This document shows, in pieces, positions 1 through 64,000 of a stretch of DNA of 64,000 nt. The DNA lies in NCBI RefSeq assembly GCF_029871235.1, contig NZ_SSOM01000068.1, positions 1 to 64,000 of the forward strand. Reading direction: 5' to 3'. The notes under the pieces were generated by a model that was not told the origin of the DNA, searched no databases, and was given only the letters and a program-made list of their open reading frames with translations. How positions within the stretch are numbered: the first letter of the stretch is position 1; each line of letters starts with the position of its first letter. The DNA is from Pseudomonas sp. BN411. GTDB taxonomy: Bacteria; Pseudomonadota; Gammaproteobacteria; Pseudomonadales; Pseudomonadaceae. A program made the translations under genes and the position numbers.

Positions 1-62
1 TGAATCGCCCCTAGTTTCGTAGACACCTCCAAGCCTCATAATGAGGCCCGTTAGGAGGTGCC

Positions 63-341
63 ATGAGCAACCAGCGTTACCCCGAAGAATTCAAAATCGA
101 AGCGGTCAAGCAAGTGACCGAGCGCGGCCTCCCCGTAGCCGAGGTGGCAGCGCGGTTAGGCATGTCGGTGCACAGCCTGTATGCCTGGATCAAGCGCTAC
201 GGCAAGCCCCAGGCGCAGCGGCAGCAAGAAGATGATCAGCAGGCCGAACTGCGTCGTCTACGCGCCGAACTCAAGCGAGTGACCGAAGAGCGAGACATCC
301 TAAAAAAGGCCGCCGCGTACTTTGCCAAGGAGTCCGGCTGA
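63..341 (+). CDS. IS3-family transposase OrfA (helix-turn-helix subunit)
   Basis: This 92-residue OrfA binds the IS ends. Residues about 5-50 form the usual N-terminal helix-turn-helix (YPEEFKIEAVKQV, then VAEVAARLGMSVHSLYAWIK), followed by a Q/E/R-rich leucine-zipper-like coiled coil ending in LKKAAAYFAKE. That order and length are typical of IS3-family OrfA. The start is supported by a strong GGAGGTGCC just before the ATG. OrfB lies in the -1 frame, and the slippery A-AAA-AAG at 302-308 near the end of OrfA allows the OrfAB fusion. Confidence 0.93.
   Translation: MSNQRYPEEFKIEAVKQVTERGLPVAEVAARLGMSVHSLYAWIKRYGKPQAQRQQEDDQQAELRRLRAELKRVTEERDILKKAAAYFAKESG
302..308 (+). promoter_or_regulatory. 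Programmed -1 ribosomal frameshift site
   Basis: Six A followed by G (A AAA AAG in the OrfA frame) lies 33 bases before the OrfA stop, and OrfB lies in the -1 frame. This heptamer is the standard slippery sequence of IS3-family elements and would produce the OrfAB transposase. Confidence 0.8.
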
Positions 342-367
342 AGTACGCCTTCATCAGCAAGCTGTCG

Positions 368-1213
368 GTGGAGTACCCGGTACGGCGTCTCTGCCAGACC
401 CTGAAAGTGCATCCCAGCGGTTACTACGCCTGGCTGGCCGAGCCGAAATCCGTACGCGCCAAGGAAGATCAGCGCCTGCTCGGGTTGATCAAACATGCCT
501 GGCTGGAAAGCGGTGGGGTCTACGGCTATCGCAAGATTCACGACGACCTGCGTGAGCTGGGAGAGTCCTGTGGCCGGCACCGCGTGGCTCGCCTGATGCG
601 GGGAGAAGGGCTGCGCTCGCAGACCGGCTATCGTCGGCGCCCCGGCTATTACGGCGGCCGGCCAACGGTAGCTTCGCCCAATCGCCTGGAGCGGCAGTTC
701 AACGTCAGTGAACCGAACAAGGTCTGGGTCACCGACATCACCTACATCCGCACCTATGAGGGTTGGTTGTATTTGGCGGTGGTGCTGGATCTGTTTTCAC
801 GCCAGGTGATCGGCTGGTCGATGAAGCCACGGATGTGCAGCGACCTGGCCATCGATGCCCTGTTGATGGCGGTCTGGCGGCGCAAGCCCAAGCAGGAAGT
901 GATGATCCACTCCGACCAGGGCAGCCAGTTCAGCAGCTCGGATTGGCAGAGTTTCCTCAAGGCCAACAACCTGATCAGCAGCATGAGCCGACGCGGCAAC
1001 TGCCACGACAACGCGGTAGCGGAAAGCTTTTTTCAGTTGCTGAAACGGGAACGCATCCGACGGAAGACCTACGGCACCCGCGAAGAAGCTCGGAGTGATG
1101 TGTTCGATTACATCGAGATGTTTTATAACCCCAAACGCCGGCACAGCAGCGCTATGCAGCTATCGCCAGTGGAGTTTGAAAAGCGCTATTTCCAGAGCTT
1201 GGAGAGTGTCTAG
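368..1213 (+). CDS. IS3-family transposase OrfB (DDE integrase domain)
   Basis: This is the catalytic part of the IS3-family transposase. An HTH_21-like region (PVRRLCQTLKVHPSGYYAWL) is followed by the rve integrase core with its D-D-E triad: VWVTDITYI, IHSDQGSQF, then CHDNAVAESFF. The listed start is an internal GTG. The native product is most likely made by -1 frameshifting from OrfA, because the OrfB frame stays open back to the A6G site at 302-308 and gives the expected junction KYAFISKLSVEYPVRR. The length of 281 residues is normal for the family, and no inactivating change is visible. Confidence 0.94.
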   Translation: MEYPVRRLCQTLKVHPSGYYAWLAEPKSVRAKEDQRLLGLIKHAWLESGGVYGYRKIHDDLRELGESCGRHRVARLMRGEGLRSQTGYRRRPGYYGGRPTVASPNRLERQFNVSEPNKVWVTDITYIRTYEGWLYLAVVLDLFSRQVIGWSMKPRMCSDLAIDALLMAVWRRKPKQEVMIHSDQGSQFSSSDWQSFLKANNLISSMSRRGNCHDNAVAESFFQLLKRERIRRKTYGTREEARSDVFDYIEMFYNPKRRHSSAMQLSPVEFEKRYFQSLESV

Positions 1214-1231
1214 GAAAGCCGGGGCGATTCA

Positions 1232-1817
1232 ATGCACGCCTATAAACGACCTGCACAAACCCTCCTAAAGTTGAAGCCCTAGGATCATCAAAGGAGACTT
1301 CTCGGGACGTACCACCCGCTATCTCCCCAAAGGAAATACCCATACCTCTTACATCATCAAGAATAAAATAGACAATTACCTCTAGAGCCCGAGCAGCGCT
1401 ATTTTCAAGCTTATAGAAAGCTTTGGGACCGCCAATAGTCTCCGCAAACGTAATAAAGGTCAAACTAAACGAAGGCTCAAAAGGGATTTCGCTAGCTTCA
1501 ACTAACTGACCCTGCCCCCTAACCAGTTCTTTTAGTTCGTTTGCTTGAAGCCCAAGCGCCGCCGAGCTGATTTTTAGCTCTTTCCCCTGCTGCAAATAAC
1601 CTATAACCAACCAAGCAAATGCAACAGGCCCAAAAGCCCCCGCAAAAAAATCGCCTAGCTCATTAAGCTTTAACTGTAAAAACTCTTCATATCGGACACC
1701 CACAAGCAACACAATTATCTCTACCCAAATAACAGTTGCTAGCCCCGCCCACCATTCGACGCCCTTGCTGGACAAATACTCCCTCTGCCCAGTTAACCAA
1801 TCTCGAACTCCTTGCAT
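1232..1817 (-). pseudogene. Membrane protein gene truncated by the IS3-family element
   Basis: The frame starts at ATG 1817 (AAGGTGGCG upstream as Shine-Dalgarno) and runs leftwards for about 195 codons until it meets the right end of the IS. It then continues into IS sequence to an accidental stop at 1152. Two hydrophobic segments are visible near the N-terminus (WWAGLATVIWVEIIVLLVGV and AFGPVAFAWLVIGYL). A charged segment with coiled-coil character and a soluble C-terminal half follow. I do not recognise the family. The last residues of the open frame (after VVYRRALN) come from the IS and are not native. The original 3' end would lie left of the window. Confidence 0.7.
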
Positions 1818-1919
1818 CGCCACCTTCCAGGCCAGTTCAAATCAAGCGAGTCCGTATACATCAGAAGAATTCTAATTGCCACTACGCCGGCGCTCTGGCT
1901 AGGGCTATCTGGAGCAATC

Positions 1920-2050
1920 ATGACTACCGCAATCGATCAGTTCGCCGGGTTCGGCGGCTTCTCCTGGGCTGCGCGGCAAGCCGGCGCCGATGTCATCTGG
2001 GCCGCCAACCACTGGCCGGATGCGGTGCACTGGCACAGCCAGACGTGTAC
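1920..2050 (+). pseudogene. 5' fragment of a C5-cytosine DNA methyltransferase
   Basis: The frame begins MTTAIDQFAGFGGFSWAARQ. The segment FAGFGGFSWAARQAGADVIW is the S-adenosylmethionine-binding motif I region of Dcm-type C5 methyltransferases, as found in phage and island enzymes. Similarity ends after about 45 codons (HWHSQT). The frame then runs out at 2093 with no PCQ/ENV catalytic motifs. Directly after the break a different small gene fragment starts in another frame, so this looks like a deletion junction. The product cannot be functional. Confidence 0.65.
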
Positions 2051-2056
2051 ATCCGC

Positions 2057-2266
2057 ATGGATGAACGCTCACCAATGGGCAGGCCTTCCCTGATCGCCGA
2101 CATCCACCTGCCTCCAAAGGAGGGGCCCAGGTTCCCGACGCTCTACGACGTGCAGGTTCACGGCATGGCCGCAACCGCCCTGGTGATCACCGGAACGGAG
2201 ATCATCGACGGGGCGGCCTATGCGCAGTCGTGGCATTGCCGCATTACATATGCCTGGGGCGGCTAC
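2057..2266 (+). pseudogene. Fragment of a small conserved island protein
   Basis: From ATG 2057 the frame reads MDERSPMGRPSLIADIHLPP and continues through TLYDVQVHGMAATALVITG to about WHCRIT. This has the composition of a real small soluble protein. Upstream the same frame is open only by chance through a region belonging to other genes. Downstream of about 2266 it reads into low-complexity sequence (RSCQSSCSS) lying antisense to the next fragment. It probably lost its original 5' flank in the deletion that truncated the methyltransferase. Function unknown. Confidence 0.4.
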
Positions 2267-2277
2267 ATCCGAAGCTG

Positions 2278-2526
2278 TCAATCTTCCTGCTCGTCGGCGT
2301 ACACCTGGTCCAGCTCACACAGCTCAAGAAGCTTGGCAATGAACTCTGATGTATTGCCTGACTGGTTGATGCATTTGCGCAGATTGCCGCGCCAGGGCTT
2401 TCCCTGGATCTGACGCTGGGAATCAATCACCACCAGGGCGTCGCGACTGGCCGGGTTCTTGTCGCAGTTCCAGCCACCGACATCCCAGCCGATGAAGATC
2501 GGGGATACATCCGTGGTAAGAGGCAT
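2278..2526 (-). pseudogene. Partial gene with an actin/RNase H-like N-terminal motif
   Basis: The frame read leftwards from about 2526 gives FIGWDVGGWNCDKNPASRDA followed by LVVIDSQRQIQGKPWRGNL and stops at 2278 after about 82 codons. IGWDVGGW is the kind of glycine-rich Asp motif that opens actin/Hsp70 or RNase H-like folds. The product is far too short for such a fold, so it is probably a 5' fragment. The ATG at 2544 is an alternative start. It converges on the neighbouring fragment, and both end close to 2270, which supports a rearrangement point there. Confidence 0.4.
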
Positions 2527-2682
2527 GTCTCCGCTTTCGAGCATTTTCGACGTCCCATCAAGCGCTCGCCCATTGCCCGCAGAAAGACTGGAAGCGCTGA
2601 CTTCACCAATGAATGATGAACACGCAGTTAACCCGCATTGCTCAGCTTTGCGTCTAAGCCCGTTCGTGGCCAAATTACGCAT

Positions 2683-2750
2683 ACGAAAAAGGCCGGTTCA
2701 TTTCTGAACCGGCCTTTCTCTGAATATGGTCGGGACGGAGTGATTCGAAC
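2683..2750. repeat. Left copy of a 68-bp direct repeat (tRNA-Pro 3' remnant plus terminator)
   Basis: These 68 bases are identical to 5592-5659. They contain, in order, an A-run, a perfect 10-bp hairpin (2691-2714) and 30 bp that match the 3' end of the tRNA-Pro gene at 52661-52690. After GATTCGAAC the match stops abruptly. This is best read as an eroded attachment site left by an earlier integration at the same tRNA. Confidence 0.85.
2686..2714 (-). terminator. Rho-independent terminator, relic copy
   Basis: A perfect 10-bp stem (GGCCGGTTCA / TGAACCGGCC) with a TTTC loop, followed on the minus strand by a run of five T. It is the same hairpin as at 5595-5623 and would originally have ended the tRNA-Pro transcript. 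Confidence 0.75.
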
Positions 2751-2829
2751 TCTCCGCAGTGGTCGGGGCAGCAGCATGTCCTGGCGACTGGGACGCCGGC
2801 GCCGGCCGGCGATTGGCGAGCGGTCGCCC

Positions 2830-3684
2830 CTACACCAGGGTCGACTCCTGCTGCAGCCACTGCTCGAAGGCTCTGCTTTCCGGTCTGCCCTCTTTGGCCG
2901 CGTAGTAGACCAGGCGCAGGTGGCGATCCTCGTCGATGGTCAGCGTGGTGTGCTCGAACACGATCTGGCCAATCGAATCGATGCGCAAGTTGCGAATGCC
3001 CTGGCACGGGCCATGAATATCCTGCTGTTGCCACCAGTCCCTGAAATCGGGCGAAACCTTAGCGAGGTCCTTTACCAGTGCGGCGATTTCCGGATCCTGG
3101 GTTGCCCGTACGAAGTCCCGACGGAAACTGGAGAGGATCTGCAGCGCCTGCTCCCGCCAGGGGTTGAACAGCGCTTGCATGCCCGGGCTGGTGAATAGCA
3201 TCCAGAGCAGGTTGCGGCGGTCAGCCGGTATCGCGGAGAAACCGAAGACCCGGTCCGCCGCGGTGTTCCAAGCCAGCACGTCCCAGCGCAGGTTAAGCAC
3301 ATAGGCCGGGCGCGTCGGGATATCCGCCATCAGCCGATGGATCAGCGGCGGCACCACGCACCAGGTCCGCCCAGGCTCCGCCGGCAAACGCTGGTGAGCC
3401 AGCAGGAACAGATGACGACGCTCGGTGGCATCCAGCTTGAGGGCACGGGAGAGATTGTCGAGGAAGTTGGAGGACACGCTGATGTCCCGCCCTTGTTCGA
3501 GCCAGGTGTACCAGGACAAACCCACCCCCGCCAAAGCAGCCACCTCCTCTCGACGCAGCCCTGGCGTGCGTCTTCGGCAACCGGCAGGTAGCCCCACCTC
3601 CTCCGGCGAGATGCGCTCGCGGCGGCTACGCAGGAATTCGGCCAACTCTACCCGGGTGCGTTCAAGTGTTCGGGGCGCGCTCAT
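2830..3684 (-). CDS. XRE-type regulator with MmyB-like ligand domain
   Basis: This 284-residue cytoplasmic DNA-binding regulator starts at ATG 3684, chosen for its strong GGAGGTAATCGG leader; the longer frame to 3804 has no such signal. The N-terminal third has a helix-turn-helix (LRREEVAALAGVGLSWYTWL then EQGRDISVSSNFLDNLSRAL). It is followed by the MmyB-like half (RPAYVLNLRWDVLAWNTAAD, NLLWMLFTSP, then the EFLRLV-type C-terminus HLRLVYYAAKEG). This architecture is common in Pseudomonas regulators that lie next to, and divergent from, a gene they control. Here the divergent gene is the truncated hemA and then an MFS exporter, so the exporter is the likely target. The effector is unknown. Confidence 0.88.
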   Translation of the reverse strand: MSAPRTLERTRVELAEFLRSRRERISPEEVGLPAGCRRRTPGLRREEVAALAGVGLSWYTWLEQGRDISVSSNFLDNLSRALKLDATERRHLFLLAHQRLPAEPGRTWCVVPPLIHRLMADIPTRPAYVLNLRWDVLAWNTAADRVFGFSAIPADRRNLLWMLFTSPGMQALFNPWREQALQILSSFRRDFVRATQDPEIAALVKDLAKVSPDFRDWWQQQDIHGPCQGIRNLRIDSIGQIVFEHTTLTIDEDRHLRLVYYAAKEGRPESRAFEQWLQQESTLV

Positions 3685-3840
3685 CCGATTACCTCCAGTA
3701 ACAGCATAAACAGTCAAATTGTAACCCCTATAAATCCCGAGAAGAATACCCCGGCCTGGCCGCAAACTCGCACGCCAGAGCACTTGCTTGATGAAGAAGC
3801 ACACAGAAACCTGTCATCAGCTTGCTAAGGAGATAAAGGG

Positions 3841-4101
3841 ATGTACCAAGCACTTCTTCGCCAACAACTGGAGACATTGAAGTCCTCCAATCAGTACCGC
3901 ACCTTCACCACCCTCAGCCGCATCTGCGGCCAATACCCACTGGCCAAACTGGAAGGCCGCGACCACGAACCCGTCATCGTCTGGTGCAGCAACGACTACC
4001 TCGGGATGTCCCAGCACCCGGTAGTCCGGGAGCAGATGCTCGGTGGCGTCTCGCCCCTGAATGAGCGCATGGGCACGGATCTGGTGGTCGGTCTCAGCTG
4101 A
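3841..4101 (+). pseudogene. 5-aminolevulinate synthase, N-terminal fragment
   Basis: The first about 65 residues (SSNQYRTFTTLSRICGQYPL, then VIVWCSNDYLGMSQHPVVRE) match the start of PLP-dependent 5-aminolevulinate synthases. The N-terminal block with WCSNDYLGM is characteristic. After QML the frame changes to unrelated sequence (GGVSPLNERMGTDL) and stops at 86 codons instead of about 400. The PLP lysine and all core motifs are missing. It retains a good Shine-Dalgarno (AAGGAGATAAAGGG), so a short peptide could still be made. Most of the gene has been deleted, placing the MFS gene about 120 bp downstream. Confidence 0.8.
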
Positions 4102-4218
4102 GCGAGTACGACGTCAGCCTCGAACTCTAGTCCCCAACCAGATGTGGCCCCGTCTCGGGGCCGCATCCCTCAGTTCTTCCACCAACCTGCCTCCAATGGA
4201 GCGCAAACGAGTCTGAGC

Positions 4219-5418
4219 ATGCACACACCTAACCAATCCCCCATCTACCTCATAGCGCTAGGGGCATTTGCCCTCGGGATGGCCTCCTACGTCACCGCCG
4301 GCCTGATCCCGATGATCGAAGCCTCGTTCGCGGTGTCCGTGGCGGTGGCTGCCCAACTGGTGACCGCCTTCACCCTTGCATACGGCCTGGGCTCGCCTAT
4401 CTTCGTGGCCCTGACCCCGGCGCATCGCCAACGCACCGGCCTGCTGCTGGCCCTCGGCCTGTTCGTCATCGCCAACGCCGCCAGCGCGCTGGCCGAGAAC
4501 TTCACCACGCTGATGGTCTGGCGTGCCGTCGCTGGCATCGGTGCCGGCGTCTACCTGGCCATGGGCATCGGCGCCTCGGCCGCGGTGTCCACGCCGGAAC
4601 GCCGTGGCAAGGCCATCGCCATCATCATGGGCGGCATGGCCAGCGGCGTGGTGCTGGGCGTGCCGCTCAGCCTGCTGGTAGCCGAGCAGATGGGCTGGCA
4701 GACCGCCCTGTGGCTGGTCACCGTGCTCGGCCTGGTGGCTTTCTTCGGTCTGCTGCTGAAGCTCCCGGCACTGCCAGCCGCCACCGCCAGTACCCTGGGC
4801 CAGAAGCTGGCGATTCTCGGCGACAGTCATGTACTGGTCATCCTGCTGGTGTCCCTGCTGGCAGCCATCGCCAGCCTCGGCATGTACACCTTCATCGCCC
4901 CGCTGCTGGCTGACCCGGCCTATGGCGCGGTGCGCACGGTCACACCATACCTCTGGGTTTGGGGAATCGGCGGCGTGCTGGGTAGCTTCCTGGTCGGTCC
5001 CCTGGTGGATCGCATCAAAGGACCGGTCCTGACCTTCACCATCATGCTGATCCTTGCCGTATCGCTGTTCGTGCTGCCACTGTCGGCCGCGCTCGGAACC
5101 TGGCTGGTGATGCTGTCCATCGCTGTCTGGGGAGCCGTTGGCTGGGCCCTGCAGGTACCGCAGAACAATGAACTCATCTTGGCGCGCCAGACCCAGGGCG
5201 ACGGCAACCTAGCCATTGCACTGAACGAATCAGCGCTCTACCTAGGCAGCGCCATCGGTGCAGCAGCGGGCGGCTTCGTGCTGCTGTTGCAGATGCCCAC
5301 CTGGACCCTGGCCGCCTGCGCGGGCGGCGTGGCCGTCCTGGGCGCTCTGCTGCAGATCGTCAACCTGCGGCGCCAACCGAACTGGACCTGCGACGCGCAG
5401 GCCGAGCCCCACAACTGA
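4219..5418 (+). CDS. MFS drug/metabolite exporter (DHA1-like)
   Basis: This 399-residue inner-membrane protein has about 12 hydrophobic segments, starting with IYLIALGAFALGMASYVTAG and ending with WTLAACAGGVAVLGALLQIV. The loop after the second helix (GLGSPIFVALTPAHRQRTGL) corresponds to a weakened MFS motif A. Overall composition resembles the AraJ/DHA1 exporters, which move small molecules out using the proton gradient. I chose ATG 4219, because the sequence before it (4144-4218) reads as a non-hydrophobic extension without conservation. An upstream MmyB-like regulator is divergently oriented across the truncated hemA. Substrate unknown. Confidence 0.85.
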   Translation: MHTPNQSPIYLIALGAFALGMASYVTAGLIPMIEASFAVSVAVAAQLVTAFTLAYGLGSPIFVALTPAHRQRTGLLLALGLFVIANAASALAENFTTLMVWRAVAGIGAGVYLAMGIGASAAVSTPERRGKAIAIIMGGMASGVVLGVPLSLLVAEQMGWQTALWLVTVLGLVAFFGLLLKLPALPAATASTLGQKLAILGDSHVLVILLVSLLAAIASLGMYTFIAPLLADPAYGAVRTVTPYLWVWGIGGVLGSFLVGPLVDRIKGPVLTFTIMLILAVSLFVLPLSAALGTWLVMLSIAVWGAVGWALQVPQNNELILARQTQGDGNLAIALNESALYLGSAIGAAAGGFVLLLQMPTWTLAACAGGVAVLGALLQIVNLRRQPNWTCDAQAEPHN

Positions 5419-5591
5419 TGTACTCAAGTGAGGAAGGGCGGCGGAGCTACACCTCGCGCGTGCGTACACCGGTCTACGCATCAAACAATCGCCACCTCTC
5501 GCCAGTGCCAATCGAGAGGCTCTCCGTACGGTTAAACCATTCAAAGTGGAGGGGCTGGCGGGGCATTTTCTTCGGTGGGGCAAATGCAGAA

Positions 5592-5659
5592 ACGAAAAAG
5601 GCCGGTTCATTTCTGAACCGGCCTTTCTCTGAATATGGTCGGGACGGAGTGATTCGAAC
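5592..5659. repeat. Right copy of the 68-bp direct repeat
   Basis: Identical to 2683-2750. It overlaps the island attachment repeat 5631-5680. The two copies bound a 2.9-kb cassette (regulator, hemA fragment, MFS exporter). Confidence 0.88.
5595..5623 (-). terminator. Rho-independent terminator beside the left attachment site
   Basis: A perfect 10-bp stem GGCCGGTTCA/TGAACCGGCC with a four-base loop and five T on the minus strand. Before the island inserted, this would have lain just after the tRNA-Pro gene and ended its transcript. Confidence 0.8.
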
Positions 5660-5680
5660 ACTCGACCCCTTGCACCCCAT
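5631..5680. repeat. attL, 50-bp direct repeat of the tRNA-Pro 3' end
   Basis: The 50 bases are identical to 52661-52710. They cover the tRNA from its CCA end back through the T arm, variable loop and into the anticodon loop, and stop there. The bases on either side differ between the two copies. This is the footprint expected of a tyrosine-recombinase island using a tRNA 3' end. Confidence 0.93.
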
Positions 5681-5804
5681 AAAGGTAAAGCCAAATCCAC
5701 CGACATCCCTCAAAATCCATAAACCGCCTTGTAACCACCATAAATACTGGATTCAAGGCTTTCCAGCATCCGTCAGCATCTACTACCATCCATCCAAAGC
5801 CACG

Positions 5805-5830
5805 CTCAATTCACTACCAATTCACTACCA
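5805..5830. promoter_or_regulatory. Candidate integrase arm-binding site, left end
   Basis: A tandem TTCACTACCAA repeat sits within 26 bases that recur exactly at 52573-52598. A looser copy (CTACTACCA) lies just upstream. It lies between the attachment core and the integrase start, where arm-type sites of integrases are expected. It may also overlap the integrase promoter and allow self-regulation. Confidence 0.6.
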
Positions 5831-5850
5831 AATAGCTACCAGGTGCCCGG

Positions 5851-7263
5851 ATGGCCAAGATCACTGACAAAGCCCTCAAATCCAAGCCGGGCGAAACCCA
5901 CAAATGGCTGAGCGAAGTGGCCATATGGGGGCACGGCACCCTTCTCGCCCGAATCACCCCCGCCGGCGACAGGCTCTTCTACTTTCAATACACGACAGAA
6001 GCCGGCAAGCGCTACGCAATGCCTATCGGCACTTACGGTAGCGGAGTGGACGGAAGCATGACGCTCTCAGATGCACGCCAGCGAGCCATGGAGCTTGCTA
6101 GCTTGCACAAATCGGGCATCAGGAATATCCGTGAGCACCTTGAGGCTGAGGAAGCAGCAAGAGTCGCCGTACGCGATGCAGGGCTTGCAAAGCTGGCTGC
6201 GGAGAAAGCGGCTCTTGAGGCTGAGCACGCTCGCCAGGCTGCTCGCAAAAGCGTCAGAGAGCTCTTTGACCACTGGGCGAAAGTGGATCTCGTAAACCGA
6301 AAGGATAAGGGCGCTGAGGTACGGCGTATGTTTGAAAAGGATGTCCTGCCACGCCTTGGAAACATGGCGGTCGCCGACGTCAAGAAGGGTCATATCACCG
6401 AGGTGACTGACGCCCTCCTCGCTCGCGGCGTCAATCGCATGGCCAAGCTGATCTTCAGCTTAATGCGTCAAATGTTTCGCTTTGCCGTCGACCGCGATCT
6501 GATTGAGCACGACCCAACAGCCAGCATCCGCAAGGCAAAAATCGGCGGCAAGGATGTTGAGCGCGATCGAGTCCTCAGCGAGGAAGAAATTCGCCTGCTG
6601 GCAGCTAAATCTCCTGAGGCAGGTCTGCTGCCCTCGACAGACGCAGCGATCTGGATCGCACTCTCCACATGCTGTCGCATAGGCGAGCTGCTTGGCGCTC
6701 GCTGGGAGCATGTTGACCTCAAGCAAGGCGCATGGCTGATTCCGGCGGAAAACAGCAAGAATGGAAAACCTCACACGGTGGCCCTTTCTCCATTCGCCGC
6801 CCAACAGTTCGAGCGCATCAAGCAGATTAACGGGAAATCTACCTGGTGTTATCCAAATACTGACGAGTCAGGCCCCGTTTGCTCCAAGACTGTGACCAAG
6901 CAGCTCGGCGACCGTCAACGGGAACCAGGCAAAGGTGTAATGAGTAACCGCAGCGCAAAAACCCAAGCCCTTCTCCTTCCTGGGGGCAGATGGACACCAC
7001 ATGACCTCCGACGCACGGGGGCGACCTTTATGACCGCGCTAGGGGTGCTTCCTGAAGTGGCAGAGAGGTGCCTGAACCATACTGAAGAGAACAAGGTTAA
7101 ACGGATCTACCAACGGCATAGCTACGTAAGTGAAATGAAGGCCGCGTGGGACGCACTGGGCACATATCTACAGCGACTTACCTGCCTGGAGCCCACGCAA
7201 TTACCCTCACGTAAACATGATCAGGCTGCCCATGATTTCGGGGAGGAGAAGCTACTCGTCTAA
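5851..7263 (+). CDS. Tyrosine recombinase (P4-like island integrase)
   Basis: This 470-residue site-specific recombinase should integrate and excise the island at tRNA-Pro. It has an N-terminal DUF4102-like arm-binding domain (residues about 1-100) and a core-binding domain (about 140-230). The catalytic domain carries the expected residues: Arg in CCRIGELLGARW, His-x-x-Arg in HDLRRTGATF, His in CLNHTEENK and Tyr in RIYQRHSY. The start at 5851 has AGGTG seven bases upstream. It lies directly inside attL and reads into the island, as in most tRNA-borne islands. No excisionase lies immediately beside it; AlpA at the other end could fill that role. The gene looks intact. Confidence 0.95.
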   Translation: MAKITDKALKSKPGETHKWLSEVAIWGHGTLLARITPAGDRLFYFQYTTEAGKRYAMPIGTYGSGVDGSMTLSDARQRAMELASLHKSGIRNIREHLEAEEAARVAVRDAGLAKLAAEKAALEAEHARQAARKSVRELFDHWAKVDLVNRKDKGAEVRRMFEKDVLPRLGNMAVADVKKGHITEVTDALLARGVNRMAKLIFSLMRQMFRFAVDRDLIEHDPTASIRKAKIGGKDVERDRVLSEEEIRLLAAKSPEAGLLPSTDAAIWIALSTCCRIGELLGARWEHVDLKQGAWLIPAENSKNGKPHTVALSPFAAQQFERIKQINGKSTWCYPNTDESGPVCSKTVTKQLGDRQREPGKGVMSNRSAKTQALLLPGGRWTPHDLRRTGATFMTALGVLPEVAERCLNHTEENKVKRIYQRHSYVSEMKAAWDALGTYLQRLTCLEPTQLPSRKHDQAAHDFGEEKLLV

Positions 7264-7284
7264 AACCAACTGTCGCTATCGACC

Positions 7285-7461
7285 GACTCTGTTGAAAAAT
7301 TCCCTTTGCAATTTCTGTCCGCAATAGAGGGTGAATGACGTTGAAATTTGAACCAATTACAACGCTGAACTGCTCCGGATTTCGCGTAGCAATGCCTCAA
7401 TCGAGCGTTTTTCGCCTTTGTGCGAACGAGCCTAGATGACGCCGCCTTCTTCAACAGAATC
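7285..7461. mobile_element. Possible MITE or IS remnant
   Basis: A 177-bp non-coding segment is bounded by near-matching inverted ends. GACTCTGTTGAAAAA is at 7285-7299, and its inverted counterpart GATTCTGTTGAAGAA occupies 7447-7461 (13 of 15 match). Ends with CTGTTGAA are common among proteobacterial insertion sequences. No transposase gene is inside and no clear target duplication is visible. The rest of 7264-7822 shows no gene that I can support. Confidence 0.4.
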
Positions 7462-7822
7462 GATCCACAGCGGACGCTGAGCCTATCACCTGCCGGCATA
7501 GCCAAAATGGGTTCCCCACCATACCTCGTTGGTTGTGCCTAGCTGATCTGGCAACCCGCATCAGCTTTCCATGAGACTGCTCCGATCCAAAGATCTTTTT
7601 GAGCGGCCCTGAGCCTTCCACGTGTCGACCTTTTTGCATTAGATTTACGCGAAACATGCTCAAATTAGCAGTTACCTTTCGGGCCGTAGACATCAATGCT
7701 TATAATGAGCCGAATCGACGGTCGAATACGCATCCCAGACACGCTTCGCACGACGGGCTGAGTGAACTACTGCGAAGTTCAACCGTATCTCCACCATAGA
7801 AATACAAGGAAGTGGGTTCTTG

Positions 7823-9007
7823 ATGTCAAAGTTTAAACGCGAACACAACTATGGCCATCTAAATTTCTTTGAAATTGAGCGCAGTGGTCTTTATCGAGTA
7901 CAGCGAAAATCCTCCGGAGATGAAATTATCTCTAAAAATCATGGACTTGGAACCACTGAGGTCTTTCGTGCGCTTGTGAAGTGGGTAAAAGGCCGAGGCT
8001 TCAAAGAGACGGCTCCGTGGCCCAGCAAAGGCGAGGCCGACAACGACCCAGTCATGTGCTACTGTCGGGAAATAAAAGAATTTCCCAACGGCGACTTCAT
8101 GGTCGTACTGTGGAAACACGACCCAACCGATACTCGGGGGTTCCGTGGTTTGGAGCTTGGTACAGATGGAAGGCCGACCGGTAACTACATCACGAACGGC
8201 GCATCGAGCACCGGCGAAAACTATGTCTGGGGACACCCATGCTATTACTGGATTATTCCGGATAAAAACATGGTGGTCTCTGTAAAATTTGATGACTCTA
8301 AATGTGATTCCGAGCTAATGCAGAAGTGGGTTAACTACTGCGTTAGATATCGACTTAAATTTACCGGTTATAATTCTCGTCAGCCAGGCGATTCAGAAAC
8401 AAGGATCAACTTCAGCACTCCTGCAAACCCAGAAACCTATAATCTTATTTACAGATTTTCGACCAACATAAAGATCTTCAAAACGAGCGAAGAGCACCTA
8501 GAGCGAATCTGCGAAACGACTAAATACATGCTCCTGCGAAATGAGGTCATCGTCAGTGACGCAGCGAAGGATGCAGAAGTGAAAGCATCAATTTCCGAAA
8601 GGGGAGGACTAGACGCAGCCAATATTGAAATATTTAATTACTTCCAGACCTTTATGACTAAATTCTTCCCGAAAGCGAAAGAAGCAGATGACAACATCCG
8701 AAAAGTAGAAATAAAGCTGGAAGCGACACCTTCCATTGAGCAGATGAAGGAGCTGCTCAGCTACTCATCTGGTTTTAGCGAAAACGGCTGGGCAGATATC
8801 ATATTCATCGATGAAAACGAGAATGGCACATCAATCAAGCAGCATCGGATAGTGGAGCGCATCGTGCTTCCGCCTGCAATCGATGCATATAGTTGTGATC
8901 AGCTCTACAAAGTGGTGTCAGAAGCCCGGGATACGTTCTTGCCTCTCGCTAGCGTTGTCGAAGATGCAAACGAGCCTAGCGTATTGGGCGCTGGGAAAAC
9001 TTCATGA
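7823..9007 (+). CDS. Unknown soluble protein, first gene of a two-gene unit
   Basis: This 394-residue protein has no signal peptide or membrane segment. I chose ATG 7823 over the adjacent TTG; AAGGAAG lies upstream. The N-terminal half is rich in aromatic residues and Gly (FRGLELGTDG, ENYVWGHPCYYWIIPDKNMV). The C-terminal half is helical and charged (IFNYFQTFMTKFFPKAKEAD). I see no known catalytic motif. It overlaps the next gene by 4 bp (ATGA), so the two are translationally coupled. Base composition is visibly richer in A/T than the chromosome. A soluble protein coupled to a small four-helix membrane protein inside a defence island suggests a sensor/membrane-effector pair, but that is inference from context. 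Confidence 0.75.
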   Translation: MSKFKREHNYGHLNFFEIERSGLYRVQRKSSGDEIISKNHGLGTTEVFRALVKWVKGRGFKETAPWPSKGEADNDPVMCYCREIKEFPNGDFMVVLWKHDPTDTRGFRGLELGTDGRPTGNYITNGASSTGENYVWGHPCYYWIIPDKNMVVSVKFDDSKCDSELMQKWVNYCVRYRLKFTGYNSRQPGDSETRINFSTPANPETYNLIYRFSTNIKIFKTSEEHLERICETTKYMLLRNEVIVSDAAKDAEVKASISERGGLDAANIEIFNYFQTFMTKFFPKAKEADDNIRKVEIKLEATPSIEQMKELLSYSSGFSENGWADIIFIDENENGTSIKQHRIVERIVLPPAIDAYSCDQLYKVVSEARDTFLPLASVVEDANEPSVLGAGKTS

Positions 9008-9495
9008 AAGCACTTATTGCCTGCCTGATAGCTCCGCTCTTGATGCTCTTTTTTAGAGTTGAAATAGAGTCTAGCTCGGTATCCAACATACTCAGCTTGC
9101 TTGTTGCTATTGCCGGCGCAATTTTTACGATCATGAGTATTTGGGTAGCATTTCTCTATCCCAACGTGCTGAAGACGCTGAAGGGCGAGAATCTAATCAA
9201 TGTCGATTTTTCAGCAGGCGGTGAGGACACCACAAGGCTCAAAGAGATCATTAGCGTTATTGTACAGTCAGCATCAACGATGGCAGTCGCTATTATGCTG
9301 TTGATCCTGGCCTCCTTTGTCAGCAATTTTGGTTTCAACGCCCAAACGTGGATCGCGGGCATTTGCCAGTTCGGCCTCCTATTTGTCAGCGGCCTTCAGA
9401 TCTGTGCACTGATCAGCACCATCCGTATTAATTTGAGCTTTATGGATGTGCTGGAGAAACAGAGAGGAAAGCGGGCGAAGGACTGGGACACCTGA
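9004..9495 (+). CDS. Four-helix membrane protein, second gene of the unit
   Basis: This 163-residue inner-membrane protein has four clear hydrophobic segments: ALIACLIAPLLMLFF (about 3-18), NILSLLVAIAGAIFTIMSIW (28-50), ASTMAVAIMLLILASFVSNF (85-105) and IAGICQFGLLFVSGLQICAL (116-137). A charged loop lies between helices 2 and 3 and the tail is basic. Its ATG overlaps the preceding stop. In general layout it recalls small membrane partners of anti-phage pairs such as KwaA of Kiwa, but I cannot show homology. Function unknown. Confidence 0.75.
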   Translation: MKALIACLIAPLLMLFFRVEIESSSVSNILSLLVAIAGAIFTIMSIWVAFLYPNVLKTLKGENLINVDFSAGGEDTTRLKEIISVIVQSASTMAVAIMLLILASFVSNFGFNAQTWIAGICQFGLLFVSGLQICALISTIRINLSFMDVLEKQRGKRAKDWDT

Positions 9496-9959
9496 CGGGA
9501 GAGGGCTGACTAATCCATCTTGTCGAGCCAGAAAGACCACCGGAGCTGCACAGGCCTCAACTTCAGGCCTGACGCACTCGCCACCTGGCGGGGAAAGAGG
9601 ACGACTTTCATCACAAGTGTTTCGTCACACAAACTGTTCAGTCGATTGAGCTTCGACCTCTACTTTTGAGCAGCTAGTAGCTCGAACGCCCTGACGAGCT
9701 GGGCGAGTATCAATGCTTTTAGTACTTCAGTGGATTAGGAGCACTCCAGGAGCAATTGTGTTCTTACTTCGACATTTCCCATCCGTCCGTTTGGTAGTCA
9801 GTTCGCCGACACGCTGCTTTTGAGAGTTTCCCTCGCGGAAGTAGCTTCCTCTTTCTGAGCGTGATGCAGTCCCATTTATTTAGCCCCTTTTACATAATCG
9901 CGTGAGTGAGCTGGCCAAATGGTCCGACTCACTTTTTCCCCAACCTAGTCGCGAGCCGA
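9496..9959. other. Intergenic stretch without a supported gene
   Basis: A convergent interval between the membrane protein and the GHKL-nuclease gene. One weak hairpin with a T-run is present at 9902-9937 (GTGAGT, inner GGCC/GGTC, ACTCAC, then TTTTT on the plus strand) and could be a terminator. Nothing else is evident. Confidence 0.5.
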
Positions 9960-12101
9960 TTAGAAATCTTCCTCTTGAAAATCTAACTTGAGGTTAAGTT
10001 TTCCTTGGTAAACGCCAATTCTCTTTTTGGCTCGATCAATGACGTCGTTGAAATGCAAGATTTCGTAGTAGGTTTCGCCTAGCTTCATCCCACTTTCGGG
10101 GTCGATCAGCCCACTCGATTGGAACCATCCGTTACCCATCGGAAACTTAGTCCAACTGCCGCCTAGCCGGAGCGGATTGACACTGTCGCCTATTAGGTAT
10201 CCATAAAACCTCTTTAGCTTCCCGGCTGATTTTGCGTTCAGCAAGTAGGCGTACTCCTGCAGGTCACCTATGTGTTCGTCCATCTGAACGCCAGGAGCCT
10301 TGAACTCCACGATGATTACCGAGCCTTCCTTACTAAAGATGGCAATGTCAGGACGCTTCCCGCTATTTTCATCGGCACGCTTCTCGAGTATCTCCTGAAC
10401 TCCTTGATCAATATCCTCCGAGAATATTTTATTACCATCGTCCCAAGTTAGTTTTGAGAGTGGCATATCTGATGCGATGTAGTCGTAGTAGTGATACTCC
10501 TCACTCAAAAGCCAGATGTCATGGTCGGTGACCTCTGCGCTGTCTTTCCGCATGGGGAAGAATATGCTGTGAATAATCCTTTCGTCCTTGCGCCGCGCAT
10601 CACTACCGACATTCTGCATTGCCAAACCTTTTCCACATGCTAAGTCCAGTATCTGGACTATTGCTGCACGTCGGACAATGAGCTGAGACAAATTTGCCAT
10701 ATCGATGTTTTTGAGCGAGGCGGTGTACTTCCAAGATAACTCGTTGATTTTCTCCCTAAAGTCTTCCGAATCAGGCTCAGCACTGGTAATCTCGTCTTTA
10801 AGACTCACAATCTGCGCCGTTTCAGAAATGACTCGCTCTTGGTATTTTTTTAGAACGCGCTCAGCAACTGCCAGAGGAGAATCTCCATAGACGATTCGTG
10901 TCGACGTATCTCTCAGCATTTCCTCGCTAATTCCAAATTGATTTGAAACCACTTTGAGAACGGTCTCCTTTTTCCAGTCTGCAGGAGTGACCATTTTCTC
11001 AATCACCGGATCTATTGCCTCGAAGATGGCTGCGTACGAGATGCCGTCCTGCGAAAACATGTCGCCGGGGACGAATTCTGCGGCAATATACTCAAAATCA
11101 TCTCGCTGCTCATTTACTCGAAGATCAAGGTAATCGCTTTCGATTAAGACAATGTGGTGATACTCGCCTACCGGGTTGTTTTGCTCAGTCTTAGTGCGTA
11201 GATATCTCGATGTAATATCTTTGACTGGGGAGGATTTAGCGCACAGCGCAATGGAGTTCTTCGGGAGGTCATATTGCTTGGCATCGAGCTTATAATGAGA
11301 AATCTTGAAGCTCTGCGGGTCAGCCACGCTTTCTCCGCTCGCGGGGTTGTACTCATTAGCTGTTACTGCTTCCACAGTCGTGACGCTGGGCAGGTCGGAG
11401 CGCCTCAGACTGGTATTCTGAGTATCCTTTTTCCAGTGCTGGCTACTGAACTTGATTTCAAAATCACCCAAGCGACTGTCGAGGCCGATCAGTCGCTGTA
11501 TGAATGTCACTAAAACATTTTTCTTCAAGTCAGAGGCGGAGAACAGCGAGCTTAGCTCATCGCCACGCATTATCTTAGCGTGCACGAATGGCCTGAGCCT
11601 CTTCAGCGTGATACTTGTCCCGACCTTAACTCTGCTGCCAGAGGCAGAGCTGAAGTCTTCGGCCTCAATTTGCTTCTGAGGTTCCAGATAGTGAAGTTTT
11701 CGCTCAGTGAGCGACTCCCCATCTTGATAGGTGCTTTCAAGCAGGAGCTCCGAGAAATGGTGAAAAAATTGAATTCTGCCAGCACCTTTACACTGGCCAA
11801 TTCCCGAGATTGAGAGATCATCTTTGTAGGATGTGTCTTTCGTTAGGAAGGCCTTAAGCTGTTCGTCGCCCAGTCCACAGCCGTTATCTCGGCAGGAAAT
11901 GATCATATCTTCCTGGTTTTCATCAAGACCGGCAGGTACGAAAATCACCTCAATGTCTACCTGCATGTCGGGAGCATGCGGATCACTAGCTTTCCGAATT
12001 AGATAAGAGTCTATTGCGTTAGAAAGAAGCTCTTCAAATACGACATACGGATTGGTGCTGAGCTTTGTGTTCTTTAGGCTTCCCCGAATGTCAAGCGTCA
12101 T
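9960..12101 (-). CDS. GHKL ATPase fused to a PD-(D/E)XK nuclease-like domain
   Basis: This 713-residue cytoplasmic protein opens with a GHKL (Hsp90/MutL/histidine-kinase-like) ATPase. The N box is FEELLSNAIDSY (Glu23/24, Asn28), the G1 box is DNGCGLG (about 72-78) and the glycine-rich lid is GIGQCKGAGR (about 98-107). A long middle region with coiled-coil segments follows. Near residues 585-600 the sequence RPDIAIFSKEGSVIIVEFKA has the spacing of a PD-(D/E)XK nuclease core (Asp, then Glu-x-Lys). This architecture implies an ATP-gated nuclease, and the defence-island setting fits anti-phage function. It is a stand-alone gene, A/T-richer than the core genome. Family name unknown to me. Confidence 0.85.
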   Translation of the reverse strand: MTLDIRGSLKNTKLSTNPYVVFEELLSNAIDSYLIRKASDPHAPDMQVDIEVIFVPAGLDENQEDMIISCRDNGCGLGDEQLKAFLTKDTSYKDDLSISGIGQCKGAGRIQFFHHFSELLLESTYQDGESLTERKLHYLEPQKQIEAEDFSSASGSRVKVGTSITLKRLRPFVHAKIMRGDELSSLFSASDLKKNVLVTFIQRLIGLDSRLGDFEIKFSSQHWKKDTQNTSLRRSDLPSVTTVEAVTANEYNPASGESVADPQSFKISHYKLDAKQYDLPKNSIALCAKSSPVKDITSRYLRTKTEQNNPVGEYHHIVLIESDYLDLRVNEQRDDFEYIAAEFVPGDMFSQDGISYAAIFEAIDPVIEKMVTPADWKKETVLKVVSNQFGISEEMLRDTSTRIVYGDSPLAVAERVLKKYQERVISETAQIVSLKDEITSAEPDSEDFREKINELSWKYTASLKNIDMANLSQLIVRRAAIVQILDLACGKGLAMQNVGSDARRKDERIIHSIFFPMRKDSAEVTDHDIWLLSEEYHYYDYIASDMPLSKLTWDDGNKIFSEDIDQGVQEILEKRADENSGKRPDIAIFSKEGSVIIVEFKAPGVQMDEHIGDLQEYAYLLNAKSAGKLKRFYGYLIGDSVNPLRLGGSWTKFPMGNGWFQSSGLIDPESGMKLGETYYEILHFNDVIDRAKKRIGVYQGKLNLKLDFQEEDF

Positions 12102-12735
12102 GATTTTCTCGATGTTAATTGTCTGAAGGCTAGATCTGATAGAAAATGAAAATTTATATATTGGCGAACAGGTACATCCACTTCGTGGCAGTATGCCAGT
12201 TCTTGACTGAATCTAGCAGCTAGAACTGCTCATCACTCAATCGGCAGTGATCCTGCCAACCTTACATCAAGATTAATCGACGTTGTTGCAGCGTCTTGTA
12301 GAAACAGGTTTAGTACAGCAGCGCGAGGAGTACCAGTTCCGTCGCATCTGATTCAAACTTCTACTCCATTGCTAAGCCTGCTTGCTGGCCGGAGGGGTGA
12401 GGGACGCAACGGCAGCAATGATGTCATCCTCGTCACGTTCTTCGGTGCGCCTTTCTTGCCCATCCGCAACCCCATCCACACGGAGTCATCATAGTGCTTT
12501 GCTCCACCAGCCAAATGTCCGGATCATCCTCAACGATGAGTCCAGCGACCGCATACTCGGTGCGATCAATTCTATGATGGTGGACTTGATGACCACTGGG
12601 AGACCTGAGGGACGCACAACATGTGCTTGAGCGCTATCCGCTTCTCCAGCCAGTCGTAATCAGCAGCTTAGAACCACAAGCGGATATCAGCACTGACTCA
12701 CGCCGCGCAGAGCGGCATCGGCCAGAGCAAGTAAT
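12102..12735. other. Intergenic stretch without a supported gene
   Basis: Includes the promoter side of the GHKL-nuclease gene (12102 upward) and the 3' side of the DUF4145-like gene. The 82-codon frame at 12382-12630 has no Shine-Dalgarno or protein-like composition. The segment may be remnant coding DNA, but I could not identify a parent gene. Confidence 0.45.
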
Positions 12736-13326
12736 TTAGGTAGCAGGCTTTGCACGTCGGGCTTTCATTTGCTGAAACTTTGGCCGCATGTAGTACAGCG
12801 TCTCAAGTATCGCTTGCAGAAAATCTAAAGCCTCGCTTGCATCTTGACGACCTATGTGCTCCTCGGAGGCATGAGCGCCATAGTTTCGAATTACGCGAAG
12901 CTCATTAGCCCAGTCATGTATTTCTTGACTAATGGCACCATTCTGGTACATCGCTTGAAGCCCAGCAAACATGGTTTTCTGTTTAGGATCATAGTCTTTA
13001 GTGACGGCTTCAAGCGCTCTTCCGACCATAACTACGCAGGCGATCCATGCCTTTGAGCTTTCGCACCTAACAGCCTCTTCGTACGACGCACGGACTACTT
13101 TAGGAAGCAAAAATCCTATATGTCTATCATGCGCAGGGTATAAGCGGTAGTATGCGTCGCTCTCAAATCCGTCGCCAACGTCTTCTCTTACAAATACAGC
13201 CGGGTTATTGCAGGTCTCACACTTAGCGAATGTAAACTCCTCTGGAGGGGCTTCGTCTGGAAGAAGATGAACTTGTATTGGAGTGAAATTGGTGTGCTCT
13301 TCACAATTGGCACAAATATAGATCAT
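12736..13326 (-). CDS. DUF4145-like protein with a zinc ribbon
   Basis: This 196-residue soluble protein starts at ATG 13326, preceded by AAGGGGAACGC; the frame upstream to 13452 lacks such a signal. Two Cys pairs (YICANCEEH and CETCNNPA, about residues 4-45) form a zinc ribbon. The C-terminal part (AWIACVVMVGRALEAVTKDY, ELRVIRNYGAHASEEHIGRQ) has the look of DUF4145, a helical domain often found with restriction and defence genes. It ends left of, and reads the same way as, the giant helicase gene, separated by about 180 bp, so the two may be co-transcribed. Molecular role unknown. Confidence 0.75.
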   Translation of the reverse strand: MIYICANCEEHTNFTPIQVHLLPDEAPPEEFTFAKCETCNNPAVFVREDVGDGFESDAYYRLYPAHDRHIGFLLPKVVRASYEEAVRCESSKAWIACVVMVGRALEAVTKDYDPKQKTMFAGLQAMYQNGAISQEIHDWANELRVIRNYGAHASEEHIGRQDASEALDFLQAILETLYYMRPKFQQMKARRAKPAT

Positions 13327-13509
13327 GCGTTCCCCTTGTAATTTAACCATTATTTTGCGGCGGCGTGAGAAGTAGACGCGGTGCCTCCCTTCGTTTTCCC
13401 AATGCCGCTTTGCGGCGACTGGGACGCTATCATTGAGCCCCACAGTCCACAAGTTCTCCTCCGGCCGATGGGAGCCCTCGCCGGAAAGTCAGCTTTGGGT
13501 TTTATCCTG

Positions 13510-16500
13510 CTAATACCCTCTTCCCCTCGGCACAACCACCTCCCAGCGCTCACATTTATTCAGATCCCTGTATTGCTCCTCACCGTCCTCAGCAAACCGC
13601 ACCATGACAGCCGCCACCTCACATCGATCAAAGGCAATCTGTGGCCGGAACGACTTGGCGGTTCGTCCCACCAGGTTCCCCTGGCGATCAAGCAGTTGAT
13701 AGCGACCGGCCTCTTCTTTCAGAGTCAGCGGATCGCCCTCTCGAAGGCTCCTTATGATTTCGTGTATCCGAGCATTTGGTAACTGACGGCCAGCAAACCC
13801 AATGTCGATGTCTTTCAGAGTGAGCTGCTGAAAGCGCACCTCCAGATCGAGAAGATGCCTACCCAAGAACTCACGCCGCGGTACATCTCTCGCCAAGCAG
13901 CAACTGAAGGGATTGCCATCGGCGAACTCGCACAACGTCAGGGTCTGCTCTGCCCGTGTCATGCCTACGTAATACAGACGTCGTTCATCAGACAGGCTGT
14001 CGGCCTGAGCGCTCCACCCGCCATCCAGCAAAACGACGTGGCGGAATTCCAGCCCCTTGGCCGAATGTACAGTGCCAAGATAGAGGCCTTCCCTGGGTTG
14101 CTGGCGCAATTCACGTGCATAGTCATAGAGCCAGTCAACCAGTGCGCCGCTGCTTAGCTGACACTCACCCAACTCACCTTGCAGTTGCTCAAAAGCGGTC
14201 CGGAAAAACTCCTGCCACTCAACGCCCAGCAGGACATTTGCGGAGGACAGTCGCTGCCAAGCGTCCGCAGCACAGAGCTGATCCTCAATGGGCCGCAAGT
14301 AATCAATTGCGGCTACAAAACTACGCTGCCGGGTGATGGGTAACGCACTCTCCTTGTCAGCCGCCAGGAAGTAAGGAATGCCGTTCTGCTCACACCAGGC
14401 CTGAACCGGCCATAGATAACGGTGCGTACGCGCCAGAACAGCACAGCCATTCCAGTCACCCCGATCCAGTCCCAGCAAACGGCTCAGCTCCCCCATCGCC
14501 GCCTGAGCTTGCAAGTTGCCGTGTTCTCGATCGATCGCCTCGACACTGATGCACAGCACTCGCCCTTGCCGCTCGGAATCCAACGATTCCCAAATTCCTC
14601 CCGAAGGGAGCTCCTGACGTATCCGGTCGATTCGGATCGGATGGGCTGTTTTCAACCGTGCCGGGTTCTGGTCAATGACCTGGTTTGCGGTCTCGATGAT
14701 GTACCGGGAGGAACGGTAGTTATCGACGAGGAAACTGGTTGCCGCGTCGTACTCTTCCCGGAATCGCTCGATGTAGCGGTTATTAGTATCGCGCCACGCG
14801 TAGATGTTCTGATCATCGTCGCCCACCGCCAGGATGCACAGACGACCATCCTCTGCCGCATGCCGCCCAGCCAGGGCACTCACCAGCCGATACTGCAAGT
14901 CGTCGATATCCTGATACTCGTCGACCAGGATGTAGCGATAGCCCCGCAACAACTGCTCGCGTAGGTCGTCCTCACCTTCCACTTGCCGTTTTCCCTCCAG
15001 CAACCCGACGGCATCTTCCAGCCCCCGCTTCAGGGATTTCTCATCGACTACGTCACCGCGCTCGAAGCGGGTCCCAGTCAAACGCATGGCCATGCTGTGG
15101 TAGGTCATAACGCTGACCCCATAGGCATCAGCTCCCACCAAAGCCAACAGGCGCTTACGAATTTCGTTGGCTGCATGTCGGTTAAAGGTGAGTACCACGA
15201 TGCTGGACGCCGGCACCCGACGCACCCGCAGCAAATAGGCAATACGATGCACGATCACTCGGGTTTTGCCGGAGCCAGGCCCCGCCAGGACCAAGCGGTT
15301 GAGGTCATCATCATCGGCGACAATCAGCTTCTGAGTGGCGCTCAACGTTTCGATGATCGACTTCCACGACTCCTCACTGGTCGCCAGCTTGAGGACATCT
15401 TCCCGACCAGAGAAATACCGCTTGATGAAGGCCGACTTGGGGTCATTGAAGTAATGCAGTATCAGGCGCAATGCTTCCGCCATTTCCTTCAGCGCCACTT
15501 CCGCATACTCGCGCATCACGTGGACCTGAATACGCTTTTCGCGGTAGTGCTCGTCGAGCCGAAGGTAATCCTCTTTCAGAAAGTTGTTGCGCTTATCCGG
15601 ATCGACCTCAATGGTCATGGCCCGGCGCATCACCGTCATCCCGTGATTGAGGGTTAGGATGTCCTGTTTGTGCAAATAGAGCAGCACGTGTTCGATGGCT
15701 CTGTGGCGCTGTGTGGGAGGGATCCTGGAGGACAATTCGAGGTCCCCCTCTATCACCCCGACCAATTGACCAAAAGTGGTTTCAACCAGTAGATCCTTGC
15801 CTCGCAACCCAGCAGGCAGCTTACCGACCAGGAAGTCCAGAAGCTTGGCGGCCAATACCCGCCGCCTTTCACCAAGCCCCTCAATCTGGCTCCAGGTGTA
15901 GTCACCCTTGATTCGCAGTTTGAGGTAGTCGCGATTGAGCTGTCGCAATTCGAAGCTGCTGCGCTGTTGGCTATCAGCGTCGCGGTCCTGAGCGAGGCTG
16001 CGCAACAACCGCAGCACATGCAGTGGAAGCAGTTCCTCCTGCCCAGTAGCCTCCTTGAGCGCGGCGGTAAGCGGCGGCAGATTCAGGTCTTGCCAGCCAC
16101 CCTGCTCAGCATCTGGCGCCTGTTCCCGCAAGCAATGGAATAGGGCCTCTTCCAACTGCAAGGTGCTCTGCAGCCGTTGGCTGGAGGCCCCCGCTATGCC
16201 ATGACGCAAGTAGAGCGTGAGCTGCGAGTCGTTGACCAACAGGCCCATCTCTTCCATCTGTTTCAGAATGCCGGCAACCTCTTCCGAGGTTAGGCTGGTC
16301 AAGGCCATCAGCCGGTCGGTGTTCACACGCTCATCGACATCTGCCTCGAACAGGTAACGCAGGATGGCCCGAAACTCCTCCAGTCGGCGAGCCGGCAGCT
16401 TCGCCGCCAGCAGCTTCTTTTCAGCCTCATCCTCACCGACATTCAAACGTGCCGGGAATATCTGGGTATGGTTCTCCTCGCGCTTGAGGTAATCACCACG

Positions 16501-18633
16501 CTCCAGCCAGGCCACGGCGGTAACGACCTTGGTTTCGGCATCCCGATCATCTGCTGAAAAGCTGGTTTCCACTTGGTCATCCAGCAGGATCTCGCCGGCA
16601 GTAATCACCAGCTTGCCTTCTTTGCGCCGCCCGCTTTCAGTTCGCAGCTTGCGCAGTATCTGCTGAATGTCCCGGATACTGAGCTTCGAGCGTTCGCTCA
16701 TGCCGAATTGCGTTTCGATGTCCTGGGGGTCGTAAAGCAGCACGCAGCACGCATCACTCTGATCGCGCCCCGCTCTTCCCGCCTCCTGCAGATAGTTCTC
16801 CAATGAACCGGGAATATCAGCATGTACCACAAGCCGGATATCAGCCTTGTCCACCCCCATGCCGAAAGCGTTGGTAGCAACGATGATCCGCAGCCGCCCA
16901 GCCTTGAAGTCGTCCTGGATGTCCGTTTTGGCATTCGGCTCAAGGCCCGCATGGAAGTGCTTGCAAGGCCATCCCTGGCCGATCAGGAAATCGGCCAGCT
17001 CCTCTGCTCCCTTGCGGCTGGAAACGAAGACAACCGCTCCGCCCTCCTGAGCCCCCAGGTGGTCACTCAGCAACTGATTTGTGCGGAGCCACTTTTCTGC
17101 CTTAGCGCAGGGCAGCACCTCGAAACTCAGATTGGTTCGTTCATGACTACCTGGGAAAACCTGGAATTCGATACCTAGGCTGCTCTTGAAGTGGCTCTGA
17201 ATATCGGCCAGCACATCTGGCTTGGCCGTAGCCGTGAAACAACCAATAGGAGCCAGGGGCCCTTCCCCCGTGTGCTCGCGGATAAAGCGGGATACGTATA
17301 GATAATCCGGCCGGAAATCACTACCCCACTTCGACAGGCAATGTGCTTCGTCGAAAATCCAAGCGCCAATCTGACGCTGTCGGATAGCCCGCCGAAAAGC
17401 CTTATTGCGGAACTGCTCGGGCGAAACCAGCAGGATGCCGACATCGCCCATCTGGACTTTCTCCAGCACATCCGCCCGCTCTGGCATGGTCAGCAAGCCA
17501 TTGAGCGTAGCCGCACACTGGACATTGCGCTCCAGCAATCCGTCGACCTGATCCTTCATCAGCGACTGCAGAGGCGAAACGATGATGGTGAGACTGCCAT
17601 TGCGGTGAAAGCGGTTGAGTGCCGGCAATTGGTAGCACAGCGACTTTCCGCCTCCAGTCGCCAGAATCGCCAATACATGTTGGCCACGCATACCCGCTAG
17701 GACGATGTCGTGCTGCAGACTCTTGCCAGGCTCCTCGTAACGAAAGTCAGGAAAACCGAAGTATCGCCTCAGCTCATGCTGTGGATCATGGGTCGTCCGG
17801 CAGTACTGGCAATCGCTCCGATCACAAGGCGTATCACGAAGCTCCGTTATTAGCCGACTGACCTCCGGGAATTGATAACGCACCCAGGGTGCCAGTACCG
17901 AGTTACCACCCGAAACACGCAGCCAGGCCAAGACATAGGCCAACGGCCAGTGCAGCTCATTGCGTTGCAAATCCTCGTTGATGAGGTGCTCCAAACGAGC
18001 CCGGCAGACCTTCAGATCGCGTTGCAATGAAGGATCTGACTCACACAGCAACTGAGGAATCAGATCCTTCAGCGCCGATATCGGCAATGGGGACTGCCCA
18101 CTCAGTGACGCAAAGAAAGACCCCAAATCACTCTTCAGGCTAGGTGCCAGGAGCGACTGATAGCACAGAAGCTCGTCCTGATTGATCTCACTCAAATAGG
18201 TAAACGCTTGGCGCTGGTCCTGGAACAACACCAGAGTGGAACGGCAATCAGCCAGGGGCGAATTTAGGCTGTCACGGATGAGCTTGTAATCCTTGACCAG
18301 CCGGTGATACGGGTTCTGTGGAAACGCCAGGGGCGAGAGGCGCAACGTGTCGATCACCGGCAACGCATGCAGAGCCAGCTGCGGCGCATGTCCACGCAAT
18401 ATTGGCAAATCATGCTCGATGACATTGTGCCCAAGGACAAAGCTCGCGCCCTCGGACAGAGCATCCAACTGCTGCAAAGCGGATGGCAGGTCCCTGGATA
18501 CGGTTAGCTCGAGCTCTTGCTTTAGATCAGGTCGAAGCGCACCCAACATTTTGACGCGAGCCAGCTCGCCATCTTTTGGCGGCACCACCTCAAGATCGAA
18601 TATCAGTCCCTTGGGCTGAGTAGCAGACGACAT
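13510..18633 (-). CDS. Exonuclease-RecQ-UvrD fusion helicase (1707 residues)
   Basis: Three DNA-processing modules lie in one chain. Residues about 8-150 resemble a DnaQ-type 3'-5' exonuclease (IFDLEVVP with DxE, GHNVIEHDLPIL, ADCRSTL). Residues about 300-650 are a RecQ helicase: Walker A TGGGKSLCYQLPAL near 328, DEAHCLSKWGSDFRPDYLY near 429, and QEAGRAGRD. A middle region carries winged-helix-like segments. Residues about 1100-1640 are a UvrD/Rep helicase: AGPGSGKTRVIVHR near 1116, DEYQDIDDLQY, VGDDDQNIYAW, TVHSAKGLEF and YVGMTRAEQTL. All ATPase motifs look intact. The protein could unwind in both styles and degrade ends. Presence on a defence island suggests action on invading or recombining DNA; that is inference. 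Confidence 0.92.
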   Translation of the reverse strand: MSSATQPKGLIFDLEVVPPKDGELARVKMLGALRPDLKQELELTVSRDLPSALQQLDALSEGASFVLGHNVIEHDLPILRGHAPQLALHALPVIDTLRLSPLAFPQNPYHRLVKDYKLIRDSLNSPLADCRSTLVLFQDQRQAFTYLSEINQDELLCYQSLLAPSLKSDLGSFFASLSGQSPLPISALKDLIPQLLCESDPSLQRDLKVCRARLEHLINEDLQRNELHWPLAYVLAWLRVSGGNSVLAPWVRYQFPEVSRLITELRDTPCDRSDCQYCRTTHDPQHELRRYFGFPDFRYEEPGKSLQHDIVLAGMRGQHVLAILATGGGKSLCYQLPALNRFHRNGSLTIIVSPLQSLMKDQVDGLLERNVQCAATLNGLLTMPERADVLEKVQMGDVGILLVSPEQFRNKAFRRAIRQRQIGAWIFDEAHCLSKWGSDFRPDYLYVSRFIREHTGEGPLAPIGCFTATAKPDVLADIQSHFKSSLGIEFQVFPGSHERTNLSFEVLPCAKAEKWLRTNQLLSDHLGAQEGGAVVFVSSRKGAEELADFLIGQGWPCKHFHAGLEPNAKTDIQDDFKAGRLRIIVATNAFGMGVDKADIRLVVHADIPGSLENYLQEAGRAGRDQSDACCVLLYDPQDIETQFGMSERSKLSIRDIQQILRKLRTESGRRKEGKLVITAGEILLDDQVETSFSADDRDAETKVVTAVAWLERGDYLKREENHTQIFPARLNVGEDEAEKKLLAAKLPARRLEEFRAILRYLFEADVDERVNTDRLMALTSLTSEEVAGILKQMEEMGLLVNDSQLTLYLRHGIAGASSQRLQSTLQLEEALFHCLREQAPDAEQGGWQDLNLPPLTAALKEATGQEELLPLHVLRLLRSLAQDRDADSQQRSSFELRQLNRDYLKLRIKGDYTWSQIEGLGERRRVLAAKLLDFLVGKLPAGLRGKDLLVETTFGQLVGVIEGDLELSSRIPPTQRHRAIEHVLLYLHKQDILTLNHGMTVMRRAMTIEVDPDKRNNFLKEDYLRLDEHYREKRIQVHVMREYAEVALKEMAEALRLILHYFNDPKSAFIKRYFSGREDVLKLATSEESWKSIIETLSATQKLIVADDDDLNRLVLAGPGSGKTRVIVHRIAYLLRVRRVPASSIVVLTFNRHAANEIRKRLLALVGADAYGVSVMTYHSMAMRLTGTRFERGDVVDEKSLKRGLEDAVGLLEGKRQVEGEDDLREQLLRGYRYILVDEYQDIDDLQYRLVSALAGRHAAEDGRLCILAVGDDDQNIYAWRDTNNRYIERFREEYDAATSFLVDNYRSSRYIIETANQVIDQNPARLKTAHPIRIDRIRQELPSGGIWESLDSERQGRVLCISVEAIDREHGNLQAQAAMGELSRLLGLDRGDWNGCAVLARTHRYLWPVQAWCEQNGIPYFLAADKESALPITRQRSFVAAIDYLRPIEDQLCAADAWQRLSSANVLLGVEWQEFFRTAFEQLQGELGECQLSSGALVDWLYDYARELRQQPREGLYLGTVHSAKGLEFRHVVLLDGGWSAQADSLSDERRLYYVGMTRAEQTLTLCEFADGNPFSCCLARDVPRREFLGRHLLDLEVRFQQLTLKDIDIGFAGRQLPNARIHEIIRSLREGDPLTLKEEAGRYQLLDRQGNLVGRTAKSFRPQIAFDRCEVAAVMVRFAEDGEEQYRDLNKCERWEVVVPRGRGY

Positions 18634-18827
18634 CCCTGGGCAATCCTTGCATCAAGACTTGAAATCATTTTGATGGCAAATAATCAATCGGCAAGGCGAT
18701 GAAGTCCATCTTTAAGCACTAGTTGGGCTGAATTTCCGCCTACATCCTCAGGTGGAACAGGTTCTGATTCAAAAAACTTTCAGCCCTATATCACTGCAAT
18801 GAACCCACCCACCATGGAGCTCAAACC

Positions 18828-19157
18828 ATGTCATTGCAGTGTCCTTGCTGTTACTCCAAACGAATCGCCTCGCTCCGCCCCGCTATGAAGGTTGGCGCCG
18901 CTGTCGGCACGGTCGGTGGTGCTGCCAGCGGCATCAGCGGCGCCTTGGCGGGCAGCCGGATTGGCTCGATTGTCGGTGCTGTTGCGGGACCTGTGGGTCT
19001 CACCCTTGGCGCACTCTCTGGTGCAGTCATGGGAGGCCTTGCTGGCGGCATCAGTGGTTGTGCCATTGGTGCCCAATTAGGCGAGCGGTTGGACCGCCAC
19101 GTACTTGCCAACAACCTCTGCATCGACTGCGGGCATCGCTTCAACCTACCCGTCTAA
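18828..19157 (+). CDS. Small zinc-ribbon/glycine-zipper membrane protein
   Basis: A 109-residue protein with an N-terminal CPCC motif and a C-terminal CIDCG motif. Between them lies a long Gly/Ala-rich hydrophobic stretch (SRIGSIVGAVAGPVGLTLGA and following GG repeats). The Cys pairs probably form one zinc ribbon across a membrane hairpin. GGAG eight bases before the ATG supports the start. It heads the DUF932/YqaJ cassette with the same orientation. Function unknown; the glycine-zipper type is common in small membrane-inserted proteins. Confidence 0.7.
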   Translation: MSLQCPCCYSKRIASLRPAMKVGAAVGTVGGAASGISGALAGSRIGSIVGAVAGPVGLTLGALSGAVMGGLAGGISGCAIGAQLGERLDRHVLANNLCIDCGHRFNLPV

Positions 19158-19247
19158 CCTTCACCTAACTCACCCCGCTTCTCCCTCAGGCCAGTGCTGC
19201 GCGCCGCGTAGCACTTATGCCGACCTGTACCCAAAGGAATCGCAATC

Positions 19248-20216
19248 ATGGCTCATCTCATCGAACAAATGGCCTATGTTGGTCAAACGCCCTGGCACGG
19301 CCTGGGTAATCAGCTCACTCAGAAACAGCCCATCGAAGTCTGGCAACGCGAAGCCGGGATGGACTGGGCGATTCTCGAAAGCCCCGTCCATTTCAAATCC
19401 GATTCCGTCGGTCATCTAGGCGCTATCCACTCCTTCCCGGAACAGAAGGTGCTCTTCCGTTCCGACACCAAAGCGCCACTGTCGGTGGTCTCCAAGCGCT
19501 ACCACACCGTGCAGCCGCGTGAGGTGCTGGAGTTCTACCGCGATCTGACCGAGATCTCCGGCTACGAGTTGGAGACCGCTGGCGTACTCAAGGGCGGACG
19601 CAAGTTCTGGGCACTGGCGCGCACCGGGCAGGACGCGACGCTGAAAGGCAACGACCAGGTTAATGGCTACCTGCTGCTGGCCACCTCCTGCGACGGCACC
19701 CTGGCCACCACAGCCACCCCGACCACGGTGCGCGTGGTCTGCAACAACACCCTGACCATCGCTTTGGACGGCACCAGCCGCGCAATCAAAGTGCCGCACA
19801 ACACCCGCTTCGATCCCAAGGCGGTGAAGAGGCAACTCGGTATCGCCGTCTCGCAATGGGACGACTTCATGTACCGCATGCGCGGCTTGGCCGAACGCAA
19901 GGTGCAGTGGCATGAGGCGCTGGGCTTCTTCATGAACGTGCTATGCGAGATCAGTCCGAGCAATCAACTGCCGGAGCAATTGCCCAACGAGCGCGCGCTG
20001 CGCAAGGTTCAGGAACTGTACGAAGGCCGTGGCCGAGGTAGTCAGCTGGACTCGGCACGCGGCACTGCCTGGGGCCTGCTCAATGCTGTAACCGAGTACG
20101 TCGATCACGAACGTCGTGCGCGTAGCACCGAGTACCGCATGGACTCGGCCTGGTTCGGCCAGGGGGCGCAGATCAAGCAACGCGCCCTGGATGCAGCCCT
20201 GCGTCTCGCCGCTTAA
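19248..20216 (+). CDS. DUF932 phage/plasmid-like protein
   Basis: This 322-residue protein is typical of the DUF932 family (phage/plasmid-like proteins), recognisable from the start (AYVGQTPWHGLGNQLTQKQP), the LFRSDTKAPLSVVSKRYHTV segment and VRVVCNNTLTIALDGTSRAI. A C-terminal helical part ends in QIKQRALDAALRLAA. The biochemical activity of the family is not established. It is regularly found beside phage-type recombination genes on plasmids and islands, exactly as here, where a YqaJ-type exonuclease follows 70 bp downstream. Confidence 0.88.
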   Translation: MAHLIEQMAYVGQTPWHGLGNQLTQKQPIEVWQREAGMDWAILESPVHFKSDSVGHLGAIHSFPEQKVLFRSDTKAPLSVVSKRYHTVQPREVLEFYRDLTEISGYELETAGVLKGGRKFWALARTGQDATLKGNDQVNGYLLLATSCDGTLATTATPTTVRVVCNNTLTIALDGTSRAIKVPHNTRFDPKAVKRQLGIAVSQWDDFMYRMRGLAERKVQWHEALGFFMNVLCEISPSNQLPEQLPNERALRKVQELYEGRGRGSQLDSARGTAWGLLNAVTEYVDHERRARSTEYRMDSAWFGQGAQIKQRALDAALRLAA

Positions 20217-20289
20217 CCCTTCTCGTCAATCGCCACGCTCTGTCAGCCTCGCGCTGACCGAGCGCTTTTATGTCCGCAAGGTGAACAGC

Positions 20290-21291
20290 ATGAAAGCAAC
20301 GTCATTGAATGGCAGCAACAAAGCCCGTCCTGCCCTGCGTCTGATCAGCACCAAGGCACTACCGCGCGAGGACTGGCTGCAGATTCGCAAACAGGGCATC
20401 GGCAGTTCGGATGCCGCGGCGGCAGTAGGCCTCAATCCCTACAAGTCACCGCTAGAGCTGTGGCTGGAGAAAACCGGCCGTGACACCAACTTTCCAAAGA
20501 TCAATCCGAAGGATGAAGACAGCCCCGCCTACTGGGGCAACGTGCTGGAGCCCATCGTGGCCTGGCACTACAGCAAGCGCACGGGCTACAAAGTGCGACG
20601 CATCAACGCCGTGCTGCAGCATCCGAATCCCGACCTACCCTGGATGCTGGCAAACATCGACCGTGAGGTGACTGGCGCCGACGACGTCCAGATCCTCGAA
20701 TGCAAGACCGCCGGTATCAACGGTGCCCGCCTCTGGCAGAACGGTGTGCCCGAGTACGTGCAATTGCAGGTGATGCATCAACTCGCCGTGACTGGTAAGC
20801 AGGCTGCGGATGTGGCGGTGCTGCTCGGTGGCCAGACGTTAGAGATCCACCATATCGCGCGGGACGAGCAGATGATTGCCCGCCTGATCGAGTTGGAGCG
20901 CAAGTTCTGGGCCTACGTGGAAACCGACACCCCGCCGCCCGCCGATGGTTCCGCGTCGGCGGAGGCGGCGTTGCGCTGCCTCTATCCCGAGGACAACGGC
21001 CAGTCCGTCGACTTCAGTAGCCATGCCGGGCTGGCGGCAGCCTACCTGGAGCTCAAGGCCGTGCGCCAGGCGATTGGCGAGAAGGAGAAGCGCGAGGCGC
21101 AGCTCAAGCAGTTGCTGCAGCAAGCGATGGGCGAAGCCACACGGGCGGAATTCGCCAGCGGTTCTATCAGTTGGAAGAAAGCCAAAGACAGCAGCGTTCT
21201 CGACGTGGAGCGCCTCCTAAAAGACAAGCCCCACCTGCAAGTGCGCTACGCCAAACTCAAGGAAGGCAGCCGGCGCTTCCTGATCAACTGA
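20290..21291 (+). CDS. YqaJ-type phage recombinase exonuclease
   Basis: This 333-residue protein starts at ATG 20290 (AAGGTGAACAGC upstream). The first half is a YqaJ/lambda-exonuclease-like PD-(D/E)XK domain: WLQIRKQGIGSSDAAAAVGL, the Asp in MLANIDREV, and ILECKTAG (Glu-x-Lys). A conserved Gln (VQLQVMHQLAV) follows. The C-terminal part is a helical, Lys-rich segment. Such enzymes digest one strand of a DNA end to prepare it for annealing. Neighbours DUF932 and the metal-binding protein form a cassette seen in phage and islands. It probably serves homologous recombination of the element rather than restriction. Confidence 0.9.
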   Translation: MKATSLNGSNKARPALRLISTKALPREDWLQIRKQGIGSSDAAAAVGLNPYKSPLELWLEKTGRDTNFPKINPKDEDSPAYWGNVLEPIVAWHYSKRTGYKVRRINAVLQHPNPDLPWMLANIDREVTGADDVQILECKTAGINGARLWQNGVPEYVQLQVMHQLAVTGKQAADVAVLLGGQTLEIHHIARDEQMIARLIELERKFWAYVETDTPPPADGSASAEAALRCLYPEDNGQSVDFSSHAGLAAAYLELKAVRQAIGEKEKREAQLKQLLQQAMGEATRAEFASGSISWKKAKDSSVLDVERLLKDKPHLQVRYAKLKEGSRRFLIN

Positions 21292-21375
21292 TCCCCTCTT
21301 CCATCATTTCCCCCTTGGCCATCCGGGCAACCACTGTCGCCCGGATGGCCTCTTTTTATTTCCAGGAGAACCATC

Positions 21376-22344
21376 ATGCTGAAAGGTCTGGCTATTACCC
21401 CGCCGGTGCTCGGGCGGATTTCCATCGGCAAGGTCATCGAGAAGAACGGCAAGCGTCTGCCGGAAAAGGATGACCAGTTCACCCTCACCTCCCAGGTGCA
21501 AGGCCGGGACGGCTGGCTGCTGCACCCGCTCAACGACGAACTGCGCCAAGGCAAGGAAGAAAAGCTGCGCAGCATTCCGGTACGGCTGCTGTTCAACGAA
21601 CCGGAGCTGAATTTCCGCGCCGACTACACCCTGTTCGACCGGCAGTCCGGACGACCCGTTTGTGTGGGCAATGGCGAGACCTGCAAACGGGTCACCCAGG
21701 ACGGCATGCAGTCGCTGCCCTGCCCTTCGCCGGATGCCTGCTCGCTGACCAAGGGCGGTGCCTGCAAACCCTACGGTCGGCTGAACGTCGCGATCGGCGA
21801 CGAGGATCCGCTCGGCAGCTTCGTGTTCCGAACAACTGGTTTCAACAGCATCCGCACCCTGGCCGCCCGTCTGCAGTACTTCCAGGCCATCTCGGGCAAC
21901 CGTCTGGCCTGTCTGCCGCTGGAGCTGCGGTTGCGCGGAAAATCCACCCGGCAAAGCCATGGCACGCCGATCTTCTATGTCGACCTAACCCTGCGTCGCG
22001 AGATGAGCGTGGAGGAGGCCCTGCTCGCGGCGAAACAGCTGGACGACACCCGCCAATCAGCAGGCTTCGATCAGACAGCGCTAGACAACGCAGCACGGTG
22101 CGGGCTTGGCAACGGCGCATTCGAGGACAGCGAGGAGGATGGCGGCGCCGTGATCGAAGAGTTCTTTCCGGCGGCAGGCGATCATCCCACTCAGCCAAGT
22201 GCTGCAGTTCGGCCTCACCATCTCACCCTGTCCGAAAAGCTGGAGCACCAGGCAAAGCAACACGGTCAGCCAAACCACCTCACCGAAACAGCACATTCAG
22301 TTGCTTCCGCGATAACAACCACTACTCCGGAGGAGGCGTCGTGA
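21376..22344 (+). CDS. Phage-type metal-binding/recombination-factor-like protein
   Basis: This 322-residue protein begins MLKGLAITPPVLGRISIGKV with AGGAG before the start. A Cys-rich block about residues 96-132 (VCVGNGETCK, LPCPSPDACS, GGACKPYG) looks like a metal site. FRTTGFNSIRTLAARLQYFQ follows. These proteins are usually annotated as hydrolase/metal-binding or Gp3-like recombination directionality factor. The last 100 residues are low-complexity and probably unstructured. It follows the exonuclease by 84 bp and overlaps the next gene by 4 bp, so it is part of the same operon. If the Gp3-like assignment holds it could influence excision; I treat that as unproven. Confidence 0.7.
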   Translation: MLKGLAITPPVLGRISIGKVIEKNGKRLPEKDDQFTLTSQVQGRDGWLLHPLNDELRQGKEEKLRSIPVRLLFNEPELNFRADYTLFDRQSGRPVCVGNGETCKRVTQDGMQSLPCPSPDACSLTKGGACKPYGRLNVAIGDEDPLGSFVFRTTGFNSIRTLAARLQYFQAISGNRLACLPLELRLRGKSTRQSHGTPIFYVDLTLRREMSVEEALLAAKQLDDTRQSAGFDQTALDNAARCGLGNGAFEDSEEDGGAVIEEFFPAAGDHPTQPSAAVRPHHLTLSEKLEHQAKQHGQPNHLTETAHSVASAITTTTPEEAS

Positions 22345-22529
22345 GCCTCTTGCGCTTCTTGGGACTGCTGTTCGCCTTCGTCGGGGTGCTCGCCAGTTGC
22401 ACAGTCGTCATTGCGCTGCTGGTGCTCCTACTGAGGTTCTGGCCGGTGCTGTTCGTGTGCCTCTTGGCCCTCGCATTGTTCGGTTGGCTGATGGAGCACT
22501 GCGGCATCCGGATCAACACCCGCGACTAA
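22341..22529 (+). CDS. Two-helix small membrane protein
   Basis: A 62-residue protein starting at GTG 22341, whose GTGA overlaps the upstream stop. GGAGGAGGC lies at the right distance. The sequence is nearly all hydrophobic in two stretches (LLRFLGLLFAFVGVLASCTV and VLFVCLLALALFGWL) and ends IRINTRD. Translational coupling marks it as a true member of the DUF932/YqaJ operon. Function unknown. Confidence 0.65.
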   Translation: MSLLRFLGLLFAFVGVLASCTVVIALLVLLLRFWPVLFVCLLALALFGWLMEHCGIRINTRD

Positions 22530-22673
22530 TACTGCATCAGCAGGCGACCCGCGGTCGCCTGTTCCGCTTCGAGGGTTGCTCAACCACAGGTAATTGGATG
22601 GTCGAGTAAATGCAGTTCTATGCCGAACGCTTGCCGGAGGAAAAACTACTTCAAAGAAACTCTCTAGGAAATG

Positions 22674-22919
22674 CTACAGCCCTGCCTCCAATAGCAAATC
22701 CGACGGCTTGCATTGGAGTGCTTTAGCAATTCGCGCGATGTTCAGGAAGGTCACATTGCGCTCCCCCCGCTCGATCTTGCCCATGTGAGATCGATCAATC
22801 TCGGCAGCATCTGCCAAGGCCTCTTGCGAGAACCCCAACTGCGCGCGACGAGCACGCACTGCAGCTCCCAGGCGAACCAGGATTTGGTCTTGATCTTGGC
22901 TGGCAGAGACTCTTGGCAT
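22674..22919 (-). CDS. XRE-family transcriptional regulator
   Basis: This 81-residue protein is nearly all helix-turn-helix: LGAAVRARRAQLGFSQEALA, then DRSHMGKIERGERNVTFLNI and IAKALQCKPSDLLLEAGL. That is the standard Cro/C1 fold, of the size of restriction-modification controller proteins and phage repressors. It is divergent from the small gene at 23041, and the shared upstream region (22920-23040) is the likely operator zone. Targets unknown. Confidence 0.9.
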   Translation of the reverse strand: MPRVSASQDQDQILVRLGAAVRARRAQLGFSQEALADAAEIDRSHMGKIERGERNVTFLNIARIAKALQCKPSDLLLEAGL

Positions 22920-23040
22920 GCCGCCAATCGTTTCGATATGCTGCCAAAACGACCACGGTATTTACGACCCATTCGCATGCTAACTCACCTTTTCAATCGT
23001 GAGCCCCCCCGAACACCCCCCGTTCCTGAAAGGAAGCACA

Positions 23041-23376
23041 ATGAAGAAGATCCAATACGAAGACCTGAACACCGAGGTTCTGGCGACGCTCATCCGCAAC
23101 AAGGAATCTTTCGAAGTCGTCGGGCTCAGCGGACGACTCAGTAGCGCAGTGACCACCGTCGAAAACCGGATCGAGGCCCAGGGGCTCAAATGCCGCATTT
23201 ACACCTTCGGTCGCATTGCGGCTGCAGGCGGTAGCTTCTTTGGCGGTATCACGGGGGTGATCGGTCTCGCATCGGCCGCCGGCATTGCTGCCCATAACCT
23301 AGCCACCTTCAACCCGGACTATGAAATCGCCAAGTACCCGATCGATAACCGGATCGTTATCAAATACAAGAAATAG
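23041..23376 (+). CDS. Small protein with a glycine-rich hydrophobic segment
   Basis: A 111-residue protein starting at ATG 23041 with GAAAGGAAGC upstream. The N-terminal half is soluble and charged. Residues about 56-85 (GRIAAAGGSFFGGITGVIGL and following AAGIAAHN) could form a membrane hairpin. The end is basic (IDNRIVIKYKK). It is followed 10 bp later by a secreted protein gene in the same direction. I do not recognise the family. Confidence 0.65.
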   Translation: MKKIQYEDLNTEVLATLIRNKESFEVVGLSGRLSSAVTTVENRIEAQGLKCRIYTFGRIAAAGGSFFGGITGVIGLASAAGIAAHNLATFNPDYEIAKYPIDNRIVIKYKK

Positions 23377-23386
23377 GAATGATTGA

Positions 23387-23938
23387 ATGAAAATCCGATA
23401 TGCATTGGGTGCAGCGGCCATGATGCTCACTACACATGCGCTCGCCGAAACCACCTACCTACCCTGCCAGCTTTATGGCAACGCGCGGCATAACTGCACA
23501 CCAGAAACTCCAACTACCGGCGGTAGTCTCCTCACCGATCAGATGGAGCAGGCCACTTACACCGACGACCAGGGTGTAAAGCGTGTCGCGACTGTCCGCA
23601 AATACCTCGGAGCCATGTGCAAGGACAATATCTGCAGTGTGCGAGGCGCCCAGTTCAATGGGGAGTTCGTGGGCCACGCTCCAGCGGGCTTCTACATCAT
23701 CCCACGCGGCTGGTATTTGAGCCCGGCCAGCGACGGCAGCACAGTCGCCTATCCAATGGGGACTGGTCCGCTCTACAACGGTGGCGCCGCCGAGGTTGCC
23801 TCCAATGGCCTAACTGGCGAGGCCTGCTATGAAAAGAAGATGGCCGATTTCCGACAGGAAAATGGTGACGAGGCCATGATCATTCATGACCAGATCATCG
23901 AGTGGGAAAAGGCGTGTGGACTTCCTACTAGCGAATAG
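23387..23938 (+). CDS. Exported protein with conserved cysteines
   Basis: This 183-residue protein has a clear signal peptide (MKIRYALGAAAMMLTTHALA, cleavage after ALA). The mature part contains about six Cys (PCQLYG, NCTPET, MCKDNICS, ACYEKK, ACGLP), suggesting disulfides in the periplasm. An aromatic/Gly-rich centre (APAGFYIIPRGWYLSPASDG) is present. It follows the glycine-rich membrane-type protein at 10 bp spacing and a strong terminator follows it, so the pair is probably an operon. Family and role unknown. Confidence 0.7.
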   Translation: MKIRYALGAAAMMLTTHALAETTYLPCQLYGNARHNCTPETPTTGGSLLTDQMEQATYTDDQGVKRVATVRKYLGAMCKDNICSVRGAQFNGEFVGHAPAGFYIIPRGWYLSPASDGSTVAYPMGTGPLYNGGAAEVASNGLTGEACYEKKMADFRQENGDEAMIIHDQIIEWEKACGLPTSE

Positions 23939-23957
23939 TCCTCAACCCACTAAACAA

Positions 23958-23992
23958 AAACCCTTCATCTTCCTACCGAAGATGAAGGGTTT
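23958..23992. terminator. Bidirectional rho-independent terminator
   Basis: A perfect 15-bp stem (AAACCCTTCATCTTC with its complement GAAGATGAAGGGTTT) around a five-base loop lies between converging genes ending at 23938 and 24025. Confidence 0.85.
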
Positions 23993-24024
23993 CGAGTTCA
24001 AGACCTATCTCGCCTTGCTATCAA

Positions 24025-24702
24025 CTACATACGGGAATGGTCGAGTTCTCTCGTCCCTAGCTCAATTTCTCGGCGAATTGCCATCATTCGATCGAGTCGT
24101 TGTACATCCGGAAGATAGGAGGCGCCAAAAAGCGGATCGCTCCAGACCAGCTCCCCGGTGCTAGGACGGCGCATGATGTTACTAATGCTCACATCTGCAT
24201 CAGCACCGAAATGAGCAGCCTTGGCCAAGGTTTGCAGCAGCGGAGCAAACTCAGAGAACCGCTCGGCCATCGAATGGCAACGCTCAATGAGCACAGGCAG
24301 ATCTGGCTCCATGACCAACGTTTCGCCTTCGCTCAGTTCTTCCAGAAGGGCAATCAGGCGCTGGATGGTTGTCTCTTGGTGATCGAGCTCATCCAACCAC
24401 TCCACTTCGGCCAGCCAATAGAACTCTTCCCCAGAATTGAGACTGTCCTCGTCGGAGGGGGCCACGGCGCCGAAATCCTGGAGGATGCGCATCACCTGCG
24501 GATTCCCTTGCACTGCCTCCCTAGCGAGAAAATTGTGGCCGCACCCATCTCGGGTCAGTCGATACAGGTGACCGTCCTTCTGGAACAGCATGGCGGAGGA
24601 GCCCTGAGCGAACAGTTCAGTTGAACGCAGTGGTTCCTGCTGCTTAAGCCACTCGAAGTAGGGTCCCCCGAAAATCTCGGCTATGTTCTTTTCGAACCGC
24701 AT
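24025..24702 (-). CDS. Protein-kinase/phosphotransferase-like small protein
   Basis: A 225-residue soluble protein. The N-terminal third has GSSAMLFQKDGHLYRLTRDG, a glycine loop followed by a beta-strand, as in kinase-fold N-lobes. The C-terminal third has DADVSISNIMRRPSTGELVW followed by SDPLFG. This has the spacing of a phosphotransferase catalytic loop (D...N) and metal-binding Asp. The usual His-x-Asp and a firm Lys are not obvious, so it may be a divergent or inactive kinase. It is a single gene reading leftwards to the strong terminator. Context gives no substrate. The kinase-fold reading is an inference from motif spacing only. Confidence 0.55.
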   Translation of the reverse strand: MRFEKNIAEIFGGPYFEWLKQQEPLRSTELFAQGSSAMLFQKDGHLYRLTRDGCGHNFLAREAVQGNPQVMRILQDFGAVAPSDEDSLNSGEEFYWLAEVEWLDELDHQETTIQRLIALLEELSEGETLVMEPDLPVLIERCHSMAERFSEFAPLLQTLAKAAHFGADADVSISNIMRRPSTGELVWSDPLFGASYLPDVQRLDRMMAIRREIELGTRELDHSRM

Positions 24703-24891
24703 TGCATCCTCTCAAAACCACGTTTCACTCAAGGTTTCCACGCAGGCCACTACCAGTTGAGCAGCTTCATCTTCTAAATCCGACGGGTAGCCGGACCATG
24801 CCACGGCGCCTAATCGTTAGGGGAATAGGGGGCATTTCAACTGCCATTTCTTTTTTGACGCGAGTCCTAATCCTAGCCGCGGGTAGGGTTA

Positions 24892-25599
24892 CTACCTTTT
24901 CACCTCGATCAACTCAGTTGCCAAGGCAATCGCACGCACGCGCTCCAAAGCCAGCGAAGTCGAAAGCTTGCCGGCATTCACCAAATCCACCATTCGCTTC
25001 GCGGCGTCTTGCTCCAATACACCAGCAGCCAAGGTTAGGGCTATCAGTTGACCCAGCTCGACTTTCTCATCCAGCGGCGCACGCGCGGTCTCCAGATCCA
25101 TGAGGCGTTGCGTCTGACGCTCAATGAAAGCCTTGCGCAGCCGATCCTGCTCACTCCCCGAACGAATTAACTTTGCGATGCCATAGCCAGCCGCACCCAT
25201 CACGGCAGCCGAGCCGATCATCCAGCCCACAGGTGTCGCGGTGACGAAGACGCCACCCAGCACTCCAGCCAGGCTCGTTGAACCGAGCAAGGTGGTCACT
25301 CCTGCTGCACTGGCGATGGTGCCCGCAGCCGCCACCCCCGCCGCTGTGCCTCCGGCTGCAGCAAGATGCTCGCCCGCCAGCCCGAGCTTGTCCCGTCCAC
25401 GCATCTTTTCGATAGCCTGCTTGATCGCAAGCTCTTCCGATGCTTCGGTCTGCAGTTCAACTACTGACGCCACAGGCATCCTCGTATGTTTCTGCACCTC
25501 TTCCCGCACCTCGACCTTCACCGTGCCCGACTCTTTCAGACGCTTCTGGATAGCCAGACGCGCTTTCTTGACACGGTCGACGTACGAGTCCTTTGTCAT
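24892..25599 (-). CDS. Unknown glycine/alanine-rich membrane protein, end of the Zorya operon
   Basis: A 235-residue protein. A charged helical N-terminus (YVDRVKKARLAIQKRLKESG) is followed by a long Gly/Ala-rich hydrophobic block at about residues 75-150 (GGTAAGVAAAGTIASAAGVT, GVLGGVFVTATPVGWMIGSA, AVMGAAGYGIAKLI) able to span the membrane as a hairpin. The C-terminus is helical (LGQLIALTLAAGVLEQDAAK). It follows the 161-residue membrane protein with a 10-bp gap and shares the orientation of zorABCD. Standard type I Zorya loci have no such gene, so it is an accessory or a separate module. Function unknown. Confidence 0.75.
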   Translation of the reverse strand: MTKDSYVDRVKKARLAIQKRLKESGTVKVEVREEVQKHTRMPVASVVELQTEASEELAIKQAIEKMRGRDKLGLAGEHLAAAGGTAAGVAAAGTIASAAGVTTLLGSTSLAGVLGGVFVTATPVGWMIGSAAVMGAAGYGIAKLIRSGSEQDRLRKAFIERQTQRLMDLETARAPLDEKVELGQLIALTLAAGVLEQDAAKRMVDLVNAGKLSTSLALERVRAIALATELIEVKR

Positions 25600-25609
25600 G
25601 CTTAAGGTC

Positions 25610-26095
25610 TCAGCCCGCGAGGAAGTAGTCTTGGATGGATAAGAATATTTCCTGGATCAACTCGAAGAACTTCTTGGCCAAATGCCCCACTGCAGCATAA
25701 GCGTCGGAAGGGTCACCACCCGCATCCTTTGTGGCGCCAACCGCTGCCCCATACAGAATTGAAAGCGCGGTGACGAGCGGCGCCAGCATCGCCCCGAGGA
25801 AAGGGATACCCGCAATCAGAGTACCCACTGCAGCACCGAGCGCGATACCGATGGTGAGATTGGGATTAGCCTTCAAGAACTCGAAAATCTTCATCACGAC
25901 AATCTTGCCGATGGCCACAACCTCTCCGGCGATCGTCCTGGTCATTCCCCACACGCTTTCGAGTCGGGTCATTATCTCAGGCGGAATTCCACGGTTAAGC
26001 CCCATCACCAGCACATCGTCCAATTGTTCTCGGCTGACTGCTGCATTCAGCAGTGTCAGCTCAAACATGCCCCGCTCCTTGGTCAGTTCCGTCAT
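25610..26095 (-). CDS. Unknown small membrane protein directly after zorD
   Basis: A 161-residue protein with TAGGAAC upstream of its ATG. The N-terminus is helical and soluble (MFELTLLNAAVSREQLDDVL). The centre contains two glycine-zipper-type hydrophobic segments (NLTIGIALGAAVGTLIAGIP and FLGAMLAPLVTALSILYGAA), and an amphipathic C-terminal helix (KKFFELIQEIFLSIQDYFLA) ends the chain. It starts 33 bp after zorD on the same strand, suggesting read-through transcription. The two segments plus an amphipathic tail would fit a pore-forming or membrane-perturbing protein, or an anchor for the Zorya motor. Both ideas are inference. Confidence 0.75.
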   Translation of the reverse strand: MTELTKERGMFELTLLNAAVSREQLDDVLVMGLNRGIPPEIMTRLESVWGMTRTIAGEVVAIGKIVVMKIFEFLKANPNLTIGIALGAAVGTLIAGIPFLGAMLAPLVTALSILYGAAVGATKDAGGDPSDAYAAVGHLAKKFFELIQEIFLSIQDYFLAG

Positions 26096-26128
26096 CGTCA
26101 GTTCCTATTTTTTTGTGTATGAGACCAG

Positions 26129-29100
26129 TCAAAGCCCCATGGATTGAATCATCTCGCTTTCGCTGACCGCTTCAGGCGTTACCACAGCATCCTTGAGCAG
26201 CAACTTGCCCCTCAACAGACGATCAAGGTGTACATCAAAGGAATCGAATTGCGGGTGCGTCACCGCCGGCAGATGAATGTGCACATCCTTCTTCTGGCCG
26301 ATCCGGTAAACGCGATCTGAGGCCTGCGCTTCCTTGGCAGGGTTCCAGTGGCGCTCTAGGTGGACGACATGATTGGCACCGACAACTGTCAGACCTACCC
26401 CAGCAGCCACGGGCGACATGATCAGTAGATTGAAGCCCGACTTGGCCTCGAAAGCGGTGATGAGCTTCTTGCGCGTCAGCTCGTCAGACTTCTTCGCCAC
26501 CGCAGCGGTATCGCCGTTGATGATCGCCACATCCAGGCCATAGATCTGATCCAGCCAAAGCTTGAGCATGCGCTGCAGTCGCTTGGTGACCATGAACAGG
26601 ATGACTTTTTCATCCTTCTGGCGAATGCGGTCGAGCAGTTCGAGCAGTACCGCCAGCTTGCCGGACTGCGCCATCACCGACCGCGCCTCGCTGGCCGAGT
26701 TGGTCATTAGTTGCGCTTCTTCCCGCAGACGCGGGTGCAGCGATACTTCGCGCAACTGGGAAAGCGCCGCCAGTGCGCTGCCCCGCATGTCTTCGGTAGC
26801 GCGGCGGGCGCGGAAATCGTCGAGCACTGCGTCGTAGGTTTGCAGCTGAATACCCTTCATGCACACCGCCAGATGAGCCGCGTGCAGCTGCTGGCCGTCT
26901 TGCGGTTGTGCCACCCCGCTATGAATGGTCTTGCTCGGCAGCCCCTTAAGTTGATCCTCCTTGACCCGCCGCAGCATGAAACTGCCCACAGCCTCACGCA
27001 GACCTGCGCCGACCTGGCGCCGCACCTCGTCGCGCTCCTCGTCTGGGGCACTGAGGATCGGCTTGATCCAGCTGTCGCGGAACTGGCTCCAGCCTCCTAG
27101 AACCCCGGGCTGGGCGGTATCCATCAGGCACCAGAAATCGCCGAGGCTGTTCTCCACCGGGGTGCCGGTGGCGAGCAGCTTGAAGTCGGCCTTCAGGCCC
27201 TTTGCCGCACGCGTCTGTGCAGCGTTGGGGTTTTTGATGTTCTGCGCCTCGTCGAAGATCACCAGGCCCCAGTCGATTCGGCACAACGAGAACTGGTAAT
27301 CCCGCAGCGTCTGATAGGTCGTCAGTACCAGCCGACGATCCATATCGAGGCGATGCGCCCCGGACTCGGGGCCGATGGTCAGGGCATAGCGAATCGCGTC
27401 ATCGGCCATCTGCCCTTCTTCATCCATCAGCAAAGCCAGCTGTGCGGATTCCCGTTCCGCGCCTTTGACGCGGAAACGGTTGAGATCCCGCCCCGATTGC
27501 AGCACCACAATGTCGCGGAACGGAATGCCTTTGAAGGTCTGGCCGACCTCGTCTTCCCAGTTTTCCAGCAGGCTCAACGGAGCCACAATCAATACCGGTT
27601 TCTGCGCCCGGTCAGCTGCTTTCTGCTGGGTCAGGTACTCGCCCACCGTCACCAGCGACATATACGTCTTGCCCAAGCCCATATCGTCGGCCAGCAGCCC
27701 GCCTTGCAGGCGATAGAGGTCATCGTGATTGTCCTGCACGGCCGAGGCCAGCAGTCCCAGCATCCAGCTGATGCCCTCACGTTGATGCGGGAAGGGTTGA
27801 CGCGCATAGGCCTGCCAGTCTGGCTCCGTGGTAGGTCTGGCGTCCGCAGCCTTGCGCAGCAACACACTTTTGATCTCATCCACATCGCGCAGCAGCACGC
27901 TGACCCGCTCTTTCGGCTCGACTATCGATTTGGGTTCAACAGGCTCCTCAGGGGCCGGCGCAGAAAAGGACTCCTTGACCTTCGCCAGCTGCTCTTCGAC
28001 CCGCGCGGGGTTGGATATGTCGACGGGCTGATCACCAAAGATCAGGCTCTCCGCCCCCTGCTCCTTCGCTGCGGTGTAGGCCTTGGTAAAGCTCTCCAGA
28101 TCCTCCGGGGACTGCACCAGCTTGGAAATGATTTCCACCGGAGCCGGTCGCGAGTCCAGGGCAAACCAGTCCTGTTTCTTGCCATCCAGCTCACCGAACT
28201 CGATGTGCTGGAGCTTGCCGATCCCGGCAACACGAATAGAGAAGCCCAGATCCAGGTCGACCAGGGCAGCATCCAAAAACGCACTCGGCGTGGCGATAAA
28301 CTCGGCAACCTTGTCCGCCGGAATGCGCTTGTTGCCTAGCACCTCCTTGATCGCCGCCATCCTCTTCGGCTCAAGCAGCACCACGCGATTGTCTATACGC
28401 AGCACGCCGCCTTCCGCGCTCATATCCAGTTGCGACCAACGCTTCTCGAGCTGATCCGGCGTCGAGCCGTCGCCCAGGCTGGGACTCAGCATCAGGCTGC
28501 CATCGGGCAACCGCGTGGCGATAACGCCGATGTTTTCCGGCACCACCACATCCAGTCGGTCGAAGTGGCTAAGGTCGATACGCATACCACTGCGCGCAGC
28601 AGTCTGCAGCTCCGCCATCAGCCGTAGGTTGGCGGGCTCGCCACGCTGCTCAGGACGTAGATTCTGATGGTGCTCCCAGGCCATGAGTCCCATCAGCTCG
28701 GCCGGCGTCAGGCGATAGGCTTCAGACGAGGTCAGATACAGCAGCGGCCCCTTACGGGTAAACGGTACCTCTCCTGAGTCGGACAGAACCGCCAGTTGCA
28801 CGCGGAAACTGCTGTGACCCGTGCGCCCGCTGATCTGGCTGACGAAATCCATGGCGAAGTGACGCGGCAGACGGAGGATTTCCGCCTGCTCCTCGTCCAT
28901 GCCCGCCACATCTTCCGCGGAAATGTGGAAACCATTAGCCAGCGACTCGGCGATCCCTTGCTCTTCCAGCATGCGCAGGACGACCAACTGGATCTTCTGC
29001 AAGGCATTGCCCTGTCCCTCGGCAAGCGCCACATAGGCCCTCTTGTCCAGATAGAAGTTCAACCCGTCGGAGTCGGCGCCATAAGCGAAGCCCTGCTGGG

Positions 29101-29158
29101 TGCTGAGCACCGCACGCCCCTCACCCAGCAGGCTTTTGAAAATGTCGGCTAGTCCCAT
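26129..29158 (-). CDS. zorD: Zorya type I ZorD, SNF2-family helicase
   Basis: A 1009-residue protein. The C-terminal half is an SNF2/Rad54-type translocase: Walker A in GGLLADDMGLGKTYMSLVTV (about residue 490), DEAQ box in VIFDEAQNIKNPNAAQTRAA, ATGTPVENSLGDFW, and motifs V-VI in SPVAAGVGLTVVGANHVVHL and SDRVYRIGQKKDVHIH. The N-terminal half is the large poorly conserved region expected of ZorD. In type I Zorya, ZorD is the cytosolic DNA-acting component that works once the ZorAB membrane motor senses invasion. It lies 7 bp after zorC. All helicase motifs look intact. Confidence 0.92.
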   Translation of the reverse strand: MGLADIFKSLLGEGRAVLSTQQGFAYGADSDGLNFYLDKRAYVALAEGQGNALQKIQLVVLRMLEEQGIAESLANGFHISAEDVAGMDEEQAEILRLPRHFAMDFVSQISGRTGHSSFRVQLAVLSDSGEVPFTRKGPLLYLTSSEAYRLTPAELMGLMAWEHHQNLRPEQRGEPANLRLMAELQTAARSGMRIDLSHFDRLDVVVPENIGVIATRLPDGSLMLSPSLGDGSTPDQLEKRWSQLDMSAEGGVLRIDNRVVLLEPKRMAAIKEVLGNKRIPADKVAEFIATPSAFLDAALVDLDLGFSIRVAGIGKLQHIEFGELDGKKQDWFALDSRPAPVEIISKLVQSPEDLESFTKAYTAAKEQGAESLIFGDQPVDISNPARVEEQLAKVKESFSAPAPEEPVEPKSIVEPKERVSVLLRDVDEIKSVLLRKAADARPTTEPDWQAYARQPFPHQREGISWMLGLLASAVQDNHDDLYRLQGGLLADDMGLGKTYMSLVTVGEYLTQQKAADRAQKPVLIVAPLSLLENWEDEVGQTFKGIPFRDIVVLQSGRDLNRFRVKGAERESAQLALLMDEEGQMADDAIRYALTIGPESGAHRLDMDRRLVLTTYQTLRDYQFSLCRIDWGLVIFDEAQNIKNPNAAQTRAAKGLKADFKLLATGTPVENSLGDFWCLMDTAQPGVLGGWSQFRDSWIKPILSAPDEERDEVRRQVGAGLREAVGSFMLRRVKEDQLKGLPSKTIHSGVAQPQDGQQLHAAHLAVCMKGIQLQTYDAVLDDFRARRATEDMRGSALAALSQLREVSLHPRLREEAQLMTNSASEARSVMAQSGKLAVLLELLDRIRQKDEKVILFMVTKRLQRMLKLWLDQIYGLDVAIINGDTAAVAKKSDELTRKKLITAFEAKSGFNLLIMSPVAAGVGLTVVGANHVVHLERHWNPAKEAQASDRVYRIGQKKDVHIHLPAVTHPQFDSFDVHLDRLLRGKLLLKDAVVTPEAVSESEMIQSMGL

Positions 29159-29165
29159 GCTTGTC

Positions 29166-31340
29166 TCACTTATCTGTCGTCATGCGATCGAGCGCGGCAG
29201 AAATATCCGCGTTTACCGTCCAGCCAAAACCATCGCCCTGTTGGCACAGGGCCTTAAGCGGACCATAGAGCACGCGGTTGATCTCTCGGGAATCGACCTC
29301 CAGCACATTCGCGGCATGTCGCACCTTGTCTCCGGAATTGCGGGCGAAATAACGCAGCACCTGCAGCTCGAAGGCCCCCAAGCGAAGCAGATCAGCCGTT
29401 ATGGTGTCCCTCGGAGGCTCGGATCGAACAACGGGAGATGCCATGCCCAATAAGTGCATCCCCTGCGCAGATAGTGACCAGCGGTACACATTGTCCTGAA
29501 AGACGTAGTCCGCGAGCACTCCTTGAAGACATTCTCGAATCACGTACATGGGGACGCCCTGGCTGGACAGCGCGCGTGCGATGTCACCCAAGATGCTCTG
29601 AGGGCATGCATGTAGGTAATTCAGAATCGCCGACTGCACATCTGTCAGCCCATTTTCGATGGGCTCAACCTTAGGGGCTTGGCGATTGCCCTGGGTGCGC
29701 TGCTCGCTCTTTGCTGTTGAAACGATGGGCACAGCGCGGGCAGCACGTGCCTCCGCAGTCGAAAAGGCCTGAGCGGAACGCGGCTCAGGTTTCGGAGTCA
29801 ATTGTGCTGGCGACGATACACGCTCCCTTTTCCGCCCAACGACCGGCATCCCGTACTTGCTCAAATACGACTTGTACTCCTGCCGGCTCAGCAACTGCTC
29901 GATATCCACGCCAATACCGTTGTCCGCCAGGAACTCGAAGACCTTGCGCTGCCAGGTGCCGTTATGGGTTACCGCCTCGTAAGGGAGAGAGGGATGCGCC
30001 TCCTTGTACTGCCGGGGCATCCCAACAGTGAGGTCGGCGTGTGTGAAGTTGTTCCGCTCGTAAGACTTCACCGATGGCCCCGGCTGAGCCAGATAGACCC
30101 AGATCTTGAAACTGTGCGAGCCCTCGACCAAGTGAAAGTCACCGCAGTCCAGATAGATCACAGCTTTGTCGTTCATCGGGCCATCCATCTTGGCGAACTG
30201 GGTTTTCACCTCCCCGCCAAGAATTCTGCGCACTGACTGTTGCGCGATGCCGCCGAGCATCAACCGTGTATGGCGGATCAGCCCCAGCTTGAACAAGCCC
30301 TCGAGGAACAGCTTGCGCGACGGGAACATGCGCTTGAGGTCGTCCTTGCCAGACTCCACGCCATATTGCTCGACCGCCTGCAGGAACAGGCGCAGGTCTT
30401 CTTTGGACAGCCAGCCGCGCACCTTGCCGATGCGTTCCTCGCCCAGTGGCTTCCACCATTCGCGGAAGTTCTGCGCTGAGCTGGCAATGCGCGGATCGCC
30501 GGCCAGACTGAGGATAAAGTTTTGCCAGGCATCGCCAGGGTCGTCCCCCGCTCGGTCGATCATGATCTCCAGTGCGGCATGGCCGATACGCTTATCGCCC
30601 TCATAGGGAGCCTTGCTCACCGAGGGTTTGAGCAGTTCGTCGAGCACGTCATCCCATTCCCCGGGACGCAATTGACGTAGCACTTCGAGATAGAAGTGAG
30701 CGCGACATACATCGCCGTAGCGTCCGACATCGAATCCACTCAGCCCCAGGGTTTCGAAGGTCTGCGCGAGTTCACCTCCCTGCTCGCGCACGGTCTTCGC
30801 CAAGGTCAGGGGACCATCCACCGTCAGCAGCCACTCCCCCTCCCGTTTGAGCGTCGCGAGCGGGTCGGTAACGAATGTCTGGCGTCGCTCCGGCAGACGC
30901 TGCAGCTGATCCAGCAGGTGCAGTTCCAGCCGTCCGCGCAAGCTGCTTTCGGCCAATTTGTCGCGCTCGTCCAGGCGATCAAAATGGCGAAAATACAGTT
31001 GGATCATCTGGATCATCGTCAGTCGGCTAAGGCGCGGCTGCTGGTGCTCGATCAGCGCATCGAGCATTCGCGCATTGAACAGCCGGGAGCCTATAACCTC
31101 GTCATGCAGCCAAAGCCACGTCAGCGCCCTCGCGCCAAGCCGGCGCCCAAGCAACTCCTTGAGCCCGTCGAAACGCCCGCTGCTGGCCATATCGCGGAAT
31201 CGCGCGAGCATGCGTTCGAATGCATCACTACCACCCACCTTGGCCTTCATGCGGTTGGCCTTTTCCACCAGTCGCACCCAACCCTCGATGACCGCAGGCG
31301 ACCATTCACCAGGGCGGTTATCGATCGGCGGCAGATTCAT
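29166..31340 (-). CDS. zorC: Zorya type I ZorC, EH-signature protein with extra C-terminal domain
   Basis: A 724-residue cytosolic protein between zorB and zorD; its ATG overlaps the zorB stop by 4 bp. The body has the EH_Signature-like layout (LTWLWLHDEVIGSRLFNARM, IASSAQNFREWWKPLGEERI, RVDLKRMFPSRK-type basic helices, and SFKIWVYLAQPGPSVKSYER). ZorC acts with ZorD on DNA in type I systems. The last about 165 residues are unusual. After a low-complexity linker (about 510-560) come two segments resembling winged helices (TDVQSAILNYLHACPQSILG and LGAFELQVLRYFARNSGDKV). I take this as a C-terminal extension beyond the usual ZorC length. Confidence 0.87.
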   Translation of the reverse strand: MNLPPIDNRPGEWSPAVIEGWVRLVEKANRMKAKVGGSDAFERMLARFRDMASSGRFDGLKELLGRRLGARALTWLWLHDEVIGSRLFNARMLDALIEHQQPRLSRLTMIQMIQLYFRHFDRLDERDKLAESSLRGRLELHLLDQLQRLPERRQTFVTDPLATLKREGEWLLTVDGPLTLAKTVREQGGELAQTFETLGLSGFDVGRYGDVCRAHFYLEVLRQLRPGEWDDVLDELLKPSVSKAPYEGDKRIGHAALEIMIDRAGDDPGDAWQNFILSLAGDPRIASSAQNFREWWKPLGEERIGKVRGWLSKEDLRLFLQAVEQYGVESGKDDLKRMFPSRKLFLEGLFKLGLIRHTRLMLGGIAQQSVRRILGGEVKTQFAKMDGPMNDKAVIYLDCGDFHLVEGSHSFKIWVYLAQPGPSVKSYERNNFTHADLTVGMPRQYKEAHPSLPYEAVTHNGTWQRKVFEFLADNGIGVDIEQLLSRQEYKSYLSKYGMPVVGRKRERVSSPAQLTPKPEPRSAQAFSTAEARAARAVPIVSTAKSEQRTQGNRQAPKVEPIENGLTDVQSAILNYLHACPQSILGDIARALSSQGVPMYVIRECLQGVLADYVFQDNVYRWSLSAQGMHLLGMASPVVRSEPPRDTITADLLRLGAFELQVLRYFARNSGDKVRHAANVLEVDSREINRVLYGPLKALCQQGDGFGWTVNADISAALDRMTTDK

Positions 31341-32080
31341 TGGCTGGAATTCCCAAGCAAGGTCTTCACCGCCTCATAGTCAGCGCTTTGTGGCCGGCGG
31401 ATAGTGAATCGGATGTCGATGCGACGATTCAGCCGATAGTCCTCTTCACCGTCCTGCTGTTTGCTCACAGGGCGAGTCTCGGCATAACCACTGACCGAGA
31501 ACAGCGGTTCGCCATCCTGGTTACTCAGCCTGTTCAGGCGCTCTGCCTCGGGCATCTCATTGCTCCAGAACTGCCAGAGCGAAATTGCGCGAAAGGTCGA
31601 AAGACCCCAGTTGCCCTTGCCCATGAAGCCTGGATACGGGCGATTGTCGGTATGACCTTCGATGAAGATGGTGTCCAGGTAATTGACCCGGTCATCCTGG
31701 CTGATCACTTGATTGATCACCTCCCCAATTTCCAACGCGGTCTGCTGGTAGCGGGGCTGAAGCTCGAAGGCACCAGTATCGAAGCCGAGCAACTCGTTAG
31801 GAATGCGCAACACGGTATGGTTCTCGCTGACCTCTACCTTGATGCCGCGCTGCTGCAGCTTTTTGACGGCCTCGTCGAGAATGGTTCGACGCACCTCCTC
31901 GGCCTTCTGCAACTGGGAAACCTTCTCGTCGAACTGCGCGCTCTTCTCCATCAACTGAAGAATCAGCACTACCGAAGCGAGGATGAAGAGCACCAGAAGC
32001 GCCGACATGATGTCCACGAAGGACTTCCAGTACGGATCCTCATCCTCCATCGGAGTGTCATGGGATTTACGCCAGCGCAT
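31337..32080 (-). CDS. zorB: Zorya ZorB, MotB/OmpA-like stator subunit
   Basis: A 247-residue inner-membrane protein with one transmembrane helix near the N-terminus (VDIMSALLVLFILASVVLIL). The Asp in FVDIMSALL is positioned like the ion-carrying Asp of MotB. A short coiled coil and then an OmpA-like peptidoglycan-binding domain follow (FIEGHTDNRPYPG, FSVSGYAETRPVS, YRLNRRIDIRFT). ZorB pairs with ZorA to make a proton-driven, cell-wall-anchored motor. The start overlaps the zorA stop by one base and the stop overlaps zorC by 4 bp, so translation is coupled. Confidence 0.94.
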   Translation of the reverse strand: MRWRKSHDTPMEDEDPYWKSFVDIMSALLVLFILASVVLILQLMEKSAQFDEKVSQLQKAEEVRRTILDEAVKKLQQRGIKVEVSENHTVLRIPNELLGFDTGAFELQPRYQQTALEIGEVINQVISQDDRVNYLDTIFIEGHTDNRPYPGFMGKGNWGLSTFRAISLWQFWSNEMPEAERLNRLSNQDGEPLFSVSGYAETRPVSKQQDGEEDYRLNRRIDIRFTIRRPQSADYEAVKTLLGNSSQ

Positions 32081-34425
32081 CAGCGGGCCTCCAGTTCATC
32101 GACCACATTGCTGATCGCCTGCACCGCTGCATGCATCTGGTTGGCGAAGCTCATGGTCTCTTTGTTCCACTGGTCCATGCGCTCATGCACCTGATCTCGC
32201 ACCTCGCTGGAGTAGGTACGCAGCCACTGTTCGGCTTGCTGTTCGACGCCTTGCACTTGGTTACGCAGAGCCTCGCCCAGGGCGGTGAACTCGCTACGCA
32301 CGCCAGTAAGGAACTCCTGCTGGTGGCTCCTCATCTCGCCAAATCCGTTGCGCGCCTCGCTGGCGGCCTGCTCAAAGCGCTGTGCACTTTCCAGCAGAGC
32401 ACCCTGAAGCTGCGCCAAAGCAGTGGCTTGGCTCTGCAATTGGCCAGCCAGCTTAGCGTTCTGCTCACCTGTGGATTCGATGCGCTGAGTCACGCTCTCC
32501 AGACGCTCGCCAAGCAACTCGGCCGCCTGGCGAACATTGGTCGAGAGCAGGCCAAGCTGGTTGGCGCTGCTGTCCATATGCCGGCTGCTGACGGCAGCTG
32601 CGTCGCTGGCCTGCTGCAGGCGGCCCATCAGTTGCTGATGCTGCTCAGCCATCTGCCGGCTCTGCTGCTGGGTGGTTTGCACGGCCGCGGCTATGCCTTC
32701 TAAGAGCGCCTGCTGCTGCGCAGCCATGTTTTCCAGCTGCTCGTTGAAGCGTTGCTGGCGCGATAGCTCACGCTGCTCCGCTTGCTGACCATGGCCCGCC
32801 ATCTGTTCATTGAAGCTTCCCAGCAACTTGCCGACCGAGTCTTCTAGTGCCCGCTGCTGGGCGGCAGCGGCTTCGGCAATGGCGCCGATCTGCTGCTGAC
32901 TGGTCTGCCCGAGGCTGCCGATCAACTGCTGTTGCTGGGCCAGTGCGGCAGCCTGCTGCTGCTCGTGACGTTGAGCACGCTCGTGCTCCCGCGTTTCTGC
33001 CGCCCCCATCTGCGAATCCAGCTGGGAGTTCAACGTCATCATCAATCGGGCGAACACTTTCTCCAGATTGCCGTGTCGTTCATTGCCGGCCTCCGCCATG
33101 GCCTGCAACTGCTCACGGCTGGCGCTGGCGAACTTCTCCAGCAGCGCGGACTGGCTCGCACCGGCCTCGGCGAGCGTGCGCTCGAACAGCGCCTGGCGTT
33201 CCTCATCCCGCCTTTGCGCAGAGCCGAGTTGATTGTCCAGTTGGCCCGTCAGTCCACTCATTAGCTCGCCAAAGCGCGCCTCCAGCTGCTGCTGACGCTG
33301 ATCTGCCGAAACGGAAAGTCGCTCCATCTGGGCCTGAAACTCGCCGCTCTGCTGGCGGGCAGCCTCCTGTTGACGCCCCTGTTGATCACTCAGGGTATGG
33401 AACAGCTGATTGAGCCGCTCCGTCATGCCGCCCACGGCGGCGTTCACATCCGCAGCGGCCTGCTGCATCAGATTGCCCTGCTCGCGCCCTGCCGAGGTGA
33501 GGCCTTGTGTGAAGTTGCTCACCAGCTGTTCCAGCACCTGGGTGGATTGCTGGCTAGTGGTGTGGACAAGCGTCTGAATGGCAGGTGCCATGATGTTGTT
33601 CAAAGCATCGGTGAGTGCTGTCTGCATCGCCTCGTTCATACCCGCCAGACTTTCCTGCAGGCGCTCACCGATACGCTCGTGCAGCTCTTGCAGGGCCTCC
33701 TTGGACTCGCGGCTGTAATCGGCGATATGTACCAGCGACTGTTCGGCAGGGATGAGTGGATACAGCGTGTCGATTCGGTGCTGCAGATCCTGAATCCGCC
33801 CCAGTGCCCAGCGCTCAGTGATCTTCTCAACAAGGTTCAGCACAAGGCTGAATCCCACCCCCCATACCGATGCCATGAAGGCAACCGCCGCCCCCTGAAT
33901 CATCACGGAAATACCGTTCCGCAACTGATCGACCCCTGCGGTACTCGCCAACTTCAGATCGGACAGGCCGATGGTTAGGCCTACGAATGTTGCCAGCACG
34001 CCCAGCCCAACCAGCAAGCCAGGCAGAGAACCGAAAAAGCGACTTCCGCTCAGGCCCGGTGCCAGCGTCCGCGCGTTGAAGAAATGTTCGGCATCCAGGG
34101 TATTGAACAACTTCTTGTGATCACTGCTGCTCACCAAGCTGTCGTCGAACTCGTGCCAGAGCGCACCTATGCGTTTGTCCTTAAGTCCAAGTGCTTTCTG
34201 CAGCGTTTCCCGACGATTCAGTGCCAAATTTTCACGGCCCTGCCCAGCGATCAGGCTGTTCAGCGCACGCATGCGCGCCTTGAAGCTCCGCCCGCTGCCT
34301 ATCAACGAGATGACCGAGTAGGTGAAAAGGGCTGCCATGATCAGCCAGAACACGACACCCAGGGCTTCAGTACTGCCGCTCTTTAGCAAGGAAAAGTTGG
34401 GCAACAGGTGATTCAGAAATTCCAT
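32080..34425 (-). CDS. zorA: Zorya ZorA, MotA/ExbB-like motor with long coiled-coil tail
   Basis: A 781-residue protein. Hydrophobic helices lie near residues 20-42 (LGVVFWLIMAALFTYSVISL), 130-155 (LPGLLVGLGVLATFVGLTIG) and 175-200 (VMIQGAAVAFMASVWGVGFS). They form the MotA/TolQ/ExbB-type channel that couples proton flow to rotation with ZorB. The remaining about 550 residues are a Gln/Ala-rich coiled coil, matching the intracellular tail of ZorA. The long antisense frames over this region are shadows of its repetitive codons. It begins 33 bp after hsdS on the same strand, so the Zorya genes appear to be a continuation of the restriction operon. Confidence 0.94.
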   Translation of the reverse strand: MEFLNHLLPNFSLLKSGSTEALGVVFWLIMAALFTYSVISLIGSGRSFKARMRALNSLIAGQGRENLALNRRETLQKALGLKDKRIGALWHEFDDSLVSSSDHKKLFNTLDAEHFFNARTLAPGLSGSRFFGSLPGLLVGLGVLATFVGLTIGLSDLKLASTAGVDQLRNGISVMIQGAAVAFMASVWGVGFSLVLNLVEKITERWALGRIQDLQHRIDTLYPLIPAEQSLVHIADYSRESKEALQELHERIGERLQESLAGMNEAMQTALTDALNNIMAPAIQTLVHTTSQQSTQVLEQLVSNFTQGLTSAGREQGNLMQQAAADVNAAVGGMTERLNQLFHTLSDQQGRQQEAARQQSGEFQAQMERLSVSADQRQQQLEARFGELMSGLTGQLDNQLGSAQRRDEERQALFERTLAEAGASQSALLEKFASASREQLQAMAEAGNERHGNLEKVFARLMMTLNSQLDSQMGAAETREHERAQRHEQQQAAALAQQQQLIGSLGQTSQQQIGAIAEAAAAQQRALEDSVGKLLGSFNEQMAGHGQQAEQRELSRQQRFNEQLENMAAQQQALLEGIAAAVQTTQQQSRQMAEQHQQLMGRLQQASDAAAVSSRHMDSSANQLGLLSTNVRQAAELLGERLESVTQRIESTGEQNAKLAGQLQSQATALAQLQGALLESAQRFEQAASEARNGFGEMRSHQQEFLTGVRSEFTALGEALRNQVQGVEQQAEQWLRTYSSEVRDQVHERMDQWNKETMSFANQMHAAVQAISNVVDELEAR

Positions 34426-34458
34426 GATGTGGGTCCGGATGGGATCAGCGTAAAAGGT

Positions 34459-36153
34459 TCAAGCCACGGCCTGCTCGACGAGCGCGCAGGCCAGCTGTTC
34501 ATTGAGTTGGCGGGCCTGTGTTAGGCGGGATTTCAGTTGGTCGCAGAGGGCCATAAGTTGATCGACCTTGGCGACGATGCGGTGTTGCTCTTTCACAGGA
34601 GGAACTAAAATAAAGAACAAGTACTGTTGAGTGATTGGGACAAAGTCTCGAGTCGTCTGATTCTTTACCTTATCTACTTGTCGAGTAAAAAATACGCTCT
34701 GGAAAAAGTACATCAAATATCGATTAAATATCACTTCGCCATTCGGGCGATAATAAGTTGTTTGCGGACTCAGCACGCATGACCGACTATTAATCGCAGT
34801 ACGCCCAACGCTGCCCTTATGGGTATAAATCACATCCCCCGGCTCAGAAAACCCCACCCTCAATCTTTGAAGCGGCTCCCCAGATATTTTATTTGCCCCC
34901 TCATAATCGATATTAAAGCCATTTACTTGGGCGGCAGTGATAAACGGCAAACCATCCTCTGTCCAGTCTCCTTTGACGGGATGGTTTGCACCATGATTTC
35001 CATCTTTTACGTCGATTACTGCGTTAGCTCTCAACAATTGAGCCGTTGACAATTTTGCCCAGCTCTCCAGTACTGGAAATGTATCAACCCATTGATCCAT
35101 AGCGACATCCTCGGGGATGCCTCGTCTGATCTTTGATGTTCTGACCAGACCTTTTTCAAGCCAAACTTTTGCCGGCTCGTCGCTGACATCTTGCGGCACC
35201 AGTTTGCCCATCACCGCCAGTTGCAGCAGGGTTTGCTTGAGGGCATCGATGCTGGGTTCGGTGGTGAACAGGGTGTGGAAGTGTTCGGCCAGGCGCTGCC
35301 AGCTGGCGGAGAAGTCGGCGGCATCGCTGGCCTGGGTCAGGCTGTCGAGCAGCGCCTGCACCAGTTGGGCGTGGGCGCTTTCGGCACCAACTTGACGGGC
35401 TTCCAGCCGGTCGCATAGAGCCATCAGCTCATCGACTTTGGCGACGATGCGGTGTTGTTCGGCGAGGGGCGGAAGAGGAATTAACCCGCTGAAAAACTTA
35501 CCGTCATTGATGGCTGGGTATGCAATACCCATCTGCACAGACTCAACGTAACGGACAAAAACCGGACTCCTTAGATACCAGAGAAAATATCTTGAGGGCA
35601 TTCCCACGTAGGGGTGAATGATCGCAAACGCTGTACTGGCAATTGGCTCTTGCGCATACACCTCATCGATCACTGCAACGTTCAGCAGATAAGGTCGAAT
35701 AGTTGAATAAATTACCGTTCCGGGTCTAACGACTTTCCGTGCTCGCGATGGCGCGTCGTCAGCCGTGACTACTTGGGGAGCACTGATCACCCCAAGGGCA
35801 TTATCAACAGAGCCAACGTCGATATAAGTGAATTCCTGATCTGGAGTTTTCTGCCCCCAGTCATGGCCAACAGCTGCTACGCGAACCCACGCCCAGTTAG
35901 CAGGCACGTCAAACACCTTCTCTTCTGGGGCAATTTCTGCCAGTTGCTTCTGCTTCTTGATTTTCCCCTCGGCCACCAACCGCGCTTTTTCGTCGGCAAT
36001 CCGTTTAAGCAACTCGCTAGCCGGCTCATCGCCGGAGTCCTGCGACACCAACTTGCCGCGCACCGCCAGCTCCAGAATCAGCTCACGTAGTTTTTTGATG
36101 CCATTGGGTGCACCGGCCAAGAGCGGCAGATTGTCGGTCAGCAACACGGTCAT
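34459..36153 (-). CDS. hsdS: Type I restriction specificity subunit HsdS
   Basis: A 564-residue protein with two target-recognition domains, each followed by the conserved helical spacer. The first half ends with LPPLAEQHRIVAKVDELMAL and the second with VPPVKEQHRIVAKVDQLMAL. This internal repeat is the signature of HsdS, which reads the two halves of the bipartite DNA site and holds HsdM and HsdR. The N-terminal segment before the first domain (GIKKLRELILELAVRGKLVS) is repeated at mid-protein (DALKQTLLQLAVMGKLVPQD). The ATG overlaps the hsdM stop by 4 bp. The first domain and the second domain are A/T-richer than the spacers, as usual for exchanged recognition domains. Confidence 0.94.
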   Translation of the reverse strand: MTVLLTDNLPLLAGAPNGIKKLRELILELAVRGKLVSQDSGDEPASELLKRIADEKARLVAEGKIKKQKQLAEIAPEEKVFDVPANWAWVRVAAVGHDWGQKTPDQEFTYIDVGSVDNALGVISAPQVVTADDAPSRARKVVRPGTVIYSTIRPYLLNVAVIDEVYAQEPIASTAFAIIHPYVGMPSRYFLWYLRSPVFVRYVESVQMGIAYPAINDGKFFSGLIPLPPLAEQHRIVAKVDELMALCDRLEARQVGAESAHAQLVQALLDSLTQASDAADFSASWQRLAEHFHTLFTTEPSIDALKQTLLQLAVMGKLVPQDVSDEPAKVWLEKGLVRTSKIRRGIPEDVAMDQWVDTFPVLESWAKLSTAQLLRANAVIDVKDGNHGANHPVKGDWTEDGLPFITAAQVNGFNIDYEGANKISGEPLQRLRVGFSEPGDVIYTHKGSVGRTAINSRSCVLSPQTTYYRPNGEVIFNRYLMYFFQSVFFTRQVDKVKNQTTRDFVPITQQYLFFILVPPVKEQHRIVAKVDQLMALCDQLKSRLTQARQLNEQLACALVEQAVA

Positions 36154-37625
36154 GCCTGGCGCTCCAGGGCTTCGGTCAACACGGCCTTGAGCTGGTCGCG
36201 CAGCTCGCCGATTTCGCCTTGCAGCGTGGCGTAGTTGCGCAGCAACTCATCTGGGTCGTGGCTGATCTGCTCACCGATATGCGGGTTCTTGCAGTCCAGG
36301 TTCCAGTTGCGCGCCTGCAATTCCTCGACGCTGACCTTCCAAGCAGATTCATTTTCCAGTCGTGTGGCAAAGCCATCGGCCTCACTGCCCCACCAGGCTT
36401 CCTCCACTGCAAACTCCTCAATGCGCATGGGCTTGGTCTTGGAGTAGCTCTTGTAGCCAGCCGGGTACTGATGTTCGTAGAACCACACCTCTTTGGTCGG
36501 TGTGCCCTTGGTGAAGAACAGCAGGTTGGTCTTGATGCCGGTGTAGGGGTTGAACACGCCGTTGGGCAGGCGAACGATGGTGTGTAGGTTGCACTCGGTC
36601 AGTAGCTTTTCCTTGATGCGGCTCTTGATGCCTTCGCCGAACAGGAAGCCGTCGGGCAGCACCACGGCGGCGCGGCCACCGTCTTTCAACAGCTGCATGA
36701 TCAGCACCAGGAACAGATCGGCGGTCTCTCGGGTACGGAAGTTGGTCGGGAAGTTGGTTTCGATGCCATCCTCTTCCATGCCCCCGAACGGCGGGTTGGC
36801 TACGATGCAGTCGACCCGCTCACCTCGCCCCCAACTGGTCAACGGACGGCTCAGAGTGTTGTCGTGCTTGATCTGGCTGGGTACTTCAATGCCGTGCAGG
36901 ATCATGTTGGTGGTGGCCAGGAGGTGCGGTAGCGGCTTCTTCTCCACACCGAAGATGCTGGCCTGAAGGGTGCGCTCGTCCTCGGCGGTTTTGACGTAGT
37001 GCTTGCGCTTGTGCTCGATGGAGCAAGTAAGGAAGCCGCCGGTGCCACAAGCCGGGTCCATAACCTTTTCATCCAGCTTGGGGTCGACCATGCGAACCAT
37101 GAACTCGGTGACCGGGCGCGGGGTGTAAAACTCGCCGGCATTGCCGGCGTTCTGCAAATCGCGCAGCAACTGCTCGTACATGTTGCCGAATTCGTGACGT
37201 TCCTGCGCCTTGTTGAAGTCCACCCCCTCCTGGATCTTGTTGATCACCTGGCGGATGAGCTGCCCGGACTTCATGTAGTTGTAGGCGTCCTCGAACACGT
37301 TACGCACCACATAGGCGGCCGGGGTGGTGCTGTATTCGTGGAGGTTTTGCAGCTGCGGGAACAGGTTGTTGTCGATGAAGCTCTTCAGCTCGTCGCCGGT
37401 TATTCCTTCCGGATCGGCCGCCCAGGTACGCCAGCGGCAGCTTTCGGGAATCGGCGAGCGATAGGCGTCGTCGAGCAGTTCCCACTCCTGCTCGCGGTCG
37501 TCGAAGATCTTGAGGAACAGCATCCACACGAGTTGGCCGATGCGCTGGGCGTCGCCGTCTACGCCGACGTCCTTGCGCATGATGTCCTGGATGGATTTGA
37601 TGGTGCTGGAAAGCGACATGGTCAA
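36150..37625 (-). CDS. hsdM: Type I restriction methyltransferase HsdM
   Basis: A 491-residue N6-adenine methyltransferase. An N-terminal HsdM helical domain (LVWMLFLKIFDDREQEWELL) is followed by the methylase fold: GEFYTPRPVTEFMVRMVDPK, motif I VMDPACGTGGF and motif IV CIVANPPFGG. It methylates host sites with HsdS to protect them from HsdR. The start overlaps the stop of the HNH gene by 4 bp and the stop overlaps hsdS by 4 bp, indicating tight coupling. A second in-frame ATG (37619) is possible. Confidence 0.95.
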   Translation of the reverse strand: MTMSLSSTIKSIQDIMRKDVGVDGDAQRIGQLVWMLFLKIFDDREQEWELLDDAYRSPIPESCRWRTWAADPEGITGDELKSFIDNNLFPQLQNLHEYSTTPAAYVVRNVFEDAYNYMKSGQLIRQVINKIQEGVDFNKAQERHEFGNMYEQLLRDLQNAGNAGEFYTPRPVTEFMVRMVDPKLDEKVMDPACGTGGFLTCSIEHKRKHYVKTAEDERTLQASIFGVEKKPLPHLLATTNMILHGIEVPSQIKHDNTLSRPLTSWGRGERVDCIVANPPFGGMEEDGIETNFPTNFRTRETADLFLVLIMQLLKDGGRAAVVLPDGFLFGEGIKSRIKEKLLTECNLHTIVRLPNGVFNPYTGIKTNLLFFTKGTPTKEVWFYEHQYPAGYKSYSKTKPMRIEEFAVEEAWWGSEADGFATRLENESAWKVSVEELQARNWNLDCKNPHIGEQISHDPDELLRNYATLQGEIGELRDQLKAVLTEALERQA

Positions 37626-38446
37626 TCTCTAAAAAGGTGCTCACGGTGCCAGGCCAGGTAGTCGCGGTGACGCGGCTCGATCTGGCGCAGGCGTAGTTCG
37701 GGGATGATGTTCAGCGCTATGGCACTGGCGGGGTCCAGATCACAGCCAAGCAGGATGTGGCCCTCGTCATCGAAACTGATCAGGCCTTGATCAAAGGCCA
37801 GATCGAGGTTTGGGGTGAGCAGCAGGCCGTTGTACGGGTCCAGCCGCTCGCCGGCACTGGCTGCGCGCCAGGGTTTGATATGCGAAGCGCGCAACAGCTC
37901 AGGCACACTGCAGTCCGTGACTGCGCAACCGCCCCAGTAGGCCAGCAGCGCCTCACGGTAGCCACCCTGACCGATGCGGGCCTTGATCAAAGCTTCACGT
38001 TCCGTGTCAGTCAGTTCACCTTCCACGAGGGGAGACTCCGGACGTGTGCATGTACCAGCCCCAGCTTCCAGGATGAATTGGGCAGAGATTTCATAGCCGA
38101 GCAACTGCAACAGTTGCCGCAGACTGGCAACGTCAGAAACATCCAGAGCAATTCCGAGTCGGCTTTGCGTACCCGATGCCTGTGGAAAGCCCTTGAGATT
38201 GGTGTTCTTGTAGGCCGGATTTGGCACTGTCGGAGTAAGCGTCGTGATCTGACCCCAAACGGCAGACTCCTGGTAATCGGGATGAATCACCAGTGGCTGC
38301 TTGCCAACCGGCTGGTCTTCTCTGCGCTTGATGTAGACAGGTTTATCCAGCGTCGAGTGCTGATAACCACTGGCGTGTACGTTATCGACAATCAAGCGAA
38401 AACCGAGAGCTATCAGCTCTTGGGCAACTTCAAGTGAATTGAGCAT
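37622..38446 (-). CDS. HNH endonuclease-like protein between hsdR and hsdM
   Basis: A 274-residue soluble protein. The C-terminal about 100 residues carry an HNH module: LRASHIKPWRAASAGERLDP, then YNGLLLTPNLDLAFDQGLIS (His, Asn-Gly-L-L-L, Asp). The N-terminal part (VHASGYQHSTLDKPVYIKRR) is a separate, uncharacterised domain. A Cys pair (GGCAVTDCSV) precedes the HNH motif. It is in frame-coupled order: 3 bp after hsdR and 4 bp overlapping hsdM. Such HNH genes are seen within some type I loci. The protein could be an extra nuclease that backs up or modifies restriction, but no direct evidence is available here. Confidence 0.85.
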   Translation of the reverse strand: MLNSLEVAQELIALGFRLIVDNVHASGYQHSTLDKPVYIKRREDQPVGKQPLVIHPDYQESAVWGQITTLTPTVPNPAYKNTNLKGFPQASGTQSRLGIALDVSDVASLRQLLQLLGYEISAQFILEAGAGTCTRPESPLVEGELTDTEREALIKARIGQGGYREALLAYWGGCAVTDCSVPELLRASHIKPWRAASAGERLDPYNGLLLTPNLDLAFDQGLISFDDEGHILLGCDLDPASAIALNIIPELRLRQIEPRHRDYLAWHREHLFRD

Positions 38447-38449
38447 GGG

Positions 38450-40819
38450 TTATCCGTAGAGTTGCTCTTCCAGTTCGTGGAGAGCCTTGGTGTATCCCGC
38501 CTTGCCGCCAAAGGCCTTAACCAGCTCCACCGGTGCGCCGATCTGGCTGAAGGGCGCTAGTTGCAGAATCTTGATGTCTTCGATGTGCTCGATGCCGGTG
38601 TCGGCGTACTTGTCGACCAGCGCCTCCAGCACCTGCCGTGCTGCGCCTGAGTATTTGGCGAAGTAATTGCGCTTCCTCACCTGCTCGGCGCGTTCCCTGC
38701 GGGTGAGCGGCGGCTGGTCGAAGGCGACATGGCAAATCAGATCGAACGGATCGAGCGGCTGGCCACGCTTGGCTGCCACCTCTTCTGCCAGTGCCTCCCA
38801 GAAAATCCCCTTGGCGGCAAGCTCATCAATGATGGCCTTCTTCTGCTCAGCATCGTTCCAGCGTCGCAGGAAGTCGTCGAGCGAGGCGAACTGCTTCTGC
38901 ACGCAGCTGCGGGTGTAGTCACGCAGGGATTCGGTGATCAACTTACCGTCCGGGCCGTAGTACTGCACACGCTCGGCAATCACCGAGATCGGGACGGTGT
39001 CGATGACGTACTTGATCCGTTTCTTGCCCTCCTCTTCTCCGGTGAATTCGATATCACCTGGCTGATCTGGCATGCCGCCCGTAATGCCGTCCTCGCCATC
39101 CAGTGGGCTCTCGGGCGGCACGGGCGACTCGTCGCCTTCGGGGCTATAGATCACCACCGGATCGCCGTCGAAGGCTGGGTCGGCGAATAGCTCGGTAGCC
39201 TTTTTGAAGTCCATGATGGTGAACCAGAACTTGCCGTAGTCCTCATTGATGCGGGTACCCCGGCCGATGATCTGCTTGAACTCGGTCATGGACTTGATGT
39301 GCTGGTCCAGCACCACCAGTTTGCAGGTCTGAGCGTCGACGCCGGTGGTCATCAGTTTGCTGGTGGTGGCGATGACCGGATAGCGCTCTTCCGGATTGAT
39401 GAAGTTGTCCAGCTCGGCCTTGCCTTCCTGGTCATCGCCGGTGATGCGCATGACGTACTTGCGGTTTTCGGCTACACGCTCGGGGCTGAGGTTGACCAGC
39501 GCCTGACGCATACGCTCGGCGTGGTTGATGTCGTCGCAGAAAACGATGGTCTTCTGGTACGGATCGGTGGCCTTGAGGAACTCGGTGACCTTCTGCGCAA
39601 CCAGTTGAGTACGCGCCTCAATCACCAGGTTGCGGTCCATGTCCTTGAGGTTGTAGATGCGGTCCTCGATCAGCTCGCCGTTCTTGTCGAGCATGCCCTT
39701 GGGCGGTCGCCAGCCTTGCAGGTCCTTGTCGAAGTCGATGCGCACCACCTTGTAGGGGGCGAGGAAGCCGTCCTCGATGCCCTGCTTGAGGGTGTAGCTG
39801 TAAACCGGTTCGCCGAAGTAGGTGATGCTGGAAACGTCCTTGGTTTCCTTGGGCGTGGCGGTAAGGCCGATATGGGTAGCACTCGAGAAGTACTCGAGGA
39901 TCTCGCGCCAGGCCGAATCCTCCGCGGCGCTGCCACGGTGGCATTCGTCGATCACCACCAGGTCGAAGAAGTCCGGCGAGAACTGCTTGTAGATGTTCTT
40001 CTCTTCCTCGGCGCCAGTGACAGCCTGGTAGAGCGACAGGTAGATCTCGTAGGAGGTGTCAATCTGCCGCTTGGCGATCTTGGTCATCGCCTGGCCGAAT
40101 GGCTTGAAGTCATTGTTCTTGGTCTGGTCGACCAGGATGTTGCGGTCAGCCAGGAAAAGGATGCGTTTCTTTTGGCGCGACTTCCACAACCGCCAGATGA
40201 TCTGGAACGCGGTATAGGTCTTGCCAGTGCCCGTCGCCATAACCAGCAGGACGCGATCCTGCCCACGCGCTACGGCCTCGACCGTGCGGTTGACGGCGTT
40301 CATCTGGTAGTAGCGCGGCATGCGGCCGGAGCCGTCGTCGTAGTACGGCGCCTCAACCTTCTGCTGGGCTTCGCCCTCAAGGCCCTTCCACTGGCAATAG
40401 CGCTGCCATAGCTCGGCTGGACTGGGGAACTGGTCAAGGCGCAGCTCTGTTTCCACTTGGCTGCCGGTACCGCTGCGGTCGTGAAACAGAAAGCCGTCGC
40501 CATTGCTGGAAAACACAAACGGCACGTCCAGCGCCTCGGCATAACCCAGCGCCTGCTGCATGCCCGAGCCAATGGAGTGCTTGTTGTCCTTCGCCTCAAT
40601 GACAGCGATCGGCAGATTCTGCTGGTGGTAGAGGATGTAGTCCGCTCGGCGCGACTCGCCGCGGCTATGCAGCTTGCCACGCACAATGATGCGGCCTTTG
40701 GTGAAGCTGACTTCCTCGCGTACCTGTTTTTGCAGGTCCCAACCCGCATTCGCAATGGCCGGCGAGATAAATTTGCTGCAGATGTCTCGTTCCGAGAGCG
40801 ACTTCTTGTCCATGTTCAA
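38450..40819 (-). CDS. hsdR: Type I restriction endonuclease/translocase HsdR
   Basis: A 789-residue protein of the EcoEI-like HsdR class. A PD-(D/E)XK nuclease lies near residues 40-90 ([20 protein letters not shown]: Asp, then Glu-Ala-Lys). It is followed by an SF2 motor: Walker A in [22 protein letters not shown] box in [30 protein letters not shown], and [20 protein letters not shown]. The C-terminal helical part ([20 protein letters not shown]) contacts HsdM/S. It translocates and cuts unmodified DNA. It is the first gene of a ten-gene co-directional train that runs through hsdS, zorABCD and two unknown genes. All motifs appear intact. Confidence 0.95.
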
Positions 40820-41119
40820 TTCCTAAGCAGCATGTAAAGCCATGCCATCCCATGCAAGCGATTCGGGCTACGGCTAGACAGCAGCAAGGAATGGACACGC
40901 GTCTCGGATCGCTCGGAAACACTGATGAGGGGCCATCCCTGAGGTACTGCGGCCAGCCATGATTCGACTGCGATCACAATATCCACCTGCTTTTCATGGG
41001 TAAAGATCGGAAACCGTCGAGATGGAACTTTTTGCGCGAACGGTTGTTTGCCGATCGAGAACTCAAGCAACTCGTGACTCCCCATGTCGCCAATCAATTC
41101 GCCTGTGGTGGCGGCTCCC
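40820..41119. other. Upstream region of the hsd-zor gene train
   Basis: About 300 bp before hsdR. A 105-codon minus-strand frame (40816-41133) crosses it but shows no Shine-Dalgarno or protein-like conservation and overlaps the hsdR start. The operon promoter should lie here, but I cannot point to a convincing -35/-10 pair. Confidence 0.4.
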
Positions 41120-41391
41120 TGGCTTGTTGGCACAAAACACCGCCTGGCGATGCCCGACGGTGATGACTTGGTCGTCCTTCACCACCACGTAGCTATTTCG
41201 GGCCTTCTCACCAAATGCCGCTCCGTGGCCGTCAGGCCGAGCAGCATCTGCCGGAAATGCGCCCGGTCAAAGAAGTACACCCGCGCACCTCGGTTCCAGG
41301 TGAGGCACCCAAAGACGATTAGCCATTCGATCTGCTGAATGCGGATGCCACGCTGACTGCAACGCTGCACGGCATGTGCGCTGAGTTCCAT
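41120..41391 (-). pseudogene. DUF4258-like gene, frameshifted
   Basis: From ATG 41391 the frame reads MELSAHAVQRCSQRGIRIQQ, IEWLIVFGCL, ARVYFFDRAHFRQML and then leaves the family pattern (RRPEIATWW) and stops at 41179. Two bases out of phase, the same DNA continues with EKARNSYVVVKDDQVITVGH, the normal C-terminal end of DUF4258 proteins. A single frameshift at about 41210-41220 explains this. The family is small and often found on mobile elements next to toxin-like or defence genes. The product is probably not functional. Confidence 0.6.
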
Positions 41392-41629
41392 TGCTCTGCT
41401 CCTCTGCCGACGTCGATCCGCGGCCCGTCAGGTTGGTCATCCGTGACCGGCGGGCTCCACCCTTGCCCACATCCGGCAGGCACATCTGAAGGATATGTCG
41501 CCTTACTGGACACACCAATAATGGGCGTTCATACAGGTCAACTTTTCAGGCGGGTTTGGGTGGAGACGAAGGGCAAAGAGTCACACCGGCAAGTCTTCAC
41601 CACCGCATGCGTCAACTTTTGGTTCGGGC

Positions 41630-42277
41630 TCAGCCAAGGCTGACGAGCCAAGGCTCAACAACGCGTTTGCGCTGGTCGAGATTCAATGCAGCCACGCCCC
41701 CCTTCACCAGCGCCTTCTTGTCTCCTGTGTGTGGGTTGATGACATAGGTGCCAATGCTTGGCAACGTGTTGGGGTTACCACTCCAACCTAGATTGAATGC
41801 GGCCAGCTTGGGGAACCAGAACTGACTGGCGTAGGGCAGATTGTCATGAATCCACCAGGCCAGTGGGGTCCAGTCGCCTTTCTGGTCGTACCAGGGCAGC
41901 AACGCCGGAACCACGATGCAGGCGGTGGCGCCCAAGTAGCCTTCGACATCGGGGTAGTCCCAGATGTGCGAGGCGTAATTTTTCTCGTTGGTTGCGCAGC
42001 TGTACTGGTTGTTGTTCTCGGCGCCTTTGGCGTTGACTGCCGGAGCACGATAGGCCGAACGGATAACAAGTCGGCCGAAGCGGTCCTGCAACGGCTCCAG
42101 CAGCCGCTCACAAAGCTGGCGCCCTGCTTCAATGGCTCGATCCGGGAAGTCCGGAATATTGGGGATACCCTCGATCTGGCTGATTTCCGAATAGAGGAAA
42201 TCGCGCATGTAGAAATGGGTGGAAAGCTTCACCCGGCCCAGATCTTCCAGCGCCTTGACAGTGGTGGGTTTGTTCAT
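41630..42277 (-). CDS. M15-peptidase-like protein
   Basis: A 215-residue protein starting at ATG 42277, whose ATGA overlaps the preceding stop. It resembles the peptidase M15 group (D-alanyl-D-alanine carboxypeptidase-like): an IRSAYRAPAVNAKGAENNNQ block, then CATNEKNYASHIWDYPD, with H-x-x-D as part of the zinc site, and DNLPYASQFWFPKLAAFNLG. I see no signal peptide, which is odd for a wall enzyme. It is third in the operon after the rmuC-like gene and the exported Asp-rich repeat protein. A cytoplasmic M15-fold hydrolase in a defence island could act on a phage or cell-wall target; that is inference. Confidence 0.75.
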   Translation of the reverse strand: MNKPTTVKALEDLGRVKLSTHFYMRDFLYSEISQIEGIPNIPDFPDRAIEAGRQLCERLLEPLQDRFGRLVIRSAYRAPAVNAKGAENNNQYSCATNEKNYASHIWDYPDVEGYLGATACIVVPALLPWYDQKGDWTPLAWWIHDNLPYASQFWFPKLAAFNLGWSGNPNTLPSIGTYVINPHTGDKKALVKGGVAALNLDQRKRVVEPWLVSLG

Positions 42278-42657
42278 TGGGTTACATCCCTGAGGGCAAG
42301 TATTGGTTGCAGCTGACTCACCGCTGCCGCATACAAGACGCTGGGAGGAGGAGCGATGCGTCCATCCCAACGACCGTCGTTGTCCAAATCACGGTCGGTG
42401 CCGCCCTTGTCGTAATCCCAACGGTCGTCGTTATCGACATCGCGATCCGAACCACCCGCGCCATAATCCCAACGCCCATCATTGTCGAGATCACGGTCAC
42501 TGCCGCCCTTGTCATAGTCCCAACGACCATCGTTATCGACGTCGCGATCCGAACCGCCGCGACCAAAATCCCACCGACCGTCATTGTCCAAATCGCGGTC
42601 TTCGGCTTGGACGAATGCGCAGAATGATAGCGCCAGCAGCATGATGAGCACGTGCAT
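42274..42657 (-). CDS. Exported Asp-rich tandem-repeat protein (putative Ca-binding)
   Basis: A 127-residue protein with a signal peptide (MHVLIMLLALSFCAFVQA). From residue 20 to about 102 it consists of five 17-residue repeats of the form DRD(L/V)DNDGRWDxxxGGS. The D-x-D-N-D-G-x-x-D pattern resembles the calcium loops of thrombospondin type 3 and EF-hand proteins. The tail (RIAPPPSVLYAAAVSQLQPI) is hydrophobic but short. It begins 1 bp after the rmuC-like stop and overlaps the M15-like start by 4 bp, so it is a genuine middle gene. Function unknown. Confidence 0.8.
   Translation of the reverse strand: MHVLIMLLALSFCAFVQAEDRDLDNDGRWDFGRGGSDRDVDNDGRWDYDKGGSDRDLDNDGRWDYGAGGSDRDVDNDDRWDYDKGGTDRDLDNDGRWDGRIAPPPSVLYAAAVSQLQPILALRDVTQ
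42352..42600 (-). repeat. Five tandem 51-bp coding repeats
   Basis: Five consecutive units of 17 codons encoding D-R-D-L/V-D-N-D-G-R-W-D plus a Gly-rich spacer. The units alternate between L- and V-type (CGATCTCGAC/CGATGTCGAT-like), implying duplication in pairs. One unit has Asp for Gly (DNDDRWD). Confidence 0.85.
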
Positions 42658-42658
42658 C

Positions 42659-44233
42659 TCAGACTTCCTCGGGCTCCGGCTCATGTTCGAGCAGGTTGAG
42701 CTCAAGATCCGCTCTATCAACCCACTCCTCGGTAATCTCGCCCTTCACGGCTACGCCCAGCTGGCGGAAATCGCTGACCTGTTTGACCAGGTTGCCCTTG
42801 CCATGCACCAGTTGGTCGCAGGCCTTCTTGTAAGCGTCCTGGGCTTTCTCCAGGCTCTTGCCCACCCCGTCCATGCTGCCAAGGAAAGTACGCAGTTTGT
42901 CGTAGACCTTGGCCGCGCGCTCGGCCAGTTCGGCGGTGTGCTTGTTCTGGTCTTCGAAGCGCCACAACTGGCGCACGATGTTCAGGCTGGTCAGCAAGGT
43001 GGTCGGCGTGGCAACCAGCACGTTCTGTTCGATGGCCTTCTGGAACAGGGTCTCATCAGCCTTGAGCGCCTCGACAAAGGCCGATTCGATCGGCACGAAC
43101 ATGAAGACCATCTCCGGAGCATTCAGCCCAGGCAGGTCGAAGTAGTGCCGGTCGGAAAGCTCTTTGATGCGCTGGCCGACGGCCGCCACATGCTCGGCCA
43201 GGGCTACGCGCCGCTCGGTGTCGTCCTCGGCGTTGATATAGCGGGTGTAGGCGTTGAGCGAAACCTTGGCGTCGATGATCAGGTGCTTGCCCTGAGGCAG
43301 GTGGACGATCACGTCTGGACGCTTGCGACCTTCTTCGTCGGTGAAGCTGACCTCGCGCTCGAAATCGCGGCCCTGGATCAGCCCGGAGCGCTCCAGCACG
43401 TTCTCCAGGATCAGCTCACCCCAATTGCCTTGGGCCTTTTTCTGCCCCTTGAGCGCAGTCGTGAGGTCCTGGGCTTCCTGGGTAATCTGCCGGTTGAGCT
43501 CTTTCAGGTGCAGTAGCTCCTGGGTCAACGCGGCCTGCTGCTGCACGTCCTTGTGGTGGATGTCCTCTACCTTGGTGCGGAAGCCTTCAATCTGCTCGCG
43601 GAAGGGTTTGAGCAGCGCATCCAATGACTGCTGGCTGTGCTGTGAGAAGGCCTGCCCCTTGGCCTCGAAGATCTGACCAGCCAGTTGCTCGAACTCCAGC
43701 TTGAGCTGGTCGCGGCTATCCTTCAGCAGTTGCTGCTGCTCGGCAAAGTGCTGCTGCTTCTGCTCAAGTGTACTGCTCAGGGTCGCGTGCTCTCTGGACA
43801 GATTGGCGAACTTCTCCTGCAGCACCTCATGGCTGTTCTGCTGGCGTTCGTGAGCCTGTTTGAGCTCTTCATGCTGCTGCACAAGCTGTGCATGCTGAGC
43901 ACGTGCAGCGCTAGCCTGGCTCTGCGCTTCCGCCAGTTTGGCACCTAGTTGCTTCAGCTCATCCCGCGCGCCGGCCATTTCCTCCTGGGCATATCCGACT
44001 TGGCGTTGCAGCTGCTCGACATGCGCCTTCTCCGCCCGCACTGCAACGGTCAGCTCGCGTAGTTCCAGCTCCTGCTGCTGGCTGATTACCCGCTGCTGAT
44101 CGAGCAGCACCTGGCAATCCCGCAGCCCTTCCAGCGCCTCTTGCCGACGCATCAGCTGCCAGAACAGCGCCACCCCCAAGGCCAGCACCATGGCAATTGC
44201 GAGTACTCCCACAGACATTCCGATATCAGTCAC
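42659..44233 (-). CDS. RmuC-family protein (island copy)
   Basis: This 524-residue protein starts at GTG 44233, which has AGGAG at the right distance; the longer frame to 44377 would run into the divergent regulator. An N-terminal membrane anchor (SVGVLAIAMVLALGVALFWQ) is followed by a long coiled coil (about 30-210) and the RmuC domain. The domain is recognisable from LKGQKKAQGNWGELILENVL, GRDFEREVSFTDEEGRKRPD, HLIIDAKVSLNAYTRYINAE and MVFMFVPIESAFVEALKADE; PDV...IDAKV has PD-(D/E)XK spacing. RmuC is linked to limiting DNA rearrangements. Here it heads an operon with an exported repeat protein and an M15-like gene, so I expect a specialised, not housekeeping, paralogue. Confidence 0.88.
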   Translation of the reverse strand: MTDIGMSVGVLAIAMVLALGVALFWQLMRRQEALEGLRDCQVLLDQQRVISQQQELELRELTVAVRAEKAHVEQLQRQVGYAQEEMAGARDELKQLGAKLAEAQSQASAARAQHAQLVQQHEELKQAHERQQNSHEVLQEKFANLSREHATLSSTLEQKQQHFAEQQQLLKDSRDQLKLEFEQLAGQIFEAKGQAFSQHSQQSLDALLKPFREQIEGFRTKVEDIHHKDVQQQAALTQELLHLKELNRQITQEAQDLTTALKGQKKAQGNWGELILENVLERSGLIQGRDFEREVSFTDEEGRKRPDVIVHLPQGKHLIIDAKVSLNAYTRYINAEDDTERRVALAEHVAAVGQRIKELSDRHYFDLPGLNAPEMVFMFVPIESAFVEALKADETLFQKAIEQNVLVATPTTLLTSLNIVRQLWRFEDQNKHTAELAERAAKVYDKLRTFLGSMDGVGKSLEKAQDAYKKACDQLVHGKGNLVKQVSDFRQLGVAVKGEITEEWVDRADLELNLLEHEPEPEEV

Positions 44234-44321
44234 AGCGTTTCTCCTTCTGCTAACCCGCCGATAACGGCCGGCTTGAATGACACCATCAGGATATGTAGCG
44301 TAAAGCGACGCATCCACGGTG

Positions 44322-44339
44322 TTTACCCGTACAGGTAAA
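44322..44339. promoter_or_regulatory. Inverted repeat, likely operator of the WYL regulator
   Basis: TTTACC and GGTAAA, inverted, flank a six-base centre that itself contains GTAC. It lies 24 bp before the regulator start and about 90 bp before the rmuC-like gene, in their shared divergent promoter region. CapW/BrxR regulators bind inverted repeats at such positions to repress their defence operon, so this is the best operator candidate. Confidence 0.6.
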
Positions 44340-44362
44340 GTTTTCGAGCAGATGGAGAAGCC

Positions 44363-45238
44363 ATGAAGCGCAAGCAATCAATCGAATCAGTACGCTGGGA
44401 TCTGGCGTTGCGCTATCGCCTGATCGAGACGGTAGCCTGGTGGGAAGGCCGACTGACAACGGGACACCTGATACAGAGCTTTGGTATCAGCCGGCAGCAA
44501 GCGTCGAAAGACATCAACACCTACATCAGCGAGCACGCGCCGAAAAACCTGACATATGACAAGCACCTGAAGGGGTACGTACCCAGCAAGCAGTTCAAGC
44601 CGCTGTTCATTGACGACAGCGCTAGCGCCTACCTGCATCTGCTGAACCAGAACCACGAGCGCGCCCCACATATCGAGGGCCTGGCCTTAGCCTATGCACA
44701 CACCGAAGTGCTGGCCGTACCCGACCGCACGGTACGCCCCGAAGTGTTGCGGCCTTTGCTCAAGGCTTGTCGCGAGGGGCTGCGCCTGGAGTGCGAGTAC
44801 GTGTCGTTCACCACGCCAGATGGCGAAACTCGCCTGATCGCTCCCCACACCCTGGTCTATACCGGGATGCGCTGGCATGTGCGCGCCTACTGCGAGAAAA
44901 ATCGAGACTACCGCGACTTCGTGCTGAGCCGCTTCCGGGGCATTCCGGAACTAATGGATGACCGCACGGAGTACGGTCGAGAGAATGATCCGGGCTGGTA
45001 CACCCTAGTGCAGGTGATTATCGAGCCCGACTCGCGCCTCAAGCCCGAGCAGAGGGCCATTATCGAAGCCGACTACGGCATGCAGGATGGCCAGCTTAGG
45101 ATCGAAACCCGTGGTGCCCTCGTGCAGTACGCACTGCAACGATTCCAGATCGACCCGACCAAGGTGCATACCAAGGCCACGGCACAACAGATTGTAGTGG
45201 TGAACCTCGATGAACTGGGAGCCTGGCTCTATCACTGA
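44363..45238 (+). CDS. WYL-domain regulator of the CapW/BrxR type
   Basis: This 291-residue protein has the N-terminal winged HTH-WYL-C-terminal extension layout. The HTH is LIETVAWWEGRLTTGHLIQS, then FGISRQQASKDINTYISEHA; the WYL domain is REGLRLECEYVSFTTPDGET followed by LIAPHTLVYTGMRWHVRAYC and RDFVLSRFRGI. Such proteins repress anti-phage operons and release on damage or infection. GGAG precedes the ATG. It is divergent from the rmuC-like/Asp-repeat/M15 operon across a 129-bp region that contains a TTTACC/GGTAAA inverted repeat. It may also influence the 716-residue nuclease gene that converges on it. Confidence 0.9.
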   Translation: MKRKQSIESVRWDLALRYRLIETVAWWEGRLTTGHLIQSFGISRQQASKDINTYISEHAPKNLTYDKHLKGYVPSKQFKPLFIDDSASAYLHLLNQNHERAPHIEGLALAYAHTEVLAVPDRTVRPEVLRPLLKACREGLRLECEYVSFTTPDGETRLIAPHTLVYTGMRWHVRAYCEKNRDYRDFVLSRFRGIPELMDDRTEYGRENDPGWYTLVQVIIEPDSRLKPEQRAIIEADYGMQDGQLRIETRGALVQYALQRFQIDPTKVHTKATAQQIVVVNLDELGAWLYH

Positions 45239-45351
45239 CGTTCGGAGCCTGTAAGAGCACTCCTATGCAACAACCAATGGGGCTAGTTTTCGCTCAAATC
45301 CGAGCACAACCCCTCAAGCCAGCATCATGTTTCTCCAACCCCATTCTGCGC

Positions 45352-47502
45352 TCAGCAGAGACTTCGCCAGAGCTCCCCAGACTCGACGACGCGAGTGAAT
45401 CGAACAGCAGAAAAACCCTCTGGAAACAGCGAGCCTTTCTCAACGGAATCGACTTGGTCTAAAGGGCGCAATAGGGCTCGTTCGTCACGTAGGACAACCT
45501 CGAGCACCTCTCGAGAGATGACCTTGAAACCATCCACAACCTGCTCGTCAAACTCGATTGAGGTATCAACGACCCACGCATGCAGATGTGCTTCTGGGTG
45601 CTGACCGTCGTAGCCCAATCGAGAACGCAGCCCCGAATCACTCATCAGCGCATCCACAATCGCTACGCGCTTTCGGCGCAATTGCCATGCAGCCTTGCGC
45701 AGTGTATTGGTCCGATGGAGCCAGACTTCATGCCTGGTCGAACGCAGATAGCCCGACTTCACTTCCAGCAAGAGCAAGATGCCGTCCTGTTGGCAGATCA
45801 AGTCAACCTCTCCCGCATCCTCATCCGCCATCAATGGCGGCCTATAGCCAACCTCAACGGAAAACCCCCTGCGCTTGAAGGCTTCGGCCAGAACCTGCTC
45901 TACCCGCCGCGTTTCTATTTGCAGATCAGCCCTCCGGGCACCTACCCGCCGAAGGTTGTTTAAGGCCGCGGTCAGATTGTTCTGCTGGGCCACGAGCCAG
46001 GGAAACTGAAAGCTGTAGCGCCCGATTTTGTAGAAGGGACGTTCGTACAGCCTCGGAGCCGGCATCCGCGGATTCTGCCTCAATTGCTGACACAGCAATT
46101 TGAGATCACTGGTCCAGAACTTCAGAATCGATTTGGCCGATTCCGTATCTCCATCGGGGAACTCCGTGCAGACGGTCCATCCCTTGATGCGCCGGACCTT
46201 CTCCTCCGCCTCGGACCAGGTCAGGGGGAATCGATTCTCGCCTGTGCGCAATCCATCCAATGCCAACTGACCAAGGGCGTGAGCCACAACCCCCGTCTCA
46301 CTGAAGTGACGCTGAAACGGCCGAATGAACGCTTGCTCAAAAAAGACAGAGGTCAGTTCACTGGCCAAAAGCACATGATGCATCTGGACCTGGGATCCGT
46401 CGCTGAGCGACAGTTGCTCCCCCAGACCATAGATTTGCTGAAGCAGTAGCCGGCTGCGAATCGCCTTGATGAACGCTAGCCGGTTTGCTTCGTGGTTTTC
46501 GGCGGAGCCGATAATTTCATCGACCATGCCGGAATCGACATACTCCTGAACCGCGCGGTTCATCCAGTAGTGCCAGAGAAGCTCATTCTTTCGCTCTGTT
46601 CGCTTCCACTGCACAGTCCCTTCATCCGATTCGTTGAAGATCACGGACTGGCCAGGCCTGAGCTGGTAACGACATTCGGGGTCGAAGCAAAACCAGTCAA
46701 TTGAACCCTCATAGTCGATCCGTTCCTGAGTTGCTTCGACCAAAACGGCCAGCGCCTCAAGGATGGATCGACACTCTGCTGATGCATCTGGACCAGCGAA
46801 GAGTAGAGGCGACAGATGCCTCTGCAAGGACTCCCCCAGGCGCACCTCGCTAAGACGGAAATGCTCCTCATCGCATACCTGCAGCTTCCTCAAAATAATG
46901 CGGTTGTAAGCCTCCCACTGCTTACTTTCAGGAACACCTGCGCCCACTCCGGTGAGTTCTTGATAGGCCAGGATGCTCAGGTACGAGAACAACTCCAGCA
47001 GCGACAACTGCTTTAGCTGGCCCTCCATTTGGCGTATGAGCTCATCAAATGGCTTGAGCTGGTCAAGCAGACGATCGCACACACCAAAGAAGATCTGCCA
47101 ATCGAGGCTGATCAAGCTTGCACGCAAATAAGCCCATAGAGGCGAGTCAGGCCGCTCAAAAAGCTTCGAATAGCGAATTGCCCATCTAAGGGTCTCGGGG
47201 TTGTGTGTTGCCAGATGTTCAAGCAATTCGACGCTGATTGCATTGTCAAAATGCAGTACACGACTCAAGGCCAGGCTGGCCAAGCCAGCACCTTGCACCG
47301 CCGACACATCCCACCAGAACGGAGCTGAAGTTAAGCCGACTGCACGATCAAACGCAGAGAGATTCTTACCGCTAGGTCGCTGATCCAGAAAATGGTGCAG
47401 GCACTCATCCAGTGCTTGCGCATTGCTGCTCAGTGACTGGCTGACCGTGTAGATCGATAGGTAATGCTGCAGGCACCGATTTCCCTTCTCGTCCACCCAC
47501 AA
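45352..47502 (-). CDS. Large unknown protein with a C-terminal PD-(D/E)XK nuclease motif
   Basis: A 716-residue soluble protein. The first about 480 residues are mainly helical with no motif I recognise. A short block RYQLRPGQSVIFNESDEGTV near 280 includes FCFDPECRY, which may be part of a small metal site. Near residues 560-585 EVGYRPPLMADEDAGEVDLI, then CQQDGILLLLEVKSGYLR, has the order of a PD-(D/E)XK nuclease (Glu, Asp, Glu-Val-Lys). WQLRRKRVAIVDALMSD and a C-terminal cap follow. It is a single gene, convergent with the WYL regulator. It may be a stand-alone defence nuclease; I cannot place it in a named system. Confidence 0.8.
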   Translation of the reverse strand: MWVDEKGNRCLQHYLSIYTVSQSLSSNAQALDECLHHFLDQRPSGKNLSAFDRAVGLTSAPFWWDVSAVQGAGLASLALSRVLHFDNAISVELLEHLATHNPETLRWAIRYSKLFERPDSPLWAYLRASLISLDWQIFFGVCDRLLDQLKPFDELIRQMEGQLKQLSLLELFSYLSILAYQELTGVGAGVPESKQWEAYNRIILRKLQVCDEEHFRLSEVRLGESLQRHLSPLLFAGPDASAECRSILEALAVLVEATQERIDYEGSIDWFCFDPECRYQLRPGQSVIFNESDEGTVQWKRTERKNELLWHYWMNRAVQEYVDSGMVDEIIGSAENHEANRLAFIKAIRSRLLLQQIYGLGEQLSLSDGSQVQMHHVLLASELTSVFFEQAFIRPFQRHFSETGVVAHALGQLALDGLRTGENRFPLTWSEAEEKVRRIKGWTVCTEFPDGDTESAKSILKFWTSDLKLLCQQLRQNPRMPAPRLYERPFYKIGRYSFQFPWLVAQQNNLTAALNNLRRVGARRADLQIETRRVEQVLAEAFKRRGFSVEVGYRPPLMADEDAGEVDLICQQDGILLLLEVKSGYLRSTRHEVWLHRTNTLRKAAWQLRRKRVAIVDALMSDSGLRSRLGYDGQHPEAHLHAWVVDTSIEFDEQVVDGFKVISREVLEVVLRDERALLRPLDQVDSVEKGSLFPEGFSAVRFTRVVESGELWRSLC

Positions 47503-47598
47503 AACTCCAAAGATAGAACCTGCTCAGCTGAAGCCTTCGCAGCCATGAAAGCGGCTGCCTATCACGTGAGCGTGAGCACTACGCGCGGCTAAAGCGGA

Positions 47599-47901
47599 TC
47601 ACTCGTCGTCTTCGGCCAACTCGAAACTCATGCCGCTGAGCATTTCCACACCAGCCGGCTGCCGCACCAGTTCGTAAGTATCCACGCTGTCCCCGGTCCC
47701 TCCAAGGGTAAAGGACACCAGCCAGGTGAAGTCCCCCAGTGCGTGAGTGGCCGTAAAGGACACGGACCAGTTTTCGCCGTCGTCCTTCAGGATCCCACTG
47801 CTGTTTTGAATCAAATCATGTTGTTTGAGCTCGCTTGCTGCGATGCGGTAAGGCTGCCCAGCCGCCTCGAAGACGGCCTCACCAATCGGTTGAACTGCCA
47901 T
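47599..47901 (-). CDS. Small unknown acidic protein
   Basis: A 100-residue soluble protein, MAVQPIGEAVFEAAGQPYRI at the start and FELAEDDE at the end, with beta-strand-rich central sequence (NWSVSFTATHALGDFTWLVS). It lies 58 bp after the inovirus-Gp2-like gene on the same strand, so the two may be co-transcribed. No motif is recognised. The acidic tail and small size would also fit a phage-type DNA-mimic or anti-restriction protein, but there is no other evidence. Confidence 0.6.
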   Translation of the reverse strand: MAVQPIGEAVFEAAGQPYRIAASELKQHDLIQNSSGILKDDGENWSVSFTATHALGDFTWLVSFTLGGTGDSVDTYELVRQPAGVEMLSGMSFELAEDDE

Positions 47902-47959
47902 GAAGCCCCCTCAATTTGTCGAGGGGGCACTATAGCCCATGATGACCGAATTTCTGCTG

Positions 47960-48637
47960 TCAGATCCGGCTGTAACCACAGTTACGAGTACGGCCGAAGT
48001 ACTCCTTGGTGGCGTTTTTGCAGAAGTAGCTCACCCGGTGAAAAAAGGCCGCCAATCCAGGATCGCCCTCCCCCCTGTTCAAATGAAAGGAGGCGTTGTC
48101 CGGTACGTTCACCAGACCACTGACGTCAAGAATGGATAACTGCAAGGCTCGGGCCCAAGCCTCCTGCAGGCGATGGAACATATTGACTCGCTCAGTCTCC
48201 AGTCTACCCAGCGTGTGATAAGCATCCCGGTTGAGCATAAACGCGAAGTGGTAATGGGGCTGACCTTGCCCGCTAACCTCACGCACCCAGAAGTAGCGGA
48301 GCTCTGTCGCATGAACACGCCGCTCCTCACGTGCGGCTCTGTCCTGATCGGCTTTCAGCTGCGCCCCGAATGAGTCAATGAAGCGTCGAATCACCGTGTT
48401 GTGCACGAAGTCGTCGGGCATGCGATAGCCGCTAGGAAGCTTCAAGTCGACTCTAGCTGCGAAGACGCGAGGATAAGCCATGAGCGCTTTCTCGGTGACC
48501 AGCTGGAACTTCTCCAGGTACTCAGTAATGAAGGGGCCCTTCTCGACCATCAGCGGCAGACCATAGTAGTCGGGCTGGCACCAGAGGGTCAGATTGCTAT
48601 TGCCGGGATGGCGCTTTGGGGTGGCCTGGGTAGACAT
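47960..48637 (-). CDS. Inovirus Gp2-like (YagK/YfjJ C-terminal family) protein
   Basis: A 225-residue protein starting at ATG 48637 with ACGGAGTAACCCC before it. The sequence has the family's RVDLKLPSGYRMPDDFVHNT, then RYFWVREVSGQGQPHYHFAF and DPGLAAFFHRVSYFCKNATK. The H-Y-H-F motif resembles the HUH metal site of rolling-circle replication proteins. This family occurs on tRNA-borne islands and in inoviruses next to AlpA, as here (AlpA lies 330 bp upstream). It may nick the element's own DNA for replication or mobilisation, which would matter because no relaxase is visible elsewhere. Activity is not proven. Confidence 0.85.
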   Translation of the reverse strand: MSTQATPKRHPGNSNLTLWCQPDYYGLPLMVEKGPFITEYLEKFQLVTEKALMAYPRVFAARVDLKLPSGYRMPDDFVHNTVIRRFIDSFGAQLKADQDRAAREERRVHATELRYFWVREVSGQGQPHYHFAFMLNRDAYHTLGRLETERVNMFHRLQEAWARALQLSILDVSGLVNVPDNASFHLNRGEGDPGLAAFFHRVSYFCKNATKEYFGRTRNCGYSRI

Positions 48638-48928
48638 GGGGTTACTCCGTTGCATTGGTTTCATACCACCTGCAACGGAATATTTTTTAACCAAACACGG
48701 CAGGCCCAGGGCAGTGCTTCGATCTCAATGCCCTACGACAAGGTGAAACGCCGAGGCAGATTAAGCTGTGGGCAATACGGGTGGATTAGTGATCTGGATG
48801 ATCATGGAAATGCCCCTAAAAGCAGACTGCCCGCGCCGACATCAGTACCAAGAAAATCTCCGGAATTTCCCGAACATTCGAATCAGAATCCTGCAGCCGC
48901 CCCAAGACTCACCCACTCCGACTTAAAA

Positions 48929-48964
48929 CCATAGGAAGCCGGGCCTGAGCCCGACTTCCTATGG
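48929..48964. terminator. Strong hairpin after the AlpA gene
   Basis: A 16-bp inverted repeat with one mismatch (CCATAGGAAG...CTTCCTATGG) around a CTGA loop lies three bases past the alpA stop. It separates alpA from the Gp2-like gene. The U-run is weak, so it may be a processing or partial terminator. Confidence 0.7.
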
Positions 48965-48966
48965 CT

Positions 48967-49164
48967 TCACTCATCGTATCGTCCTTCGTCTCGTTCTTCG
49001 ACACGAGCGAGGACCCAGTCTTGCACCTCGCTCTCAACCCAGCCGACGCAACGGTCACCCAGCGAAACTGGCCTGGGGAATGTGCCCTCAGCAATGTACT
49101 TGTAGATGGTCGAGCGGCCTAGGCCGGTGGTGTCGATGACGTCTTTCAGGCGGATGATTTTCAC
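48967..49164 (-). CDS. AlpA-family regulator
   Basis: A 65-residue protein almost entirely made of the AlpA/MerR-like winged helix (IRLKDVIDTTGLGRSTIYKY, IAEGTFPRPVSLGDRCVGWV, ESEVQDWVLAR). AlpA was described as an activator of P4-like island integrase expression, and relatives act as excisionase-like factors. Here the integrase is at the other end of the island, next to attL, so AlpA is the best candidate for controlling excision. It lies 86 bp after the winged-helix gene on the same strand. Confidence 0.92.
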   Translation of the reverse strand: MKIIRLKDVIDTTGLGRSTIYKYIAEGTFPRPVSLGDRCVGWVESEVQDWVLARVEERDEGRYDE

Positions 49165-49250
49165 GATACAGCACCTCTGAGTATTGGTTCAGAGGATTGG
49201 GGAAAGCTGTAGAAAATTACTTTCAGCTCAGCTCTTGGTCGGGGCACGAC

Positions 49251-50684
49251 TTAGCTAACAGAGGACCCGTAGCGCTTCAGGGCCCTAAATTTAGTATGCA
49301 AGCCATAGCTGGCACGCTGATCTAGGTCGATTGCCAGTATTGCCTCCAGTCGCTCACACGTCGCCTCGCCCCTCAGCGCCTGAACCACAAAGCACGCTCC
49401 CGAGAACTCTTGCTCTTTGGGGAGGGCTAACAAAGCCCGCACCCCCTGGTAGGCAACCGGGTTAGTTGGCGGTAGCACCTGAAATTGCATCTCATCGAAC
49501 GCCAATTCCTCGAGGGGAAGTAATAACTGCTTGAGTCGGCAAGCCAGTGCAAAGGAAACCTCGTATAGAAACTGACCGCCGCACTGCTCGGTTACTCCGT
49601 CATACAACATGAGCGATCGGCTTCGAGGCTTGAAATCTGCTTTAGCACAGGCCATCAACGCCTCATCCACGAAAAAAGTGTCTTTCGACAACTGGCTCCA
49701 TCGTGTCGAAAGAAGGCGAGAGGCGTACCCGTCCAACAAAAACTGCAAAGCGGAAGCAACAGCATCCACCCCTCCGGGCAGATTCCTCTGGGGGACAAAG
49801 AAGGCGGCCAAATGGTCAAAATCACGCGTAAGCCCCAAAAACTCAAGGTCGTGCTTGGACCAGTCAAACCGCGCTCCGCGGCTCAAGTCTGCTAGCGAAA
49901 TAATCTTGCCCGCCTCAGTCGACTGGCCTCCGTACGATGCTTTATCAGCTTGCAGTACCAAGGTCACCAACTGGGGTTGCATCGCGACCAAGCTCGGATG
50001 ATGAAGATTTAAGAAGTAGACCGTATCCCAGCTTCCGAGCAGTCTGGAGCCACTGAATCCAACAATTTTGTGGCTGATCAGACCCAGCTCGTTAAGCTTG
50101 TGCAGATGCGCCTTAAGTGACTCCCGCCCCAATCCAGTTAGATCGGATAACGCCGCAAACCCCGTAGACCGAACAACACCAAAACGGTCTGCATAGCAGA
50201 GCAAAACAGCAAGGAGGAGGCGGTTGGTAGCACTGGCTTTGCCTTTAAGTCGCTTGCGCGCAGTCACCTTTCGGTGTGCCGGACTATCTACCAAAGCGGC
50301 CTGGCTCGTTGTCGCAATCGAAGTGAGCCCCTGTATCTGATTCTCAGGGTGTAACACCTGGTCGACCAGATGGGACAGCGGACACTGCTCCGCCCCACCT
50401 TCCTCCGCAGCCAACCTCTCGAGCAGTCGCTCCGTGCATTCGAGCGAGTCTCTTGGGCGTCCTTTTCCTTCAGCGACCCTGGCCATCCTGATGAAGTCGC
50501 GTGACTGCAATTCATCCAAAGCACGGTTGGAAACAGGAGTCGACTGACGCAACCCGACAGACAACGCTTGGACCTCGGTTCGCCCAATGGGACGCCCCGC
50601 GTAGACCCGCAGATAGCTCGCAAACAGCGCCCTGGCCTCAGGACTAAGACCGAGGCCCTTCATCTGGACGAAAGCTATATGCAT
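49251..50684 (-). CDS. Winged-helix protein of unknown function
   Basis: A 477-residue protein; I take ATG 50684, while GTG 50693 just upstream is an alternative. Two regions look like winged helices: residues about 25-75 (EVQALSVGLRQSTPVSNRAL) and about 165-205 (TGFAALSDLTGLGRESLKAH then LHKLNELGLISHKIV). The rest is helical without a clear catalytic site. It is divergent from the IstB/DnaC-like gene, with two TGATATCA palindromes between them, so it could be the repressor or replication partner of that gene. It precedes alpA in the same direction. Confidence 0.7.
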   Translation of the reverse strand: MHIAFVQMKGLGLSPEARALFASYLRVYAGRPIGRTEVQALSVGLRQSTPVSNRALDELQSRDFIRMARVAEGKGRPRDSLECTERLLERLAAEEGGAEQCPLSHLVDQVLHPENQIQGLTSIATTSQAALVDSPAHRKVTARKRLKGKASATNRLLLAVLLCYADRFGVVRSTGFAALSDLTGLGRESLKAHLHKLNELGLISHKIVGFSGSRLLGSWDTVYFLNLHHPSLVAMQPQLVTLVLQADKASYGGQSTEAGKIISLADLSRGARFDWSKHDLEFLGLTRDFDHLAAFFVPQRNLPGGVDAVASALQFLLDGYASRLLSTRWSQLSKDTFFVDEALMACAKADFKPRSRSLMLYDGVTEQCGGQFLYEVSFALACRLKQLLLPLEELAFDEMQFQVLPPTNPVAYQGVRALLALPKEQEFSGACFVVQALRGEATCERLEAILAIDLDQRASYGLHTKFRALKRYGSSVS

Positions 50685-50722
50685 AGCTCCCACGCCCCTG
50701 ATCGAAATTTAGATTTATTTAA

Positions 50723-50769
50723 TGATATCACACCGTGTTAATAGAAATTTAATCAGCAGTGATATCACT
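50723..50769. promoter_or_regulatory. Paired TGATATCA palindromes, probable operator
   Basis: TGATATCA occurs at 50723-50730, and the perfect 12-bp palindrome AGTGATATCACT is at 50758-50769. The centres are about 37 bp apart in an A/T-rich divergent promoter region between the winged-helix gene and the AAA+ gene. Paired palindromes suggest cooperative binding by a dimer, perhaps the ribbon-helix-helix part of the neighbouring ATPase or the winged-helix protein. Confidence 0.6.
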
Positions 50770-50809
50770 AATGATAAATAATCTATCCAACTTAAGCCGG
50801 AGCTTTGCA

Positions 50810-52465
50810 ATGCGCCCTCACCTTCACTGGCTAAACAGAAACAACGACGAGCAGCTCCTTTGGGCAAAGGACTACCTGAACAAGCACGCAGCCATACTCA
50901 AGCAGACGCACCCGAACGCCCCTGTCGAAGTCATCAGCTCAACTGGCTGGCATGAGATCTATGAACAAATTACGGAATGGGCCGAAAGAGCCCAGAACGA
51001 CGAGAAGCAGAAGGGATTGAGAGAAAAGCTCGGTCGTGCCTGGTCGCAAAAGAAATACAGCGCAAAGAAAGGGGGCAAGCGGGCTCGCAGCCTTGTACTC
51101 CAAGAGGCCACGAAGAAGCAGCTGGACGACTTCGCCCGGTCAAGATCCCTGCCCATGACAGTAGATGACGCACTGCAACTGCTTCTGGCATGCGGAACGA
51201 AACAAACCAATGAAATCGAACGACGACTGAGTCTCAAGGCAAGCGACGCGGGCAAGGTACATGACAGCCTGAAGGCCGAAATCACCCGCAAGACCCAGGC
51301 GATTGATGCTCTGAACCGGCTCCTGAGGGAGAGCGTGGTGGACCAGAGCATACTTGAGCTTCAACTGGAGCAAGCCAGGCAGCAGGGGCTCACCCCAGCA
51401 AAACCACCAGCGAAAGTTGTAGAAGATCTCAGCAAGAAGCTCTTGAGCGAGGCCCTGCGACGGGAACTTGAAAATCTCGGCACCAAGGATCTTGGAGTAC
51501 GCAGCCTGACCCAGCTCGCCAATTACCCAGACCTTAAACTAATAGAGCTGCGCCTGAACCATATGCGCGAAGGCAAGCCCCTTACTCATCGCGCTAAACG
51601 CATCGATACACTTCTAAGGAAAGCATGCCTCCGCAATCTTGAAGCTAGTTTGAACTCGATAGACACCCATCCTGCGCGTGGCCTAAACATAGGCCGCCTC
51701 CGAAGCCTAGAGCCATGCACATGGATTGAATGCCACCAGAACGTAATCATCACTGGCATGACAGGCAGAGGCAAAACCTGGCTGGCCTGTGCCCTCGGCC
51801 GCCAGGCCTGCGAGAAAAGATGGCGGGTGCGCTATTACTCCCAAGGGGACCTCCTTGACGAACTCGCAACTGCACGCGACAGCAAGAAATTTCAAGAAGC
51901 CCGCAAAGTCCTGTCTGACTTTGACTTACTGATCATCGACAATTTCGACCTGACAGAGCTGACAACCAGCCAGTACCAAGACCTACTGGAAATTATCGAC
52001 TCGCGCGTGCAGTGCCGCTCAACCCTTGTCGCCAGCTGCACAAATCCAAGCCAGTGGCGCGAATTGATCAGGGATAACGAAGCAGCGCGGATGCTGATAG
52101 ACCGACTCGCATACGCCCCGCATCAATTTCATCTTCAGGGAGAATCGATGCGAGAGAAAATGGCGAGACTGGCCCCTGGCTGCAATCCAGGCGACTCGAT
52201 TAATTGCCCACCGAGCCAGCAATCTCAGGGCAATGCTATTTCACCAATGGACAGCCCTCGGGAGGTAGCAAGGGAGGATGACGTAACATCAAACGAAAGC
52301 CCGGCCATAGTCGCCACCGAGACCCACAGCACCATAAACACGCAGCCTGAAAACCACCCATCAACAACCCAGGACATCAACGAGCCCATGCCTACGCCAG
52401 AAAGCTACGAGAAACTACTTTCGCTTAGGCCCATTACCTCGAAGCACATTAGCTCAAAGAAATAA
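50810..52465 (+). CDS. Orphan IstB/DnaC-like AAA+ ATPase with ribbon-helix-helix-like segment
   Basis: This 551-residue protein starts at ATG 50810, preceded by CCGGAGCTTTGC; upstream starts overlap the palindromic operator. Residues about 90-125 (RARSLVLQEATKKQLDDFAR then SRSLPMTVDDALQLLL) follow the strand-helix-helix pattern of ribbon-helix-helix DNA-binding proteins. A coiled coil comes next. The AAA+ core has Walker A in ITGMTGRGKTWLACALG (about 316) and Walker B in LLIIDNFDL (about 373), with TLVASCTNPSQWRELI as sensor, like IstB/DnaC. The last 90 residues are low-complexity. No IS21 transposase is nearby, so it is not a transposon helper. A helicase-loader or plasmid-like replication role is possible. 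Confidence 0.82.
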   Translation: MRPHLHWLNRNNDEQLLWAKDYLNKHAAILKQTHPNAPVEVISSTGWHEIYEQITEWAERAQNDEKQKGLREKLGRAWSQKKYSAKKGGKRARSLVLQEATKKQLDDFARSRSLPMTVDDALQLLLACGTKQTNEIERRLSLKASDAGKVHDSLKAEITRKTQAIDALNRLLRESVVDQSILELQLEQARQQGLTPAKPPAKVVEDLSKKLLSEALRRELENLGTKDLGVRSLTQLANYPDLKLIELRLNHMREGKPLTHRAKRIDTLLRKACLRNLEASLNSIDTHPARGLNIGRLRSLEPCTWIECHQNVIITGMTGRGKTWLACALGRQACEKRWRVRYYSQGDLLDELATARDSKKFQEARKVLSDFDLLIIDNFDLTELTTSQYQDLLEIIDSRVQCRSTLVASCTNPSQWRELIRDNEAARMLIDRLAYAPHQFHLQGESMREKMARLAPGCNPGDSINCPPSQQSQGNAISPMDSPREVAREDDVTSNESPAIVATETHSTINTQPENHPSTTQDINEPMPTPESYEKLLSLRPITSKHISSKK

Positions 52466-52572
52466 CTCGCTCATGACCACTGCCCGAAGCCACCCAGATA
52501 AATGGCCGCCAAAGGCTTGTGAGCACCAGGTCAACGCACCAAGAAACCGAACCCCAAGTAGGTCCAGCAAAT

Positions 52573-52598
52573 CTCAATTCACTACCAATTCACTACCA
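52573..52598. promoter_or_regulatory. Candidate integrase arm-binding site, right end
   Basis: The 26 bases are identical, in the same orientation, to 5805-5830. They hold a tandem TTCACTACCAA repeat 62 bp from the attR core. Confidence 0.6.
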
Positions 52599-52620
52599 GA
52601 AATGCCAAATCGCAGAAACG

Positions 52621-52648
52621 AAAAAGGCCGGCGCTTTCGCTACCGGCC
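52621..52648 (-). terminator. Island-supplied terminator for tRNA-Pro
   Basis: On the minus strand a GGCCGG...CCGGCC hairpin, with an inner AGCG/CG pairing, is followed by five T. It lies 18 bp after the tRNA 3' end, inside the island. Its flank GCAGAAACG plus the A-run also matches the flank of the left terminator at 5586-5605, but the loop is different. The island thus restores both the tRNA end and a terminator. Confidence 0.75.
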
Positions 52649-52665
52649 TAAGTCGTTGAAGAATA

Positions 52666-52743
<78 letters not shown>

Positions 52744-52829
52744 CGTTTTGTAGCTCGCTCCGGATCACCGGAAGCGGAGCGAACTATATCTTAAGCTTTT
52801 GAATTGTGGAAGGTTTTTTTCAAAAAAAT

Positions 52830-53186
52830 TCACTTCCGCAACACATGGAGGACATCTTCGAGCTCAGCGATCATCTGGCGGATGAGTTGCTTGTACTGCG
52901 TGGTGTCTTCCTTGGCTTCGTCCCCGGAGAGGCGCTGGCGCGCCCCGCCGATGGTAAAGCCCTGATCGTATAACAGCGCCCGGATCTGCCGAATCATCAG
53001 CACATCCTGACGCTGGTAGTAGCGACGGTTGCCGCGCCGCTTTACTGGGTTGAGCTGGGGAAATTCCTGCTCCCAGTAACGCAGCACGTGGGGCTTGACT
53101 GCGCAGAGTTCACTAACTTCGCCAATAGTGAAGTAACGCTTGCCTGGAATGGGCGGTAACTCGTCGTTATGACTCGGTTCCAGCAT
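52830..53186 (-). CDS. MerR-family regulator downstream of ihfA
   Basis: This 118-residue protein starts at ATG 53186, so it overlaps the ihfA 3' end by 20 bp. The DNA-binding part is clear: [40 protein letters not shown] then [14 protein letters not shown] short helical dimerisation segment ([20 protein letters not shown]) completes it, and no effector Cys is present. It is a standard neighbour of ihfA in Pseudomonas. Target genes are not evident here. Confidence 0.93.
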
Positions 53187-53469
53187 AAGCTTCAACCCTG
53201 GCTTTGAGTTTCTGCCCTGGACGGAAAGTGACCACACGGCGAGCCGTGATCGGGATTTCCTCTCCTGTCTTCGGGTTTCGGCCAGGCCGCTGACGCTTGT
53301 CGCGCAGATCGAAGTTGCCGAATCCTGACAACTTCACCTGTTCGTTGTGCTCCAGCGCCTGACGGATTTCCTCGAAGAACAGCTCCACCAGTTCCTTGGC
53401 TTCCCGTTTATTCAGGCCAAGCTCTTCATAAAGACGTTCAGCCATCTCAGCTTTCGTCAGAGCCCCCAT
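53167..53469 (-). CDS. ihfA: Integration host factor alpha subunit
   Basis: A 100-residue DNA-bending protein. The sequence ([60 protein letters not shown]) is that of the IHF alpha chain, with the beta-arm GRNPKTGE. It forms a heterodimer with IhfB. It lies 3 bp after pheT, as in many gammaproteobacteria, and overlaps merR. Host IHF also assists many tyrosine integrases, so it may help the adjacent island recombine. Confidence 0.97.
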
Positions 53470-53472
53470 ACG

Positions 53473-55851
53473 CTACTTCCTTAACGTGGCATTGAACCTG
53501 TCTTCTAGCGAGGTGACGATGTTTTGCGTCGTGGTGTTCACCTCATCGTCAGTAAGAGTGCGCGATGGATGCTGCCAGGTCAAGCCAACGGCAAGGCTTT
53601 TTCTAAGCGGATCAATGCCTTTACCGTGATACACGTCAAATAGCCTGAGGTCCGTCATCCACTCGCCAGCGGCTTCGCGGATGGTGGCCAGCACGGACTC
53701 TGCGGGAACCTCGCGATCCACCAGCAGGGCCAGGTCACGGCGCACTTCAGGGTAGCGCGACAGTTCGCTGAAGCTCGGTAGCTTGCCTTGCATCACTTCG
53801 GCCAGTACCAGCTCGAACAGGTAGACCGGTTGATCCAGGTCCAGGGCCTTGGCCAATTCCGGGTGCAGTGCACCGAGGAAGCCAACCAGGCGCCCTTCCC
53901 TTTCAATGCGAGCGGTCTGGCCCGGGTGCAGAGCCGGATGCTCGCCCGGCACGAAGCTGAAGGCACCCAAGTCGCCGGCGGCGCCGAGAACGGCTTCGAC
54001 GTCGGCCTTAGCATCGTAGAAGTCGACGGCGTCGCGACCGTTGGCCCAGCCTTCCGGCAGACGGGAACCGCAGAGCACGCCCGCCAGCATCGGCTCTTGC
54101 TTCAGGCCTTCAAGCTGGCCAACGAAGCGCAGGCCGCTTTCGAACAGGCGAACGCGAGACTGCTGACGGTTGAGGTTGTGCTGCAGCGCGCTCACCAGGC
54201 CCGGCCACAGCGACGAGCGCATGGCGGCCATGTCGGCGGAGATGGGGTTGGCCAGCATTAGCGGCTTCACGCCCGGAGTGAACAGCTCGAACAGCTTCGG
54301 ATCGATGAAGCTGTAGGTGATGGCTTCGTGGAAACCACGAGCCACCAGCAGGCGACGCAGGGCCGGCAGTTCAACCGCACCTTCGGCGCGCGCACGCGGC
54401 GCCAGGCGGGCTTGCGGGTAACGAACCGGCAGACGGTTGTAGCCGTAGAGGCGGCCCAGCTCTTCGATCAGGTCCACTTCCAGGCTGATGTCGAAGCGGT
54501 GGCTCGGCACTTCTACGCGCCACTGGCCAGCGCCTTCGGCGGTGACCTTCAGGTCCAGCGCGGTGAGCAGGCGCTCGACTTCGGCGGCGTCCATTTCCAT
54601 GCCCAGCATCTGGGCGATGCGATCGGCGCGCAGGGTCACCGGAGCTACATTCGGCAGGCTTTCCTGGCTGGCAGCTTCGATGATCGGGCCGGCTTCGCCG
54701 CCGACGATTTCCAGCAGCAGGCCGGTCGCACGTTCCATGGCTTCGCGAGCCAGTTGGAAGTCAACGCCACGCTCGAAGCGGTGGGACGAATCGGTGTGCA
54801 GACCGTAGGAGCGAGCCTTGCCGGCGACAGCGATGGTGTCGAAGAAGGCCGCTTCCAGGAACAGGTCGCGAGTCTTGCCGCTAACGCCGCTGTGCTCGCC
54901 ACCCATCACGCCGGCGATGGCCAGGGCGCGATTGTGGTCGGCGATCACCAGGGTGTCTGCGCGCAGGGATACTTCCTGGCCATCCAGCAGGACGAGCTTC
55001 TCGCCCTCGTCCGCCATGCGCACGCGAATGCCGCCGTTGATCTCGGCGAGGTCGAAGGCGTGCATCGGTTGACCGAGTTCGAGCATCACGTAGTTGGTGA
55101 TGTCGACGGCAGCATCAATGGAACGCACTTCGGAGCGACGCAGGCGCTCGACCATCCACAGCGGGGTCGGGCGGGACAGGTCGACATTGCGGATCACACG
55201 GCCGAGGTAGCGCGGGCAGGCAGCAGGAGCGGTCACTTCAACCGGGCGTACTTCGTCGTGAGCCGGCGCAACGGCGGCGACTTGCGGGCGAGTGACTGGA
55301 GCTGCGTAGAGCGCACCCACTTCGCGGGCCAGGCCGGACATGCTCAGGCAGTCACCGCGGTTGGGGGTCAGGCCCAGCTCGATGATCACGTCATCCAGGC
55401 CGAGGTAGGCACGGATGTCCTGGCCAACAGGGGCGTCAGCCGCCAGTTCCATCAGGCCGTCATTTTCATCGCTGATCTGCAGTTCGGAAGCCGAGCACAG
55501 CATGCCATTGGACTCAACGCCACGCAGCTTGGCCTTCTTGATCTTGAAGTCGCCCGGCAGTTCGGCACCGATCATGGCGAAGGGGATCTTCAGGCCGGGG
55601 CGCACGTTGGGCGCGCCGCACACGACCTGCAGAGTCTCGCTGCCATTGCTCACCTGGCAGACGCGCAGCTTGTCGGCGTCCGGGTGTTGTTCGGTGCTCA
55701 GCACCTCGCCCACGACCACGCCGCTGAAGGCGCCCGCTACCGGAGTAACGCTGTCGACTTCGAGGCCGGCCATGGACAGACGAGCCACCAGCTCGTCACG
55801 GGATACCTGCGGGCTTACCCAGCTCCGCAGCCATTGTTCACTGAATTTCAT
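53473..55851 (-). CDS. pheT: Phenylalanyl-tRNA synthetase beta subunit
   Basis: A 792-residue protein, normal length. The N-terminal tRNA-binding OB domain (VVVGEVLSTEQHPDADKLRV), B3/B4 editing region and B5 domain (YGYNRLPVRYPQARL) are followed by the C-terminal ferredoxin-like anticodon-binding domain (FNATLRK end; FSELSRYPEVRRDLALLVDR). It acts in an alpha2-beta2 tetramer with PheS to charge tRNA-Phe. It lies 37 bp after pheS. The large antisense frames over it are codon-usage shadows. Confidence 0.98.
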   Translation of the reverse strand: MKFSEQWLRSWVSPQVSRDELVARLSMAGLEVDSVTPVAGAFSGVVVGEVLSTEQHPDADKLRVCQVSNGSETLQVVCGAPNVRPGLKIPFAMIGAELPGDFKIKKAKLRGVESNGMLCSASELQISDENDGLMELAADAPVGQDIRAYLGLDDVIIELGLTPNRGDCLSMSGLAREVGALYAAPVTRPQVAAVAPAHDEVRPVEVTAPAACPRYLGRVIRNVDLSRPTPLWMVERLRRSEVRSIDAAVDITNYVMLELGQPMHAFDLAEINGGIRVRMADEGEKLVLLDGQEVSLRADTLVIADHNRALAIAGVMGGEHSGVSGKTRDLFLEAAFFDTIAVAGKARSYGLHTDSSHRFERGVDFQLAREAMERATGLLLEIVGGEAGPIIEAASQESLPNVAPVTLRADRIAQMLGMEMDAAEVERLLTALDLKVTAEGAGQWRVEVPSHRFDISLEVDLIEELGRLYGYNRLPVRYPQARLAPRARAEGAVELPALRRLLVARGFHEAITYSFIDPKLFELFTPGVKPLMLANPISADMAAMRSSLWPGLVSALQHNLNRQQSRVRLFESGLRFVGQLEGLKQEPMLAGVLCGSRLPEGWANGRDAVDFYDAKADVEAVLGAAGDLGAFSFVPGEHPALHPGQTARIEREGRLVGFLGALHPELAKALDLDQPVYLFELVLAEVMQGKLPSFSELSRYPEVRRDLALLVDREVPAESVLATIREAAGEWMTDLRLFDVYHGKGIDPLRKSLAVGLTWQHPSRTLTDDEVNTTTQNIVTSLEDRFNATLRK

Positions 55852-55888
55852 CCTGCTCTCCTAAGGGATTCGTTTCGGACACTACGAC

Positions 55889-56905
<1,017 letters not shown>

Positions 56906-56925
56906 TTACTGACTCCAGATACGAA

Positions 56926-56986
56926 ATAGGGGAAGAGCGCAAGGCCCTTCCCCTATCGGTGACGTTCAGCACCGGGCGAACCCGGT
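56926..56986 (-). promoter_or_regulatory. Paired hairpins in the rplT-pheS leader
   Basis: Two stems lie between rplT and pheS: ACCGGG/CCCGGT (56971-56986) and ATAGGGGAAG/CTTCCCCTAT (56926-56956). The second is followed on the minus strand by TTTCG, a poor U-run. They could be an rplT terminator/attenuator controlling pheST. I did not find a convincing Phe-rich leader peptide. Confidence 0.5.
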
Positions 56987-56999
56987 GATTGTCGGGGAC

Positions 57000-57356
57000 T
57001 TAAGCCAGAACGGCCTTAGCTTTCTCGACAATCGCAGCAAACGCCGCTTTTTCGTTCACTGCCAGGTCGGCCAGAACCTTACGGTCGATCTCGATGGCCG
57101 CTTTTTTCAGGCCAGCGATCAGACGGCTGTAGGACAGACCGTTCTGACGAGCACCAGCGTTGATACGAGCGATCCACAGAGCGCGGAACTGACGCTTGCG
57201 CTGACGACGGTCACGGTAGGCGTATTGGCCAGCCTTGATCACCGCCTGCTTGGCAACGCGGAACACGCGGCTGCGTGCGCCGTAGTAGCCTTTGGCGAGT
57301 TTCAGAATTTTTTTGTGACGAGCACGAGCGATGACGCCACGCTTAACACGAGCCAT
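57000..57356 (-). CDS. rplT: 50S ribosomal protein L20
   Basis: 118 residues, very basic, [20 protein letters not shown] at the start and a typical L20 C-terminal domain ([20 protein letters not shown]). It binds 23S rRNA early in assembly and in many bacteria represses the infC-rpmI-rplT operon by binding its mRNA. It lies 28 bp after rpmI. Confidence 0.98.
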
Positions 57357-57384
57357 GAGTAATTTCCTCTAGAATCTTGACCGA

Positions 57385-57579
57385 TTAACGAACGCGCAGC
57401 ATGCGCTCTACTTTACGCACGTCAGACGGGTGCACCAGGGTGCAGCCGCGCAGCTGACGCTTACGCTTGGTAGTCATCTTGGTCAGGATGTGGCTCTTGA
57501 AAGCGTGCTTGTGCTTGAAGCCGGAAGCGGTCTTTTTGAAACGCTTCGCAGCACCGCTCTTGGTTTTCATTTTTGGCAT
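57385..57579 (-). CDS. rpmI: 50S ribosomal protein L35
   Basis: 64 residues, starting [20 protein letters not shown]; the frame extends upstream to 57600 but the family starts at the ATG at 57579. Between infC and rplT in the conserved order. Confidence 0.98.
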
Positions 57580-57640
57580 GTTCGGATACTCCGCATTCAA
57601 TCAATAAACATAACCGCAAGGCCTGCCAGTGCCCTGGGGG

Positions 57641-58186
57641 TTACTTTCGCTTTTTGGGAGCGATGACCATCATCAGCTGGCGTCCTTCCAGCTTAGGATG
57701 CTGTTCTACGGTGCCGATTTCGGCGAGGTCGGCTTCGACCCGCTTCAACAGCTCCATACCCAGCTCCTGGTGGGCCATCTCACGGCCGCGGAATCGCAGG
57801 GATACCTTGGCCTTGTCCCCTTCATTAAGGAAACGTACCAGGTTGCGTAGTTTTACCTGGTAATCCCCTTCTTCCGTCCCTGGACGAAACTTGATTTCTT
57901 TAATCTGCTGCTGGTGCTGGTTCTTCTTCGCCGCAGCGGCCTGCTTCTTCTTCTCGAAGAGGTGCTTGCCGTAATCCATGATCCGGCAAACAGGCGGCAC
58001 GGCATCGGCAGAGATCTCTACCAGATCCAGCTTCGCTTCTTCAGCAGCGCGAAGCGCTTCATCAATCGAGACGACGCCAATCTGCTGGCCGTCAGCACCA
58101 ATCAACCGCACCTCGCGAGCCGTAATGTTCTCGTTGATCGGGGCTTTCGGTTGAGTCCGCTTGTCCTGTCTCATTTCACGCTTAAT
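57641..58186 (-). CDS. infC: Translation initiation factor IF-3, ATT start
   Basis: The family starts a few residues before the first ATG (58174). Upstream the minus strand reads ATT AAG CGT GAA ATG, with TTGGAG eight to nine bases before the ATT at 58184-58186. An AUU start is the known basis of IF-3 self-regulation, so I place the start there (181 residues). The body has the IF-3 N- and C-domains ([56 protein letters not shown]). It directly follows thrS; the Shine-Dalgarno lies against the thrS stop. Confidence 0.96.
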
Positions 58187-58191
58187 AGTGA

Positions 58192-60114
58192 TTACTCCAA
58201 TTCTTGGCGACCACGCCGGGAAACCGTTTGTGCGAGCAATTCAGAGAAGCTTTCGATGGGCATGGAACCCAGGTCGACACCCTCACGGGTACGCACAGCA
58301 ACGGATCGAGTCTCAACCTCCCGGTCTCCAATAACCAAGAGATAGGGAACCTTGAGCAAAGTATGCTCGCGGATTTTAAAGCCGATTTTTTCGTTTCTCA
58401 AGTCGGACTTGGCACGGAAACCGCTTTCGTTGAGAGCCTTTTCCACTTCAACGGCAAAATCGGCCTGCTTGTCGGTGATATTCATGATCACCGCCTGGGT
58501 CGGCGCGAGCCAGGCCGGGAACGAACCAGCGTAGTGCTCGATCAGCATGCCGATGAAGCGCTCGAAGGAACCGAGGATCGCGCGATGCAGCATCACCGGG
58601 CGCTTACGGTTGTTATCTTCGGCGATATAGCTGGCATCCAGACGCTCCGGCAGGTTCGGATCGTACTGCAGGGTGCCGCACTGCCAGTTACGGCCGAGGC
58701 AGTCTTTCAGGGTGAACTCGATCTTCGGACCGTAGAAAGCACCCTCGCCCGGCTGGTATTCCCAGGTCAAACCGGACTCGTTCAGCGCATCAGCCAGAGC
58801 ACCTTCAGCGCGATCCCACAGCTCGTCGGAACCTACACGCTTGGCCGGACGAGTGGACAGCTTCATGGAAATGTCAGCGAAGCCGAAGTCCTTGTAGACC
58901 TGCAGGGTCAGCTTGATGAAGTCAGCCGCTTCCTTCTTCACCTGATCTTCGGTGCAGAAGATGTGGGCGTCGTCCTGGGTGAAGCCGCGCACACGCATGA
59001 TGCCGTGCAGCGCGCCGGACGGCTCGTTACGGTGGCAGGCACCGAACTCGGCCAGGCGCAGCGGCAGGTCGCGGTAGGACTTCAGACCCTGGTTGAAGAT
59101 CTGCACGTGGCACGGGCAGTTCATCGGCTTGACCGCGTAATCGCGACTTTCCGACGAAGTGGTGAACATGTTTTCGGCGTAGTTGGACCAGTGGCCCGAA
59201 CGCTCCCAGAGGATGCGGTCAACCACCTGCGGGGTTCGCACTTCCACATAGCCGTGGTCGCGCTGCACCTTGCGCATGTACTGCTCCAGCACCTGATAGA
59301 CAGTCCAGCCGGCCGGATGCCAGAACACCATGCCCGGCGCCTCTTCCTGCAGGTGGAACAGGTCCAGCTGCTTGCCGATGCGGCGGTGGTCGCGCTTTTC
59401 AGCTTCTTCGATGCGCTGGATGTAGGCAGCCAGCTGCTTCTTGTCAGCCCAGGCAGTGCCGTAGATACGCTGCAACTGCTCGTTCTTCGAGTCGCCACGC
59501 CAGTAAGCACCGGAAATCTTGGTCAGCTTGAAGGCTTTCAGGAAGCGGGTGTTCGGCACGTGCGGGCCGCGGCACATGTCCACGTACTCCTCATGGAAGT
59601 ACAGGCCCATGGCGGTTTCGTCCGGCATGTCTTCGATCAGGCGCAGCTTGTATTCCTCGCCGCGAGCCTTGAACAGATCGATGACCTCAGCCCGCGGAGT
59701 CATCTTCTTGATGACGTCGTAGTCCTTTTCGATCAGCTCGGCCATGCGCTTTTCGATCGCTGCCATATCTTCAGGAGTGAAGGGGCGCTCGAAAGCGATG
59801 TCGTAATAGAAGCCTTCGTCGATCACCGGACCGATCACCATCCGAGCAGTCGGATAGAGCTGCTTGACGGCGTGGCCAACCAGGTGTGCGCAGGAGTGGC
59901 GGATGATTTCCAGGCCCTCCTCGTCCTTCGGCGTGATGATTTGCAGGGTCGCGTCGGTTTCGATCAGGTCGCAGGCATCCACCTGCTTGCCGTTGACCTT
60001 GCCGGCCAGGGTTGCCTTGGCCAGGCCCGCACCAATGGACTGAGCCACTTCGAGCACGGAAACGGGGTTATCGAAAGTACGCTGACTGCCGTCAGGAAGA
60101 GTGATGATGGGCAT
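58192..60114 (-). CDS. thrS: Threonyl-tRNA synthetase
   Basis: A 640-residue protein, normal length. The start at 60114 is supported by AGGAGGCGCC; the frame to 60381 reads into a tRNA gene and is not real. TGS domain ([20 protein letters not shown]), editing domain with [16 protein letters not shown] and CRGPHVPNT, the class II core ([40 protein letters not shown], zinc Cys and His residues) and the anticodon domain ([20 protein letters not shown]) are all present. It heads the thrS-infC-rpmI-rplT operon. Confidence 0.98.
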
Positions 60115-60304
60115 GGCGCCTCCTCTCCTAGTGGTGACCTCTACCAAAGGCCACATGGGTTGGGATGAGCCAGTACGCGATTCGGTGGTGTGCCTGCCGT
60201 ACGGTGGCAGGAGCCTTGCAGCCAACCATGGCCGAACCAGAGTCACTGGAGGTAATGAAGAGCGGGATGCTTGCAGAAACCTGGAGCCCCGACAAGCGCC
60301 CAAT

Positions 60305-60333
60305 AAAAAAGGGTCACCTGAGTGACCCTTTTT
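60305..60333. terminator. Terminator after tRNA-Val
   Basis: GGGTCAC / GTGACCC, 7-bp perfect stem with a CTGA loop. It has six A on the left and five T on the right, so it works on both strands. It lies 9 bp after the tRNA-Val 3' end. Confidence 0.88.
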
Positions 60334-60341
60334 ATCGAATT

Positions 60342-60418
60342 TGGTAGGCACAATTGGACTCGAACCAACGACCCCCACCATGTCAAGGTGGTGCTCTAAC
60401 CAACTGAGCTATGTGCCT
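60342..60418 (-). tRNA. tRNA-Val (GAC)
   Basis: 77 bases, acceptor AGGCACA/TGTGCCT-A-CCA with encoded CCA. The D arm AGCTCAGTTGGTTAGAGC, anticodon stem CCACC/GGTGG with loop TTGACAT (anticodon GAC) and T arm GTTCGAGTC are all intact. Upstream of the thrS operon. Confidence 0.96.
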
Positions 60419-60602
60419 TCGATGGGTGCGCATTCTACGGACTGAGTTTTTCCTGTCAACACCTTTTTTCGCTAACTCTCTGAAAAAGTGGATTTTTTAC
60501 TGTTCAGTGCCTCGTTGAATATTTTGCACAGAGGCTAGCCGGCCCGTTTCAACTCAGGTAGGATCACCACATCTGTAAAAAATAAAAAACAGAGATTCCG
60601 TT

Positions 60603-61886
60603 ATGACGCACACTCCCTACCCTCAGTCCTATTACGCGTTCTCGGCCAACCCGGTGCCGGCACGCCCCGAACTGCAAGGTGAGACCGAAACCGACGTCTG
60701 CATCATCGGTGCAGGCTATACCGGCCTCTCCACTGCCCTCTTCCTTTTGGAGAACGGTTTCAAGGTCACCGTGCTTGAGGCCGCCAAGGTGGGCTTCGGC
60801 GCGTCCGGCCGTAACGGCGGCCAGATCGTCAACAGCTATAGCCGCGACATCGACTCTATCGAGCGCACCGCAAACCCGAAGAACGCCAAGCTGATGGCTG
60901 ACATGGCGTTCGAAGGCGGCCGCATCATTCGCGACCGCATCAGCAAGTACAACATCCAGTGCGACCTGAAGGATGGCGGCGTGTTCGCAGCCTTCACCAA
61001 GAAGCAGATGGCGCACCTGGAAGCCCAGAAGAAACTGTGGGAGCGCTTCGGCCACAACCAGCTGGAATTGCTGGACGCCAAGGGCATCCGCAAAGTGGCG
61101 GCGACCGACAACTATATTGGCGGCATGCTGGACATGAGCGGCGGTCACATCCATCCGCTCAACCTGGCCCTGGGTGAAGCCGCAGCCATCGAGTCCCTGG
61201 GCGGCGTGATCCACGAGCAGAGCCCCGCGACCCGTATCGAGCGCGGCGCAAACCCGGTGGTGCACACCCCGAAAGGCCGCGTTAAGGCCAAGTTCGTGGT
61301 TGTGGCCGGCAACGCCTACCTGGGCAACCTGGTTCCCGAGCTGGCCAGCAAATCCATGCCTTGCGGCACCCAGGTGGTGACCACCGAGCCGCTGTCGGAT
61401 GAAGTGGCCAAGTCCCTCCTGCCGCAGGACTACTGTGTAGAGGACTGCAACTACCTGCTGGACTACTACCGTCTTTCCGGCGACAAGCGCCTGATCTACG
61501 GCGGCGGCGTGGTTTACGGTGCCCGCGACCCGGCGAACATCGAAGCCATCATCCGTCCGAAGATGCTGAAGACCTTCCCGCAGCTGAAGAACGTGAAGAT
61601 CGACTTCGCCTGGACCGGCAACTTCCTGCTGACCCTGTCGCGCCTGCCCCAGGTCGGCCGGATCGGCGACAACATCTACTACTCCCAGGGCTGCAGCGGC
61701 CATGGCGTGACCTACACCCACATCGCGGGCAAGGTGATTGCCGAAACCCTGCGCGGCCAGGCCGAGCGCTTCGACGCCTTCGCCAGCCTGCCGCACTACC
61801 CCTTCCCGGGTGGTCGCATGTTCCGTGTGCCCTTCACTGCGATGGGTGCCTGGTACTACACCATGCGCGACAAGCTGGGCGTCTAA
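60603..61886 (+). CDS. FAD-dependent amine oxidase, PuuB-like
   Basis: This 427-residue DAO-type flavoprotein has the N-terminal dinucleotide-binding motif DVCIIGAGYTGLSTALFLLE, then GFGASGRNGGQIVNSYSRDI, the usual signature of gamma-glutamylputrescine oxidoreductases. FAWTGNFLLTLSRLPQVGRI and YYSQGCSGHGVTYTHIAGKV complete the FAD site. It probably oxidises gamma-glutamylputrescine or a related amine in polyamine catabolism. Single gene, with its own terminator. The substrate is uncertain, as Pseudomonas has several paralogues. Confidence 0.9.
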   Translation: MTHTPYPQSYYAFSANPVPARPELQGETETDVCIIGAGYTGLSTALFLLENGFKVTVLEAAKVGFGASGRNGGQIVNSYSRDIDSIERTANPKNAKLMADMAFEGGRIIRDRISKYNIQCDLKDGGVFAAFTKKQMAHLEAQKKLWERFGHNQLELLDAKGIRKVAATDNYIGGMLDMSGGHIHPLNLALGEAAAIESLGGVIHEQSPATRIERGANPVVHTPKGRVKAKFVVVAGNAYLGNLVPELASKSMPCGTQVVTTEPLSDEVAKSLLPQDYCVEDCNYLLDYYRLSGDKRLIYGGGVVYGARDPANIEAIIRPKMLKTFPQLKNVKIDFAWTGNFLLTLSRLPQVGRIGDNIYYSQGCSGHGVTYTHIAGKVIAETLRGQAERFDAFASLPHYPFPGGRMFRVPFTAMGAWYYTMRDKLGV

Positions 61887-61899
61887 TCCGCCAGCAACG

Positions 61900-61927
61900 A
61901 AAAACGGCGCCCCAGGGCGCCGTTTTT
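61900..61927. terminator. Bidirectional terminator
   Basis: A 12-bp stem AAAAACGGCGCC/GGCGCCGTTTTT with a CCAG loop lies between the converging PuuB-like gene and the lipoprotein gene. Confidence 0.92.
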
Positions 61928-61946
61928 CATTTCTCGATCAGCCTGC

Positions 61947-62615
61947 TCAAGGCATCTGCAGACGCGCCATCTTGGCGGCGTTGACCTGGCCCGCCGCTGC
62001 GAGCTCATCTGCGGCCTTCAGCCAGCGCGCCCGCTCCACCGACGCCGGCAACTGATTCGGCGCCTGCACCAGCACCGCCCAATTTCCCGTCTCCGTCCAG
62101 TCCGCCTTGAACTCGCTGAAGCTCATCACAGCCCGGCGTTTATGGCCAAGGCGCAGCAACACCTGCTCGTTGGTGCGGTCGTAACCGACCAGCAATGCGT
62201 AACGCCACGAGGGCATCCAGCCAAAACCTTCACGCAGGTGCACCAGCACCGGATTGCCCGCGGCGACCTGCTCCAGCAGGTCATCCAGCCGATTGCCCAG
62301 CGGATAGACGATCAGACCGTGCTGACGCGCTGTCGCCGCCAGCCCTTCGCGCAGGGACGCCTCTTTCTGCGGCAGCTGCAATTCCTTCTCGACCATGCCC
62401 GGCGTGACGTCATCCCCCTGCTGGGTCAGCAGGGCGGCCATCGAGGCGGGTGCACTCTGGTAGGCGTTTTGGGCAAAGAAGGGGACGCCACTCAGCTCGA
62501 CCCGCTCAGGCCCGGCCTGCAGCTTCGACGACAGCGGCTGGGCAGCACAACCGGCCAGCACGGCAACGCAAGCGGCAATAAGGACAGGGCGGAACAGGCG
62601 ATTCAGGACGGGCAC
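61947..62615 (-). CDS. Lipoprotein with C39-peptidase-like domain
   Basis: I start this protein at GTG 62615 (222 residues), because the next residues give a clean lipoprotein signal (LNRLFRPVLIAACVAVLAGC, lipobox LAGC). The open frame extends to 62786 without signal-like sequence. The mature part resembles papain-fold C39 proteins (SGVPFFAQNAYQSAPASMAA; GNPVLVHLREGFGWMPSWRY; ALLVGYDRTNEQVLLRLGHK), but the usual catalytic Cys position is Ser/Ala here. It may therefore be an inactive or divergent member. Outer-membrane or periplasmic location is expected. Converges on the PuuB-like gene. Confidence 0.8.
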   Translation of the reverse strand: MPVLNRLFRPVLIAACVAVLAGCAAQPLSSKLQAGPERVELSGVPFFAQNAYQSAPASMAALLTQQGDDVTPGMVEKELQLPQKEASLREGLAATARQHGLIVYPLGNRLDDLLEQVAAGNPVLVHLREGFGWMPSWRYALLVGYDRTNEQVLLRLGHKRRAVMSFSEFKADWTETGNWAVLVQAPNQLPASVERARWLKAADELAAAGQVNAAKMARLQMP

Positions 62616-62930
62616 GGCAACACTCGCTGTAGGCAACCTCGAATGGCTGCCGATGATACTGGCAGGAGCCCGGCCGGTACATCGCACGCCTTGCAGGATG
62701 CGATCCGGAACAATGCCGGATGCGGTCTGTATACCCATCGCATCGTGCAAAACACACAACAGCGGGTACAAAAGCCGCTTACCCATTCATTTGCGCGACA
62801 AAAAGTTAGTATTTCACGACGCGCTGTGACTTCTCGGTCAGGTCTCGCCATCCACATTCACGACGGTGTAACAAAGGGCTGAAGCCGCGCCGTCACCTTC
62901 ATTGGGCACAATATGGAGAGACCCGCTCCC

Positions 62931-63200
62931 ATGAACACTCCGCTGCGTTTCAACGAAGCACTGATCATCACTGGCCGTGCATTCAAACCCTTCCAGTGCG
63001 TTGCCTGGGCCCTGCAAGACGGCACCGGCGAACTCAGCATCAGCGTGATCGACCGTACCAATACCCGTCTGCTCGGTCGTTCGAAGATTCCTTGCAGCAC
63101 CTATTCCGACCCGGAGCAACTGGCAAGCATCCTCAAGCAATCCCGTGAGGAGCTGAGCCGCAAGGGCTACGACCTCGAGCCCTGGACGATGCCGGAGTAA
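62931..63200 (+). CDS. Small conserved Pseudomonas-type hypothetical protein
   Basis: An 89-residue soluble protein starting at ATG 62931 with GGAGAGACC upstream (ATG 62913 is an alternative). Sequence LRFNEALIITGRAFKPFQCV, then WALQDGTGELSISVIDRTNT and ILKQSREELSRKGYDLEPWT. No known motif. It lies divergent from the lipoprotein gene. Function unknown. Confidence 0.75.
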   Translation: MNTPLRFNEALIITGRAFKPFQCVAWALQDGTGELSISVIDRTNTRLLGRSKIPCSTYSDPEQLASILKQSREELSRKGYDLEPWTMPE

Positions 63201-63419
63201 GACTCCAGCGCCAGTGCCCAATGCGCGGCGGGCAGGCCTCCCTGCTCGCCCCGGCTGCGTTTTCCCTCCCGATCTCCCCCCTTCCCGATCCCGCACTGAA
63301 TCCGACCTCCCCAACAGGTGATGGACTTCGCCAGCCTTGGCGAGATCTGTGGGCCTATTGTCATTGTTGCCATCCGCCATTCGCTGCAGACTGACGTCAT
63401 CGCTTCTCCCGAGATCGTC

Positions 63420-64000
63420 ATGGACCCAATTCGCCATATCGCCTGCCTCGCTTTCGCCGAGGTCATGAGCCTGGATGTCACCGGCCCGCTGCAGGTGTTC
63501 GCCTCGGCCAATGTCGAACGCCAGCGCCAGGGGCTGCCGCCTTGCTACGTGCTGCATCTGCTCGGCCCTGAGGCGGGGCCGGTGAAGACATCCGCCGGCT
63601 TTGCGCTGGTGGCTGAGCAGGCCTGGCGCGAGATCGACCCGACAAGCCTGGACACCTTGCTGATTCCCGGTGGGATGGAGATGACCCAGCTTTGCGAAGA
63701 CGCGGCCTTGCTGGATTGGCTACGCCGGGCAGAACCCCAAGTACGACGCCTGGGTTCCATCTGTTCGGGCGCCTTGGTCCTCGCAGCAGCCGGGTTGCTG
63801 GATGGCCGTAAGGCCACAACGCACTGGTCGGACGTGGAGGCCCTAAGCTGCCATGCCGCGGTGGAAGTACAAGGAGACCGCCTGCACACTTATGACCCGC
63901 AAGGCCAGGATGGCGACGCCCACGTATTCACGTCCGCAGGCGTCACTGCTGGTATCGACCTGGCGCTTGCCCTGGTGGAAGCGGACCTTGGCCGCTCCGT
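63420..64000 (+). CDS. GlxA-family regulator, 5' part
   Basis: The gene runs off the window. From ATG 63420 the frame gives MDPIRHIACLAFAEVMSLDV then the DJ-1/PfpI-like ligand domain: LDTLLIPGGMEMTQLCEDAA, then RRLGSICSGALVLAAAGLLD and GRKATTHWSDVEALSCHAAV, with the nucleophile-elbow Cys in CSG. In this family an AraC-type HTH follows, beyond 64000. Such regulators sense small metabolites, often in amine or amino-acid catabolism. Targets are not visible. Confidence 0.88.
   Translation, partial: MDPIRHIACLAFAEVMSLDVTGPLQVFASANVERQRQGLPPCYVLHLLGPEAGPVKTSAGFALVAEQAWREIDPTSLDTLLIPGGMEMTQLCEDAALLDWLRRAEPQVRRLGSICSGALVLAAAGLLDGRKATTHWSDVEALSCHAAVEVQGDRLHTYDPQGQDGDAHVFTSAGVTAGIDLALALVEADLGRS

Follow-up and report, generated by a model that had tools for sequence, protein, structure and literature searches.

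A Shield-like operon with an additional aspartate-repeat gene in a defence island of Pseudomonas sp. BN411

Shield is a known anti-phage system of Pseudomonas and, in the available text of its description, was found only in Pseudomonas species (Macdonald et al. 2023, PMC10270631). According to that text, ShdA, a membrane-bound RmuC-domain nuclease, degrades DNA in vitro and suffices for defence. ShdB is M15-like and has no signal peptide; it interacts with ShdA and reduces the amount of ShdA. The subtypes are distinguished by their components: ShdA (Shield I), ShdA and ShdB (Shield II), ShdA, ShdB and ShdC (Shield III), and ShdA, ShdD and ShdE (Shield IV). WYL genes are often associated with Shield, a two-hybrid analysis mapped the ShdB contact to the N terminus of ShdA, and targeting of ShdB to the periplasm left the growth of E. 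coli unimpaired. Shield III failed to protect against either phage of Figure 2 of that report, and no phage sensitive to it was found in the collection (PMC10270631). ShdA genes inside Pseudomonas type I restriction-modification (RM) operons have already been reported (PMC11090510, available text), and the accessible part of PMC12629846 merely names Shield; among the matches listed, there were no other papers on Shield components. BrxR, a regulator of the WYL type, binds inverted repeats and represses (PMC9122601, available text).

We examined a three-gene operon and a divergent WYL gene in a 64,000-nucleotide stretch of DNA from Pseudomonas sp. BN411 (the window). The features and their coordinates are given in Table 1.

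Table 1. Features of the Shield-like operon and the adjoining defence genes in the window
Feature	Position	Strand	Remarks
shdA-like (rmuC-like) gene	42659..44233	-	GTG start, 524 aa; RmuC domain E 1.1e-101; PADLOC RTasRmuC E 2.2e-111
Asp-repeat gene	42274..42657	-	127 aa; five 17-residue DRDxDNDGxWDxxxGGx units; exported-looking (predicted)
shdB-like gene	41630..42277	-	215 aa; M15 fold (predicted), without N-terminal hydrophobic leader
WYL regulator gene, BrxR/CapW-type	44363..45238	+	291 aa, divergent; WYL E 1.4e-14
Palindrome TTTACCCGTACAGGTAAA	44322..44339		predicted WYL operator; begins 41 bases 5' of WYL start codon
Type I RM genes	34459..40819	-	next to Shield-like operon
hsdR	38450-40819	-	type I RM
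HNH gene	37622-38446	-	endonuclease gene inside type I RM operon
hsdM	36150-37625	-	type I RM
hsdS	34459-36153	-	type I RM
Complete type I Zorya	26129..34425	-	directly after type I RM operon
zorA	32080-34425	-	type I Zorya
zorB	31340-32083	-	type I Zorya
zorC	29166-31340	-	type I Zorya
zorD	26129-29158	-	type I Zorya

The three genes are tightly packed. The TGA of the rmuC-like gene ends at 42659 and the ATG of the Asp-repeat gene starts at 42657, leaving a 1-base gap, and the TGA of the Asp-repeat gene overlaps the ATG of the M15-like gene by 4 bases (ATGA, 42274-42277). The versions of 572, 148 and 246 aa in the open reading frame list are the same three genes, merely begun further upstream. 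One promoter region is common to this operon and the divergent WYL gene. The packing and the divergent regulator, as described in the first-pass annotation, were therefore borne out by the coordinates, and the inverted repeat that it placed in the short region between them was found at 44322-44339.

The ShdA-like protein carries a hydrophobic N-terminal segment (residues 6-24, mean hydropathy 2.56), which is a predicted membrane anchor, followed by a predicted coiled coil and the RmuC nuclease domain with the nuclease motif PD...DAK at residues 306-323. A pattern search of the tree set detected PD...D[AS]K in 47 of 47 RmuC rows. The RmuC domain and hydrophobic segment agree with the anchored, RmuC-family nuclease-like protein proposed earlier. 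In the second gene, five DNA repeats at an exact 51-nt spacing encode the 17-residue units, four of which fit DxDxDGxxD and one of which reads DNDD. The earlier claim of a secreted five-repeat protein was thus confirmed as to the repeats; a hydrophobic leader precedes them and the net charge is -15, with export predicted by eye. This protein had no Pfam match, and a profile search of solved structures gave chance-like matches only (best E, 0.035). Its fold model had a pLDDT of 50 and was unusable, and the suggestion of metal binding made below is for this reason not rested on it.

The third gene encodes a protein for which an M15 fold is predicted. When the ShdB model was compared with the PDB by Foldseek, no match was better than E 3, and among solved structures the ShdB profile had no credible match (best E, 1); the M15 relation emerged on further comparison, in which the match to 1lbu was at fold level with 10% identity. 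Phage relatives of ShdB (L238, L242-L244) have an HxxxxAxD motif and a later His. This zinc motif was not found in ShdB in the computed alignment, which is uncertain in that region: the phage His and Asp align with Ser94 and Asn101, and the later His with a gap. His105 and Cys121 of ShdB (numbering counts Met as 2) were invariant in 27 of 27 aligned sequences and, judged by eye, could be stand-ins for the first two zinc ligands of the phage relatives. Confidence in the profile alignment is limited to residues 18-92, and that in the model is lowest near residues 95-97, so the ShdB zinc site was not located. Of the label "M15-like hydrolase without signal peptide," the predicted fold and the lack of a leader stood, hydropathy analysis having detected no N-terminal hydrophobic segment; hydrolase activity is at most putative, and the zinc motif of the phage relatives was not found in the computed alignment. 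ShdB relatives without ShdA are common.

The first-pass annotation did not recognise this combination as a defence system, but the combination is that of Shield, published in 2023 (PMC10270631, available text). The operon shares with Shield a RmuC protein with a predicted anchor that is distinct from the housekeeping RmuC, a location in a defence island, a downstream M15-fold partner with no leader (as in subtypes II and III), and a nearby WYL gene. Judged by gene make-up and the published descriptions, this is Shield with one more gene placed between its two known ones. It resembles Shield II in its anchored RmuC protein, downstream signal-peptide-less M15-fold partner, WYL gene and setting in a defence island of a Pseudomonas relative, but differs in the exported-looking Asp-repeat gene between shdA and shdB. 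Like Shield III, it has three genes, namely, ShdA, ShdB and one more, a candidate ShdC; the available text of PMC10270631 is silent on the nature and position of ShdC. Length is no guide to subtype, as the published constructs end at 523 (Shield III) and 524 (Shield II) and the protein here has 524 aa. Shield III, or something close to it, is the most likely identity of the operon, and the repeat gene could be ShdC as published or an accessory not yet reported. DISARM-associated ShdA (PMC10270631, available text) shares the RmuC domain, but it is N-terminally longer and lies within DISARM operons, whereas the 524-aa protein here has its own operon with type I RM and Zorya neighbours. Similarly, ShdA within type I RM operons (PMC11090510, available text) has RM genes as neighbours, as here, but in the window shdA heads its own operon. 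The first-pass view of a DNA-acting protein paired with two envelope proteins holds for the repeat protein but not for ShdB, which in the available account interacts with ShdA and, when sent to the periplasm, leaves E. coli growth unharmed (PMC10270631).

The WYL regulator matched BrxR (7t8k, E 5e-60) and CapW (7tb6, E 9e-40) in the PDB, in line with its earlier assignment to the type that controls CBASS and BREX. The inverted repeat reads TTTACCCGT/ACAGGTAAA. The same palindrome pattern was detected in 41 of 78 upstream regions, always exactly at -41 relative to the start of the WYL gene; of 3,900 single-base shuffles, 1 contained it. The 78 regions derive from 80 named WYL loci, selected out of 178, with L111, L113 and L121 left out (the match does not start from residue 1) and the window added. 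In many of the other 37 regions the right half, ACAGGTAAA, was kept and the left half was changed, and in 42 of the 78 the 6-base arms at -41 agreed at 5 positions or more. These patterns suggest that the WYL protein binds the palindrome as its operator. The likeness to BrxR and CapW thus lies in the sequence relation, the neighbouring defence genes and the upstream inverted repeat; the palindrome here is 18 bp with no spacer, whereas that of pEFER BrxR has 11-bp arms and a 5-bp spacer (PMC9122601, available text).

Several further genes were observed around the operon and its relatives. In L011 and L276, relatives of the HNH gene are found at the corresponding position. In the window, part of a 716-aa protein (45352-47502, -) is NERD-like, matching the PADLOC model "Viperin-associated NERD" at E 2e-13, and relatives of this protein were present near the WYL gene in 8 of the 80 named loci, that of L062 being a 105-residue match at a contig end. 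In a 1,707-aa protein (13510-18633, -), the first half matches DpdF/PsyrT models and the second GajB-type helicase models, and a YagK/YfjJ-type protein (47960-48694, -) is encoded a few kilobases from a tRNA-Pro gene (52666-52742). Elsewhere, an SMC-like gene lies downstream of ShdB or ShdA in L019 (3876-7601, 1,241 aa), L071 and L076. Assignment of this neighbour as Wadjet JetC was rejected for L019, which matched 0 PADLOC families and the Pfam family DUF3584. Between ShdA and the SMC-like gene of L076 are genes of 117 and 258 aa with no Pfam match, which could be ShdD and ShdE of Shield IV.

The distribution of the repeat gene was examined in 398 genomes of the family, 13 of which encoded the protein. 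A full-length ShdA followed by ShdB was seen in 5 genomes, a count for which surroundings were fetched for part of the 80 genomes with ShdA-type matches, and the repeat gene lay between them in 4 (G000, G003, G179 and G334); the repeat ORF of G179 is short (84 aa) and stops ~75 bases before ShdB. The pair had no repeat gene between its members in the fifth (G278) or in L207, and in G193 and G220 ShdA is at a WYL gene with ShdB not adjoining. The repeat gene was also found beside an ADP-ribosylglycohydrolase gene in G026 and in one of two copies in G081 (the second copy had none of the marker genes nearby), beside a split WYL gene without ShdA in G163, and 8 kb from a WYL gene in G376. A short match was present near a RmuC remnant in G002, and copies in G004, G008, G009 and G017 were 55-56% identical and in another setting. 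Among the 80 named WYL loci, 5 had the repeat gene (L063, L073, L079, L081 and L096), and in L096 and L184 it lies by the WYL gene without ShdA. An ADP-ribosylglycohydrolase gene was observed to replace ShdA opposite the WYL gene in L063 (8764-9831; PF03747, E 4e-67), L081 (8765-9832) and L103 (assigned by eye), and to precede the repeat gene with no WYL gene in L181 and L182. Because it also occurs in ADP-ribosylglycohydrolase and ShdA-less WYL settings, the repeat gene is not Shield specific but repeatedly accompanies WYL-headed defence cassettes, those of Shield among them.

Overall, the operon has the make-up of Shield, with a RmuC protein with a predicted anchor, an Asp-repeat protein with predicted export and a protein with a predicted M15 fold, and it likely works as Shield does (probability, roughly 0.86). 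This reading draws on the observed gene content, order, spacing, palindrome conservation and recurrence, on predicted folds, and on ShdA and ShdB functions taken from the published system, and this copy of Shield is presumably active. The WYL regulator, bound at the palindrome, would keep the operon down until infection freed it from repression. Membrane-anchored ShdA would then degrade phage DNA and ShdB would restrain ShdA. The Asp-repeat protein, which presumably belongs to the Shield system of this operon, might be exported, bind divalent metal through its acidic loops and act outside the membrane, either as a sensor or by putting a brake on the anchor; the weak point of this proposal is that very little of ShdA, a few residues, would be exposed on that side.

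Alternative explanations bear on the origin and the working of the parts. The idea that this rmuC gene began as the housekeeping copy of the host and was moved into the island gains something from the presence of a protein of the ShdA-type lineage as the sole RmuC in 15 of the 28 genomes scanned. The host, however, keeps a second rmuC on contig C37, which is the usual housekeeping RmuC, is 41% identical to the operon copy, and clusters with usual Pseudomonas RmuC apart from the ShdA-like rows at 100/99 support; relocation was rejected on these grounds as extremely improbable. The first-pass annotation had named two grounds for doubt, namely, that the genes might not co-occur in other genomes or that rmuC might be the host's only housekeeping copy. 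Both fail, because the host has this separate gene and a neighbourhood search found the cassette elsewhere. The repeat gene, in turn, could be a passenger of WYL-headed defence cassettes, the working unit being plain Shield II (ShdA and ShdB). Its occurrence with ADP-ribosylglycohydrolase, without ShdA or ShdB, in L063, L081, L181 and L182 and its absence from L207 point that way, but its position between ShdA and ShdB in 4 of the 5 genomes seen with that pair does not, and we regard a passenger role as possible but not favoured.

It is nearly an even question whether ShdB is an M15 protein with altered catalysis that works by binding and holding ShdA, and not a protease that destroys it. The computed alignment of the phage His and Asp with Ser94 and Asn101 and of the later His with a gap, the invariant His105 and Cys121 and the fold-only match to 1lbu argue for such a protein. 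The aligned positions, however, lie beyond the firm part of the alignment and close to the least sure part of the model, and less ShdA was seen with ShdB present in the available account (PMC10270631). A single regulon of Shield, type I RM and Zorya under the WYL protein is suggested by their consecutive arrangement on one strand behind a single palindrome and by L017 (G003), which retains Shield in the same order and then Zorya, with a 23-aa hsdR remnant between. The ~810 bases between shdB and hsdR nevertheless leave room for a promoter, and a common regulon appears unlikely.

The source of ShdA was examined through its RmuC lineage. The closest named ShdA-type proteins from whole genomes were those of Metapseudomonas (95-96%), a partial RmuC named P. 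aeruginosa (P0200) was 78% identical over 79% of the query, and 80 of the 398 family genomes had matches at E <= 1e-120. Phage records gave weak matches only (5 records, all <60% identity), and E. coli genomes gave no near match to the operon. A scan of 28 family genomes, 23 picked for having a ShdA-type match and 5 without, detected the ShdA type only in 15 (including G054, just 78% complete), both types in 8 and the usual type only in 5. The rmuC gene lies between type I RM-like genes in G085, one of the 15, and G197, one of the 8; likewise, in L204 (1380-9686) and L209 (406-8214), a protein with a RmuC domain (709 and 660 aa, respectively) is encoded between HsdR-like and HsdM-like genes. 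A tree of 47 RmuC domains, unrooted (midpoint root for drawing only) and with long branches including G028 and Enterobacter, separated 33 rows from 14 at 100/99 support. The 33 comprised ShdA, "only RmuC" rows, Halopseudomonas, Pseudoalteromonas and RM-embedded proteins (G274 is so labelled, yet is without flanking RM genes in L205), and the 14 comprised 13 usual Pseudomonas RmuC and Enterobacter. ShdA rows fell among the 33 without resolving as a single clade. By this tree, the ShdA lineage is far from usual Pseudomonas RmuC. In P. mangrovi (L110, the L199 locus) the only RmuC lies between nadC, read by eye, and a WYL gene 1.6 kb away, and in L202 and L203 it directly adjoins such a gene. We infer that ShdA was captured from a RmuC lineage that is the sole RmuC elsewhere, perhaps where this lineage already adjoined a WYL gene.

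RmuC matches were present in 13 of the 80 named WYL loci, 6 of them full length and 7 covering only 72-87 N-terminal residues. The short matches are free-standing ORFs, mostly of 95 aa and with a similar end, that keep only the predicted membrane anchor and at several loci occupy the position of ShdA. Six such genes gave 15 pairs, of which 4 were saturated and 1, near-identical, was left aside; dN/dS was 0.12-0.25 in the 10 usable pairs, and on this measure anchor-only ShdA is under purifying selection. Among the seven loci, a full ShdB follows in L057, L058 and L114, a remnant follows in L077, and no ShdB match was found after the gene at L064, L066 and L117. The P. aeruginosa plasmid pPAG5 (L011) also carries a pair of anchor-only ShdA and ShdB. 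Close anchor-only copies (68-77%) were detected in 4 of the 398 genomes, with ShdB adjoining in 4 of 4 (G255 being equated with the L057 locus by coordinates), and weaker short relatives (35-52%) were present in other genomes, some away from WYL genes. These genes retain the ShdA N terminus, the site of the published two-hybrid contact with ShdB (PMC10270631, available text), and the available text of the Shield literature searched held no earlier report of them. A speculative and rather improbable extension is that the anchor, not the nuclease, is the conserved core of Shield, with anchor-only ShdA and ShdB forming a nuclease-less, envelope-damage-sensing Shield behind the WYL switch and the Asp-repeat protein being a periplasmic sensor common with the ADP-ribosylglycohydrolase cassettes.

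These comparisons move an unknown operon to an experimentally tested system. The conserved palindrome makes induction of the operon testable, and the apparent lack of the zinc motif in ShdB bears on whether ShdB degrades ShdA. An anchor-only relative of ShdA could separate sensing from cutting, and a plausible source of ShdA is the RmuC lineage that forms the sole RmuC of other genera.
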